The notes under the pieces were generated by a model. It ran no database searches, was not told where the DNA came from, and saw only the letters and a program-made list of their open reading frames with translations. The translations under genes and the position numbers were made by a program. Shown piece after piece: positions 1-64,000 of a stretch of DNA of 64,000 nt. Each line of letters opens with the position of its first letter. Within the stretch, counting starts at the first letter, position 1. Origin of the DNA: Eutreptiella sp. 'Long Island Sound 2002' (lineage: Eukaryota; Euglenozoa; Euglenophyceae; Eutreptiales; Eutreptiaceae); NCBI GenBank assembly GCA_964036045.1, contig OZ038387.1:57506427-57570426 (forward strand). The letters run 5' to 3'.

Positions 1-706
1 TTTCCGGACCACGACGTAGTAGATACCATGTCAATAGTAAACAGTATAGAGAGGACCCACCTCAGTGGGGTAGTTTACAGGGACATGAGGCCCATGAAGG
101 ACCACAAGGAGTTTGGGGTTGGCAAGGTAAGTGTGACAGATGCCAGGGTATCAGTTTTTATTTCAAACATTTCAGGGGTCTACTGTTGGTGCCCCCATGA
201 AACGTTTTGGGAGGGGAGTGCAATACCCTGGGCATCAGACCCAAACACCAATGTGACAACCCCCCCCTTAGAACAGAATCCAGTGGGGTAAAAGAGTCAG
301 AAACAGGAAACAGAAGCGCAAACAGACAGAGCGCGCGCACTTTGACAGGAAGCACGCGCACGGAGACAGCACAGAGACTGCGTTGCAGTTTCACAGGATA
401 ATATCGCATGCAGGACACGCCTGAAAGATTACATTTTTATTATGGAGTGTCATGTATATTTTTCGGCATGCATAGTTTAGGTTGTTGTTGGCAGGCCCTG
501 CAGTATTTTGTTGTGCAGGCATGCTAAATGAAAACTCTGTTCATTTATTGTAATCATGAATGACGCTCATCGTGCTCGCATTGTGGGATACTCAGGAAGG
601 AGTTTGGAAGGATGAAGGAACTTTTGGGAAGTTGATTTTGAAAAACTAAGAGAACTCACGGAGAAAGAACCAGAACCCAAATATACCCCAACGGTATATT
701 AACACA
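1..706. other. Left flank of the gypsy element, no gene recognised
   Basis: Short overlapping open frames occur here, but none shows a recognisable domain or good codon structure. The stretch ends with AACACA directly before the LTR. It contains no copy of the sequence that flanks the other end of the element, so no target-site duplication can be matched. Confidence 0.5.
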
Positions 707-1607
707 TGCCCCTCCATGGACATAACTTCACGTTAAAAATACGTAGGAAACCAAGGAAAGTTTCTATGCAACACCAACACTCATGCGGTACACTCGAAAG
801 TCGCATTAAAATATTCGGTTGCATGGTCCAAGAGTTATATATCACTTTCTACCCTCTTGACCATTATCCCTTGCAACACCGGGCATGTGTACACATCAAA
901 GGCGTTTGACGCTTCCTAAACTAAGTTGAGACCAAGGCGATTCTAGCCCATATCTCAAAATTGTAACTCCTCGCCGTGAGCCGGAGATATGACCTTTCAA
1001 AGTGGCCTCACGAATCAATTTTGTTTCGCCTATATCTCCAAGAAAAATGAAGGAGACAACAAAAGGAAGGTTGATTCGTGATCGGGGAATAATGTAGGAC
1101 CACTCGAAATGCATCATATCAAGTGCGGCGACCTCGAAGTCGAAAATCCGATTCTGAATGTCTGAAAAAATCGGATTAATTTTGCGAGTGTATAACATGA
1201 AAATTGCGGAAGCAACGAACCCTTTTCTGATGAAATCTAACCCTTCATCGGGGTTTCTGCTCAAATATCTGGAAATAACACTTAACCAATCGGTTACCGC
1301 AAAATCGCGAGCCAACTGACAGTCGCCGATACATTGACAATCAGAACGGAAGGCTGAAAAATTACGGAAACATTATGATAAAAAGACCCTGTTGATTCCT
1401 GATATTCTGATATATAAATCTCAGCCGGCGGCGCCTCGGTTGTGAATGTGGCCGCTCATAGCTGGAATGGCCAAGCCTATCACACTATCACATCAGGTTA
1501 GGTCAGGTGGATGGGAGAGTATAATATCAGCCAATGGCGGCTTGCCGGCACGTAGATACACACCCCAAGTGACCCAAAGATGGCCACGGGGGTCCGAACC
1601 GGCTTCA
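707..1607 (-). repeat. 3' LTR of the gypsy element
   Basis: This 901-bp copy matches 14924-15824 end to end. On the minus strand it starts TGAAGCCGG and ends GGGGCA, giving TG...CA termini. It lies directly after the purine tract at 1608-1618. A 139-codon open frame at 896-1315 is present in both LTR copies in the sense direction; I do not treat it as a gene. Confidence 0.88.
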
Positions 1608-1618
1608 ACCCCCTTCTC
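1608..1618 (-). promoter_or_regulatory. Polypurine tract of the gypsy element
   Basis: The minus strand reads GAGAAGGGGGT immediately before the 3' LTR. This is the position and composition expected for the plus-strand primer of LTR-element reverse transcription. A second purine run lies at about 1681-1692. Confidence 0.7.
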
Positions 1619-2002
1619 AGAGCGTTGTATCCGCTCGGAGGTAATTGAAGAGAGGACGGGAGGACCCCAATGGGCTCCAACCCCCCCCCCCATGTCCCAA
1701 GGACACATGGAGGCCCCACATACGGTGTAGGTGTCCCCCATGCCCCAAGATAGGGGTGAGGACACTCATAATCGGTGCCCTCCGCCATATCCGGTCTCCT
1801 CTTGATCTACAACATGGACCAAGGGGATCAAAGATAGAGAAACGTCGTCGATGGATCCAAATACGTATACTACAATGAAATATATATGTGTGGAGACCGA
1901 GTGAAGGGGGTATATGGCCAATCAAGGCCCAAAAAGCCCCGGATGAACGCCCTCACCCGTCTCCCAAGCACAAAAACGAACAAAAATGCCAAGGGGGATC
2001 CA
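1619..2002 (-). other. 3' non-coding segment between the integrase stop and the polypurine tract
   Basis: About 385 bases separate the TGA that ends the integrase-chromodomain frame from the purine tract. It includes a 12-base C run on the plus strand. No additional coding domain is visible. Confidence 0.5.
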
Positions 2003-3781
2003 TCACGGTGCTGCTGCAGCCACCAAAGGGACCAACACGTCCTTGACATCCAAGGAAATGTTCTTCCTCCTTAGATACTCCATCCAGACCGTGGTATACC
2101 TCAGCACGAAACTGGTCGGAGGTTCCCACGAATCTCTGGATGCAGCAAATCCCTTCCAACGGACCTTGTATAGCCTCCCCCCAGGCGTCCCCGGGTCCGG
2201 CTTGTCCGTCAGGATTCTCTCGGCGGTGAAGTCGTCGTCCTCACCCTCGTCATCTGAGTCCAGATCTCCGGCTGTGAACTCGAAGGTGACGGGACGTCCG
2301 CTGGGGTCTGGTGCTCGGGGACGAAGCTGGGTGTGATCGCGGTCAAGGATCTTGTTATTCCCCACACGAACCGCATACACATCCTGCCCGACCTTCCGAA
2401 CAATTACCCCCGGCACATACCAAGACGCCTGCCGATGTCTGGACAGGACATCCTTGTGGTGCCGCTCCACCCACACGGTGTCTTGGAGAGCATATTTCTG
2501 GACTTTTCCCTGCTTGAAGTACTTGGCCCTCTTCTCATGCTCGTCCTGAAGCGCTTTGCACACCTTGGCCGCTGTGTCGTCCGCCTCAGCCATCATAGCA
2601 TTCGCATCCCTGGCCACTTTGCCATGGTTCAACCACGGGAGAGTGTGTGACACTCGATCCCGTAGGAACAGGATACGATGGGGAGACAGTCCAGGGGGCC
2701 CCGGAGTGTGGTGGTACACCTGGAGTACTCTCCACAGCGAATTATACCTATTCCGGCCCGGTTCGTCGATGTGCAGCTGGCGGAACGTTTCGTACATCTG
2801 CCGCCCGGCCACCTCAGCCCGGCCATTCGACGGGCTGTGGTACGCCACGGTCTTGGCCTGACGAATGCCCATGTGCTTGCACATCTTCTTGAACCACTTC
2901 CCCACAAATTGACTGCCCCGATCGCTGCAGATGACAGCTGGGACATCAAAAATCGTCAGCCAATGCCTGATCATGGCGTTGGCGACGGTCTTGGCCTGCA
3001 GACCCACACCATGCTTGTACTTCTTGTCCTTCTTCTTGGACTTCTTGCCAGGGACCACCACGATATACCCGCTGTGCCTATCCACCGCCAGGATGACACA
3101 GTCGTAGGTCTCTCCTTCCACGGTGACCTCAGGCATGGCGAATACATCCATGGCCACGGACCGCATAGGGGCCTCCGGTATAGCCGTGTACACCGGGTTG
3201 CCCCCCGTGGAGTGGTTGGGGCTCTTCATGGCCCGACACACGGCGCAGTCGCTGCAGTACTTGTCCAGGATGGCGTAGTACCCTGGTGGGAACCTGAAAC
3301 GCCACTCCAGGTCCTGCTGCATCTTGACCCGACCAGGATGCATGAGCTGGGCGTTATGCCAATGGTCAATGAGCGCTTCCATTCGGTTCTCAGGGACCAA
3401 TAGCTTGTCCTTGAGGAATAATTTATCCCCATCCTCGGTCAAGCCCTCAGGCCATTCGTCGTCCGACGGGGCGCTCACGGCATTCCAGTACCTGCTCCAG
3501 TGGTCGGATGCCGCATAGTCATCCGACCAGTCCTCTGTGAGCACCAACCTGACTAGCTCTACGGGGGCCACCATCCATTGCTCCAGGGTTTCCTCTCGAA
3601 TAGCTTGGACTCGCGCGCCCCGGAACTTGGCCAGGTCTGTACGGTTTGCCATCACCGCAAAGCACTTGACCCCCTCTTGCTCCATGGCTCTCTCCATCTC
3701 GATGATGCGCTTGGCCTCCTCGGTCTCCTGGGCGTCCCCATGGCTGCATATGTCCATCCAAGCCTTGCCCGCGGGGTAGGC
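2003..3781 (-). pseudogene. Integrase with C-terminal chromodomain (end of gag-pol)
   Basis: This is the final part of the polyprotein, cut off from RT by an in-frame TAG at 3782-3784. The first ATG of the isolated frame is at 3757. In order it shows an HHCC zinc-binding region (HWHNAQLMHPG, then CSDCAVC) and an integrase core with catalytic acidic residues (MDVF, SDRGSQF, then GRAEVAG with the Glu). A basic linker follows, and the end is a chromodomain (residues about 515-560: AERIL..., LYKVRWKGF, DSWEPP). Chromodomains on gypsy integrases direct insertion to marked chromatin. No frameshift is visible and the frame ends in TGA at 2003-2005. This part reads as well preserved, but it has no start of its own and depends on the upstream polyprotein. 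Confidence 0.88.
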
Positions 3782-5428
3782 CTATCGACTGAGGCAATCC
3801 GCCACAGTGTTGTCCTTCCCCGGGACGTATACGACGCTGAGGTCGAACTTGTGGAACGTCTCGTGCCATCGGGCCCTCCTTGCCGCCGGTCCCGAGGGGG
3901 TGTCGACGTGCTCCTTGTGCCAGCTCTGCAAGGGCTGATGGTCCGTACATACCACCACCGGTTGTAATCCAATGTGGCCAGACCACTTCCTGAGCGCACA
4001 AACAATGGCGTATGTCTCCTTCTCCCTCGCGGTCCAGGTTTGACGTTGGCCCTCGGCCAGGATCCGGCTCCAAAACGCCACGGGTACGTGCGACCCGTCG
4101 TCCCAGACTTGTTCGAGGACTGCCCCTACAGCATAGTCCGAGGCGTCCGTCCGTAGCACGAATCCCTTGTCCGGGTCCACCAGGAATAGCCCCAGCTGCC
4201 CCAGGAGTCGCTCCTTCGGGCGGCTGAACGCATCTTCGGCCTCAGGGGTCCAGGCAAGCTTCTTCTTGCTCCCCTTCCGACCATCGAACTTGCCCACCTG
4301 CAGCATCTTGTGCAGCGGCCCCGACAGTTCTGCATACATCCGGACATAGCCCGAATAGTAATTGCAGAACCCCATGAAGGATCGGAGTTCACTGATGGTC
4401 TGGGGCTTCTCCCATTGGTGCAGGGACGCCAGCTTCCCAGGCATGGGACGGCGTTGCCCGTGACCAACCAGGTGACCCGCGAACTCCACTTCCCTCACGA
4501 AGAGTGAGGCTTTGGTGGGCTTGCACACCATGTTGTGCTTGTCCAGCTCGCTGAGCACTCGGCGCAGATCCTTCTCATGCGCTTCGATGAGCTCGTCCTC
4601 AGTCATGTCTTCCGTGCCGGACCCGATGATGATGTCATCTACAAAGGGGTCGGCACAATCCCGGACAGGACCGAGTAGGTCCTCCATCATGCGCTGGAAA
4701 GCGGCGTTGCCATTCTTGGCGCCCATAGGCACCACTTTACACTGCATGGGCCCCAGCGGCGTCGACATTGCTGTGCAGGGCCTGGAGTCCGGGTGTAGCG
4801 GCATCTGGTGATAGCCATGTTTCAGGTCTAACACCGTGAAGATCCGCTTCTTTTGTTGTTTTTGGAGGATGGTGTCGATCAGAGGAAGCGAGTACGAGTC
4901 GTGCTCGGTTTGCTCGTTCAAACCCCTGTAATCAACCACCAACCTCCACTCGCCCTTCTCCTTCTTGGGCACGATAAAGGCTGGGCTGGCCAACTCACTG
5001 TCGGAGGGTTCGATCCATCCCCGCTCAATGAACTCGGCCAACAGCTTCTTCATGGCCTCGGCCCGATGGCCCTGAAGTTGGTACTCCCGATGACGATAGA
5101 TCTTGGGGTTCGGCTTCAGCTTGATCCTCGCTGTGCCAAACCTCCCACGATCTGGAGGGTTCTTGTTGGCGATGCCACTGAATAGCCGCGGATAGGCATG
5201 TATCAGCCTCTCCTTCAGCTCGGCGACCTTCGGGTTCTCCTGGGCCTCTTCAGCCGCTTGCTTCGGTATCGATACAACCGACCACACTGCGGTATAGGCC
5301 TCTTCCGGGTCCGAGTTCGACTTCTCCTCGGTCGATATGCCGTCTTCATCGTCGTGGGGCATGCTTCCCACCGACAATCTCCGGAAATTTGCGGCATCGG
5401 CCGAGTTCTTGTCGCTACCGGCCCCCAT
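3782..5428 (-). pseudogene. Reverse transcriptase and RNase H domains of gag-pol
   Basis: The RT region begins with a gypsy-type connection segment, then LVVDYRGLNEQT, the palm block VLDLKHGYHQMPL and the catalytic block FVDDII (Phe in place of the commoner Tyr). The RT thumb block GFCNYYSGYVRMY follows. RNase H follows with RTDASDYAVGAVL (Asp), WTAREKETYAIV (Glu) and VCTDHQPLQSW (Asp), ending at VPGKDNTVADCLSR. TAG at 3782 separates it from the integrase although both lie in the same frame. Upstream, two TAA codons at 5429-5431 and 5477-5479 separate it from the protease, again in the same frame. The catalytic residues are intact and the damage seen is nonsense substitution only. Confidence 0.9.
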
Positions 5429-5476
5429 TTATGGAAAATCCCACGTCGGCGGGTCCGACCCAAGCGGACCATCATA

Positions 5477-7069
5477 TTAGTCCGCGATGTGATCCATGAC
5501 CCTAGCCACGAACTCATCCTTCTCGTACTTGCCGGTGACCAACATCTTGTCATCCCACCAATGCGGAGATGTGACCATGGCCCGCCCCTTCTTGGCTGCC
5601 ACACGGTCGTGCATCCGCATCCGCATGTAGTTGACGATGTGGTCGATCTTGGCGTGGGACAGGACGTCAATGCCATCCATTGGCTGATCCGTCCCTTCCT
5701 TGGGCTCAAACATCACCCGCATGGGAACCGCCTCAACCCTACGGATGAATGCTTCATCACCTGTGGGGTGGGCTTGCGCCCCATCCACCAGGAAAGCCTT
5801 GGTACCCAACGCTTGACCCGGGGAGGGCATTGATAAGCCCTTGGTGTCGATGAACAACTCCTCCTCTGGCCCGAATGACATCTCTTTCAGGGTGATGGAA
5901 TCCAGCGTCGACTTGAGACCTTCCAGCGGACATGGGGTGGATCCTATGCCAGTTATGACCAGGATCCCCTTCGCCCCATCCGCGACGATCTTCTCCACCG
6001 TACGTCTGGTATTTTCCAGGGAGCCATGCCAATACATGGGCCCCCACTCCTTCAAACCCCAATGCCTGTGCCAGGCTGAGTCTCCTCGATGCCAATGCCT
6101 CCTACACTTCCTCAAAAGTGGGGCATCCCGGGAAGCGAAGACGTCTGTCTCGGGCGCTTCGGCTCCCAGCGTCTGGATCATCCTGGCATACACCTGCGGC
6201 GCCATTCCATACTCCGTGAGCTGAACTCCGCGGTCTCCTCTGGACTTGGCACCCACAGCTTGCACCGCTTGGACGATCCGATCCTCTTCCTCAGCATTCC
6301 ATTGGGATGATCCGCATGCATAGTCCGTGGACAGCCATGTAAGGCATTCATTATCCTCCCGGACCAGCGTTGCACGATCGGGAAGGGCTCCAATGGCGTT
6401 TCCCACCATGAAGTCATACCCCATGATCATATCCCAATCTGTAATGTCGGCCACATAGAAGTTCCCGGATAGAGTGCTTCTCTTCGCCAAATCAGGGCGG
6501 TTCAAGCGCTCATGCTCCCAGAATTCCATACTGATAGTGGCCTCATGGATGCCACCACCCATAATCTCTCCATTGGCCACCTTCAGGCGTACCGGTCTAC
6601 GGCTGGGCTGCAGGGATTCCTCCTTGAACAACCCTCTCCAGACCAGGCTTACCTGGGCACCCGTATCCACCAGAACATCCACCACCAACTCCTGTTGTCC
6701 GCACCGTACACGCACCTTCAAGTGCAACTGCCGCTCGTCACCCTGCGGTGTATGGACAACTCTCACGGCATGCAACTCTAGCACATCCGGGTGCATCAGG
6801 ACTTCGAGGGTATGGTCACGGATGGTGTAGATCCTGGGCTGGTCCTGGCCGTCCACGGGGCTCTCCGTGGTCGCTCCTTCTTTCTTGCCACGTCCCTTGC
6901 CCACATACACTTCCCTTGGCAGGGCGCTCCAGGGGTTGGGAGTGGCAAAACTCAGTGGTTTTGGCTCTTCTGGAGCCTTCTTCGGCAGCTGATGTGCCTT
7001 CGCTTTCTCTAGGATTCCACTGATTTTCGGAGGAGAGACCTCCGAGGTCCCACTCCCGTGGGGGCTCCT
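5477..7069 (-). pseudogene. Retropepsin-type aspartic protease domain of gag-pol
   Basis: The catalytic block is VDVLVDTGAQVSLVW, a DTGA-type aspartic protease signature, followed by a flap-like region and the GYDFM...GNAIG segment typical of the second half of retropepsins. In-frame coding extends up to the TAG at 7070-7072; the first ATG after that stop is at 6910. The region downstream of the protease core (roughly 5500-6300) has no named domain and probably forms the linker towards RT. The frame closes at TAA 5477-5479. Confidence 0.82.
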
Positions 7070-7072
7070 CTA

Positions 7073-7696
7073 GACGTGGCCTGCCGCAGCTCCCTCCTGC
7101 TGCGATCCGCTCAGACTTTGTCCGCCACATTGCTGGGCTTTGACTTCCTCCAACGTCCTCAACATGTCCTCAGCAACCTCCTCGATCGACCTCACGCGTC
7201 GGTCTGGGCCGGGTCCTGCACCATAGCCTTTTCCTCCGCCTTTCCCTTGGGCCTTTCCTTGGCCTTTTCCACCGTCTCCGCCCTTTGCCTTCCAATCGGC
7301 AATTCGTTGCTCCTTGGGCTTCTTGTCGGGATGGGCGGCGAAGTAGGTCTTCTTCTCCTCCTCATATACCTTGCAATGCCGATGGTCATGTGCATGGTTG
7401 TTCCCCTTGCCGTAGCAGACCCAGCAACCGTTGTGCTGTGATCTGTACTCGCGGAACGAGAGCGGCGGGTTCCCGATCCTCCGCGGTTCTCTGCGTCTCT
7501 TGGTCCTTGGGTCCAGGCGGTTCCACCTGGACCTGTCCTGCCCATTCTCCTTCATATTGTGCGCTACGAACGCGAAGAAGTGGGCTCCTTCATGATCCTC
7601 TGGGGTGGTCGCGGTCCTGAGATCTTGGCCGCTTCCACTCCCTTCCTCCGCGGTGCCGACCGTGTCCCCCTTGACCTCTCCGTGGTGGCGATCTTC
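7073..7696 (-). pseudogene. Gag nucleocapsid segment with zinc knuckle
   Basis: This in-frame stretch lies between TGA 7697-7699 and TAG 7070-7072. It encodes a basic Arg/Lys-rich region with a CCHC-like knuckle (CWVCYGKGNNHAHDHRHC), then a Gly/Lys-rich tract (GGDGGKGQGKAQGKGGG). Nucleocapsid segments like this bind element RNA during packaging and reverse transcription. It is continuous in register with the capsid part upstream and the protease downstream. Confidence 0.72.
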
Positions 7697-8374
7697 TCAA
7701 TGACCTCGATGTCCTTGGCCTTGTCGATCCTGCACGTGGGCCTCGTTCTTGGCGTTGAGCTTCAGCTGCACCGTGATGTACTTCACGATCTTGTCCGGGC
7801 TCATGCGGGCGAAGATGACCTGCATCCTCAGCGGCTCTCCGCGCCTCCACTCCACGTTGTTGAGGCGCATCAGCCTTTGCCCCACGGTGTCGCCGAATAC
7901 CTCCACGTAGACGGCGTTCTTCAACCCCAACATTCGGCTGCGCTCGCCGAGATTTCGCCGGAAAAACTCCATTATTCCGGCGTGGGTGTCCTCCGATGCC
8001 ATGATCTGTACGGCCGCGCGCTTCTTTGCTCTCTTCTTCTCCTCGTCCTCCACTCGCCTCTTCCAGTGGCCGGGGAGGACGTCCTTCAGCAGGTGTCGGA
8101 TCTCGCTGGCCTCATTCCAGTCCTCCACCAGCTTGAGGCTTCTTCGGTACTTGCGGATGTACCGATTCCATTCCCGGACCCTCAATTCCCCGCGCTCCAG
8201 CGGCAGCGGAATGGACTACAAATCCTCCAACTTCTGGTTGGGGGCGTCCACTCGCTCCTCGTCCTCCAGCCACTGGAGGCAGGCCTGCTCCGTCTGGATC
8301 AATCCCTCGCGGATCTGATCCCTGAGCTCCTCCTTCAGGTCCTGCGCCAGCCTGTGTGGAAATGTCCGACATAC
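7697..8374 (-). pseudogene. Gag capsid-like segment
   Basis: The in-frame sequence includes helical blocks such as HRLAQDLKEELRDQIREGL, CLQWLEDEERVDAPNQKLEDL and ELRVREWNRYIRKY, resembling the retrotransposon-gag (capsid) helical domain. It carries an internal TAG at 8216-8218. It is bounded by TGA 8375-8377 upstream and TGA 7697-7699 downstream, all in the same register. Assignment to capsid rests on position and helical character. Confidence 0.62.
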
Positions 8375-9841
8375 TCACTTGTCCCTTGGCGCTCCCTTCA
8401 TCTCGCCTACGACCTCCTCGGCGAAGTCCTCCCAATCCAGGATGAAGTCATCCAGGTTGGAGGGGTTGCCATCGTAGTAGGGGATTTTGATTCCCCTGAG
8501 GTCGTCAATCCTGATGGCGTCTCCGACGTCCGCAGCCACCACTCCACCAAGACGGATACCACCTGTGGCCGGGGGGTGTGAGTACACCCCCCGTACATCC
8601 CTCTCCTCCATGGAGTGAGGTCCAGTTGGACCTGAACCCATGGGGTTTGGGATGCGGGACGGACTTGCTCCACCGGCTGTCCATATCCCCGTAGTGGGGT
8701 CCTTCACCCACAGGTTTCCGCCTGGATGGCCTGGACCATGTCCGTCGGCCCTTCCCATGGTTCGCCCCTGCATGGTCTGGTGTTGGATCTCCTCTTCCGC
8801 ATAAACTGCATGGGCAGTCGTAGTGGTTGGTGGATCCTGGGCGGCATGGGACATCTGTACCATCAGGCTCCTCAGGTCCGGGGTTGCGTGCTCTTCCCGC
8901 ATGGACCCAGCCGGTGCCGTATGCTCCCCGAGCATTATGGATTCGCTGAACATGGGAACAAACGGCAGCGCACCCGGGTCAACACGCGGAGGTGCGTATG
9001 GTGCCTCTGCAGGGCCGCCCATGGGTTTATCCATGGCGCTCCTGAGGGTCTTAACCCGCTCCACCAGCTCTGCCGTTGCCGGCCTTGCCGGGACCTCTGG
9101 GCCCCAGGCGAGGGGTTGTAACTCCTCCAGCCTTTTCAGGCATCCCGACATGTCCTCCACCAGGTGGAGGAGGCTGTTCACCACTCGCTGCTGCTTCTGC
9201 AGGGCCATCTCCAGCTTCTCCCGGTACCGGTCCTGCTCCGCTCGCAGCTCCGCCATGTCTCTCTCCGCTGCCGACTGGTCATCCAGGATCCCCGCGACGT
9301 CCTCCTCTAGGCCGTCCTTTGCGTTGTCCAGGCGGTCGAGGTGCTGCACGTTGGCGTCCATCCCCATCTTTGGGTACTTGCCGATGAGGAAGGATACGTG
9401 CTCGCAGTGGCACTCAACGTGCTTTCCACCTGATCCGGCGCATCCCACGGTTCCCGGCGCCTCGGAATCCTCCGCCATGGGTGTGTCGCCCATGCTATCC
9501 CGCGTTGGCTCCGTGTGCCGGGCCACAGGCGCCGTTCTGGCTCTGGGAGGCCTCTCCAACCCCTCGGCGTCATGCTCCAGGCTGGGTTTGGGGGCCGTGT
9601 GCGCCCTTGTGGGCGGTATGGCCATCTCCTCCGACTCCGAAAGAAAAGCGGTCCGATAGCCATCGGAATGCCCCTCGGAATCAGCTGACCACAGCCTGAC
9701 CGGGCTGGGATCTGTCTCCATCGCCCTGGCTTCCGCCGCGGGTTTTGGGGACCCGCGCTTACGGTAACGCCGGGCTCTGCCATTGCTGCCAGTCTCCTCC
9801 AACTCCTCGCAGCGGAGCGGAGATTGCAAGCCTTGCGGCAT
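8375..9841 (-). pseudogene. N-terminal Gag region with coiled coil
   Basis: A 488-codon frame from ATG 9841 starts the polyprotein. An in-frame stop just upstream (near 9850) supports this start, although the true start could lie in another frame. Residues about 190-270 are rich in Glu/Arg/Gln/Leu with heptad-like spacing (RDMAELRAEQDRYREKLEMAL) and probably form a coiled coil. The rest is Pro/Gly-rich and disordered. The end (DDFILDWEDFAEEVVGEM) leads into the capsid helices. The TGA at 8375 breaks the join. Confidence 0.6.
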
Positions 9842-10185
9842 TGCCTTTCACACATGGAGGCTAGGTCCTCCATGTCTAGCCCATGTCCTGCAAGGGCTCT
9901 CCGTTCTGAGCATCTTCGCTCTTCTCGGGCTTCCAAATCCGGCGTCGACTCCACGGACTCAACGATCTGCACCCGGGGCGTCCTTGGGCAGGGCTCATGA
10001 GGGCCCAAGTCCCCGGTGCGGCGGTAGGGGGCAGGTACTCCTCTGCTACCATAAAGAAGGTCCCTACCAGGACCGGCCCCTGCTGTACCCCTTCCACCAT
10101 TTCCTGTCACTCCTATGGTCTTGCTTCTCACCAGGTTCTGCACGATCTTGCCCTATCCTGCACAATTTCCCACAAAAAATAGTAA

Positions 10186-10226
10186 AATATTGCTCCTTCA
10201 CACAAATCCTGATCCCTTGCAATAAC
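10186..10226. repeat. 41-bp direct repeat, copy 1 (copy 2 at 11399-11439)
   Basis: Both copies begin AATATTGCTCCTTC and end TTGCAATAAC. They bracket 10227-11398, which contains the truncated 895-type LTR. This is far too long for an ordinary LTR-element target duplication, so repair or template switching is more likely. Confidence 0.8.
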
Positions 10227-10653
10227 ATGTACCCGAAGATATGAGTTCGAAAAGTCAACCCATAACTGAGTAAATTTGGGCAATGTTCACATGACCATAT
10301 TTACTATAGGAAAAAATTGGCCAAAATGGCACATAGAAAATTGATTGCAGCGCAAAGGGAAAAGTTGACGAGTACCCATGGTAACAATATATGAATAGTG
10401 GGGACTATGGAGACCACGAATGATCAAAAGTTCAACTAAAAACTCAATTATAGTGGATCTCCATGGTCAACACAAGTGACCACATGAAAAATATAAAATT
10501 CAAGACACAATCACTAAAATTCATGTGTGGCCCTATGTACAAGGAACCACGTCCAAACAAAGTGCGTTAACAGGACTAGACACATGCCACAACACACACA
10601 AACAAACATTAGACTCGGAATCCACGTGATCTTGGAGATCAAAGCTCGACAAG

Positions 10654-11389
10654 TGTAAGGTTTTCAGCGACCTATAATGGGCAGTTTTTGCCTATGTTAA
10701 TCAGGACTTTTTCTGCATTATTTCTGCTTTATTTCTGCACTAATTTCAGTGAAAAATAATGTAAAATACCGCTGAAATCTGTGTTTTTGCGCCTGCGACG
10801 CGGCCCGAAAGTCGCCGTCGCTGAGGATTTCTGGGGTTTTTCAGATTACGATTTAAAGCAATTAGATTATTTTTTCTGATTGATATATTGTTTTTCAGTA
10901 TATGCGGATGTTACGGCACCATCGCGGCGCCGTTCTGCGGTGGTCAATTTTGGCCAGATAGGCCATGTTCAAGATTTTTTACAAAATTGTAGGTAGCACA
11001 GTTTCTGAAGTTGACCCCACCAGATCAAAGCCCAACAGTGGGGCTTTACATACATATGTTGATTTGGGTTCAATACGCGTCGGTGCACCGGCACCACCTG
11101 TTGGGGGGAGTCACGGGAATTTCATATATTATGTTGAAAAATCACTATTTTTTTAAGTTTTGAGCTTAAAAATCAGGACTTTCTTCAGTTTTATCCTGAT
11201 CTAACTCATGATCCTGATTGTGACGACCCGTCGGCACCAAGAGCGAGGCCGACACGTCGTCGCTTTTCGAGTTTTAGTATAGTTTTTATGCTATTTTTAT
11301 AGTATAATTGCTATGTGCATTGTTACATGTTTGTGTATGTAAAAATGCATCATGTTCTATCTTCTCCTTACTTCAGGACATATGAAAGG
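10654..11389 (+). repeat. Truncated LTR of the 895-bp family
   Basis: Starting TGTAAGGTTTTCAG, this matches positions 17610 to about 18340 of the complete LTR. It then stops after GACATATGAAAGG, lacking the last 165 bases or so. No internal region or partner LTR lies next to it, so it is a solo fragment. Confidence 0.8.
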
Positions 11390-12442
11390 TACATGTATAA
11401 TATTGCTCCTTCACACAAATCCTGATCCCTTGCAATAACCAATCCCAAGTACAATAGCTCCAATCCAAATAATCCACACTCAGGGCTTCCAAGGGTGTTT
11501 GATGTCCCGCGTTGACACTCAACAACTCCTTTCAATACGCCGGTCGTCTCACGGTGCACACGGAGACACGGGCGTTGGGCATGTACATAGAATTGCACCA
11601 ATAGAATAATGGAAAAAGAAGCCTTGAAATTGGCATATGAACACAAATAAAGCAAAATAGGGGAAAGAGGTAAGCACACACGATCACAGCCATAGACCCC
11701 TCATTCCCTGGACTCAGGACCTTCCCTTGACTCGCCAACATGATGCCCTGACCCCAGTCAGATAAGATGGCTAAATGCCATGTGTGGAAAGTCACTACAC
11801 AAACCCCAAAAATGTGTTCCCTCCCAAGCCTCTGAATCCTAGCCCAATAGGGGAGGTGGCGTGTCATGGCCTGGAGTGGCACTCAGGACCATGCCCTACC
11901 CTGACATAACTTTGGTTGGACTTGGAGTCGATGGGGCTTGGAGAATTGCCCCATGTAGATGACCTCACAACATGGCAAAATTAGGCAAATCACACCAGTG
12001 TTCCCAAAAATCAATTACATACTCAAAAATGCATACAGCAAGTATTCAAATGCTCCATGCATATGTCAAACCGGAGAGTAATATACAAGGGTGATATAGA
12101 CCGAAGGTCCATGCCCAAGAATATCCCAACATTGGCTCCCAAACCCCTCCGGATATACACATGCCATGCCTCACAAGTCAACTCATGAATTTGAGACCTA
12201 ATTTTGTGAGGCCTCGTGTGCCACGCCAAAGTGACCACGTGATCCGGCATATGGTGAGGTGCAACACCGAAGCATATGCCAACATATAAGCAATATACCA
12301 TAGTTCACGAATCTCTAGGCACTTTACTGTTAGCCAACCAGTTAAGCACATAAAATACAAAAATGAGCATAAAATGAGGTCAAAAACATGCAAATAAAGC
12401 CAAATTCAAGATAATCACAATAGTATATAACTTCGCTCACCC

Positions 12443-12716
12443 TGTAATGATCTTGGAGATCTTCTCTTTTGAGTGCTATTTTCCCCGTGATCTCCTTAGT
12501 GATTTCGAAATCCAAATGCGAATCCGGCAACGACGCAGCATGTGATTGATCTCATAAATCACTACATAGTTTCATCCCAGTGTTCTGCACAGTACACAAA
12601 ATGAATTTGATTCAAAAGTTTAATAATTGAATTGCATTGCACTGTGCTTTACATATGCACGCACGCGCGTTCACTAAATGATCGCGGTCTGCGCGCACGT
12701 GCTGAGTTCCATTACA
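12443..12716 (-). repeat. 3' LTR of the small LTR element
   Basis: TGTAATG...CATTACA ends; nearly identical to 14278-14551 with only a few differences by eye. Confidence 0.85.
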
Positions 12717-12729
12717 CTCCCCTCACAAG
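12717..12729 (-). promoter_or_regulatory. Polypurine tract of the small LTR element
   Basis: The minus strand reads CTTGTGAGGGGAG directly before the LTR. Its GAGGGGAG core resembles the GGGAGGGGAG tract of the 895-bp LTR family at 17598-17609, suggesting related elements. Confidence 0.6.
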
Positions 12730-13531
12730 CCATGTGCAGGGTGCTGAGGCACCAGGCACAGGGCTGACAAGAGATATGATGGACCTCAGCACTGCACAAA
12801 ATAGACAGTCAGAAAGCGTTACACCTAGCACTGTTATACCAAGCTGCACACTGACTAAAATGTATAAACACTACCCTATACTGCACACAGTGCCAAAGCA
12901 GTGCGTGCTTGCTCAGAAAAAGAAGAAAACTGAACCACTTTACACCGCTTGCTGGCTTTGTTATACCACAAAAGTTTTGAAAAGACACTGCAAAAGTTTC
13001 CACCCTAGGGGAAAACCTTCACTGCGTTTCCAAAACCCTGCAGTTTCACAAAAATACAGCAAGACAAACAGAAACATAGCAACAGCAAAACAACGTGCAG
13101 AATGTTGTTGTGCTGCCCACACTGAGTTCGCATCCACAGTGCTCGTAAAAAGGCATGTCAGTGCGCGAAGCCACCGACACAAGTGCAAGAAATCAAAGTA
13201 AAGGCACATATCAGAGCCACACGGCTACTTTACAGAAAACTGCACTTCGAAGGCAAAGAGACCAGGACTGACCTACTCAATTTTCACATTCAAATCAGAT
13301 GCACTGCCATCCACGCATGGCAGGCAAGGAAACAAGCAGGAAGAATAACATGTGTTGCAGAAGGGTGCGAGACCAACATGTCCCAGCGTACAAAAGCAGT
13401 GGCGAGCCTTTCAGAGGCGAGCCCATGGCCCAGCGCTCAGGCCCAGCGCCATAGAAGACGAAACAGCGCAAAAAAAAATTAGTCCTTAAAACCAAAACAC
13501 ACGTAGCGAGCCTTCTGCAGGCCCAGCAACA

Positions 13532-14104
13532 CTACCGTCGTCCTTGCCCGCGCTTGCGTGGGCGATCACAGCGTCGGCGCTTGAATGTGACGTCCCCCTT
13601 CTTCTCTTCACCGCGTTGGCACGGATCATCCTCCTCAACCTTCGCGCAAGAGCCAACAGCCTTCGTATTCTCTTCATCAGAAGAACTCAGCAGCGCGAGA
13701 CGAACTGTTCGCACAAATGATGGCTCACGTTCAAGGCACTCCAAAGCCCAGACGTGTTCGTAACCATAACTCAACGTGCAGTCAGACCAAGGCACTCCTT
13801 TATCGCGATAGCTCAACAGCTCCTCCACATTCCACAGCATCTGCGGGTGCTGCTTGACCTCGGCCTCATAACTTCGGCGACACTCCGCCGCGTTACGCGC
13901 ACTGCCAAACCACCAATCAGCGTAAGCAAGCTGCTGAAGTTTGAATTCCTCCCAAGGCACCCTTGACGGTCGAGCAGCTTGCTCTATCTCAGCCCAAATA
14001 AAAGGCTTATCTCCTGGCAACGCATCGGGAACAGGCTCTCCTCTATAGTCACGAACAGCGTACTTGCTTCGCAAACCTGCCATAGAAATCTTGCTGAGTC
14101 TCAC
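13532..14104 (-). CDS. Unrecognised 190-residue protein inside the small LTR element
   Basis: This frame runs in the sense direction inferred for the element. The N-terminal 120 residues look like a folded domain with many aromatics (FIWAEIEQAARPSRVPWEEF, YADWWFGSA, YGYEHVWALECL). The C-terminus is charged and basic (KRRRCDRPRKRGQGRR). I recognise no Gag, zinc-knuckle or enzyme motif. It may be a divergent Gag or a captured host exon. It is the only substantial frame of the element, whose LTRs are nearly identical. Confidence 0.5.
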   Translation of the reverse strand: MRLSKISMAGLRSKYAVRDYRGEPVPDALPGDKPFIWAEIEQAARPSRVPWEEFKLQQLAYADWWFGSARNAAECRRSYEAEVKQHPQMLWNVEELLSYRDKGVPWSDCTLSYGYEHVWALECLEREPSFVRTVRLALLSSSDEENTKAVGSCAKVEEDDPCQRGEEKKGDVTFKRRRCDRPRKRGQGRR

Positions 14105-14277
14105 AAACTCGTTCTCAAACTTCGTGAACTCTTGGCCTCAGCTCCCAAAACGACAGTCAATAACCAACCTGCAGCCGCTGGCGATCGTCAAATACTGCGC
14201 ATTCGGCGAACTTCAATCACTCCAGAAATGACTCCGACATCACCAAAGAGAGTTTCACGGAAATCGAACACTGGGAT

Positions 14278-14551
14278 TGTAATGATCTTGGAGATCTTCT
14301 CTTTTGAGTGCTATTTTCCCCGTGATCTCCTTAGTGATTTCGAAATCCAAATGCGAATCCGGCAACGGCGCAGCACGTGATTGATCTCATAAATCACTAC
14401 ATAGTTTCATCCCAGTGTTCTGCACAGTACACAAAATGAATTTGATTCAATAGTTCAATAATTGAATTGCATTGCACTGTGCTTTACATATGCACGCACG
14501 CGCGTTCACTAAATGATCGCGGTCTGCGCGCACGTGCTGAGTTCCATTACA
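14278..14551 (-). repeat. 5' LTR of the small LTR element
   Basis: 274 bp, TGTAATG...CATTACA, followed by the ACCC target duplication. Confidence 0.85.
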
Positions 14552-14906
14552 ACCCAAGGTATCAACATATCGTTCACCACACTATTTCTTGGAACCATTT
14601 GTGAACAATCCCCCCACCCTGGATCCCCAAATGGACGCATGAAGACACCTTCGAACCTTCTCTCGACATGCACCATGAAAATGGGAAAATTGATAGTGGC
14701 GCTTGTGGGTCGCTCTGTAAGCCTTCCCACATGCACTATATGGGCGGTAGACTTAGTCTAGTGCTATGGAGCTCACCATTGGGACATGGGCAAAGCCCTT
14801 GCCACATATGACTCCACATATCTTCCTACAAATGGAGATATATAACATGGGCGTGAGCATAGCGAAGCACATACCATCCATATAACACATACCCTTAAAA
14901 GTGGCT

Positions 14907-14923
14907 CCCACCATGGTATGCCA
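14907..14923 (-). promoter_or_regulatory. Candidate primer-binding site of the gypsy element
   Basis: Directly inside the 5' LTR the minus strand reads TGGCATACCATGGTGGG. It starts with TGG, the complement of a tRNA CCA end, at the right position. I cannot name the matching tRNA. Confidence 0.5.
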
Positions 14924-15824
14924 TGCCCCTCCATGGACATAACTTCACGTTAAAGATACGTAGGAACCCAAGGAAAGTTTCTATGCAACACCAACACTCA
15001 TGCGGTACACTCGAAAGTCGCATTAAAATATTCGGTTGCATGGTCCAAGAGTTATATATCACTTTCTACCCTCTTGACCATTATCCCTTGCAACACCGGG
15101 CATGTGTACACATCAAAGGCGTTTGACGCTTCCTAAATTAAGTTGAGACCAAGGCGATTCTAGCCCATATCTCAAAATTGTAACTCCTCGCCGTGAGCCG
15201 GAGATATGACCTTTCAAAGTGGCCTCACGAATCAATTTTGTTTCGCCTATATCTCCAAGAAAAATGAAGGAGACAACAAAAGGAAGGTTGATTCGTGATC
15301 GGGGAATAATGTAGGACCACTCGAAATGCATCATATCAAGTGCGGTGACCTCGAAGTTGAAAATCCGATTCTGAATGTCTGAAAAAATGGGACTCATTTT
15401 GCGAGTGTATAACATGAAAATTGCGGAAGCAACGAACCCTTTTCTGATGAAATCTAACCCTTCATCGGGGTTTCCGCTAAAATATCTGGAAATAACACTT
15501 AACCAATCGGTTACCGCAAAATCGCGAGCCAACTGACAGTCGCCGATACATTGACAATCAGAACGGAAGGCTGAAAAATTACGGAAACATTATGATAAAA
15601 AGACCCTGTTGATTCCTGATATTCTGATATATAAATCTCAGCCGGCGGCGCCTCGGTTGTGAATGTGGCCGCTCATAGCTGGAATGGCCAAGCCTATCAC
15701 ACTATCACATCAGGTTAGGTCAGGTGGATGGGAAAGTATGATATCAGCGAATGGCGGCTTGCCGGCACATAGATACACACCCCAAGTGACCCAAAGATGG
15801 CCACGGGGGTCCGAACCGGCTTCA
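14924..15824 (-). repeat. 5' LTR of the gypsy element
   Basis: 901 bp, the same length as 707-1607 and differing at about 14 sites. It joins abruptly at 15825 to the middle of an 895-family LTR. Confidence 0.88.
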
Positions 15825-17597
15825 ATGTTCACGATTTTTTATAAAATCGTAGGTAGCACAGTTTCTGAAGTTGACCCCACCAGATCAAAGCCCAAGAGTG
15901 GGGCTTTACATACATATGTTGATTTGGGTTCAAAACACGTCGGTGCACCGGCACCACGCGTTGGGGGGAGTCACAGGAATTTCATGTATTATATTGAAAA
16001 ATCACTATTTTTTGAAGTTTTGAGCTTAAAACTCAGGACTTTCTTCAGTTTTATCCTGATCTAGCTCAGGATCCTTATTGGGACGACCTGTCGGCACCAA
16101 GAGCAAGGCCGACACGTCGTCGCTTTTCGAGTTTTAGTATAGTTTTTATGCTATTTTTATAGTATAATTGCTATGTGCATTGTTACATGTTTGTGTATGT
16201 AAAAATGCATCATGTTCTATCTTCTCCTTACTTCGGGACATATGAAAGGGATCGTTTCGAAATCCCTTCGAATTTCGTGGTCATGCCCTTGCCTTGTGCG
16301 TCGTCGGTATTGGGGGTTTGAAGGAGGTTTGTTTTTCTTTTTTGGGGAAATGTTGGATGTATAGGCCAAAGCCCAATTCAAGACAACAAGTGACTTTAAA
16401 ATTTACTACAATTTCGAAACGCCCTCAGCGACGACGACGACGACGACGACGACGCTGAAGATGACGACGACAAGGTCTATGCATTGACTAAGTGAAGGAA
16501 TCAGCAAACCCCAACAACATGTTTGAGTTTTGAGTTGAAGGAGACCAAAAAAATTATTTGAGGACTTCTTTGAATTTATTGACCTAATTGAGACCAAGAC
16601 CAAGGACTTCGACGACCTACGAGACCTGCAGGATCCTCGTAGCGCTGGACAGAGCACGACGACAAGCTGCAGCGCGACTTTTTTACTGGTGTCAGCGCTT
16701 GGATGGTTTCCAAGATTACTCCAAATTTGGTGCCATGGACATAGTGCCATGGACCTTTGGATGGTTCTCAAGATTACACCAAGACCAGTGGAATATGGTG
16801 CCATGGACAGGGTGCCATGGACCTTCGTCAACCTCCAGCAGGCCAACTGAGCTGGCCAGAGCCAAGGAGATCATGAAGGTCAAGGAGGAAGCCAAAGGAA
16901 TTTCACAAAAATCTCAAGAAAAATTTCATGGTATGGGCCAAGAAAATTGGTTACCACAATTGTCATCATAATAGCAACTCAGGGCCAGGATAACTGGTGA
17001 CCTGTGTTTATTTCTGTATTTATTTGTGGTCCACAGATGGGACTATTTTGCAGAACCTGATGCACAAGCTGTGATTTATTCTGTTTTTTTTGTGTTGTCT
17101 TTGTTTCAGGGTCTAGGGTACTCAGAAGTGCATTGTTTTTCCATTGTTGACAATTTTTCCTTTTAAATTCTGTGCAGAGGTCATTTTTGATGGTTAATTT
17201 CTGTCCAGGATTGCAGACATTTTACTGTGATTAAGCCTGGGGGTCAGAGGACCCTATTTTTGAGGCACTTGTGAGTGCCATGAGTGGTGTGTGTGTAGAC
17301 ATGTACATTACATGCGGGTACCGGAACCCAGCGGTGCCTCCAAGAATCCCAGGTCCGGGATCAAAGTAAAAATCTGTGTTTTTTTTATTGCTCCTCGGCT
17401 TATCTTCATAGATTCAGCCACAGAAGCACTTATTTTCTGTGGGTGTTTCAGAGCTTGGGAGGGGAGTGTTAACCCGTGGAGCAATTCAGTTGCGTGGTTA
17501 ACACCCAACCCGATGCTTTGCATTGTTCCCACCCAAATTAACCACTTGCGGTCGCTTCTTCTTTCTTTTCTTTTTCAGCCTGAGATGTTCTCAGGGC

Positions 17598-17609
17598 TTG
17601 GGAGGGGAG
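17598..17609 (+). promoter_or_regulatory. Polypurine tract of the 895-bp LTR element
   Basis: TTGGGAGGGGAG abuts the TG of the 3' LTR. A second copy of CTTGGGAGGGGAGTGT occurs about 150 bases upstream (near 17455-17470). It is followed by a 37-bp TGTTAAC...GTTAACA segment, part of which recurs at 18505-18534. Confidence 0.7.
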
Positions 17610-18504
17610 TGTAGGGTTTTCAGCGACCTATAATGGGCAGTTTTTGCCTATTTTAATCAGGACTTTTTCTGCATTATTTCTGCTTTATTTCTGCACTAAT
17701 TTCAGTGGAAAATAATGTAAAATACCGCTGAAATCTGTGTTTTTGCGCCTGCGACGCGGCCCGAAAGTCGCCGTCGCTGAGGATTTCTGGAGTTTTTCAG
17801 ATTACGATTTAAAGCAATTTAATTATTTTTTCTGATTGATGCATTGTTTTTAAGTATATGCGGATGTTACGGCACCATCGCGGCGCCGTTCTGCGGTGGT
17901 CAATTTTGGCCAAGTAGGCCATGTTCACGATTTTTTATAAAATGGTAGGTAGCAGTTTCTGAAGTTGACCCCACCAGATCAAAGCCCAACAGTGGGGCTT
18001 TACATACATATGTTGATTTGGGTTCAAAACGCGTCGGTGCACCGGCACCACGCGTTGGGGGGAGTCACAGGAATTTCATGTATTATATTGAAAAATCACT
18101 ATTTTTTCAAGTTTTGAGCTTAAAACTCAGGACTTTCTTCAGTTTCATCCTGATCTAACTCAGGATCCTGATTGGGACGACCCGTCGGCACCAAGAGCAA
18201 GGCCGACACGTCGTCGCTTTTCGAGTTTTAGTATAGTTTGTATGCTATTTTTATAGTAAAATTGCTATGTGCATTGTTACATGTTTGTGTATGTAAAAAT
18301 GCATCATGTTCTATCTTCTCCTTACTTCAGGACATGTGAAAGGGATCGTTTCGAAATCCCTTCGGATTTCGTGGTCATGCCCTTGCCTTGTGCGTCGTCG
18401 GTATTGGGGGTTTGAAGGAGGTTTGTTTGTCTTTTTTGGGGAATTGTTGGATGTATAGGCCAAAGCCCAATTCAAGACAACAAGTGACTTCAAAAATTAT
18501 TACA
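17610..18504 (+). repeat. Complete 3' LTR of the 895-bp family
   Basis: 895 bp with TG...CA ends. Partial relatives lie at 10654-11389 and 15826-16410. Confidence 0.82.
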
Positions 18505-21500
18505 CCGTGGAGCAATTCAGTTGCGTGGTTAACAACAAGTAGGCCCTTGAAGGGCAAAAAGTGAGTGATTTTTGACATAAAATGAATATGCCAAAAAGAG
18601 CTGAAAAAAGTTTAAAATTTCAAACTAAAAGATGTCCAAAGCGTTGAAGCGCGACCAAAACTCGAACATATATTGTTGGTAGTCACGAAGTACAAACAAA
18701 ATGAGCTCTCACTTATTTTCCGTCGCCACTATATCTTCGAGATATAGTGGCTAACTTTGAGCACATGAAAACAAAGTGCCCGAAATCTCCAAACTAAAAT
18801 TGACACCAGAAATTGCCAATGGCTCAAATGAACTCGACCTAAAGTGATAATGAAAGTAGAGGCTCGTCGCTACGAGCCTAAAAAGAAATCAGGACTAAAT
18901 TGGACAATGACGCGACAAACTGACTCAGAAAAGTTGCATCATAAACGACACAAAAATGCACTATTCAGGCATGAAAGTGGGTCCCACCATGGAGTGTGGT
19001 CACCTGCCACGACCATATCTCGACGTTGCAAAGGGAAGGGAAGGCAAACCCAAATGTATACCAAAGTTGGCTTCACTCCAGGATCATCGAAGTTAACTTC
19101 ACCTCTGAAATTCACCATGGTCTCTTCACCACAACCAAAACTCAATTCAATCCTAAAAATTAGGGCATATCTCTAAACTGACTTGCAACTCACATGAACA
19201 AACAACATACCAATGCAGAGGAGAGTCAGGGGATTCCGTTGCATCTCTTCTCAAGAGAAATGGATGGAAAATCTCAATTCACGCTTAGGCAGAAGTGAGC
19301 ACATGAATTGCTTAAGATATGCATGCCATGCCTAATCTAACAATGGGGGGTAAAAGAAAAAGGCACCGTAAGCTGCCGGCAACGATGCCTGTGGTATCCC
19401 TATACTTTCAATGCCTGGGCATCACGACGTTAGGGGGGTTTTGAAAATTGTGGCACCGGGGCCCGAACTCTTAATTCCCTATTATAAACTAAATATTGAC
19501 TATCATAACCATGCAGTCAGAATTATATTAACTCAACAGGCTGGACTTGCCGTAAAGGCCAGTTCATGGTCTCGCGATTCGGGTCGCCAGATCCCAACTG
19601 GCATTTCGCCCGCGAATTGGCGCGACGCCGGTTCACAACCAGGTCGCGGCCAATATCTAACTTCTGTACCTATGCGAATTTAAGGCAAATTTGCATGGGT
19701 AACAACAGGGCAATGAATTCCCTACCAACTGATACAAAAGCGGCAGAAAATCACGCCGAGTTCCCTGATATCCCTACTGCAGGCTCAAGTCAAAAGTACC
19801 ATGAAAGGGAAGGTCAAGGGGGGATTAAGGCTAATGATATCCCCTATCAAATCCAGCCTACACAAAGGGATGACGGGCGTTAGCACAAAGAGGAGTATGT
19901 GTCCCCATAATAATCAGGGATCAGGCCCCGCAGGGGGGACCGGGGGTTGCACGGCATGACGGAAACCAAACACTCCCCTCCCTAGCTGAACGACACCGTT
20001 GAAGCGGAAAAAACAAAGGTGGTGACATCGTGACCTAGAACCAAGAAAAAACAGGGATGGGATGGGATGTTGTAAAGCTTCACCTACGGCTGAAATCGTT
20101 TTACACTCCCCTCCCCAGCCCAGCAATTGTGTTGGCGAAAACTGACACGTAAAAACGATTTTGGGGCAGTCCTTCTGTTGGGCTGAACCATCAGGTTAGC
20201 AACAACAACCTAATGCAGTTCTACACATTCAAATAAAAAAACAAACAACACAGAAAGTCAAGCAGTTAAAACTCAAGGTATGCTGTGACAGGAGGAAATG
20301 GTTCAGGCATGCTATCATTATCCTCCGTCCAACACCTATCCAGATTGAAGACTGAATATTCCATCAAGACAATGGCTGCCCACTTCCATGAAGGAAGGGC
20401 GCACCTGCCAACAGTGGGTAAAAAAATAGAAACAGATGACAGTCCATTCAGTGGGCTAGGACCCATACCTTCGGTGTGCGTTAGATCCCATCAGCCCTAG
20501 CAATGCACGGAAGAATAATGTACAGATTGCTACTGATCATCCAGCATCACTCAGGATTCGGAATAGAGGTACTGCAGAGGCGGGCGCCTGCAGTGCCTGG
20601 ATTCAGTCAGACTACTTGCAGCATACATATTTCAGTCAGAATACTTAGCATACCTTACTTGAGCTTCACTCAAGGACACCAAAAGGTCCTGTACTCATAC
20701 CACAAGCAGTGCTGTTTACAGCCACAGCCTCCACAAGAGCTTAATTTAGGGGGAAGCTTTGAGGTGCCCCCTTAGCCATGGCGGCTCTGTGGACTATTTC
20801 AGGAAGTTGCTGCGGCTTTTTATGCACCTCAGACTGGTCCAGTGTCAACCCCCTGCAGCTGCCAGGTTTTTGGCTGAAACCTGGGTTCACATGGCCATTT
20901 CCTTTCGTGACCCTATCCCTGGTTACCCAGCCATGGGATTGTACAAGAACTGACCCGACTTGGTCATCACTGGATCTTTCGGACCGGTCTGACTGAAAGA
21001 CATTGAACTGCTGCAGTGCAGAACAAACTCTTGGGGCCCTCCCGTCGCTGGTGCTGCACCAAAAGGCCAGAAACGTCCTCTTAACAGCCCATGTGTCGGG
21101 GGTGTCCATAGGCCTAGTGGCTGCAACCTACGCACTGTACTGGGGTCTGGACTCCACTCCGACACTGAATGTGCTGCCTAAGTACACGTATATGGTGGGT
21201 GCTCCGCATATGGGGGCCTGCACTTGACTGCACTACCCAGCTGGTCCCCTAGTTTGCAATCCAGCAACCTGTTTCTTCTTTGATTGGCCCTTTTAGTTGT
21301 TTTTGGGTGTTGGCGACCCCGAACAAGGGTTTGGGAGCCAATTTTCAGGCACACATAGGCTGGACACTACCCTGTGATGCTACCAGTCTGGGGCCTATCC
21401 GCCCAAGTTGGTGGCCTGGACGTGTCCGCTCCATACGGACAGCAGTTATGAGTGTATATGTATCAGTGGGAGATGGGTTGAGTGCCCATCTCCTGTGGTA

Positions 21501-22519
21501 GGGGAAGAGAGATTAGTGTAGGCGTATGGACCCGGGATATGGAGGTCGTACCGCCTCAAGTCCGACCCTGATGGTCTAATGGACTACTTTGGCTTAATGG
21601 CTCCGCTTGGATCCTAAAATACATCCCGATGAATGTATTTATTATGGGTGTACCAACCTCTGCTTGCAGGACAGGGGGGTATAGAAGATATGACATACGT
21701 ATGCACATATAAGGGAAAAGAGAAGACCTACACGTTTCCCAGAGCCCGAGAGACTTGCAACTGGGCGGTCTGGTTTGGTACTGTGGGTAGGCAGCGCCCA
21801 CAGTGAGATGGCAAGACACTTCAAAACCCAGTCAACACATCACTACTACGCTCGAAAGCAGGACACACTTGGCTCAGGCAGGCAGGTAGGCATCAGCCAT
21901 CCACATACAGCCTACACTTGCGGGCGCTGTAGGAAGACTACCCCAGACCGGGGATTCCCCTAAGGTTGACTCGGGGTTCCCACTGGGTGCCGGTCCTCCA
22001 GACCCTCGCAAGGTAACCACAAGGCTGTTGTGGCACTCTTTGACGCTAAGTGAGAGCATCCATAAGGTAGATTGTCCGTCTACCCGGGAAGAATAGACCT
22101 TGCTGGATCTGGTGGGCCCCCACTAGAGGACATTGTTCACCCCTTGCTGCCAAGAACACTACTCACAAGCACTCCACTCACCAACTCACACATTCCGCGG
22201 TGTCCCAGCGGACTGATGGGGCGGTTTGCCGCGGTCTCCTAAGAGGCCCCGGTTGGGGCTAAGCTGGACGGTAGGACATCGTCCTGAAGGTCCCTAAGGT
22301 CCATGACACTGACATTCATGGCACCACGCTCATGCCCCTCTCGGTCCTGCGGGCGTCCAAACCGGCCCATGAACTCATCGGGCTGGATTGAACCCTAAAG
22401 AACCTTCATCACCCGAGCAAGACTCAAAATCGTGCTCAGGTACAGCCAATCCTGGCAAAGGCCGTGATCATCTTCATCAAGTCCCCAGAGACTTGCAACT
22501 GGGCGGCAGGACCTTCATC
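18505..22519. other. About 4 kb with no recognised gene
   Basis: Open frames are short and overlap on both strands. None shows a domain, membrane segment or convincing exon pattern. Isolated repeated words are present (for example AGACTTGCAACTGGGCGG near both 21745 and 22490), but no bounded repeat was delimited. Confidence 0.45.
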
Positions 22520-22719
22520 NNNNNNNNNNNNNNNNNNNNNNNNNNNNNNNNNNNNNNNNNNNNNNNNNNNNNNNNNNNNNNNNNNNNNNNNNNNNNNNNN
22601 NNNNNNNNNNNNNNNNNNNNNNNNNNNNNNNNNNNNNNNNNNNNNNNNNNNNNNNNNNNNNNNNNNNNNNNNNNNNNNNNNNNNNNNNNNNNNNNNNNNN
22701 NNNNNNNNNNNNNNNNNNN
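22520..22719. other. Assembly gap of 200 N
   Basis: Exactly 200 consecutive N, a conventional placeholder size, so the true distance is unknown. The gap sits at the left edge of the repeat mosaic, consistent with a failure to assemble repeats. Confidence 0.98.
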
Positions 22720-25700
22720 GGTGAAATGAGCCAATTTTTGAGCCCATTTTGGGGGCATTTTGGCCCCTCACAAGTCCAAAAAAGCCTTGAAAGTGGGTCT
22801 TGTGGTGAAGGGGATCACTTGCGAGCTGATTCCACTCTGTCAACGGCCTTCAATGTGTGACTCATGGGTGTCCCTCACCATTCATAGCTGGCGACCGCCA
22901 CAAACCAAGAACAAGCCGTATCTTTGGCTACATGGCTCAAAACGCCATTCCGAGGGCACCTAACTAATCCACCTAATCCACCCGCAATCCACTTTTTGTG
23001 GTTTCCACCCCTCAGAATTGCCTAAATGGACGCCTACACCCCCGTACCTAGGCCAGGTAGGCTGCGGCAAGCTGCAAGCTCAACCGAAACAGGTGGGTGC
23101 CCAAATGGGTCAACAGGGTCCAATGGGGCAAAAAACTGACTTTTCTCAAAAATGATCCTAGACCATGTGTGATGCTAAAACAAGTGTTTTTGGACTGTTT
23201 TGAACGTTTGGTGGCCCATCTTGGTCCTCTGAAAATCCCAAAATGCCTTGAAAATGGGCTGTTTTGGTACCAAAAATGGGTCAAAAATGGGTCAAAAACG
23301 CATTTTTCCAAAAATCATTCTAGACCATTTGGGGTGCACCAGGGGGTGAAATGAGCCAATTTTTGAGCCCATTTTGGGGGCATTTTGGCCCCTCACAAGT
23401 CCAAAAAAGCCTTGAAAGTGGGTCTTGTGGTGAAGGGGATCACTTGCAAGCCGATTCCACTCTATCAACGGCCTTCAATGTGTGACTCATTGGTGTCCCT
23501 CACCATTCATAGCTGATGTTCCCTGCCCCACCAGCTCGGTCCCAATATTCAGTCTTGATTTTGGTTTGGGGCTGTCGGCGGCCAATGTGCACAAGTTCTG
23601 GGGCTTTTGGGGCCCTTTTGGGGCGGTTCGTGGACATATTGTGGAGTTAGAGGGCCCTAGAGGGCCCTTCGGCACGGGGAAGTCTAGCAGCATGTGTAGA
23701 GTAGCCACTATTTCCTTGATTTGGCCGTTTTCAGCAGGTTCTAGGATGGTTTTGGGCAAAAAAAAAAAAAGGCTGATTTTGGCCCTAGATTGCAGATTTC
23801 GAAATGGAGGTCCGGCACTTGCGACACTTGTTCCCGGCCGCCACCATTGAGTTTCTGGCTCATACTTTGTGTGGTTGTCCCTCACACCCCATAGGTAGCA
23901 TCCACGAAAATTTTGGGCGAATCCCAAGCACCACGACGGAGATGTGATTTTCCCCCATTTCGCGCATGCTTGCTCCTTGCTTGCTTGCTTGCTCCCTCGC
24001 TGCTTGCTGCTTGCTTGCCAAACCTGTCGGGTCCACCCTAGACACTAAAGAGGGTTATAAAACCAAGACCGGTTCCACCAGCTCGGTGACCCTAACCCTA
24101 GCCCTCACCAGGATTGAATATTGCGACCAAGCTGGTGGGGGAAGGAACATTGTCTAGAAAACTTCAACGACAAATGAAGTACACATTGGAAAGTGGATGA
24201 GAGCGGCTCAAAAGGGGCTCAAAATGAGCTGTATTCATCCGTTTGGGCCCTGCAATTGGACTAGGATTATTTTTGCAAAACCATGGTGTTGACCCGTTTT
24301 TGAGCCATTTGTTGTCCCAAGTTGGCCCATTTTCAAGGCCGTTGGTGCCTTGAGAGGGGCCAAAATTGCTTGCAATGGGCTCAAAATGGTCTCATTCCAC
24401 TTGTTTGTGCACCCCAAATAGTATATTTGGAAGAACACATTTTGGATCCATTTTTGACCCGTTAGAACCCGTTTTCAAGGCATTTTGTGACTTTGGAGGG
24501 GCCAAAATGGCTTGCAATGGGCTCAAAAAGGGCACATTTCACTTGTTTAGGCAACCCAAATGGTCGGGGATCATTATTGGACAAACACTCTTTTGACCCA
24601 TTTTTGACCCACTTCTTGTCCCAAAACAGCCCAATTTCAAGGCATTGTGTGATTTTGGAGGGGCCAAAATGGTTTGCAATGGGCTCAAAATGGGCTCATT
24701 TCACTTGTTTGGGCACCCCAAATGGTCTAGGCTCATTGTTGGGAAAACACACTTTTGACCTATTTTTGACCCAATTTTGTCCCAAAATAGCCCAATTTCA
24801 AGGCATTTTGGGATTTTAGCAGGGCTAAAACGGGCCACCACGAGCTCAAAATGCGCCAAAAACACTCTTTTGGGGGCCTTTTGGGGGCGGTTCGCGGACA
24901 TATTGTGGAGTTAGAGGGCCCTAGAGGGCCCTTCGGCACGGGGAAGTCTAGCAGCATGTGTAGAGTAGCCACTATTTCCCTTGATTTGGCCGTTTTCAGC
25001 AGGTTCTAGGGTGGTTTTGGGCAAAAAAAAAAAAAAAGCTGATTTTGGCCCTAGATTGCAGATTTCGAAATGGAGGTCCGGCACTTGCGACACTTGTTCC
25101 CGGCCGCCACCATTGAGTTTCTGGCTCATACTTTGTGTGCTTGTCCCTCACACCCCATAGGTAGCATCCACGAAAATTTTGGGCGAATCCCAAGCACCAC
25201 GACGGAGATGTGATTTTCCCCCATTTCGCGCATGCTTGCTCCTTGCTTGCTTGCTTGCTGCTCGCTGCTTGCTGCTTGCTTGCCAAACCTGTCAGGTCCA
25301 CCCTAGACACTAAAGAGGGTTATAAAACCAAAACCGCGGTGATTCAAATTTGGCCAAATTTTTTGGTCGGTGGTACCTACTGGTATGAGGGACAACCACA
25401 CAAAGTATGAGCCAGAAACTCAATGGTGGCGGCCGGGAACAGGTGTCACAAGTGCCGGATCTCCACTTCGAAATCTGCAATCTAGGGCCAAAATCAGCCT
25501 TTTTTTTTTTTCGCCCAAAACCATCCTAGAACCTGCTGAAAACGGCCAAATCAAGGGAAATAGTGGCTACTCTACACATGCTGCTAGACTTCCCCGTGCC
25601 GAAGGGCCCTCTAGGGCCCTCTAACTCCACAATATGTCCGCGAACCACCCCCAAAAGGCCCCCAAAAGCCCCGAAGGTTGTGCACATTGGCCGCCGACAG

Positions 25701-28700
25701 CCCCAAGCCAAATACACACCATATCTTGGGCTACGTGGCTCAAAACGCGATTTCGAGCGCACCTGATCCCCCCCAACCACCCACTTTTGGTGGTTTCCTG
25801 CCCTCAAAATTGCCCTAATCGACGCCTAGACCCCCGTACCTAGGCCCAGTGGGCTGCGGCAAGCTGCAGGAGGTAACCCAAAGAGGTGGGTGCCAAAATG
25901 GGTCAACAAGGTCCACCGGGTGAAAAAAAATGACTTTTTTCAAAAATGATCCTAGACCACATGGAATGACAAAACAACAAAAGCCTCAGAACTTGTGCAC
26001 ATTGGCCGCCGACAGCCCCAAACCAAAATCAAGACTGAATATTGGGACCGAGCTGGTGGGGCAGGGAACATCAGCTATGAATGGTGAGGGACACCAATGA
26101 GTCACACATTGAAGGCCGTTGACAGAGTGGAATCGGCTTGCAAGTGATCCCCTTCACCACAAGACCCACTTTCAAGGCTTTTTTGGACTTGTGAGGGGCC
26201 AAAATGCCCCCAAAATGGGCTCAAAAATTGGCTCATTTCACCCGTTGGTGCACCCCAAATGGTCTGGGATGATTCTTGGAAAAATGCGTTTTTGACCCAT
26301 TTTTGACCCATTTTTGGTCCCAAAACAGCCCATTTTCAAGGCATTTTGGGATTTTCGGAGGACCAAAATGGGCCACCAAACGTTCAAAACAGTCCAAAAA
26401 CACTTGTTTTAGCATCACACATGGTCTAGGATCATTTTTGAGAAAAGTCAGTTTTTTGCCCCTATTGGACCCTGTTGACCCATTTGGGCACCCACCTGTT
26501 TCGGTTTGAGCTTGCAGCTTGCCGCAGCCTACCTGGCCTAGGTACGGGGGTGTAAGCGTCCATTTAGGCAATTCTGAGGGGTGGAAACCACAAAAAGTGG
26601 GGGGCTGCGGGTGGATTAGGTGGATTAGTTAGGTGCCCTCGGAATCGCGTTTTGAGCCATGTAGCCAAAGATATGGCTTGTTCTTGGTTTGTGGCGGTTG
26701 CCAGCTATGAATGGTGAGGGACACCCATGAGTCACACATTGAAGGCCGTTGACAGAGTGGAATCGGCTTGCAAGTGATCCCCTTCACCACAAGGCCCACT
26801 TTCAAGGCTTTTTTGGACTTGTGAGGGGCCAAAATGCCCCCAAAATGGGCTCAAAAATTGGCTCATTTCACCCGTTGGTGCACCCCAAATGGTCTAGGAT
26901 GATTCTTGGAAAAATGCGTTTTTGACCCATTTTTGACCCATTTTTGGTACCAAAACAGCCCATTTTCAAGGCATTTTGGGATTTTCGGAGGACCAAAATG
27001 GGCCACCACAAGCTCAAAACAATCCAAAAACACTTGTTTTAGCATCACACATGGTCTAGGATCATTTTTGAGAAAAGTCAGTTTTTTGCCCCATTGGTCC
27101 GTGTTGACCCATTTGCGCACCCACCTCTTTCGGTTTGAGCTTGCAGCTTGCCGCAGCCTACCGGGCCTAGGTACGGGGGTGTAGGCGTCCATGTAGGCAA
27201 TTCTGAGGGGTGGAAACCACAAAAAGTGGGGGATTGCGGGTGGATTAGGTGCCCTCGGAATCGCGTTTTGAGCCATGTAGCCAAAGATATGGCTTGTTCT
27301 TGGTTTGTGGCTGTTGCCAGCCAGTCTACACAAAATTTGGGGCTTCTGGGGGCCTTTTTGGACCGTTTCCGGGACATATGGTGGAATTCGAGGGCCGCAA
27401 AGGGCTCGGTGACATGGGAAAGTCAAGCCGCACATAGAGTGTACCCACCCTTTCCCTTCGTTTGGCCGTTTTGAATGGGTTTCTAGGGCTGTTTTGGCCC
27501 AAAAATGGCTGTTTTTGGCCCTAAATTGCACTTTTGGAAATCAAGGTCCGCCACTTGCGACAATTGTTCCCGGCCGCCACCGTTGAGTTTATTGCTTGAA
27601 CTTTGTGTGGTTGTCCCTCACACCCATAGGTATCATCCACCAAAATTTCACCCAAATCCGAAGCACCACGACGGAATTCTGATTTTTCCCCATTTCGAGC
27701 GTGCTGCTGCTTGCTGCTTGCTTGCTATTGTTGCTGCTGCTAAACCTGGTAGGTCCACCCTAGACCCTAAAAAGGGTTATAAAACCAAGACTGGTTCCAC
27801 CAGCTCGGTGAAAAGACCATATCTTGGGCTACGTGGCTCAAAACGCGATTTCGAGCGCACCTGATCCACCCGCAACCACCTTCTTTTGGTGGTTTCCACC
27901 CCTCAAAATTGCCCTAACCGACGCCTAGACCCCCGTACCTAGGCCCAGTGGGCTGCGGCAAGCTGCAGGAGGTAGCCCAAAGAGGTGGGTGCCAAAATGG
28001 GTCAACAAGGTCCACCGGGTGCAAAAAAATGACTTTTTTCAAAAATGATCCTAGACCACATGGAATGCCAAAACAAGTGTTTTTGGCGCGTTTTGAGCTC
28101 GTGGTGGCCCGTTTTAGCCCTGCTAAAATCACAAAATGCCTTGAAATTGGGCTATTTTGGGACAAAAATGGGTCAAAAATAGGTCAAAAGTGTGTTTTCC
28201 CCAAAAATGAGCCTAGACCATTTGGGGTGCCTAAACAAGTGAAATGAGCCCATTTTGAGCCCATTGCAAACCATTTTGGCCCCTCTAAAATCACACAATG
28301 CCTTGAAATTGGGCTGTTTTGGGACAAGAAGTGGGTCAAAAATGGGTCAAAAGAGTGTTTGTCCAAAAATGATCCCCGACCATTTGGGTTGCCTAAACAA
28401 GTGAAATGTGCCCTTTTTGAGCCCATTGCAAGCCCCTCCAAAGTCACAAAATGCCTTGAAAACGGGTTCTAACGGGTCAAAAATGGATCCAAATTGTGTT
28501 CTTCCAAATATACCCTTGGACTATTTGGGGTGCACCAACAAGTGGAATGAGACCATTTTGAGCCCATTGCAAGCAATTTTGGCCCCTCTCAAGGCACAAA
28601 CGGCCTTGAAAATGGGCCAATTTGGTACAACAAATGGCTCAAAAACGGGTCAACACCATGGTTTTGCAAAAATAATCCTAGTCCAATTGCAGGGTCCAAA

Positions 28701-28970
28701 CGGATGAATACAGCTCATTTTGAGCCCCTTTTGAGCCGCTCTCATCCACTTTCCAATGTGTACTTCATTTGTCGTTGAAGTTTTCTAGACAATGTTCCTT
28801 CCCCCACCAGCTTGGTCGCAATATTCAATCCTGGTGAGGGCTAGGGTTAGGGTCACCGAGCTGGTGGAACCGGTCTTGGTTTTATAACCCTCTTTAGTGT
28901 TTAGGGTGGACCCGACAGGTTTGGCAAGCAAGCAAGCAACAAGCATGCGCGAAATGGGGGGAAATCACAT
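22720..28970. repeat. Mosaic of direct and inverted repeat modules
   Basis: Related modules occur in both orientations. About 22980-23600 matches the reverse complement of 25985-26600, with a further inverted copy at about 26600-27200. About 23960-24860 matches the reverse complement of 28060-28960. About 24881-25150 matches the reverse complement of 25390-25665. Within modules there are diverged tandem units of about 140-165 bp with words such as CAATGGGCTCAAAATGG and CCATTTTGACCC. Long open frames here (up to 222 codons at 26863-27531) arise from this periodicity and are not annotated as genes. Confidence 0.82.
24881..25665. repeat. Large inverted repeat with about 240-bp spacer
   Basis: The left arm 24881-25150 and right arm 25390-25665 are near-perfect reverse complements, including a matching A15/T12 homopolymer and the palindromic block AGAGGGCCCTAGAGGGCCCT. 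The spacer holds a (GCTT)n-rich tract and GGTTATAAAACC. A third copy of the arm lies at about 23610-23880 in the left-arm orientation. Confidence 0.85.
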
Positions 28971-29232
28971 CTCCATCCTGGTGCTTGGGATTGGGCCGCC
29001 TTTTGGGCGTCTTTGGTGCCCATGGACCGTCTGGCCCCTTTGGCGCCCATTGACTCCAAAGGGCGGCCGTTTGGCAACTAACGGTTGGCCGGAGCCCCCT
29101 TGGGGAGGGGGGGGGGATAGTTGGGTCCTAGGACCCGTGGAGCCGCACCCCCCAAGCTGAAGACACGTAAATAAACTACACCTGGCGCACAAGGGTTCGA
29201 GGAACGTGGGCAGAGGGGGCGACTGCACGGCT
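28971..29232. other. Spacer between repeat mosaic and minus-strand gene
   Basis: Contains a G-run and a GGCGCCC-rich stretch. It probably holds the 3' untranslated region and terminator of the gene on its right. No specific signal was identified. Confidence 0.4.
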
Positions 29233-32200
29233 TCACACCCGTTGTGAGATAGCTGCAACCCACCGGTCGCTCAGCTCATCGTGCTTCTGACGCAGCAGGG
29301 ACACCAGAGCCAATCGCGTGTCGTGCTTCTTGCTCTCACGAGTGGCCCGGTCAATATTGACCCCAGTAGATGATGAGGCACTAGACAAGCACCGGATCCG
29401 CTCCGCCATCTGCTCAAGTTCCTCTGACGCCGTGATCATCTTCTTGACAGCTTCAATGTCATCTGCGCCCTACAGGGGCAGCAGACACAGGTGGGGCATA
29501 AATGACTCATCATGGGGGGGGAGGGGGTTGCTTCCTGCATGGCAGAGAAACACCGGCCATGTAATTGCCCCCGGCCTTTCTAAAATGCACCATGACAGAT
29601 CAAAATGAACCAACAAGGCATTCTTTTCAACCTTTCCAGGTGGGTTGGTAGGTATCCTAAAAGTGGTGTCAGGAAAATCCCTTATTTGCGTATGTCTTGG
29701 AATTGGGACGGTTTCTGTCATTTGTCTCCAGACCTCAGCAAAGGCAAACCCTCCCGTACAAAGGCACCCAGAGATGATCACCGTTGACACCATCACTCTC
29801 CACAAAAGAGAGACTACAGCCCCATTGTGCAAAGAGTGGTAGGGAATCACACCCTTCTACTTTGGTAAGGAGGAGGGAAGTCATGAGCATGAGCATGAGC
29901 GGCACCCGGACTCAATAAGAGCAATAGGTGTAAAAAACGATGAGGTGAGAGCGACAGGTCATGTCTCATCCCTGCAGCAATGTCCACAGTGAATAGCCTT
30001 ACACACATTCCACATCTCACAAAAGAGGAAACAAATCATATGGCCCCCCTATGGCGCCACAATGACGACTTTCATTTGCAACTGTTCTTGTAAAAGCCAC
30101 ATCCAAGTGCAATATCCAGCAATAACCACTATTGATCCCATTGTAACCCACATAGAGCACAAAATTCAGTGTCAAATTGCCAGAAAAATCTACATCGCAG
30201 GTGTGCTGCAGGCGCCGCCGTGGAACCACCCCCAGATACAAAGCTGTGTCCAAAAATCCTCCCTGAAAATAGCCAATCCCCTCACCCAACAATGCACTAT
30301 CATTAACTCCCAATTTTATTTAATTAATTATTGTACGCACCCCAACTTGATGTGGCCCCATACACCAAGGTGATACATATGCACTTCAATTACTTGGTGC
30401 CTTGAATTCACCATTCTCGAAGAATTTCCTGCTACTCTGATACTCCTCAATGCTCTGCCAAATCCCAGGACCGCTCGGACTGACAGCTCCAGATCGAACA
30501 CGACCATGGTGCACACAATTGCTCTGGATGCTCGGTTGGTGCTCTGTAACTGCTGCAATACAGTTTTGAACGGCCCCCAAGAGCCCCCGAATCCCCTAGA
30601 CACCTGCTGGAACCGCAAGGTTGTTCTATTAAAAATGCTCTAACATTCGGTTTGCAACACCACGTGCATCTGCTGAAGCTTCCAGCCGAAGCTTCCAGAC
30701 AACGTCACATCACCTTTCACCGAGCGTCGTGGGGTGCCTAAGGCTAACCAAACTGATTCTGCTTACACCGGGAACTTTTTTGCTGTCTAAATTGCACCAC
30801 TGGCCATTGCTTGCCTGCAATGGTCTTCTTTGCCGAATCCCAGAAACAAGTGCCTGGCTGCTGGGAGGACAGAGTTGACGAATGTGATGGTTTCCGTGCG
30901 TTGCATGTCAGCACCACAGGAGAAGCGAGAAGAATTCCCCTTATTGTCAGGACATCCGGCACGCACGATTGGGGTGACGACCAGGTGATGCCCCAAATTG
31001 CACGCTTGGGGCAAAATTCGCAAGGAAAGGCGGTGGCTGGAGTTGGCTGGGGATTCTTGGGTGAACCTCCATGACAGTGCACATATCTCACACCTGGAAG
31101 GAACAGGCCTTGGGGATCATCTGCCGCACATTGTCCAGTGATTCCAGGAGGGTCTCACGAGCCTCCCCAAAATGAGCCCGGGCATCTGCCAGGGTCATGT
31201 AAAGGCCCGCAGCCCCTTCCGCAGAAAAATTGGCACGCTTGCGAGCACGCTTTATGCAGTCCTCAGCACGAAGCAACACACGGCTAATGGAAGCCTCAAG
31301 CTCCATTTTGAACTCTCCGGCTTGTGTCTGTGACAGAAGTGCAAAAGAGCAGCAGTAGTCATTGTGGAGGGACTTCCCTTTGTGCTACTGTGGGTTTGTC
31401 CAGCACAGACGTGATGCGTTTACGTCAGGACATTATGGTTCAGGAATTACGTTCTCTTGGTTCTTAAAAAGCACCTGAGTGCAGTATTTTGGTGCACGTG
31501 TTCCGGTCAACTCACGGTGGGTGACAGGCATTACCGACGGCGTTTGATGGTCTAGCAGTGGCGGTTGATGGTTGACGGACGGCAGTTGGTTGGTCACCGC
31601 TCCACGCTTGGAGAGTTGTGTCAAACAGGAGCAGATTTGGCGTTTGCCCAATATGAGTTCTTTGCGCGGGCAAATATACCACTACTCACCATACTACTCG
31701 CCATGGAAAATGGGAAACTATCCGTCAGCGAAGCAAAGAGGACCCCTCCACAAGATGATGTGTGGACCGCTGCATCGGACACACCTCGTCCATCACCTGC
31801 TGCAATACATTGGAAGCGGCCTCTTCGAACAGCAACATAGCCTGCACGGTGTGGCGCATCATGTTGTCCGTGCAATGCTTCGCATCCCGGGGCATCAGCC
31901 GTGTACAGTATGAAATCAATTCCGCATCGTTCGGAGGATCTGCTGTGGAGGCTAAAGTCGATACAAGGGCGTCGAAAAGCTCGGAATACCGGGCTGGAGT
32001 TGCAGTGTCGTTGCCAAATAGCGTAGGCTCGTGCACGGTACCCTTGACAATAAACAAATATGCAGACCGTGCTCTCAACTCTCCAACCTACTGCCCAAAC
32101 GTGAACGCCCACGACTACCTAGATACAGTCCGATTGTAGCTGTCCGGTCTGTCAGCGGGGTGGGGGGGGGAGGTGGGTACTCCCCGCCGACACATTGCAT

Positions 32201-33144
32201 GGGCCATGCCATGATCCAGAATTGCAGAAGGTGCGGCAACGGCAATGGGCAGGGCTGTTCTGTAACAGCCAACAACGAACAATTCCCTTTTACTTTACCA
32301 CAATCCTTCTAATATTTAGTAGCAGGCTGGTGACACCACTTCCACCACGTACCACGAAATGAGCGCCCTGTGTTATTGCCTTCACGTCGGCTCATTGAGT
32401 GGGATTGTAGCAGGGCACATGGAGCATGCAGGATTCATCCTGCTGCAGCCCCGCTCCATGCGCCCCCGTCAAGTCCAGAAATGACTCGATAGCCGATTTG
32501 CAACCATCTTTGAATGGTGATGGCGAATGCATTAACGCTTTGTCCCACAGGCGATGCAAACTACGGGGGCTTATTCTGCCCCAACGGCCAAATGCCTGCA
32601 CTGTGCACACACCACACTGAGGGCGCCAGCAGCCACACTTCCTTGTCTACCATGGCCATGAGTCTGCGCGGCCATTTTGTGCGGGGCTCTCAAGTCATTT
32701 CGGGTGGGGGAAGGGGTCGTGCCATCAGTAGCAGTTGGTCACCCCACGGAGCGGGAAATTCCACCATCTGTGGGAGGGGAGCTAAAACCTCCTATTACCT
32801 CTATTCAGACCACCTTCAATGCTCCTAACAGGGCAGGTGCTCGCAGTTGAGGCTCCTTCCTCCCACCAGTGTTCAGTGCCTACCTTTGACTGAACCTGCA
32901 CCATATCCCATAGCGCTAGGACCTGCACTGACAAGGAGAGAGCCACCTTCACTGACTTGAGCCATGAGGCAAGAACATTGTCCTTCTTTGACATCAGGGC
33001 CTGGGAGCCGTACACCTGCACATCCCCATTGCCACCTTTGAAAACACCTTTGTTATCAAGGAGAGCGAGTGTCTCGCGAGATTGTGCAGCAGCCCGTTCT
33101 GCCTTTTCTGAAAACTTGTGCACTTGACCTTGAAAGTCTGACAT
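29233..33144 (-). CDS. Five-exon gene for an unrecognised helical protein (about 399 residues)
   Basis: Proposed exons, minus strand: 33144-32884 (ATG), 32595-32419, 32087-31797, 31327-31094, 29469-29233 (TGA). Every proposed exon is a whole number of codons, so all introns are phase 0. Donors include AAG|GTAGGC, CAG|GTGATG and CAG|GTGTGA; acceptors include CAGTAG|G and CTGTAG|G. Exon 2 is the weakest call, since its donor CAT|GTGCCC is poor. The product is rich in Ala, Glu, Leu, Arg and Lys. Likely helical stretches are KFSEKAERAAAQSRETLALL, SISRVLLRAEDCIKRARKR and ITASEELEQMAERIRCL. There is no signal peptide or membrane segment, so a soluble protein with coiled-coil character is likely. 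I do not recognise the family. Confidence 0.6.
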
Positions 33145-35309
33145 AATTGCCAAACTTCTGCAGAAAGATAAGAGCCAAACCAAACCAGGCCTGTTGGAAC
33201 TGTCCAGGGCCCCGGGCTTCAGGCGCAACACACCATAGCGACACGTGCACACACTTGTGGGACGGTGCGCACAGTGAGAAGTTTCAGAGGAAAGTGTCCC
33301 AGCCCTGGACACCTTGCCAAAGATCTGGGTGTGTGAGGAGCGGCAATGACAGGGGGAGTGGAGGTTGCCAGAAAAGCTCAGTACTGGTTTGGGTTTTCAA
33401 GAGGAAATTGTCTCCATTGTTTGTCCACAGATGGTGGGGATATGTAATTTGGGTAACCCCCTCCCCTTGCGCAGGCATGCCAAAAAATCAGGAAAACCAT
33501 GGTCCCACGGGGTTCTTGTCCTTAGCCACAATCCGATGATGGTCGTCACCCTCCGGGGTAACACCGATGACACCTCAGTTTGCTTGTTCGGGCAAAGCGG
33601 CGGAGCCGCGATCATCATTGTGTTCAAACGCGGTGGAGCCGCGGCCACCGTTCCAACAAGGCGGCAAAGCCAGGGGCATGTGTTCCGTTGTCCAGGCGTT
33701 CAGGCACCCCTCTTGATCACCCCTGCCCTTGCACTCGGCGCCTCCTTAATCGCTGCCACTCACTTATGTCCACGCTGAACCCTGAGTCATTGGAGTCCCT
33801 TGACGACTCTGTTGCCATGTCTGTGACTACAGGCTTAGACAAGCTTGTGCGAGGGCTGGGTGGGTGCCCGTGCTTGTGCGAGGGGTGAGTGGGTAGGTGA
33901 GAGTGAAACTGTTGTCCCTCTGCTTGCAGCCCAAAAAGCTCCCCATACCCCTCCTCTCCATGGGACCTGCTCCAAGGGAACCAAAGGGGCAGAGTCTACA
34001 GGACTGGATAGGGGTGGGGTTGGATTGTCATAAAGGTTCAGTAAATGCGCCGGTCAGCCGGTCAGTACTTCCAAGTGCACGCATAGTTTTTGAGTTGTTA
34101 GAAATAAATTGTTGACACTGCGCATCCCAACCAGCGGGAAGAGTATTTTCAATTGGTGAGAGGGGACAATTGGCCCTCTAATCACAAGTGCTGCTTCTAT
34201 CCTTGGCGTCCCTCCCATGTTGGTACTGTCTAATTACCACCCAGATAATACACAGAAAACAGGATACCAATTGTACTCTAAGTTCAAGTACTTGCAGAAG
34301 TCCTGCCCTACTTTCAAACACAAATGGGACCTTTTCTGTTCACTGCAGGCCGGTCAGCAAAAAGATCGGCTCAGACATTCAGCAAAGGTGTTATATGACT
34401 TTCTATTACAATGGTGGAGCACACAGCAACCAGCTGTACTGTAACTGTACATGTGCTGCAATCTCTGCTTTTCTTTTCAACACCACATATTATACTACTG
34501 TACATACCAAATCAATACATCTTGAACTGTGCCAGGCAGGGCTAAAGCTGCCACAGAATGCATGAATGAATGAATGAATGTTGGGGCCGTCATGCACACA
34601 AGGTCTTTTCCAAGACAGTGAAATTGAATGGAGGGTGCTGAACACCACTCATGTGGAACTGCAACATAGGGCCAGGGGCTTCTTGATCACCAAATTACCC
34701 ATCAGTGCCGCACAGCATTCCTAGGCATCTTGCCATTGGTTTTTGCCCCCTTGTTTGTGCAGTGTGCCGGTAGGAAAGAATGTAGACCAGGTCAAAGCCA
34801 CAGGGCCAAGGGCGGATTCATCTACCGAAATAGGCTTACAGTCTGACAGCTCTTTTCCAGGGTGGACTGGATCACCTATGTCAGCACATGGGTTGAACTG
34901 TGTGTGTGGGTGTGGGAGGGGGGGAGTCCTAGATCCCCATCCGGTGCATCTGACTGTACCTTCTGAGGCTTGGGGAGCGCTCATCCCGGCTATCAGTGGC
35001 GGTGGGTGCGGTGCAGCGAACCTCCTCCGATTAGGATGGAAAAGGGGTGGGGGGTTGGACAGCACGGGCAGAAGAAAAAACCTGGACACACATTGTGCGT
35101 GCTGCACATCCCTTAGGTTCTGTGAAGAACTTCGGGTGTTTTCAAACCTTCCCATCATGGGAAATCATCCACTGCCGTGCCCGAAGAGAGGATGTTGGAC
35201 CAACGTGGGGAGTTGCATGCATATTGCGGAAGCGACACATTGGACAGAAAACCGCACACATGTTGCAAATACTGCAGCCGAGCAATGATGGCTATTGCTA
35301 CTGCTCCTT
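33145..35309. other. No gene recognised
   Basis: This is the presumed upstream region of the minus-strand gene and the left flank of the hAT-type element. Frames at 33147-33539 (+) and 34743-35288 (+) lack recognisable domains. A short GAATGAATGAATGAATG tract occurs near 34565. Confidence 0.4.
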
Positions 35310-35317
35310 TAGGGTAC

Positions 35318-36663
35318 CAAGGATGGATATAACGGGGTCCGCCCCGGACCCCCCCCCCCCCTTGGTCACAAAAAAGGTCACAGTATTTGGTCACAAAAAA
35401 CGTGACCCACAACCGGCCGTTTCGGGCAGCCCTCTGCCCGTACATGTGAATGGGAGGGGGGGGGGGGATGATGCAACATGGGATACACAGCACATTTGAC
35501 ACGCACAGTGCGCTGAGTATGGACCATCACGAATGTTATTCAGGGTCATTCAATGTCATTCACTGTCATCACTTCCGGTGACAAAATTGTCTTGCTCGCT
35601 GCAGCTACAACTACTTGACGTCTCATTACCACTGTCACTATCGCTGCCACTGCCACTTGATGAACCTGTAGTATAGATGCAAAGGAGGACAAGGAGCTTG
35701 CCCCATCTGACATGTCCGCCAGATTATCATTATATTCACCTGATGCAGGCAGTGTGTTGTTGTCCTGCCTCCGCCCACCGAAAGGGCCTGAATCAACGAC
35801 ATACAGAAACAGTGTACAACTACCAGCAGTCACAATAAACCAGTAGTCACAGTAAATTTGCCGTACTGGCGGGGACACACGACATTCCACCGTAGACACC
35901 TTATTTGGTCACGATATTTTTCGGGTTTGCACTTTCCCACTATGGCCCTTTATATTTTTTGTGACCAGTCACAAAAAATGGAGATTAGGCGTGTTAACAT
36001 GGCCAGCCAAAACAGAGGTGGAAAGTACCCCCCCACCCCCTCCTGTGTTGTGTTAACACATGCCCAACACGGACGTGAAAAGTAGCCCCCCCTCCTTTGT
36101 CCACCCCATGGCAACACAAGAAGCCGAAGATGTTGTTTTGTGTTGTGTTGTGATGTTGTGTTGTGCTGTGTTGTGTTGTGTTGTGGCGTGATGTGTTGTG
36201 TTGTGCCGTGTTGTGTCAAACGCAACGCAACCCAACCCAACGCAACGCAACGCAACACAACCCAACCCAACCCAACACGACGCAACCTAACACAACATAC
36301 TACAACACAACATAATACAACACAACACACCACACCACACCACAAAAATAAAAAAGAACACTGAACAAAATGACACAACAAAACAAAACCAAAACAAAAC
36401 CAGGAATAACACAACAAAACACAACACAACACAAGGCAACACAACACGACACAACAACACGTAACACAACACACCACCTATTGGACGTGTTAACACGGCC
36501 CCAACAGAGGCGGTGAAAAGTACCCCCCACCCCCTCATGTGTTGTGTTAACATAGGTCCAATACGGACGTGAAAAGTACCCTCCCCCCTGCCTGTTCTCC
36601 AATGACCCCCCCCCCCCCCGGACCCGGACCCCCCAAGTGGCGCCAAAATTATATCCATCCCTG
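35318..36663. mobile_element. hAT-type DNA element (non-autonomous), 1346 bp
   Basis: The ends are 15-bp inverted repeats with one mismatch: CAAGGATGGATATAA at 35318-35332, and TTATATCCATCCCTG at 36649-36663, which reads CAGGGATGGATATAA in reverse complement. They are flanked by a perfect 8-bp duplication TAGGGTAC (35310-35317 and 36664-36671). An 8-bp duplication with CAGGG-type ends is characteristic of hAT. No transposase domain is visible; the longest plausible frame is 117 codons at 35546-35899 (minus). Inside lie C-runs next to each end, a GTCACAAAAAA motif in both orientations, two copies of a roughly 100-bp module (about 35995-36095 and 36485-36580) and the hairpin-type microsatellite between them. 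Confidence 0.8.
36130..36480. repeat. Inverted (hairpin-forming) microsatellite
   Basis: The left part, about 36130-36215, is a TGTTG/TGTGT-type tract. The right part, about 36225-36480, is CAACA/CAACC, its reverse complement in type. The strand composition flips within about 15 bases. Reading frames across it are repeat artefacts. Confidence 0.85.
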
Positions 36664-36671
36664 TAGGGTAC

Positions 36672-38000
36672 ATGCAATGGGCACTTGTCCCAGTTCATGC
36701 ACGCGAGACTGTTGGACATCAACCACCACCAACCATCACCAAACAACCACCACCAGACACTAAACACCACTACTTGCTTGCAATATGCTGCAACAATAAC
36801 AACCACATTGCTGTGGGTGAGGCACACAAACACATAGAGGGTGCCTATATTGTGCCATGTATCCCTGAACACAAACACACACACAAACACACACACAAAG
36901 CGAGAGAGAGCAAGAGAGCACTCAACACTAGACTCATGTGGCGGACGACATAGATGATGACATAGGTGCATTCTCAGCCTACGTACCCCATTCGTGCCAC
37001 CCGCAACCCCCATAGCCCCCAACTCAGACCCACGAGCAAAGAAATGCACAATCCGAAGTGCCACATACTCACCAACACGTTCACCAAGGGACGATGCTGC
37101 TGGTCTTTCTGATGCGAAGCGTTGATAAACAGAAACCACAAGAAATGTTATGGGTTGGGGTGGTGAGGGGATGAAGTAGTCAAGGTTGGGCATGCAATGC
37201 CGTGTGAGATGCTGCTTGTTGACATGTTGTGGTCCAGAGGCAACCGTGATTGGTTATGGGGTTAATGACCGTGATAGAGAACAAGTTGGGATTGTGGCTA
37301 GTGACGGCACATGTTATGTTTGGCTTAGCATCAACGTTTATTCATTGATTCATTTTGTGGCGGCTTACACCCCCCACCCGCATAAGTTCAAGAAAACGGG
37401 TGAATATGTAGGTGCCGGTGGACAATTGTGGATGCATGTTCGGTGTTTGAAATGTAGCAAATGAGACATTTATTGTCTGCGATATCTTTGAACGCAACCC
37501 GCGATCCAATTCATTTCACGAGGGTGGGGGCACCATACAAAGGTGCCACAAGACGTTTGTGTGTGATTGTGTGCAACCCGGCTACAACGAATCAATCCAA
37601 GCCCCACACCAACACCGATGCCGCCCAACACACAGAAAACGCAACGGACCGTCAACATGCATGCTCAACTAGCGCATGAATAGGGCCCAGATGGAGGTGC
37701 AGGCACGGTCATCTCCGAAGCACCAAACTCACAAGAGCACGCTCAGCACCAAACTGAATGGCTCGCGTTGCATGCTCGGTGGCCCTCGACGGCACATGAT
37801 TGGGCTATGTTTCCACAAGTTTTCAATGCTGGGGCCTTCAATATGCTTCCGCCCATGAAGGCTATCTCGCCACCACACTCACGACGGTCAATGTAAAGCA
37901 CACACTGACAATAGGTCGCCGAAGTGGCCATGACCCAGTGAATACCTTTCGAGAAGACAACAACATACACCCATGGCGCATATGCATTCCGAGGAACTTA
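36672..38000. other. Mostly non-coding interval
   Basis: A minus-strand segment at about 37055-37130 ends in a good donor (GTTG|GTGAGTATG) and could be a small exon, but no neighbour was found. A CACACAAA-type simple repeat lies near 36870-36910. The plus-strand frame 37800-38462 is antisense to the oxygenase gene. Confidence 0.4.
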
Positions 38001-39095
38001 TCAACATGTGGATGGTGCACGGGGTGCGACATTCCTTTCTTGTGCCTCTTTTCGGGATTTCCCAACGGCCTCACATTTTTTCGTGTCCGGTTGCAGCAAC
38101 CCAACTACTATTCGCAAGCATGTGGAAGCAACACTTTTTGTGATCGTTCTCGTGCCGTGGTAAAAATCACCATTAGCACAAAAAATGGCCACATCCCCGG
38201 GGCGTTGGAATGTGATTTCATGTTCTTGGCGGCGGTTGCCAACAACTTGCCTTGCAACATAGAGCTGCCCACCTTCGAAATCCGTCCTCGGGTCACTCAA
38301 CATTACGAGTGCTTGAAAAGGATATGGGTTTGCGTCTTGATGCAACCAATTCACACCACCTTCACCATACTCGAGCAACACCGATTTAACATGGTGCTTC
38401 GGTGCCTCAACATCACCATCGATGTTTGCAATGTGCGCCCCGAGTCGTTTTGCAAGCATTGAAAAACTAAGGTGATCCCAATCCAAGTATCGTGCATGCT
38501 CTCCGTCCCCTTTTGATCGGTGTGCACGGATGTGGGGACACGTGGTGGCATCAGGGCGAAGGGCTTTCAGCCTTTTGGCGACGGAAGGCGGGAAAAGTCC
38601 GGGGAGAAGCACGGCTCCACATTGTCGAAGCTCAAGGTATTGTGGACTCCCAAGCAATTTTGGTAGCAGCTCCCGAACGTGAATGTCGAGTGTTTGCAAC
38701 TCTAATTCCGTGAACTCTTCTTCGGGTTCCTCCCATTTGCGTGGCACTTCACAACGTGTGGGTTTGGGACGTCTATTAGGTTTGGGCAACCTTGCAGCAT
38801 TCCACGCGAAATGTACATAGCGTCGGAAGGCGGCACCTCCCGTAGCCACGTCTCCTAGGCCAAGTTCTCGAAGGGCTACTCTGAAAGCACGTTGCTTGCT
38901 ACAACATTCCCCATTTGGTTCATACCGCAAGTGGTGTACGATTTTCTCTTCGTGTCCTTGCAACAAGCCAGGTGCTTCATGTTTGATTGCAAACGCATGT
39001 TCCCAACGCGCCTTCGTTGATTTTCTGCAACTCGTATCCCTAGCAATACCACGTGCCCAAAGCACCCAAAATTGGCGGTTGGCCAAGCAAACCAT
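38001..39095 (-). CDS. 2-oxoglutarate/Fe(II)-dependent oxygenase, 364 residues
   Basis: This single-exon frame runs from ATG 39095. The C-terminal half carries the double-stranded beta-helix signature. The metal triad is His252 and Asp254 (NWLHQDANPYPFQ) with distal His313 (GDFYHGTRTIT). Arg328 (CLRIVVG) is suited to bind the 2-oxoglutarate carboxylate. The intervening DFEGGQLYVA is the typical GG-containing turn, and EITFQRPGDVAIF precedes the distal His. Such enzymes couple decarboxylation of 2-oxoglutarate to hydroxylation or demethylation of a substrate, which I cannot predict here. The N-terminal 140 residues are basic and unassigned; WEEPEEEFTELELQTLDIHV is a likely helix. There is no signal peptide. 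The open frame is intact and coding-like, unlike the decayed elements around it. Confidence 0.82.
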   Translation of the reverse strand: MVCLANRQFWVLWARGIARDTSCRKSTKARWEHAFAIKHEAPGLLQGHEEKIVHHLRYEPNGECCSKQRAFRVALRELGLGDVATGGAAFRRYVHFAWNAARLPKPNRRPKPTRCEVPRKWEEPEEEFTELELQTLDIHVRELLPKLLGSPQYLELRQCGAVLLPGLFPPSVAKRLKALRPDATTCPHIRAHRSKGDGEHARYLDWDHLSFSMLAKRLGAHIANIDGDVEAPKHHVKSVLLEYGEGGVNWLHQDANPYPFQALVMLSDPRTDFEGGQLYVARQVVGNRRQEHEITFQRPGDVAIFCANGDFYHGTRTITKSVASTCLRIVVGLLQPDTKKCEAVGKSRKEAQERNVAPRAPSTC

Positions 39096-39395
39096 CCATC
39101 ACACTAAGAAACATGTGGTGCATGAACGGTTTTGCAATCTGACTCACGATGGATGGCCCTCACTTGTAACCCGCAAACTACCCACATCTCTCACAACCCC
39201 CCAAAAAATAAATGTCTCGTGGGTGTACTTTGTAGGATCGGAGTCGTCGTTCGAATCGGGGTTGAGAGTTGGCCTAAGAAATGCGCCTCAACGCGGCAGC
39301 ATTTTCCCAACTCTAATTGTAAGGTTTAGGTATGGGTCCATTGGTGACAAGTTGACGCATTGGAGCTTACCCATGTCACGACACGTGTCGCGGCA
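39096..39395. other. Upstream region of the oxygenase gene
   Basis: No second gene is visible and no core promoter element could be named. Confidence 0.4.
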
Positions 39396-39905
39396 CACTT
39401 TCCGATGCCCCCCTCCCCCCCCCCCTCCGTGTCATGGTGGCACGGCCGGCACAGGCGACACAGGTGACACAAGTGCCAAACCCCCTCCTACACGAACCAT
39501 TGCATGGCGTACCGTGCCATCGCCCCCCCCCCCTCCCCCCTCCATGTTATGGTGGCACAAGGGACATAGGTGACACAAGAGAGGTGCACAAGCACAATAA
39601 AGCACAAGCACGCCTCCACAAAACACAAAACGAATTTATGCAAATTGCAACACGCTAGCCAGCATCGTTGTTCATTGTTTTGTAGCCCAAGACAGCGGGC
39701 CTCAACCGAATCCTCCCATGTGTAGTGCATCAATATATATGCCTACATGCAGACTCCCTGATTCCAGATTCCAACACAACACAACACAGCATAGCACAGC
39801 ACAACACAACACGACACAGCGGCGGCCCCGTGTGACACGACACACCCTATGTGGCGGCACCGTGGCACGGCACGGCCCAAGCCCCCCCCCCCCCCCCTCC
39901 GTGGC
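39396..39905. repeat. Dispersed C-tract modules
   Basis: Three similar modules occur near 39405-39450, 39520-39560 and 39880-39905. The first two join a long C-rich run (CCCCCCCTCC) to a CATG(G/T)...TATGGTGGCAC-like word, separated by GACACAGGTGACACAAG-type sequence. A (CAACA)n tract lies at about 39770-39815. Confidence 0.55.
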
Positions 39906-41501
39906 TGGGTAAGCTCCATTGGTGTAGTAGTGGGGAAAACCCATTGGTCAAGTTTGCCGAGGGTCGGCTATGATGTCACGGACGAATAAATCAAGGGTCC
40001 ATCGCAAAAGTGAACCATGCGCAAAAACATTTGCATCACATTGCACCATCGTAACGTTGCACTTCTTCCGTTGCAAACGGTCACTTGGATGTCCTTCACG
40101 TAGGGTAAGGCCAATTTCCAAAGTGATTTAAGGTATTTCCTCGTGCGTTAACAAACTTTCAGACACCATGGAAGCAAACAAAATGAGACAAACAAACTTG
40201 CTTGAAATCGTGTCGTAAATGCGCTTCGCAAAAGCATCCAGCGTTTCCACGGTGCAATTTCAAAGCCCACATCTTCGGTCGAAATTCGCTGTGCATGATC
40301 GGAAAGGTTATGAAGACTTCAATTTGCGAGATGCTGGTAAACGTGGTGTCAAACTGGGTTTCTGCATAAGGCTTTGTCTGGGCTGCAGGGCAGCATCCAA
40401 TTCGGACTCTGCTACTGGGTACCTTGATACCGTGCGCGGTCAGCCACGACGCAAAGGCAAACGGAAATTGTATTCAATACGCCAATGTCGTGGAGTTGTG
40501 GATGGAGCACAGTAAACGACGTGTGGTGCCCTCATGTATCGTCCCATTGCATGCAACTTGCCGACCGAATTGGGCTAGGAAATCGATTCGGCATGGCGCG
40601 TGCCTCTTTCAATAGTCGTGAAACTGTAATTGCATGCTCTTGTTCATTGCATGCTCTTGTTTATCCCAATTATGCACTTATGGGCACGCGAATAGGTGGT
40701 TTTCCGTGCACGATTGCTGTGTCGCCAATGGTGTCGCCGTAGCAAGGCCACAAACAAACTACAACCGGCTCCTATTTCGTCCCATCAAGCCACATCAAAC
40801 ATCATATGGCTCGCACGACATGTTTGTCGGAATACTTGTGGAAGTGCACGCACCATTGCACGACGACGAATTTCAAGTTGCGACGGATGGACATAAATGT
40901 TCGTACGAAGAACAGGTGCACCACTAGCTTAGGGTCCCAAGCCTGAACGGCCGTTGTTGTGTATTTTCATCCGTGGCGCAATGGTCCCCAAAGTGTCATC
41001 TTGCTGAGTGAATTAGCATGCAGATGCGTGGATATGATGTTTTTTGCTCCGAAAGACAAACGGAATTCTTGAAAAAAAAATTGGAAATCGTCTGCGCGTT
41101 CGGCCGCATGTGCGGGTCCTGCATTTTGCCAGTTGACATGATGCATTCACGCATGTTGCGACCAGTGTGCGACCAGTGTGAGCTTCCGTGTGTCGCGCGT
41201 GCTGCTTGCGTCTGGGCGCGCCGCCGTGGCGAATGTCTGTCGAATGAGATTCTAACTATCAAGCAGCCAGCAACCAAAGCACACAAAATTTTGTTCTAAC
41301 CAACAGAAAATCACCCTTTTTTTCACGGTTGGGTGGGCTGGCTTTGGGCGCTGCGCCAGAGAAATTTTTTCGGCACGAGCAGGTTTCCCACACGAATAAA
41401 GATAATTATCCGTCCATTCAAAGAAAAATTCACTAGAAATCTATACTGGACGCGCTGCTTGCACCCAGGTTGTCTCCAACCAACCCTGACCTCGCCACGG
41501 C
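39906..41501. other. No gene recognised upstream of the sirtuin gene
   Basis: Frames such as 40219-40515 (+) and 41018-41299 (+) lack recognisable domains. The last 200 bases before the sirtuin ATG contain a T-run (near 41310), but no promoter motif can be asserted. Confidence 0.4.
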
Positions 41502-44497
41502 ATGGTGGCGATGGGAAGCCTGTCTCACCGTTGGTCGAGGCGTGTGCCCTCTCAGCACCGGAGAGCTCTGCAAAGGAGCGTTCACGTGCTGTCGTACCGC
41601 ATGTCCTCTCTGCTGAGACACAAGCTTCGAGGGAAGGTGACCTCCTGCAGTAAACGGAGCGGCTTGCTTCGGCAACAGTGCGGGCGTCGTATTTCGTGCA
41701 AGCCGCTGCACCCGCTGTCGGCGTCTATGCAAGTGGTCGTCACTCACGACGCACCTGTGGAGAGCACAGAGTCGTACTTTCACGACAGCGGCAGCAGTCT
41801 CCTTGGAGCTGACTGCGGCGGTTTGCAACTCTTCGGCGCGGAAGCTGACGGTGACAGTATGGGCACTTCCTCGGAGAGCACTGGGCTAGTACGGCAAGGG
41901 AGCATCAGTTTTCTTGGTGATCAAGACTCCAAACCTGCTGAACCTGCTCACGAAGACGCCTGCCTCACAAGGACGTGGACAGACGACAGTGAAATATTGC
42001 AGTCGAGTTTACTATCTTTTCACGGACGCCGAAGCGGCAGTAGTGAAGGTGCTGTCGTCCTTCCAAACTGCCTTCGTCCGCAACGCGCAAGACAACCGCA
42101 GCTTTCCAACTGTCACAGTTGCGGAAGGTGTAATCGCTGCGCTTTCCTTTCACTATCTTCTGCAGGTAGTAGCAGCCTGGGATTGCCTTTCAGCTGCTCT
42201 GCTGCTCCTACCCGGAGCTCAACGGAACACGATGAAGAGCTGCTGGGTGACGACGAAGAGGAGAGTTGCAGTTCTTCTAGCAGTGACCTGAGCGAAGTCG
42301 GAAGTGGCAGCGACACGGACGAGCCTCAGGTGCGTGGCGCACTGCTGTATTGATAACATCAAAGTTTGCCCCTTGCACTCTCGACCTCGCAACGCGCTCG
42401 CCCACTCAGATCGCATCAGTTCCCTTCCCGCGGTGTGCACCTGTAGGAACACATGACGCTTAGCGAGTATCAGCTGATGGTGCAGTATATGATGGACAGC
42501 AACCCTGATCGGGTTTACGGCCTGTCAAATTTTCGAGGCGCACCCACAATTCAGAGGAGGCCTGCGGTTCTTTCGAGCTTCGATCTCCCCGGCGTTGTGA
42601 AGTACATCAAAGACAAGCCGGCTTGCAAAATTTTAGTTCTGACAGGTGCTCTTCCCTCCTCCGTGTGTGGCCAGCTTTTGTCTAAGTCGCCTTTCCAAGC
42701 CGAGGATACAGCTGGGGCCAAAGTTGGTGCTTCTACTTCGACTTAAACGTTGCACTGGGGCTCCGCTCCTTCAGCAATTGTTTTGCCTACTCGCGGTCTC
42801 TCTCTTCCTCCAGGCGCCGGGATATCGGTCGCTGCGGGAATCCCCGACTTCCGTTCTCCTGGGACCGGGTTGTACTCGCGTTTGCGGGAATATGATCTGC
42901 CGGAGCCGTCTGCCATCTTTGATCTGGATTATTTTCCATATCATCCGGAGCCATTCTACACGCTGGCGAAGGAGCTGTGGCCTGGCAATTATGCCCCTAC
43001 TGTAGGTTTGTTACCCCCCAGCATCAGGGCGTGTTCGGGGCTGGTTTCGTTTCCTAACAGACCATTACCTGTTGTTACAGTGCACCACTTCATCACGATG
43101 CTCCAAGAAAAGGGCTTGCTGCTGAGAAACTATACGCAGAACATTGACGGCTTGGAGCTTGTTGCTGGCATGCCTCGTGAGGCGTTAGTGGAAGTTCATG
43201 GGACATTTGCGACCGCTCGGTATGAGGCCTCTCCTTGTTTGTCCGGTCGCATCCTCTGCCTTGTTCATAAAATTTTTTGAGAGTGTTTCAGTGCTGGCAT
43301 GCCTCGTGAGGCGTTAGTGCAAGTTCATGGGACATTTGCGACCGCTCGGTATGAGGCCTCTCCTTGTTTGTCCGGTCGCATCCTCTGCCTTGTTCATAAA
43401 ATTTTTTGAGAGTGTTTCAGTGATGAATGTCATGTCTGTGATGAATGTCTCCCGTGCACAGGTGTCTGGGTTGTAATCAAGCACATTCGAGTGCTCACGT
43501 CAAGCAAGCTGTCTTTGAGGATCGTATTCCACGCTGTCGCTGCGGTGACCTCATCAAACCTGATATTGTTTTTTTCGGGGAGCAGCTGCCTGAACGATTC
43601 TTCGACATGGTATCCATCCGTCTCGTCACATGCTCGCTCGTCGTTAGCAACGGCCGTTTGTGGACACCGTGTAACATGGGTGCGTTTTCTACGAATGGCG
43701 CTGACATAACGGACATTTGTAGACCGTTGTTGGCAATTGAGAGCTCTTGGTACCGCTTGTTGACGGTTGCTAACATTCGTTGCCATCTCCTGCTCGTAAA
43801 CGTCGACGGTGAATCAGGTGAAGGAAGATTTGGACGAGGCTGAGCTGGTGATTGTGCTTGGGACCTCCCTTCAAGTGGCACCTTTCGCCTCGCTACCCGA
43901 TCAATGCCAGGATGATGTACCACGTTTGCTTATCAACAACGAGGTGGTGGGACAGGTCAGTCCGTACAGGCCCTCTGGCTTTGATTTCGGCGAGAACAAT
44001 TACCGTGACGTCAAATTGATCGGAGATTGTCAGCAGGTAGAATTCTGAACTGCTTAGAATTTGCGGGACATGAAACCGTGGGCGTCTTTCTCCTGCCGGA
44101 TGCCACTTTGGTCAAAGTTTTGATCCCTTCCTTGTCTTGCAGGGAGTCCTTCAGCTGGCAGAAATGTTGGGCTGGAAGGATGAACTGGAAGCCCGGCATG
44201 AGGCTGCAAGGAAGCTTGCACCACCAGCCCCATTGCCTGCGCAATTTCCCAGGCCCGAATGGCTTATTCGTCGGCAGGTGCTACCGGTGCACACGCATTT
44301 GATCGGTTGTACCACGATCACCCAGGGAGTGGTCGTCGTTTTGGATTTGCTGTTTACCACCGCATCACCATCGTTATTGACAGGCGGTTGACCAGCTCAA
44401 CGATGTTTCTGAGGAATCTGACGCAAGCCTTGGGAGTGGGGGGTCCAGTGAGCTCCCGTACGCACCTCCAACGAAGGGAGAGGCGGGTCCCATCTGA
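41502..44497 (+). CDS. Class I (SIRT1/2/3-type) sirtuin, NAD-dependent protein deacylase, eight exons
   Basis: Exons: 41502-42329, 42447-42645, 42814-43005, 43081-43219, 43462-43609, 43818-44036, 44143-44277, 44384-44497 (TGA). The joined frame is open at about 657 residues. All seven introns are GT-AG, and six of the seven acceptors are AG|G. Core motifs: [20 protein letters not shown] (NAD loop, spans intron 2), YTQNID, VEVHG with the catalytic His at about residue 446, CLGC...PRCRC zinc ligands, [17 protein letters not shown] and LLINNE. The family removes acyl groups from lysines using NAD+. The first 80 or so residues have no Asp/Glu and many Arg/Ser, suggesting organelle targeting. Residues about 80-276 are Ser/acidic and disordered. 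The start could also be a later Met (MSSLLRH). The second zinc pair is C-x-C, not C-x2-C. Confidence 0.9.
43164..43421 (+). repeat. 129-bp tandem duplication of a sirtuin exon end plus intron start
   Basis: Copy 1 (43164-43292) contains the last 56 bases of exon 4, the donor GTATGAGG and intron sequence ending TTTCAGT. Copy 2 (43293-43421) is identical by eye except GTGGAAG to GTGCAAG. Copy 2 therefore carries an exon-like segment bounded by TTTCAG and GTATGAGG. Confidence 0.92.
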
Positions 44498-46430
44498 GGG
44501 CTTGCAAGGGTGCAAGGTATTTTTCTGCCGTTTCTCTGCTCCCTGCATTTTTCTTGTGAAGAGCATACGGGCATCATTTCGTGCGTACAAATTGACACCT
44601 TGCGTTTTTGTGCCCGAATGCGCGCCTCCCACACTGACGCTTTTTGTCGTTCGCAGGTGACCGCGGACGATTGCAGGGGGTAGACGAAGCTTCGCAAGTG
44701 ACTGCCGAATATTCATGCGCAGTGCTCACAATCCTGTACCCAGTTGGCTTTTTTCCCGTGACACTCAGAATGTTGTGCCATCCTGGGCACTGTGGAGAGA
44801 GAGAGAGAAGATTCCTGCTCTGTTCAGATCTTCCCCGCTCGGACCTTGGTCCTTTTCTCTCTCTCATTCGCATCTGTTTCTTGGAGGCTCCCCGATTCTT
44901 CGTCCTTCTCACCCTGCTCTGTCTCTTCCCGAATTTGTCCTGTTTCTCCGTCCCTCTTCTGCCCTCTGTTCCAGATGCGATCTCTTAACCCAGTCCTCTC
45001 AACGACAGGCGAAGGTGCAGTGTGGTATGGAGGTGGTGTTGTGCTGGGAAATCTGTGTGGCCTGGTAAGCGGTGCAAGTGTGTTTTGGAGGCGAATTTCA
45101 GAGCGAGTCGCACCTGCGGATGAAATGTTTTTGATTTTCATCGCTGTCCTGAATCGAGGACAAGGGCTGCGTCCGACACACGTCAAATCGTGTGCATCTG
45201 CCACACATCTGTCGCATCGCATCTGTCACAGACAGTGCGTAGAGGATCATTTCAACAGTGGTGGGGTGGGTTTTCGGACTGCCTGAACGAATGCCCACTG
45301 TTGGGTCGATCCCATGGATTCTTTTTCTGTTTGGTAGGCTAACCATCTGGTCATCAGATGGAGGATGACAGATTTCCACCTTCATTTGGCCATCCCATCT
45401 CTGCCCTCCGTGCCCATGCTTCTTTGCATCAGTCGCGGTTACCTGTGTTTTCTTACGCGTGCATGGGGTAAATGCATCTTGCTTTTACAATCCATCAATC
45501 AGTTGGGTTTCCATTAGACGTATCTGCACAGCTGGAGGTTTGTGCCAGTTTGGCCTGTTGGAGAGAAACTGGCCTTTGGGAGTTAATTTTGTGGATGTTT
45601 GGTGATCCCACTGTGGGTGTTTCAGGCGTTGTTGAGTGCTGAAGATCAGCCCTGTCGCTTTGTTGTGTGGAATCACTGGTGCCAGCTCCGTTGGGTGGCA
45701 GCAGGCTAGATTATGTTCCTGCATACCAAATTTCTCCCGCGTGGAATCACTGGTGCCAGCTCCGTTGGGTGGCAGCAGGCTAGATTATGTTCCTGCATAC
45801 CAAATTTCTCCCGCGTGGCTCCGAACAGTTTCCAGGCGCTCGGTGGATCAGAAGCTCTCTTGAGGTTCAACCCTGGATGGCAAACGCCTTGACGCGCAAG
45901 CGTTAGCGGCTGGACGGCAATCCAAACGCGGCATCAGCGCGCTCGCGCCGTGCCCATTCACCAGTTGCTTTGCTGCGTGGCTCATCAGCAATCAGCCTGA
46001 TCTTTTGCTGGCTGTTTCGTTTGTTTCCCCGCTCCCAAATGCATTGAGAGATTCCCGGTGGGCCAGAGGGCCAGGTTTGATCCGAAGGTCTATGCGGCCC
46101 GATTGGGTGATATTGTGGCGGTGATGTTCAGCACAGAGTCCGTTGATTTGTCACCTAGTCATTTCGCCGCCGGACCTGCTTTTCGGATCAGAGGGTCATT
46201 TTTGTTAGTTTGTGTTTTGGGAAACCGGGGAAAGTGGGGGTAGCATTTTCCTCAATTTCCTCCTATCCTTCTTCCCCCCCCTTACCCCATCTGTGTCTAC
46301 ATCTTGAGCCTGTTTTGCCTTATCATTCTCGTACGCCCTGTGTCTGTGCCCTGTGCACAAACCTCCCACAGCGCGCTGTTCCATTCTGGACTGACCAGTC
46401 AGTGTCCTTGTGTTTCTGTTTTACAACCAG
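44498..46430 (+). other. Sirtuin 3' region and possible further exons, unresolved
   Basis: Segments with plausible splice borders exist. One is 45010-45063, preceded by ACGACAG and followed by GTAAGCGG. Another is near 44656 after TTCGCAG. They may be untranslated exons or part of the next gene. A frame at 46058-46243 includes RFDPKVYAARLGDIVAVMF, which looks protein-like, but its exon borders could not be fixed. Confidence 0.35.
45667..45814 (+). repeat. 74-bp perfect tandem duplication
   Basis: The unit starting GTGGAATCACTGGTGCCAGC occurs at 45667-45740 and again at 45741-45814 with no difference visible by eye. Confidence 0.9.
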
Positions 46431-47365
46431 GACCCCCGACCCCTCTACCCCGCCGCGTGTTCAGTTCGTGAACCGAGCAAGCGACCCAGTGTCACAGCCA
46501 AGCGAACCTCGAAATTGTCCTACATACATGGTAATCCTTGAGGGAAAGTCTAAGAAAAAGATTCGCCTTGTGCGTGATTTATGATCCCAGTTTTCTCTCA
46601 GGCTCAGTAACAGCGATGGATCTACGGCTCCTTCCGGTACCTGACCCTGCCTGCTCCTTCCCCACCTCCCCGCTGCGCTTCATTACTCCCCCCCCCCCCC
46701 CGAACCCACCGAGTGCATATATTTGTGAGGAACCGTGTCATTTCTCGCAGTCTGTATGTCATCAAGTGCGGTAGGACGTTTTCAGGAAATGAATCTCCAC
46801 ATCACCAAGTTGGAGCGCTTTAACCTCGGTGGGCGTTCTGCCCACTGATGTTTAATTTGGGCTCCCCACCGTTGCAGGGTTCGTTTTCCAACGCCCTTTA
46901 AAGTTTTCGTTCCCAGGTTTTGGACCTCAGTTTCTTGCGCACGCTTATTTCCAATTCGTGTTTACCGCACTTTTGCGTTGAGCTGGTGGCCCTGTTAAGC
47001 CTGAGAGTCCCGTGCATCGGTACCTGAAAAGGAGTCGGTGACATTTGCTGCGGAATGTTATATTGGCATCGCACACTGCTTATTTTCCTGCCGCGTGCTC
47101 GAAGGTGGGTGCATGGGACAGATTTGTCCCCCGATGCTTGCCTCTGATTGTATTCTCTCCCCTCCGCTGTGGTGCTGCAACGTTGGCCACGGGTCCCAGC
47201 ATGCGGTTTTGTGGTGGCTGATTCGAATTTAACACATCCATCGCATCTTCCCCACACATCCTCACACATCCCCAAGGTTAAGCTGCGGAACACGCTTCAG
47301 TTTTTCGAAAAACCTCGCCTGCCTCCCAAGCTTTTGCAGCTGGGGTTGGTTGCCCAGTACATTAG
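46431..47365 (+). CDS. Two candidate exons of an unidentified gene
   Basis: Exon 46431-46530 lies between ACAACCAG and GTAATCC. Exon 47277-47365 lies between CCCCAAG and GTTAGTG. The first ends in phase 0 and the second opens in phase 0, giving ...PRNCPTYM joined to VKLRNTLQFFEKPRLPPKLL without a stop. The second exon ends with two bases of a codon. No family is recognised. It may be the 5' part of the WD40-like gene to the right, but I found no phase-consistent chain across 47366-48859. Confidence 0.35.
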
Positions 47366-48859
47366 GTTAGTGCGCGCAGCGTGTCCAGATTGGCTCTAGC
47401 TTTTGAAGGTTAGAGTTAGACCCGGGCTACAGTCAGTTTTCTGGGACAGAAATCTTGTCGCCCAGGGTCTGAAAGCTTTCAGCTTTTTTTTTTAAGGATA
47501 GCTGACGTCATCCTGTCGCATTTCCCGGTTCACAGTTTTTGACAGCTTTCAGCCTCCGAACCCGCTCTCTGCCAGGCTGCTGTCTATTAGACGTCGAAAA
47601 GAACGGCCATGCATTGTTGCTAATTTGGCAGAGCGGTAGCATCATTGCCCACTTTGTGTCCTCCTTCTACCCCAGTCTCGTCTCAACACCATTTGTCCAT
47701 TGAATTGAATTGAACCCCATGTGCGCTCAACACTGTGAAGCTGAATGAATTGCAGTATTTCATTGAAGGCGAACACTGCAATGGAATTTTGGTTCAGTGT
47801 GCAAGAATTTTTTCCAGCCCAGTTCCTCCCCCAGTTAAGCCTCTTCAGACCAGGGCTGATACCTAAATTTCAGGCCCCGTTTCAATGTATATCTGAACAG
47901 GCAAAAAAAAACGTAACAGCGAACAGTGTTATTCTCCCCAGGAAAACCTACGCACTCGCTTTTTTGTTGGGAACGGTGCGAGGGGCTCTCCTGGAAAGTG
48001 CAAGCACTCGTAGTTTTTTGCGGAGCCATTCAAGGGGGCAGTTTTAAGAAGAGCCTCCTCGATTATCGTTGGCACGCATGACCGAGTTCAACCCACCGTG
48101 TTGCCGTTCAATGAGACCTAAAAGGCGGAAACACCAAAGGCGACAGACACGGGTGGCTCAGATACCCTTGCTCTGTGCCGGATGCGAGATGCGGGATTCG
48201 AGATGCGGGACTCTACGCTTCAGAAGTGTGCAATTGCATTACGTTCGCGATGTCATGAATTTCTGGCATTGTCGCAGTCGCAGTGGAAATTGCCATGTAG
48301 AAATCTGCTGCCAGTGGAGTGTAAGGGGGTTTCTGGCAGTCGGGTAATACTTTCTGGCAGGCCAACACCACGTGCTCGTTTCTAAACCTCAACGTCGCCT
48401 CCGTCGGTGACCTCGTCTTCACCTGTGCATTAATGGTTTCCCATCGTCCTCCACTTCTTCCTCCTCTTCTCAAGCATTTCCCCGCCCTGCAGCGGGATAG
48501 TATGCGTTTTGGGATGAGACAGCTTTCACTAGTATCGACTGGTTTCTGTCTCTTCCTTGATTTCCTCTTCCTCGTCCTCCCCCACTTGAAGGAGGAGCGC
48601 CTGACAATCATCACTCATCCTCCCCTCGCTTACCCGTGGATTTGCAGTTCCGTCCTGTTTCCATGTGTTCCCCCCCGTTAGCGGTGTGGCACACAAGGGT
48701 GCGCGCCGTGCTGATTGCCACACCTCCAAGCGTGCAACCACATCCTGGGTTCTTTGTGGCCCTGTGTGCGCGCCAAGTGGGTTGCCAACCATTGAAGCCC
48801 TCTTCCAATCCCCGTTCACAAGCTGACGGAATTTTCGTTGGTGGTTTTTGCTGACGCAG

Positions 48860-51098
48860 CAACACGTGGACTGTGCTGTGCGGCAGGTGCCTGCAGACAG
48901 AGACCCAAGCATGCTGCTACTGGGAACGGATAGATTCATTAGTCTGCAAAGTTGTGGTGGGTTGTTCTCATCGAGATGTAAATACAGTGTTTACGGGGCA
49001 CGAGTGCCGCCATCTCTCTGCCTCTGTGTCCTGCGAACACCAGGATCAAGCTGTATAGTATGGGATATCAGCAAGGTAAGGATGCAGCAGAATGCATTGG
49101 CTGGTGATCATGCATCGAACAGGATGGAACCAGTTCACTCTTTTTCATTGGCTGCGCAGATGCGCATTAAAATTTTGGGTGAAAGTATGCTCGATTCTTC
49201 GACCGGGTGCTCTGCCTTTTTATCGCACCTGCAGGGACACTGGTTGCAGCGGCCTGTACCATCGTTGTGGTACGATTTTCTCTTTGGCCAAGGCAATGTG
49301 CGAACAGGTGCCCCGTTCTTTCCCAGATCTGTGACCTCTCGGTCTGCAGGGCTGTGAGTCGTTGGGGGCGTCACAGATTCTCCTCGTTAGACGCAATCTG
49401 CATCTGTACCGTGTTTGTGTTGTCACATTTGTGCTGCATTTTTTGAGTGAGACCACGCATGGCGTGGTGTAAGTTTCTTGACCTCCTCCTCTTCCAGCAG
49501 CAGGTTGACGTGTGCCCTTTGGGATGTTTTGACCGTAACCTTGGGTAACCTCGAACCATCTCACCTGCTGACCTACGCCAACGAGCCAAGTGGCAACTGC
49601 GGTGAACCCTCACACGTGGCGCAGACAACAAGCCGACTTCGGGACGTTGTTGCGGTTTCGTCCTACAACCATTCCCCCTGCACGTCTCTTCGGAGTATTC
49701 ACCATTTCGAGGAATTGAACCCCTGTGATCTTGTGCTGCGTAAAGCCGAAAAATGCTCGGTTGAAGCGGTGAGTCCGAGGCACACGTCTGCACTCTGCAC
49801 CCCCCCCCCCCCCAAAAGGAACAATTAACACGTCAGTCTGGGTTCCCCTCCCCGTTGTACCCCATACAAAGCCTTCAGTTCGAGCATTATTTGTGCTATG
49901 ACACAGGCTGTTTGGTTTCTTCAGGTAACTGGCGGCGGCGGCTGGTGGCTCTGTCCCAAGTAGGAAGGATTGCAACGGTGAATCATTGAGAGATCCTTCT
50001 CGGTTCTGCTTTTATGGCCAGCGGTTGGCGTAAGGGAAGATAGAAAGTGGTGTTTCCTGTAGTTGCACGAATGATACACGTTTTTGGGTGTTTCTAGGCC
50101 CATATGGTCGACCCATTGCAGTCATTTGCAGTGCAGCGGACAAGTAAGTCGTGGAAATCAGCTTGCAGACCGTGTTATTTGCACGCGTCCATTATCGAAT
50201 GAATTGTTTGCGGCTTCCCGAGTATATTGATTCCTCTCCACACATTTTCCCAGGGCAGGCAGACTCTCGTTGACTCCACATCATTTTGAACAACACACTG
50301 TTATTTCACCAGAAAGGGAGGTTAGGTTAGGTAGGAAGGTTTGGCAAGTAAAGGGGGGGCGACCACCGAAGGCGGAGGGCTAAGAGATTCACACGCAGGG
50401 GTGTGTGTTCAAAGTCTAGCACGTTAGGGCACACTGTTTATCCCACGGAGCACAATCACCCGGTTTTTCAACGACTGACCCTCCTGCCTCTGGAGCGATT
50501 ATCTATTTTTTTTGTGATGTTTCATCCCACGCTACACGTTTCCCCAATGATTTGTTTGGAGCGGCTTTTTGCTGTAGTTCTGTAATTTTGCCCACCCAAG
50601 CGCTCATTCACAAGGAATCGTCTCCGCAACCTATCGTCAGCGTCCATGATTGCTGTTTTTCAAGTGGTTTGATAGTGCTTGCAATGAAGGATGTTTTCTA
50701 GCATTGTACTGTAGGCGGGTTGACACTGAAACAGTGACCAAGTATTCTTGCCTCTGGCGGCATGGCATCATGAGGTGACTTACACCAAGCAGAATGGTGC
50801 CACCCCACTGTGCCAATTGATGACAGTAGATGACATTGTGGGCACTCCCATTTCCTGGACCCATCCCCTCGAAGTTTGCTTCCTGCGCCCTGCACTGCTC
50901 TTTTATCCTCGGAGCGATTTCACCCCTTCCCCTGACCTGCATTTTTTTGTTTTCACCCAACAGTACACAACCCCAGCACCCCGTCGGAGTGCAGCATTTT
51001 ACCTCTCGCGAGGTCCACAAAATGGGAGTGGCAACCCTCAAACACACATCTGGTTGCCAACCTGCTTGTCCTCAAGCAGACGGTTCAGTTGGGGAACG
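48860..51098 (+). CDS. Partial multi-exon WD40-repeat gene, possibly a Mio/GATOR2-subunit homologue
   Basis: Candidate exons: 48860-48950 plus 49044-49075 (joined length 123, no stop), 49350-49410, about 49488-49768, 50098-50143, 50964-51098. The last three chain in phase. Donors include AAG|GTAAGG, GCG|GTGAGT and CAA|GTAAGT. Blocks in order: MLLLGTDRFISL then SSCIVWDISK; SQILLVRRNLHLYR; VDPLQSFAV; and TKWEWQPSNTHLVANLL ending in VQL. Order and spacing recall the WD40 propeller of Mio (a GATOR2 subunit in TORC1 amino-acid signalling), which has an IWDI-S-K strand, an LLLAG..RNL strand, a VDP segment and a W-P...LLA strand. This is a by-eye match from memory. Exon borders between 49076 and 49487 do not chain cleanly, and the C-terminal zinc domain of Mio was not found in the window. 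Confidence 0.4.
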
Positions 51099-51459
51099 GT
51101 AATTTCTGCTGTTCATGATATTTGGACATTTGGAAAGTGTGTTTCATGCACACACATTTCTGCATAGCTGCTTGCAGTGTTGATTACGAGTTGGCTGTTT
51201 GGTCAAGCTCCGATGCAGACGTGCTGCTTCTGTACAATTGCAGGGGAGTTTATAATCCTCCATATTTTTTTCGGCGCTCATCACAGGTCTGAGCGCAAAT
51301 ATTTTTGTTTTGGCTTTAGCTCTTACTCTGGCAAGGGCTTCATGACCCTGGTGTAAGTGGAGGAACTTGTTGGGCTTGGACTGCTTTTCCCCCCCTCGCA
51401 ATATTGGTTGGACCCGGTACTGCATCCGCCTGTAAGGTGTTGGGTGTTATGGGACTGTT

Positions 51460-51540
51460 GTTTCCATTGGCTCATTGGCCCGAGGTTCTTGTCTGGTATT
51501 TCCATTGGCTCATTTGCCGAAGGTTCTTGTATGTTCAGGA
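51460..51540 (+). repeat. Short imperfect tandem duplication
   Basis: TTTCCATTGGCTCATT...GAGGTTCTTGT is followed at once by TTTCCATTGGCTCATT...GAAGGTTCTTGT, a period of about 38 bp. Confidence 0.75.
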
Positions 51541-51822
51541 GGACAGGAACATAGACACAAGCTGAGTCGATCAATGGACAGTTGGTTGGAAGCGAGCAAT
51601 GCATGGTGTGGCCACATTTGTGCCTACCGACAATTATGTGTTTCTGGGCAGTGCAGTTGCATAGAGGTCTGGTTCGCTTTTTTTTTGCACTTTGGCAAAA
51701 TGGGAGGGAAGATTTTCATGGGGTAGTGCAGTATTACACTTGCACTAAAGACTTCACTGCTGTCCCGGGGAATCTGGCAGAGAAATTTCGAGGGGGGGAA
51801 ATTTCGGCAACCCCCCAAATTT

Positions 51823-51924
51823 TGGTGTTTAGTCTGTTATTGGGAGCTGCACAGGGCATACACTGAAAAATTCTGGTGTTTAGTCTATAATTGGGAGCTG
51901 CTCAATGGATTCACTGAAAAATCC
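51823..51924 (+). repeat. About 51-bp imperfect tandem duplication
   Basis: TGGTGTTTAGTCT...TTGGGAGCTGC...CACTGAAAAAT occurs twice in tandem with a few mismatches. Confidence 0.8.
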
Positions 51925-52095
51925 TCTCTGCGGCCCGCCGGATTTGACCGTACCTGGGTTCGGCATACCTATCGGCTCGGCGTACTTTCGGCGGGCTGAA
52001 GGTACCGCCGTACCTCCGGCCGAAGATACGGTTTAATCCGTCACCCCCCTTTGTGCTAGGGCCACAGGCAAGGCGGTGCACACACAAGGTGGAAC

Positions 52096-52233
52096 TGCAG
52101 TTAGTATAGCGCAGCGGAGTAACGAAAGTTCTGCCACCGGGCCCCCAGCACTGCCCCTCCCCCCCTGTCCTACTTCCCCTCCTCCCTCCTCCCCTCCTTA
52201 GCCTTTTTATAATTTAAAGGCGGGGATACATCG
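52096..52233 (+). repeat. Terminal repeat A1 of the YR element
   Basis: Starts TGCAGTTAGTATAGCGCAGC and ends AAAGGCGGGGATACATCG; about 138 bp, matching A2 with few differences. Preceded by GAAC at 52092-52095. Confidence 0.88.
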
Positions 52234-52451
52234 GGTCATCCAATGGGCTCGGCCAAAAATGATGGGGCTTGGGACTAGAGACGTCTAAAAGACGAGGACC
52301 CCGCGGCGAAGTCAACAGCATGGGCCCACCTGATTCAGACGCCCTGGATGGCCCGTATGATCCCGCTTCAGCATCGTACAGGTGGCGGGCGTGGCAGGAT
52401 GGTTTCGGGACGGAGTCAGCTGGAGTGCGGTGAAGCTGGCCAGGACCTTCC

Positions 52452-53874
52452 ATGAGACGCTTGGGATCTCGTTTCAATCCCCTGATCCTGCTGTATGGGC
52501 TGACACTTGCCTGGGGACTAGAGGTGACTGCGTTCAGCCTGTCTGTGGATGAGGCGGCCGTCGGGTTTGCTGTCTGCGACTGCCAAGCCGCCTGCAAAAT
52601 GGCGAGCAGGAGAGGAGGAGTGGGGATCAAGGGTGAGAGACACTCTCAGGGGAAGAACGCAAAGCCCGAGACCAATAGTGGTATGGCTGTGGACGAGGAG
52701 GCGGGCGCCGCAGCCGGTGAGCGCGAAGGAGGTGGGGGGCTGGCCGCGGCTGAGGAGGACGAACTGACGTACAAGGAGCCCTCCTTCAAAAATGCCAGGT
52801 GGATGAGAAAGAGGCCCGGAGCCCTGCGGTGGACGGGCAAACTGTGCCGCCTGCTTCAGAGGTTAATGGAGGCCGAGGAGTCTGAGACTGTGACAGAGGT
52901 GTCCACGATCATTGACGATGTCTGGCAATTGCTCCTTGATTGCGACAAGTCGGGTAAGGATGCGGTCAAGGCAAAAATAAAGGAGGTCAAAAAGAGGAAC
53001 AAGAAGAAGGCCAAAAAACAGAGGCGAAAGGAGAAAAAGAAGGAGATGAAGGAGCGCCGATCATCTCGGAGGGGAAAAGGGAGGCGCAGGTCCTCCGACT
53101 CGGATTCGTCGTCCACGGACAGTAGCAGCGACAGTGCGTCCGATACATCATCCTCGGCAAGCTCCAGCTCATCGGGGCGCCACTCAAAGCGCAAAAGCAG
53201 AGGTGGCACGCAGGGGAGCACGAGTCAGCCGGAGTTCAAGTGGATAGACGGAATGCGCCAGGGATGTGCAGTACTATGAACTTAGAGAGTTGCCTAGAGA
53301 GCAACCCAGAGAGTTGCTCCTGCCCAATACCTTCACCCCCATCCAGCTCCCCTGCATTTCTGTTGGAGGCCCTGCTCTGCTGCGAGCGAGCCCTCCGGTG
53401 GTTGGCCGGAGGACAGCAGCCAACAAAAAAAAAACCAGCAGACCTCTGGCCCGAAAACCAAACATGAAACAGCCCACGCCCCCGGGCCCGGGCCGTGCCA
53501 CAGGCCAAGAATGTGGCCGCGGGTCCCGAGGATTGACCATCCTCCAGGGCACTCAGAAGGGGGTTTGGATGTGGGGTGCAGGGCACCCAAGCCTCATGCA
53601 CATGGAAACGCAGAGTTGTGGACGGCCTGAGGACGGAGGTGTGGGAACAGCAAAAACAGTCAAACGACCCCCGCAACAACCAGCACAACCCCCAGTACGC
53701 CAACTACTGGGTGCCGCTGACACGCAGGCGGCACACCATGCCACAACCAGCACAGCCCTGGCACACCAACTACTGGGCTCTGCGAACGCGGAAACAACAT
53801 CAGCAGGAGCACCGGTTGCAGCGGCCGACAGAATGCAGCGACCCGACGCAACATGCGAAGGGAAGAACGGGTGA
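52452..53874 (+). pseudogene. Gag-like protein of the YR element, N-terminal part, frameshifted
   Basis: The first frame (ATG 52452 to TGA 53279) has a helical segment (KLCRLLQRLMEAEESETVTE), a strongly basic Lys tract (KKRNKKKAKKQRRKEKKK) and Ser/Asp and Ser runs (DSDSSSTDSSSDSASDTSSS). Just before the stop the reading moves to the next frame at about 53255. There ARDVQYYELRELPREQPREL and a Pro/Gln/Ala-rich continuation stay open to 53874. Basic plus Ser-rich composition suits an RNA-binding Gag, but no named Gag domain is recognised. Confidence 0.6.
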
Positions 53875-54457
53875 CTGTCCAGGTCCCCGTAAAGAGACAA
53901 CCACCCGACGGAATGTCGCAGGAATGTCACACGGGGGGTGGGGCGCTGGTGGATGACCCCCGCGATGGAGTGGGCACACAGGACGTGCCCGGCAGCCCCG
54001 AAGGCACGCCCCATCACTTCAGACCACAAAGCCGCGGCGGTCTTCACCTCCGTGGACGCCTTGTGCAACGTCAACACTGTCCTCGGCAACGGGCAACGCC
54101 CACGACGCGAGGGCACTCTCCAAATGTCAGAGTGAAGTCTGAGTGCAGTCCCCCCAACGAGGGCGTTAGGCTGCACCTGGGCAAAGTGATGCTCTTCCGC
54201 ACATCAGACAGGGACAGGCAGGGATGCATTGGAAGGGAAAGGAACCCAAAGGGGGGGGGGGGTCAGAAGCGGTTAGACAGGCGGTTGCAGGAGGTTGCAG
54301 GCGGGTATTATCGGTTACAAATGCCGTTGAGGCCGGCACTCACCGTCAGGGGGACAGTGGCTGGGCGTAGGCTGGGCGCCCTGGAGGGGGGCGGGGGTAA
54401 CCCCCCCCTTCCAATGCATCCCTGCCTCACCCCCAACTCAAAGGCGGTTGGAGGAGG

Positions 54458-54778
54458 TTGCCACAGCGGTTGGGGGCGGTTACTGTCGGTTGCAATGCCA
54501 TTGAAGCTGGCACTCGCCGTCAGGGGGACAGTGGCTGCCCCCCTAAGCAAAACCTCTGCAACACTCTGCTCAAAACACTCCGCAGCCGCTGCACGCCCGG
54601 GGGTTGCGTCGGACTCATTCCCACGCCTCCACATGCCGTAGGAGCTTTCACTTTCAGCAAGAAAACAGGAGACTGGGTTAATTGCGAAAACCCTCCAAAA
54701 ACGGCATGCCCGGAGTGTGGTGGCCACCATTGGTGGTTTGATAGGGAGAAGCACGGGTGTAAAGGCTCGAGGAAGTGA
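54458..54778 (+). pseudogene. Gag C-terminal zinc-binding segment of the YR element
   Basis: The frame ends with a cysteine/histidine cluster CPECGGHHWWFDREKHGC before TGA 54776-54778. A zinc knuckle-like segment at the end of Gag, just before the next ORF, is common in YR elements. How it joins the upstream Gag frame (1.2 kb away, different register) is unclear. The space between contains direct repeats around CTCACCGTCAGGGGGACAG (near 54340 and 54515). Confidence 0.5.
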
Positions 54779-55700
54779 CTGCGGAGCCATGACGATGGAG
54801 ACGGGGCTGCAGGAGGCACACGGGGGGACGAGGAGTGCGAGTGCGAGTGGCCGTGGGCGACCGCGCGCGACAGACTCGAGGCGGCGATGTTTGACGAGTA
54901 CGGGACGGCTTTTGATGCCAAGACAGTGCGCCGCCTGCAGGATGGTACCCTCGACGGGTATCTGCGGCAGCTCAGGCGACTGGCCAGGCTGGAGCGGATG
55001 CGACCAGGCGACGGTGCTCGGGGTATACTAGAAGCCAGGCTGATGCAGGTTGTGCAGGGCGACCTGTCAGAGAGCCGCAAAAATCGTTCTGGCTGCGGCG
55101 AGGGTGGCCGAAAAAATGGAGTGGCTTGCCCCGGTAGTGCGGAAGTCTGATTGGTACCTGGTTATGTCTATCGAACAGCGGCGCTGCAAAGAGCAGCGGG
55201 CGGAGGCGAAGGAGTGGGCGCAACTGGAGGACCTGTGCAAGCTGTGTGCGGCTGCCTCCGGCTTTGCGGAATGGGAGGCGGTGGCGCTGGCGTGCGTGTC
55301 GGTGGGACACTGCCTTCGCGGTTCCGAGGCGGGGGCTGGGGTGGGGCAGGAAGATGAAGGAGTGCGGTTTTTTGGAACAAAGTTTAGGAGGGGGGTCCAG
55401 CGACAGGAAGTGGGGCCCAGGGTGCGAGAATGGTTACAGTTCCTGGCGAAACTCAGGGCACTCAAGGGGTTGCACCCCGACAGGGGGGCGTGGCACGAGT
55501 CTAGGGAAGCGCTAGGGAAGACGTTGGTCAGCCTGCTGGAGAGGGGGGAGGGGAAGAAAACTGTCCGGTGGCACAGTTTCCGTAGGATGGGGGCAGCACA
55601 ACTTCGGGAAATGGGGGCGCCGCTCACAACAATCATGCTGTGGGGGGGCTGGAAGTCAGCGAAAGTCGCGCAGATGTATACCGAGGCCCCCCCCAGGTGA
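54779..55700 (+). pseudogene. Tyrosine recombinase (integrase) of the YR retrotransposon
   Basis: The N-terminal core-binding part (TAKTVRRLQDGTLDGYLRQL-type region, frame from 54779) shifts frame near 55065. The catalytic part runs on to TGA at 55698-55700. The catalytic residues seen are box I Arg in GHCLRGSEAG, HSFRR (His and second Arg), the WGGWKS block at the position of the third basic/aromatic residue, and nucleophile Tyr in AQMYTEAP. These enzymes insert the circular cDNA by strand exchange at a short core. The RT frame starts inside its 3' end (overlap of about 60 bases, different register). This placement before RT is unusual. Confidence 0.85.
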
Positions 55701-57758
55701 AAGTTTGCCCGCTCGGGAAAAATCCCATGGCCCATGTGGGGGGGGGGGGGGGGCAGAGCCATGCTACTGCACAAAGCAGGGCTCCACACTCTCTTTCTGG
55801 CCGTCATGGATACGCCGGGAAATCGCCTTCGCGGCCGGAGAAGCTTCCCGACTTGCTGGGGGATCGCCTGAGGGGGGTGAGAATGCACGCAAACGAGAAA
55901 GGACAGTGTCCCCGAGTGCGAGTGCTGCGAGGACAATTGCGAGATGCGGCGAGGGCGATAAGCGAAATGCGGGGCGTCAAGGTGCACAGGCAAGAGATGG
56001 TGCGTAACCTCATTACGGGGATGGGTGAGGCAGTGCTCAGACTTGAGTGTGGAGAGGAGGGTCTGGATACGCTGTGCAGTGTGTTGACAAAAGTTGGGGA
56101 GGGGGACTTAGACGAGGAGGACGATGGGTACTACAGTAGTAGTGACGAGGAGGGGGTGGTTACCGAGGAAATGGCTGCTCGGGGGGTGGGGGAAGCGGGG
56201 TGTGTGACAGTGTCGGATAAGATCTGGAACAGCCTAGTCCCTCGTGACCTTCTGAGGGTGTACCGGAGGCAGTTGAGGGAGGACAGTGCGGGGGTTGAAA
56301 AGTCACAAGGGGGGAGACCGGGGCCTGTGGACGCAATGCTGGAATGCCTCAGAACTGAGACTAAGGGACTGCGCGGAACAAAGCGACCCGAGAAGGCCAA
56401 AATGTTCCTTACGTGGAAGAATACACTAAAATGCCGAGCCATTCTTGATGCGCGGGGAGTCAACGCAAGCGACCCCCGGAAGCCCCCAAAGTTCAGACTC
56501 CCTGGGCTGGAGGCCATCCGCCACTGGATGGGACGTGCGCGCCCTCGGCGTGTGGGGGGAGGCAGGTGCCGTGTTTTTTTGGCTAAACTGGACCTGCAGA
56601 ATGCTTACTGGAGCATCCGCCTTCCCACCGCATGGCGCAGTGTTTTTGTGTTCGGGGGGCGGGTGTAGGCGTTTTCGATATGCAAGGCTGCCTTTCGGAT
56701 GGGCCTATAGCCCTGTGATATGTCAGAAGCTGGTATCCTCTGTTATCCGGGGGGCCTTGCCGAGACGTGGTGTGCTGGGTTGGGTGTATCTGGACGACAT
56801 TTTACTGTCGTGCAGGAGCAAGAGTCGGCTGAGGGGGGCTGTGAGGGACTGCATTCGAAGGCTGAGACGTGCGGGTTTTATTGTGGGGGCTAGCCGGAAG
56901 TCCTAGCCGGAACCAACTGAGCGCCTCGGTTTTATTGGTAAGCAAATTGACACCAACTCTGGGAGAATCAGCAATGCGGTGGATGCCTTGGTCGGTGCTT
57001 TCAGGGCGTGGGTCAGGGGGATGGGCAGGGGGCGCCTGCCCTCAAAGGTTATGGAACGCCTCCTGGGTAAACTGTGCTGGCTGAGCAGGCCCCATGCGGG
57101 TCCGGGCGCCTTCCTGGCGGGCGCATATCGAGGTTTGCAGAGTGGGAAAGGGGTGTTTGGGAGGGGGGTCTGCAAAGGGGTGGCGAAAGTGCTCCTGTTT
57201 TCTTGTGTCCCTCAGCCGTGTGACCCTCCAGGGCCTGGTGGACGAGGGGCCCGGGAGGTGTTCGTGGATGCGGCTTCAGAGGGCAAAGTTTTTCGACTGG
57301 GAGTTGTTGGGGGGGGGGATTACTATCGATCGGAGGTGTGTCCGCTCTAGGTGGACTCCCTGCAGCAGGCGGAGCTGTATGCGCTGTACATCGTTGTTAA
57401 GGTGGCATCCTATCGTGGTTTTGAAAGAATTTGTGTGGGTTCAGACAGCAACGTAGCTAGGTCTCAGATTAATGAGCTTCGGGCGTCGGTGCATGCCGAT
57501 TCTGAGCAACAAATACTCCGGCGCCTGTTTTGGCTCAGGTGCTGGAGTACTGTTAGTGTCGAGTCCTTCAGGGTGCCGTCTTTTTTAAATGCGGCCGACC
57601 CCCTGAGTAGGGAGACAAGCTTCCAGTCTCGGAAACAGGCCATTGCCGAAGCAGCAAGGCGTTGTGAGATGTGGGAAAGAGCCGTCGACACGAAGTACAT
57701 GGGTCTGATGGAGATGATTCGCCCCCCGTGGAGATTCAAGGGGGAGGTGGGGGACTGA
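55640..57758 (+). pseudogene. Reverse transcriptase-RNase H of the YR retrotransposon
   Basis: The N-terminal region is unassigned and acidic (DEEDDGYYSSSDEEG). RT blocks: FLTWKNTLKCRAILDARGVN, AKLDLQNAYWSIRLP (first catalytic Asp), YARLPFGWAYSPVICQKLV and VYLDDILLS (catalytic DD). RNase H follows: VFVDAASEGK, QQAELYALYIV, GSDSNVARSQI and the terminal AADPLSR. The sequence shifts register near 56655 in a GGGGGG run between the first two RT palm blocks. In-frame TAG codons lie at 56904-56906 and 57348-57350. After each TAG the homology continues at once, so these are point lesions or sequencing errors. The frame ends at TGA 57756-57758, about 50 bases before B1. Confidence 0.85.
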
Positions 57759-57810
57759 TGACGCGACGGTTACGAAGGAGAAATGGACGCGCAGTCGCGC
57801 GGCAAAATCT

Positions 57811-57877
57811 GCTGTCCGTGGAGTAGTGCATCTGTCCTGATTGCTTTGTCCAAGGGGAGGGGTGGGGCATGCAGAAC
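57811..57877 (+). repeat. Split repeat B1 of the YR element
   Basis: 67 bp, GCTGTCCGTGGAGTAGTGCA...GCATGCAGAAC. It matches B2 at 58103-58169 with a few substitutions and is fused at GAAC (57874-57877) to A2. Confidence 0.88.
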
Positions 57878-58017
57878 TGCAGTTAGTATAGCGCAGCGGG
57901 GTAACGAAAGTTCTGCCACCGGGCCCCTAGCACTCCCCCCCCCCCCCCCTGTCCTGCTTCCCCTCTTCCCTCCTCCCCTCCTTAGCCTTTTTTCAATTTA
58001 AAGGCGGGGGTACATCG
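57878..58017 (+). repeat. Split repeat A2 of the YR element
   Basis: About 140 bp, a second copy of A1, with length change only in the poly-C run. Confidence 0.88.
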
Positions 58018-58102
58018 ACCCACCCGCCTGCCCTGTGTCTTGTCCCGGTGCCTGCCAGGGTTGAAGAAAGGACAGCCCTTCATATGTTCCTCTATCACTG
58101 TC

Positions 58103-58169
58103 GCTGTCCGTGGAATAGTGCATCTGTCCTGATTGCTTGGTCCAGGGGGAGGGGTGGGGCAGGCAGAAC
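58103..58169 (+). repeat. Split repeat B2 of the YR element, right end
   Basis: 67 bp ending GGCAGAAC, then ACACAAAAGG of the minisatellite. The 85 bases between A2 and B2 (58018-58102) match neither A nor B. Confidence 0.88.
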
Positions 58170-58730
58170 ACACAAAAGGGAGTTTGTGGCCACCGCAAGA
58201 GTCATGTTATTAAAGGGGCCACAGGCAAGGCGGAACACACAAAGACGGTATGTGAGTCATGTTACTAAAGGGGCCACAGGCAAAGCGGTGCACACACAAG
58301 GCGGAACACACAAAAGGCGGTCTGTGGCCACCGCAGGAGTCATGTTATCAAAGGGGCCACAGGCAAGGTGGTAGACACAGAAGGCGGTGCACACACTGAA
58401 GGCGGAACACACAAAAGGCGGTCTGTGGCCACCGCAAGAGTCATGTTATTAAAGGGGCCACAGGCAAAGCGGTACACACAGAAGGCAGTGCACACACAAG
58501 GTGTAACACACAAAAGGCCGTTTGTAGCCACCGCAGGAGTCATGTTACTAAAGGGGCCACAGGCAAGGGGGTACACAGAAAAGGTTGTGTAAACACAAGG
58601 CCGACCGCACAAAAGGCGGTCCGTGGCCACCGCACGAGTCATGTTACTAAAGGGGCCAGTGGCAAAGCGGTGCACACACAAGGCGGAACACACAAAAGGC
58701 GGTCTGTGGCCACCGCAAGCGTCTTGTTCA
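58170..58730 (+). repeat. Minisatellite, about six units of 83-102 bp
   Basis: Units begin TCTGTGGCCACCGCA, continue AGTCATGTTA(C/T)TAAAGGGGCC and end GGCGGAACACACAAAAGGCGG. Units differ by small substitutions and indels. The sequence left of the YR element (52050-52095: GGGCCACAGGCAAGGCGGTG, then CACACACAAGGTGGAAC) is the front part of the same unit. Confidence 0.88.
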
Positions 58731-59678
58731 CCTCCCCCCCCATGGGGGGCTTTTAATTGGGGGGCCGGGGAATGGGGCCCCGCCCCCCTCTAAAAGCAGT
58801 CCTTATGCCATTATATACGATACGCGCGCCGAAATGAAACATACCTCAAAAGTCTACAATGCAGCCCCTCTAAATGACCGCCTCTGTACCGTGGACAGAG
58901 CCCACCGCAGGCCTCAGTCCACAGAAAGGATTCCCGCGAGTAAGAAAAAGTCACTGCCATGTCTTTCTTGGAGGGTTTGATCCAGGCCAAGCCCCCCTTA
59001 AAACCCTTTTGTTGATGCTAAGACTAACTTAAGGATTTTTATCTCTCTTTTGAATGCCTAAAGTACACTTTCTTAAAGTAACTAGGGTTGTGACCCTAGC
59101 CCCCCCCATGAAGGATGGACCCCATGGACCCCATGGAGGATATACCGAAATAAAATAGGCATTTCATGCTTTAGGCCTTGGAGCTTAAGCCTAGTGGTCT
59201 CCCATCCCAAGACCCCTATTCTCAATTGTTTCTACCACTTATTGTGGTTCTACTTTTTAACTGTTTCTGAATTCAGTTGCTTGGCCAAGTCATTTTTTGT
59301 GTTGGCCCGATATCTCTGCGACACATTCCTAACCAGCACCATTTCACCCAAAAGAGTGCACATGAAGTGCCTTATGCTATCTTGGAGGCCAGAGTCAGTC
59401 CAGTTTTCATATAAAATCTTTTGTATTATCCAATTGTGATTGAATCTTTGTGTTCATACCTGCTTTGTTTATCTGCAGCCCTTCTGTGTTACATTGGATT
59501 TCAAAACTATTCTTTCATTCGATCCACATCCTGTTCTTGCTCTACTTGCTGCTTTGGTTTGGGTTTTCAACTTCAAAACCTGCAGGATTTCATCAAAATA
59601 TCTAGGGCATTAATCAAGGACATCTTTCTGGTAGCAAAGACAGTCCCTTGTGACCTTTGGACCCGACTCTGAGAAGAA
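58731..59678 (+). other. Flank and leader of the right-hand LTR element
   Basis: No gene is visible. G/C-runs and a short tandem ATGGACCCCATGGACCCCATGG occur near 59115-59140. TGGTCTCCCATCCCAAGA at about 59192 starts with TGG and could be a primer-binding site. The LTR pair cannot be defined because the element leaves the window. Confidence 0.4.
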
Positions 59679-61917
59679 GTGCAGCACACAAAGCTCAACA
59701 ACAAGTTCATCATGTCCACGCCAAGCGTCAGGACCTGGCCCATAAGAACTGTCCAAGTACAAATGGGCAGCATGGCCCACCCTATCGGTGAACCACCTTA
59801 CCGAGCTCCACATCTGAGTGTCGCATTTGGGTCCCAAGGAGATCCAGATCGCAGAAGGGCGGAAGAAAATACAGTCCTTACCACCGAGGCCTTAGCGGCC
59901 CACGGTGGAGACAGCCTTCATCATCTCCACAGGCGAGTAGCAGCCTCAGTCTCCCGATCCGCCTGTCCAGCATCATCCTCAACAGCGATTGGAGGCCCTG
60001 AGGAATACGAGGAAGTGAGGAAGAAAATGGATGAATACATCCTTTATGAGGAGTACTACAAATCCATTCGTGGAGAAGATGGGGAGGAGCCATTGGCAGT
60101 ACTCGGATCCAGACCACGTACAGACCTAGGGTCCTACACGCACCGTGGCCCGGCGTCCGACACAGCCGAGACAGCATCCCTGCCAAGACGACCGAGACCC
60201 GAGTATCCAAGAGCATGTTGTCCAACCCCAAGGGCTCCCGAAGTGGGCCCGACTCGAGTTGAGGAAGAACATCATCCAAGGCCAACCTACGGTGCCCTGG
60301 ATCATACAGCCGAACTGCTGGCCAAACTTCTGTCTGGATGAGAAGATCCAGATGTGACGGCCCTATCGCAGGCCATTAAGGCGAAACTGGGTATTGCAGA
60401 ACCCTTACCCAAGCCAGAGTTGTCCTCCCCCTCTCCCGGACTGAGTACCCTGGCCGAAGACCTTAAGAGATCAAGGGTCTCAAGGCTGTTGCCTAAGGTC
60501 ACCCGCCCCAGCCCCTTTCACCCCCGTGCCAGGACAGTGCCCATGGCTGAACTACAGGACGTGCCTGTGACACAAACCGAGAAAAGAGGGCTGTCAACCC
60601 TGGCACCTCTTGCCGGCGCATCACCTTATGGCCTAACTCCGGGGGGTGGGAAAACGGGCAGACCTATTGCCCAGGCGAACATCCAACTGGAACTGCCGGA
60701 GTTCGACCCCAAAAACCTGCCCGAATGGGCAGAAGAATTTGCTGAGTTTCTTTTGCTGACTGGCCAATCCCATGTGGATGTGGCCACCAAATGCTCACTG
60801 CTGAAACGCTCATGCAAAAAGAAAAATTTGCAAAAACAGGTGAAACAGGCTGTGAAAAACCTTTTTCACCTGGGCAGAGGTACTCCAGAAGTTGGAGAAA
60901 ACGTTCCCAGTCTATGAGACTGACCTCAGTGTGCGCACACAGATAGAGGAGCTACCTATGCTCCCTGAGTTTCCTTCCGCTGCGCGAATCTCTGAATACG
61001 TGTGCGACTTGGAGTATCTGTTTTCGCGGATGAACGTGGGGTCCTACGGAGCCACGGAGCCCCACCTGTGGCTCATGAGTAAGATCCCCCAACGTACGTG
61101 GGATGATTGCCGCTCTACCTCTGAGAGGAAGAGTTGGACCCACTCGTACGATGAACTGGTGGACCTCCTGATTGAGCTAGCTCTTGAGAGGGAGAATGAC
61201 TCCCACATGGAGAAATTCCTCAAGAAGCACTTGGGTCGAGGTGGTACCCCTGACCCCGAACGTGGCGAAGGGAAAGGGCCTAAAAATCCCACTAACACCA
61301 ACCAGGGAGGTGGTAAAGGGAGGGGTAACCTACGTGCCATGAATGAGGTTAAACCTGATGCAAGTACACCCCCTCTGTTCTACTGCAAACCTGTCAATGA
61401 CAAGGGGGGGCCTTGTCATGCCTCTGACTGCGATCACCGCAGTAGCTGTATGCTGCAGATGAAACGACAACAGCATACCAAGGATGGGAAACCTGTGACC
61501 CATCAGGATCATTTCAGGTGTACCATCACCTGTGGCTATTGTGGCAAACGTCGTCAGCACGAAGACGAATGTCACATAAAGAAACGCGAGAGTGATAAAC
61601 TCAAACGTCAGGAGGCCGACCGCCGGAAGACCCAAACACCCACCAAAAACCCCCAGAATGGGGATAAAGGTGGTAAAGGAGGTGGCAAGGGGGGTGGCAA
61701 AAATGGACCCCCTAACCCCCAGAGGCGCTCATCAGCGCCCGTTGCTACACCCACTCCTGCTGCTACACCCGCTCCTGCCGCAGGTGATCCCAAGAAGCGC
61801 CCCCAGGGGGATAACGCTACCCCTGAGGGGAATAACTCCAAGAAGAGGCGCTTGGCTTGGATGGCCAGGTCCCTCATTGCTGCAGGGGTGGATGTCAAGT
61901 TCCCTGATGAGGAGTAG
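59679..61917 (+). pseudogene. Gag of the right-hand LTR element
   Basis: The start could be ATG 59679 or 59712. The frame is cut by TGA 60339, resumes in register (ALSQAIKAKLGIAEPLPKPE) and shifts by one base near 60860. It then continues as ISEYVCDLEYLFSRMNVGSY, PHLWLMSKIPQRTWDDCRS and DELVDLLIELALERENDS. Two Cys/His clusters follow (CKPV...CHASDCDH..SC and CGYCGKRRQHEDEC, a CCHC knuckle). After these come Lys/Gly-rich (GKGGGKGGGK) and Pro/Ala-rich tracts. TAG 61915 ends it, with the next domain continuing in the same register. Confidence 0.75.
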
Positions 61918-61941
61918 GGGGGCGGCTCCGAAGAGGAGGAC

Positions 61942-63294
61942 TTGGTTTTTTGGATCCTCGTGAAAATCGGGGATCAAGTTTTTGGAGCGGTGCTTGACAC
62001 GTGTGCAACACTTTCCATAGTGGTCCGGCACCTGCTAAAGACTTTCAAGAAAACTAAGACCGTGGCCATAAGAGTAGGGGATGGGCGTACCATCCATTCC
62101 TTGAAGGGGGTCGATGTGACTATATGCCTGGGCGACGAAACCGTGACCCAACACTGCAGAGTGCTGGACACCGACGCCTTGGACATCGTCATTGGTACAG
62201 ACTTCCTAGGAAGAAACCCCCAGGTAAAAATGCTGTCTCTCCAGCGCCCCTATTCTTTGCACTGCAACTTTGGCAGTGGGCTGTTCTCCGTACCTTTGGA
62301 GCTGTCAGGACGAAAAGAGTCTGGATTGCGCTACACATCCAAGACTAACTATCGTACTGAAAACTACCAATTGGCCCGTCACGTTCTTGAAAATGGACTG
62401 GCGGCCCTTCAGGTAAACCTGGATGAGATCCAGGTGGAATTCTTTGCGAGCCAACAACAGCACATCATGCTGTTGTACTGCTCGAAACAATTGAACAATG
62501 CTTTCCATTTCTTCTTGAAAGCAATGGGCCTAGCGTATGCTAACCCTCCCTTCTCCCTGCTCGCGAAGGTTCTAACCAAAATCGCTTATGAGGGAGGAAG
62601 GGTTGTCATGTGCACCCCTGACTGGGGCTGCTCTGGTGAACATACTTACTGGTGCCGTATGCTAGATCAAATGACCGTGGGAAGAGTGCAACTCCCCGAC
62701 GGCCCCATCTATGTGCTTGAGGACTCAGACACAGCTATGCAGGCCCCTCAGTGGGCCAGTTTCCCGTCCATCGTCGATGGATCTCTCAATCTTGTACCCC
62801 TGTGTGACCTACACCGGGTTCTACTGAAAGAGGTCATGGCCGAAAATCCCGGCCCGACCCTTTCTGATCTCAAAAATCGATCTCGTGAGCACCTATCTGC
62901 CACACTTACAGGGTGTGAGTCTCCCGATGACTACCTGGAACGTGCAGCTGTAAAGCAGGATGCTGACGACCGGCTGTCTAAGATCGCCAGCACTATCCCT
63001 CCTGTTGATCCCAGCTGTGTTGACCTAAAACACAGTGCCTTCCTTGCCCAGCTGTTGCTAGAGGAGGTAGATCTAGAGTCAACCCCTGAACCCGCTTCCC
63101 CTGTTGGGAAGCCAGTGCTACACATGCAGCCTATGCACACAGGTGAACCCGTGGCCCGGAGTGCTGATGCTCTGGCGCGGCCTGCTGCTAATAACATGCC
63201 ATTGTCTAAGCATGACACTCAGGAACTCCGGCGGCTGTTGTACCTGAAGGCCGAAGGTATTGAGCGCCAAGAGCGGCTGCAATACCTCAAATAG
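61942..63294 (+). pseudogene. Aspartic protease-like domain and spacer of the right-hand LTR element
   Basis: WILVKIGDQVFGAVLDTCAT matches the N-terminal retropepsin block, but the expected DTG(A) reads DTC(A). VVRHLLKTFKK and DALDIVIGTDFLGRNPQVKM form the second half. The C-terminal 300 residues (YWCRMLDQMTVG, LLLEEVDLESTPEPASPVG and so on) have no named domain. It is in the same register as Gag upstream. TAG 63292 interrupts before the in-register continuation MLPDPEIPLVYSLHYGQQYP. Confidence 0.72.
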
Positions 63295-63501
63295 ACCTGG
63301 AAATCCTCCATCTGGTCTGAGGAGGACGATGATTCCTATATGCTGCCTGATCCTGAGATACCGCTAGTGTATTCTCTGCACTATGGGCAGCAATATCCCC
63401 CTGAGTGGGACGATGGTTCTGTGCCTGCCGAAACTGCTGATCGGCAGAAAAAGAAAGAACATGGAAAGAGCAACCTCCACGCTGAGAGGATTTCCTTCAG
63501 A

Positions 63502-64000
63502 AACTCGAGACTCTTAGCCTTGACCCCCGCCTGAAGAAACTGCTCATAACCTATGAGGAGGTGTTCGGCGCCTTGCCGCCTCCCCTCTCTTGTAAAAAAC
63601 TTTTCCAGATGGACCTGAAACTGAAACCTGTATTTGAAAAGACGCGAGTGAGGCGTCGTCCCTATCCCGCTCCACAGGAACAGGTTGAAGAAATCAAGCG
63701 CCAGATCCAGGAATGTATTGATGCTAGCCTCGTTGAAGAATATAAGCAGGGGGACTACCCCCATCACTGCAGTCCCTGTTTCTTGGTTGCCAAACCAGGG
63801 TCGACTGCCCTACGACTGGTTGTAGACTATGGTGAGGTCAACAAGAAAACCCAGAATCACTCAGGGAGTATCCCTAACATGGAAAATACCTTGGAGCGTA
63901 TTGCCAAATGCAGGTACAAGACCAAAATGGACAAACGCTCTGGTTTCTGGCAGGTGGACCTAACCGCCGCAGCTCAGGAGCTGCTGGCCTTTATAACCCC
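63502..64000 (+). pseudogene. Reverse transcriptase, N-terminal part, of the right-hand LTR element
   Basis: After the frameshift near 63500 an open frame runs to the window edge. It shows LITYEEVFGALP, KTRVRRRPYPAPQEQVEEIK, CSPCFLVAKPGS and LRLVVDYGEVNKKTQNHSGS (RT fingers). It then reaches KTKMDKRSGFWQVDLT, the palm block with the first catalytic Asp. The second catalytic block lies beyond the window. Confidence 0.8.

Follow-up and report, generated by a model that had tools for sequence, protein, structure and literature searches.

A young tyrosine recombinase retrotransposon of Eutreptiella with host letters at its left end and an element-borne GAAC at its right end

Insertion of retrotransposons encoding a tyrosine recombinase (YR) is known largely from models. 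In the available text of the sources, the VIPER/TATE elements of kinetoplastids are described with the order Gag-like, YR, and reverse transcriptase/RNase H (RT/RH), with split direct repeats A1 / B1-A2-B2, and without target duplication (PMC12278014, PMC6681497). Ngaro elements, e.g., in Cafeteria, have split direct repeats in the arrangement A1-[ORFs]-B1A2B2 and a YR and, according to the accessible portion of the source, no MT domain (PMC8547959). Split direct repeats and a YR together with a methyltransferase-like domain are given for PAT, Toc, and Kangaroo in the excerpt at hand (PMC4157794), and inverted terminal repeats as well as a junction model with an identical 3-bp host sequence for DIRS1 in the corresponding part of PMC3266345. 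In the accessible parts of the literature, no junction survey comparable to the present one was found for a split-repeat YR retrotransposon, and we make no claim of priority.

The element described here occupies positions 52092-58169 of a stretch of 64,000 nt from Eutreptiella sp. 'Long Island Sound 2002' (contig OZ038387.1), hereafter called the window, with the layout A1...B1-GAAC-A2...spacer...B2-GAAC. All features are located on the plus strand unless mentioned otherwise. The left terminal repeat A1 (52096-52233) is a direct repeat of A2 (57878-58017; 92% identity over 144 columns), and B1 (57811-57873) is a direct repeat of the right terminal repeat B2 (58103-58165; 94% over 67 nt, GAAC counted in), with a spacer of 85 nt (58018-58102) between A2 and B2. 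The terminal repeats are direct and split (A1 / B1-A2-B2), as in VIPER/TATE-like elements. GAAC occurs at three sites, in front of A1 (52092-52095), between B1 and A2, which it joins (57874-57877), and behind B2 (58166-58169), exactly as a preceding reading of the sequence alone had described.

A charged, K- and S-rich frame (52434-53260; open frame 52434-53279) is labelled Gag-like by position only; it matched no Pfam family above cut-off and is interrupted by a nested insert. Further downstream are a C/H-rich motif CPECGGHHWWFDREKHGC (54708-54761, within frame 54401-54778), the tyrosine recombinase, spread over two frames (54779-55150 and 55044-55700; in total 54779-55700), the RT, also in two frames (55586-56668 and 56430-56906; in total 55586-56906; PF00078, E 2.6e-12; 86 relatives), and an RNase H-like region (57351-57758; PF13456, E 6.9e-5, 23.2 bits versus a cut-off of 21.6). 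The frame order of the window copy is Gag-like (by position only), YR, RT, and RNase H with broken frames, and in the public gene models P0001, P0002, and P0014 the YR is continuous into the RT side. RT and RNase H lie above their Pfam cut-offs and the YR below its own (PF00589, E 2.3e-5, 24.7 bits, cut-off 27.1), which together is the domain set of a YR retrotransposon. The recombinase has 39 relatives at E up to 0.001, the best being 94% identical. P0048, P0057, and P0064 are more distant recombinases with approximately 45-67% identity, and the relative P0048 gave no Pfam match whatever. In an alignment of 19 rows, several of which are truncated or frame-shifted, the arginine before SEA is conserved in at least 90%, and every intact row also has WHSFRR and the last tyrosine. 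We take these to be the catalytic residues expected of a tyrosine recombinase and, judged by the alignment, the intact rows appear to retain the catalytic set of YR retrotransposons. The single match by sequence to a solved structure, a phospholipase-like chain at E 0.76, was taken as chance. Scans of the window for tRNAs and Rfam families gave no match, and none of 74 pattern matches to relatives in viral contigs was confirmed.

Judged by its gene order, with the YR before the RT, and by its repeats, the element appears to be VIPER/TATE-like. Domain order, split direct repeats, and the lack of target duplication are common to both, with Gag assigned by position only. Some VIPER copies have a CX2CX4HX4C motif, which was not found in the element, as CPECGGHHWWFDREKHGC does not match it. 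Membership in Ngaro is ruled out by the order of YR and RT, since the YR follows RT/RH in Ngaro but precedes the RT here (54779-55700 versus from 55586). A YR, a joined junction, and the absence of a duplication are shared with DIRS1-like retrotransposons, but these have inverted terminal repeats and membership is ruled out because those of the element are direct. PAT, Toc, and Kangaroo likewise have split direct repeats and a YR in common with the element, and carry a methyltransferase-like domain in addition; no Pfam match to such a domain was obtained in the window frames and 12 relatives, where diverged domains could be missed.

Measured from the start of A1 to the end of the right GAAC, the window copy spans 6.07 kb and is longer than ten other copies (4.57-4.73 kb) because of the nested insert of approximately 1.39 kb (53261-54651, no strand assigned, ends approximate), which is foreign to the element. 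This insert is missing from L009 and the three others examined (L011, L013, and L017). L009, the twin of the window insertion, lies 16.6 kb further downstream; both belong to a duplicated segment that extends over at least 11 kb with 97-99% identity. Since both share the insertion within this segment, they represent one event seen twice.

The left flank of the window copy ends in the left half of an interrupted minisatellite unit (52059-52095), which terminates in the host GAAC and whose 37 nt match the unit at 58271-58307 with 95% identity. According to the repeat comparison, 58170-58728 contains the other, right half of this unit together with additional units of approximately 99-101 nt each. 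Joining both flanks with a single GAAC results in gapless matches to two right-flank units, one with 92% identity over 77 nt, the other with 88% over 76 nt; the remaining units show small gaps or lower identity. This is in good agreement with the proposal of the sequence-only reading that a minisatellite unit is restored upon removal of the element and one GAAC, and unoccupied target units, likewise part of that reading, do lie close by. The 21-mer GGCGGAACACACAAAAGGCGG was found three times exactly and six times with at most three mismatches, one of these six being the right junction (mean 0 in 100 shuffles). As a regular target, the minisatellite fails: except for the duplicated twin L009, the flanks seen in sister copies differ from it, and it was rejected as a specific target as well. 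Nor was a general preference for tandem arrays supported: an array extends across 3 out of the 15 joined sites and across 6 out of 72 control windows, and the duplicated pair accounts for two of those three.

Sister copies were searched for in the 2.28-Gb assembly (2205 contigs). For left ends, the best-scored 40 of 533 candidates were considered, of which 39 places besides the window were read in addition to the second element of L020; as L041 repeats L040 and L047 repeats L039, these two were removed, leaving 38 distinct sites. For right ends, spacer and B2 served as probe and the best-scored 40 of 363 candidates were considered; 45 junctions were read, 14 in fetched loci and 31 fetched for this search. 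Both probes included GAAC, and the samples lean to similar, probably young copies. Six elements in the 20 loci L009-L028 (L010, L016, the first one of L020, L022, L024, and L028) are without a clear B2 and stand outside the 14 right ends. In case of L010, a B-like end followed by GAAC is situated after an apparent internal deletion and was left uncounted. Window and L009 were treated as a single entry, listed as L009, in all counts but two: both of them appear among the joined sites (15) and among the internal junctions (12).

At the left end, the 4-mers of the 38 distinct sites are AAAC (9), GAAC (6), TAAC (5), CAAC (5), GGTC (2), AATC (2), and nine further types, each found a single time. 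At position -1, all sites except L029 have C (37/38), position -2 is A (33/38) or T (5/38), and position -3 is A in 28 out of 38, while position -4 is unbiased (G 11/38, p 0.48). The right 4-mer reads GAAC in 43 of 45 junctions and TAAC in the other two; for the 14 right ends found irrespective of the core, GAAC was observed in 12. The base next to the right 4-mer is A in 25/45 (p 2.6e-6) and T in 7/45 (p 0.93). All 12 copies with a B1/A2 junction carry GAAC there. The TAAC right ends belong to L012 and L023, each with AAAC on the left, and at the left ends of L012 and L029 an A replaces the first T of A1; these exceptions weigh against the account preferred below. For 20 copies both ends are available: 15 carry host letters on the left and GAAC on the right, none shows the reverse, three are uninformative, and two have GAAC at neither end (15 versus 0; p 6e-5 if the 15 polar copies were expected to divide evenly). 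GAAC had been taken for an obligatory shared core, and other copies had been suggested as a check of whether it is always shared; since just 6 of the 38 distinct sites have GAAC at the left junction, the core bases differ on the left, and this part of the sequence-only reading has to be given up.

The origin of the letters is indicated by empty sites. The 15 joined sites were compared to their own flanks, and a related stretch across the junction was detected for five of them, representing four distinct events. L027 has GATC on the left and GAAC on the right, and its empty paralogous copy reads GATC (93.75% over 80 columns, with one gap off the junction); therefore, the left letters are those of the host and the right GAAC is that of the element. 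The empty units at the window agree, with two GAACs that are indistinguishable there. L011 and L018 agree too, but are weak as empty sites due to the irregularity of the units in the former, where TAAC is found in two of three neighbouring units and the third has TCAG at the junction, and due to possible register slippage in the latter, which fits with CAAC inside an (ACACA)n array. The predicted joined sequence, which empty units were expected to show, thus fits at the window, but GATC at L027 contradicts GAAC as a required core.

The left letters are host-derived, and the right GAAC is brought by the element. In case of the window, the host site was GAAC by chance, hence GAAC is found on both sides. 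Identity of the whole GAAC with the host is unnecessary, whereas a shared C is required and A(A/T) in front of it is favoured; the host need not offer a copy of the junction sequence, and the join takes place at one point. In the copies read, the host letters of the left end are absent from the internal junction and from the right end. Copies with both ends and empty sites also bear out the view of the element as a YR retrotransposon inserting without target duplication. It is a recently active (young), multi-copy YR retrotransposon that spreads via RNA in this manner.

Most likely, a rebuilt B-GAAC-A end is joined after a host C, with the host letters remaining on the left and the GAAC of the element on the right. 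The RNA copy would carry B1-GAAC-A2 internally. As this segment lies within the transcribed element, reverse transcription on the internal copy could restore the standard B-GAAC-A end in each round, either as a circle junction or as its single-strand equivalent, regardless of the flanks of the parent. The recombinase would insert this end immediately 3' of a host C, preferably with 5'-A(A/T)C before the joint and A after it, AAC|A being the most favourable context. The new copy would be composed of host DNA through the C, then A1, and on the right side B2 plus the GAAC of the element, with no host base duplicated and none lost. The left host letters of the parent would be discarded in every round, which fits the constant GAAC at the internal junction and the right end. 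GAAC is probably carried along on the right side in that the internal B1-GAAC-A2 copy remakes the junction each time. We infer that a joined intermediate exists, that the internal copy is its template, and that the element's own recombinase is the catalyst; such an intermediate was not seen. In line with the suggested resemblance of B1-GAAC-A2 to the attachment site of a circular intermediate, the segment is likely a copy of a circle junction or an otherwise joined one. Rebuilding of a joined junction is in line with models for the DIRS order in the available part of PMC3266345.

A double-strand exchange with a multi-base overlap predicts that some copies keep letters of the element at the left end and letters of the host at the right end. 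Neither was seen, judged by G at left position -4 (11/38) and T at right position +1 (7/45), and thus either the overlap comprises 1-3 bp or the outcome of one strand alone is inherited. The latter leads to an integron-like integration, in which B-GAAC-A would fold similar to attC, a single strand of it would recombine at AA^C with host 5'-A(A/T)C, and the join would be made complete by replication. We consider this doubtful but possible, a live minority reading. It is in agreement with the polar junctions without exchanged letters and with joining at an AAC triplet. On the opposite strand, the site in the host reads G in 37/38, A/T in 38/38, and T in 28/38, resembling the G-W-T and G-N-T secondary sites used by integron enzymes according to the accessible text of PMC4618277. 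For integron attC, conservation of AAC and GTT only and recombination at A/C of one strand are stated in the available parts of PMC2727003 and PMC4792948. Complementary boxes GGCAGAACT / AGTTCTGCC with inner GTTA and TAAC are present at the junction, in the window as GCAGAACT (57871-57878) and AGTTCTGC (57909-57916), and an 8-nt complement at this place occurred in 75 of 100,000 shuffles. Linear single-stranded cDNA, as this reading would use, was reportedly observed for DIRS in one study. The hairpin energies, however, are not exceptional, with z -1.73 for the best of four window folds (equalled by 13 out of 200 shuffles) and -0.55, 0.09, and 0.90 for the rest. Furthermore, the opposite strand folds too (L013, -20.1 versus -13.6 kcal/mol), a mismatch interrupts the outer stem in the window B1, the copies resemble each other too closely for covariation in the junction boxes, and double-strand exchange with an overlap of 1-3 bp accounts for the same junctions. 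If the single-strand exchange were true, the split direct repeats would serve to renew the attachment site in each round.

It is improbable that linear cDNA was captured at nicks or breaks by recombinase-free end joining with 1-3 bp of microhomology. Host and element end share just C or AAC, as expected for such a process, but the ends are exact in nearly all copies, neither lost nor extra bases occur where the empty site is known, and the strong preference for A(A/T)C followed by A includes a +1 A that is absent from the element end. We give hardly any credit to the model of the sequence-only reading, namely conservative double-strand recombination between GAAC of a circle and an identical host GAAC with the minisatellite as specific target. 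It fits the window copy and has a precedent in the 3-bp junction and identical host sequence of DIRS1 (PMC3266345, available part), but it is opposed by the scarcity of GAAC on the left (6/38), the missing excess of G at position -4, the use of GATC as a target at L027, and flanks of other copies unlike the window minisatellite. An ordinary 4-bp target duplication from staggered cuts, which the window copy on its own resembles, was rejected and is practically inconceivable due to unequal 4-mers in 17 of the 20 copies with both ends (15 with GAAC and two with TAAC on the right).

The preferred account, joining of a rebuilt B-GAAC-A end after a host C, is drawn from a family with dozens of natural insertions, at both ends of which the letters of the host can be distinguished from those of the element. 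With this family, the question of double-strand or single-strand exchange becomes concretely testable.

Compared to known systems in function only, the element shares with integron cassettes (attC and IntI) the AAC triplet, a polar join at a single point, and loose, G-W-T-like targets. Integron cassettes differ in being bacterial, in lacking an RT, and in their long attC hairpins with extrahelical bases, and for the element the use of a single strand is a candidate mechanism. In Tn916-type coupling sequences, short letters of the circle go to one side of the insertion, and the host letters stay on the other side; the coupling letters of Tn916 change with each excision. The one-sided transfer of letters is alike in both systems, but the letters of the element are constant, whereas those of Tn916 are changing.

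The stretch at 50592-61753 of the window belongs to a segmental duplication, whose other copy starts at about position 57573579 on contig C10 of the assembly (G000:C10); the two are 97-99% identical over 11 kb or more. The YR retrotransposon insertion travels inside this segment and is present in both segment copies. Within the Gag-like region of the window copy, a nested insert of approximately 1.39 kb is situated at 53261-54651, which contains an imperfect inverted repeat (54211-54237 and 54406-54432) as well as a direct repeat in two copies. All sister copies compared, namely those at loci L009 (the twin in the duplicated segment), L011, L013, and L017, lack the nested insert of the window copy.

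Elsewhere in the genome, identical left flanks were observed for the insertions L040 (C1939) and L041 (C25), and likewise for L039 and L047, both on C9. These pairs may represent either alternative contigs or additional duplications. At L020, together with L052, a second family copy occurs at position about 8786, approximately 8 kb from the first and in equal orientation.

B2 is followed by TAAC instead of GAAC at L012 and L023; the internal junction of L012 is GAAC despite its TAAC right end. At L012 and L029, A1 starts with A and not T, A being the host base preferred at this position, and the left end of L029 is located within an (AC)n run without the usual C.

Judged by eye, frames at window 2003-9847 (minus strand) and 60856-63294 (plus strand) resemble fragments of a Ty3-type polyprotein and of Gag/protease, with text reminiscent of a chromodomain, an integrase, and an RT.
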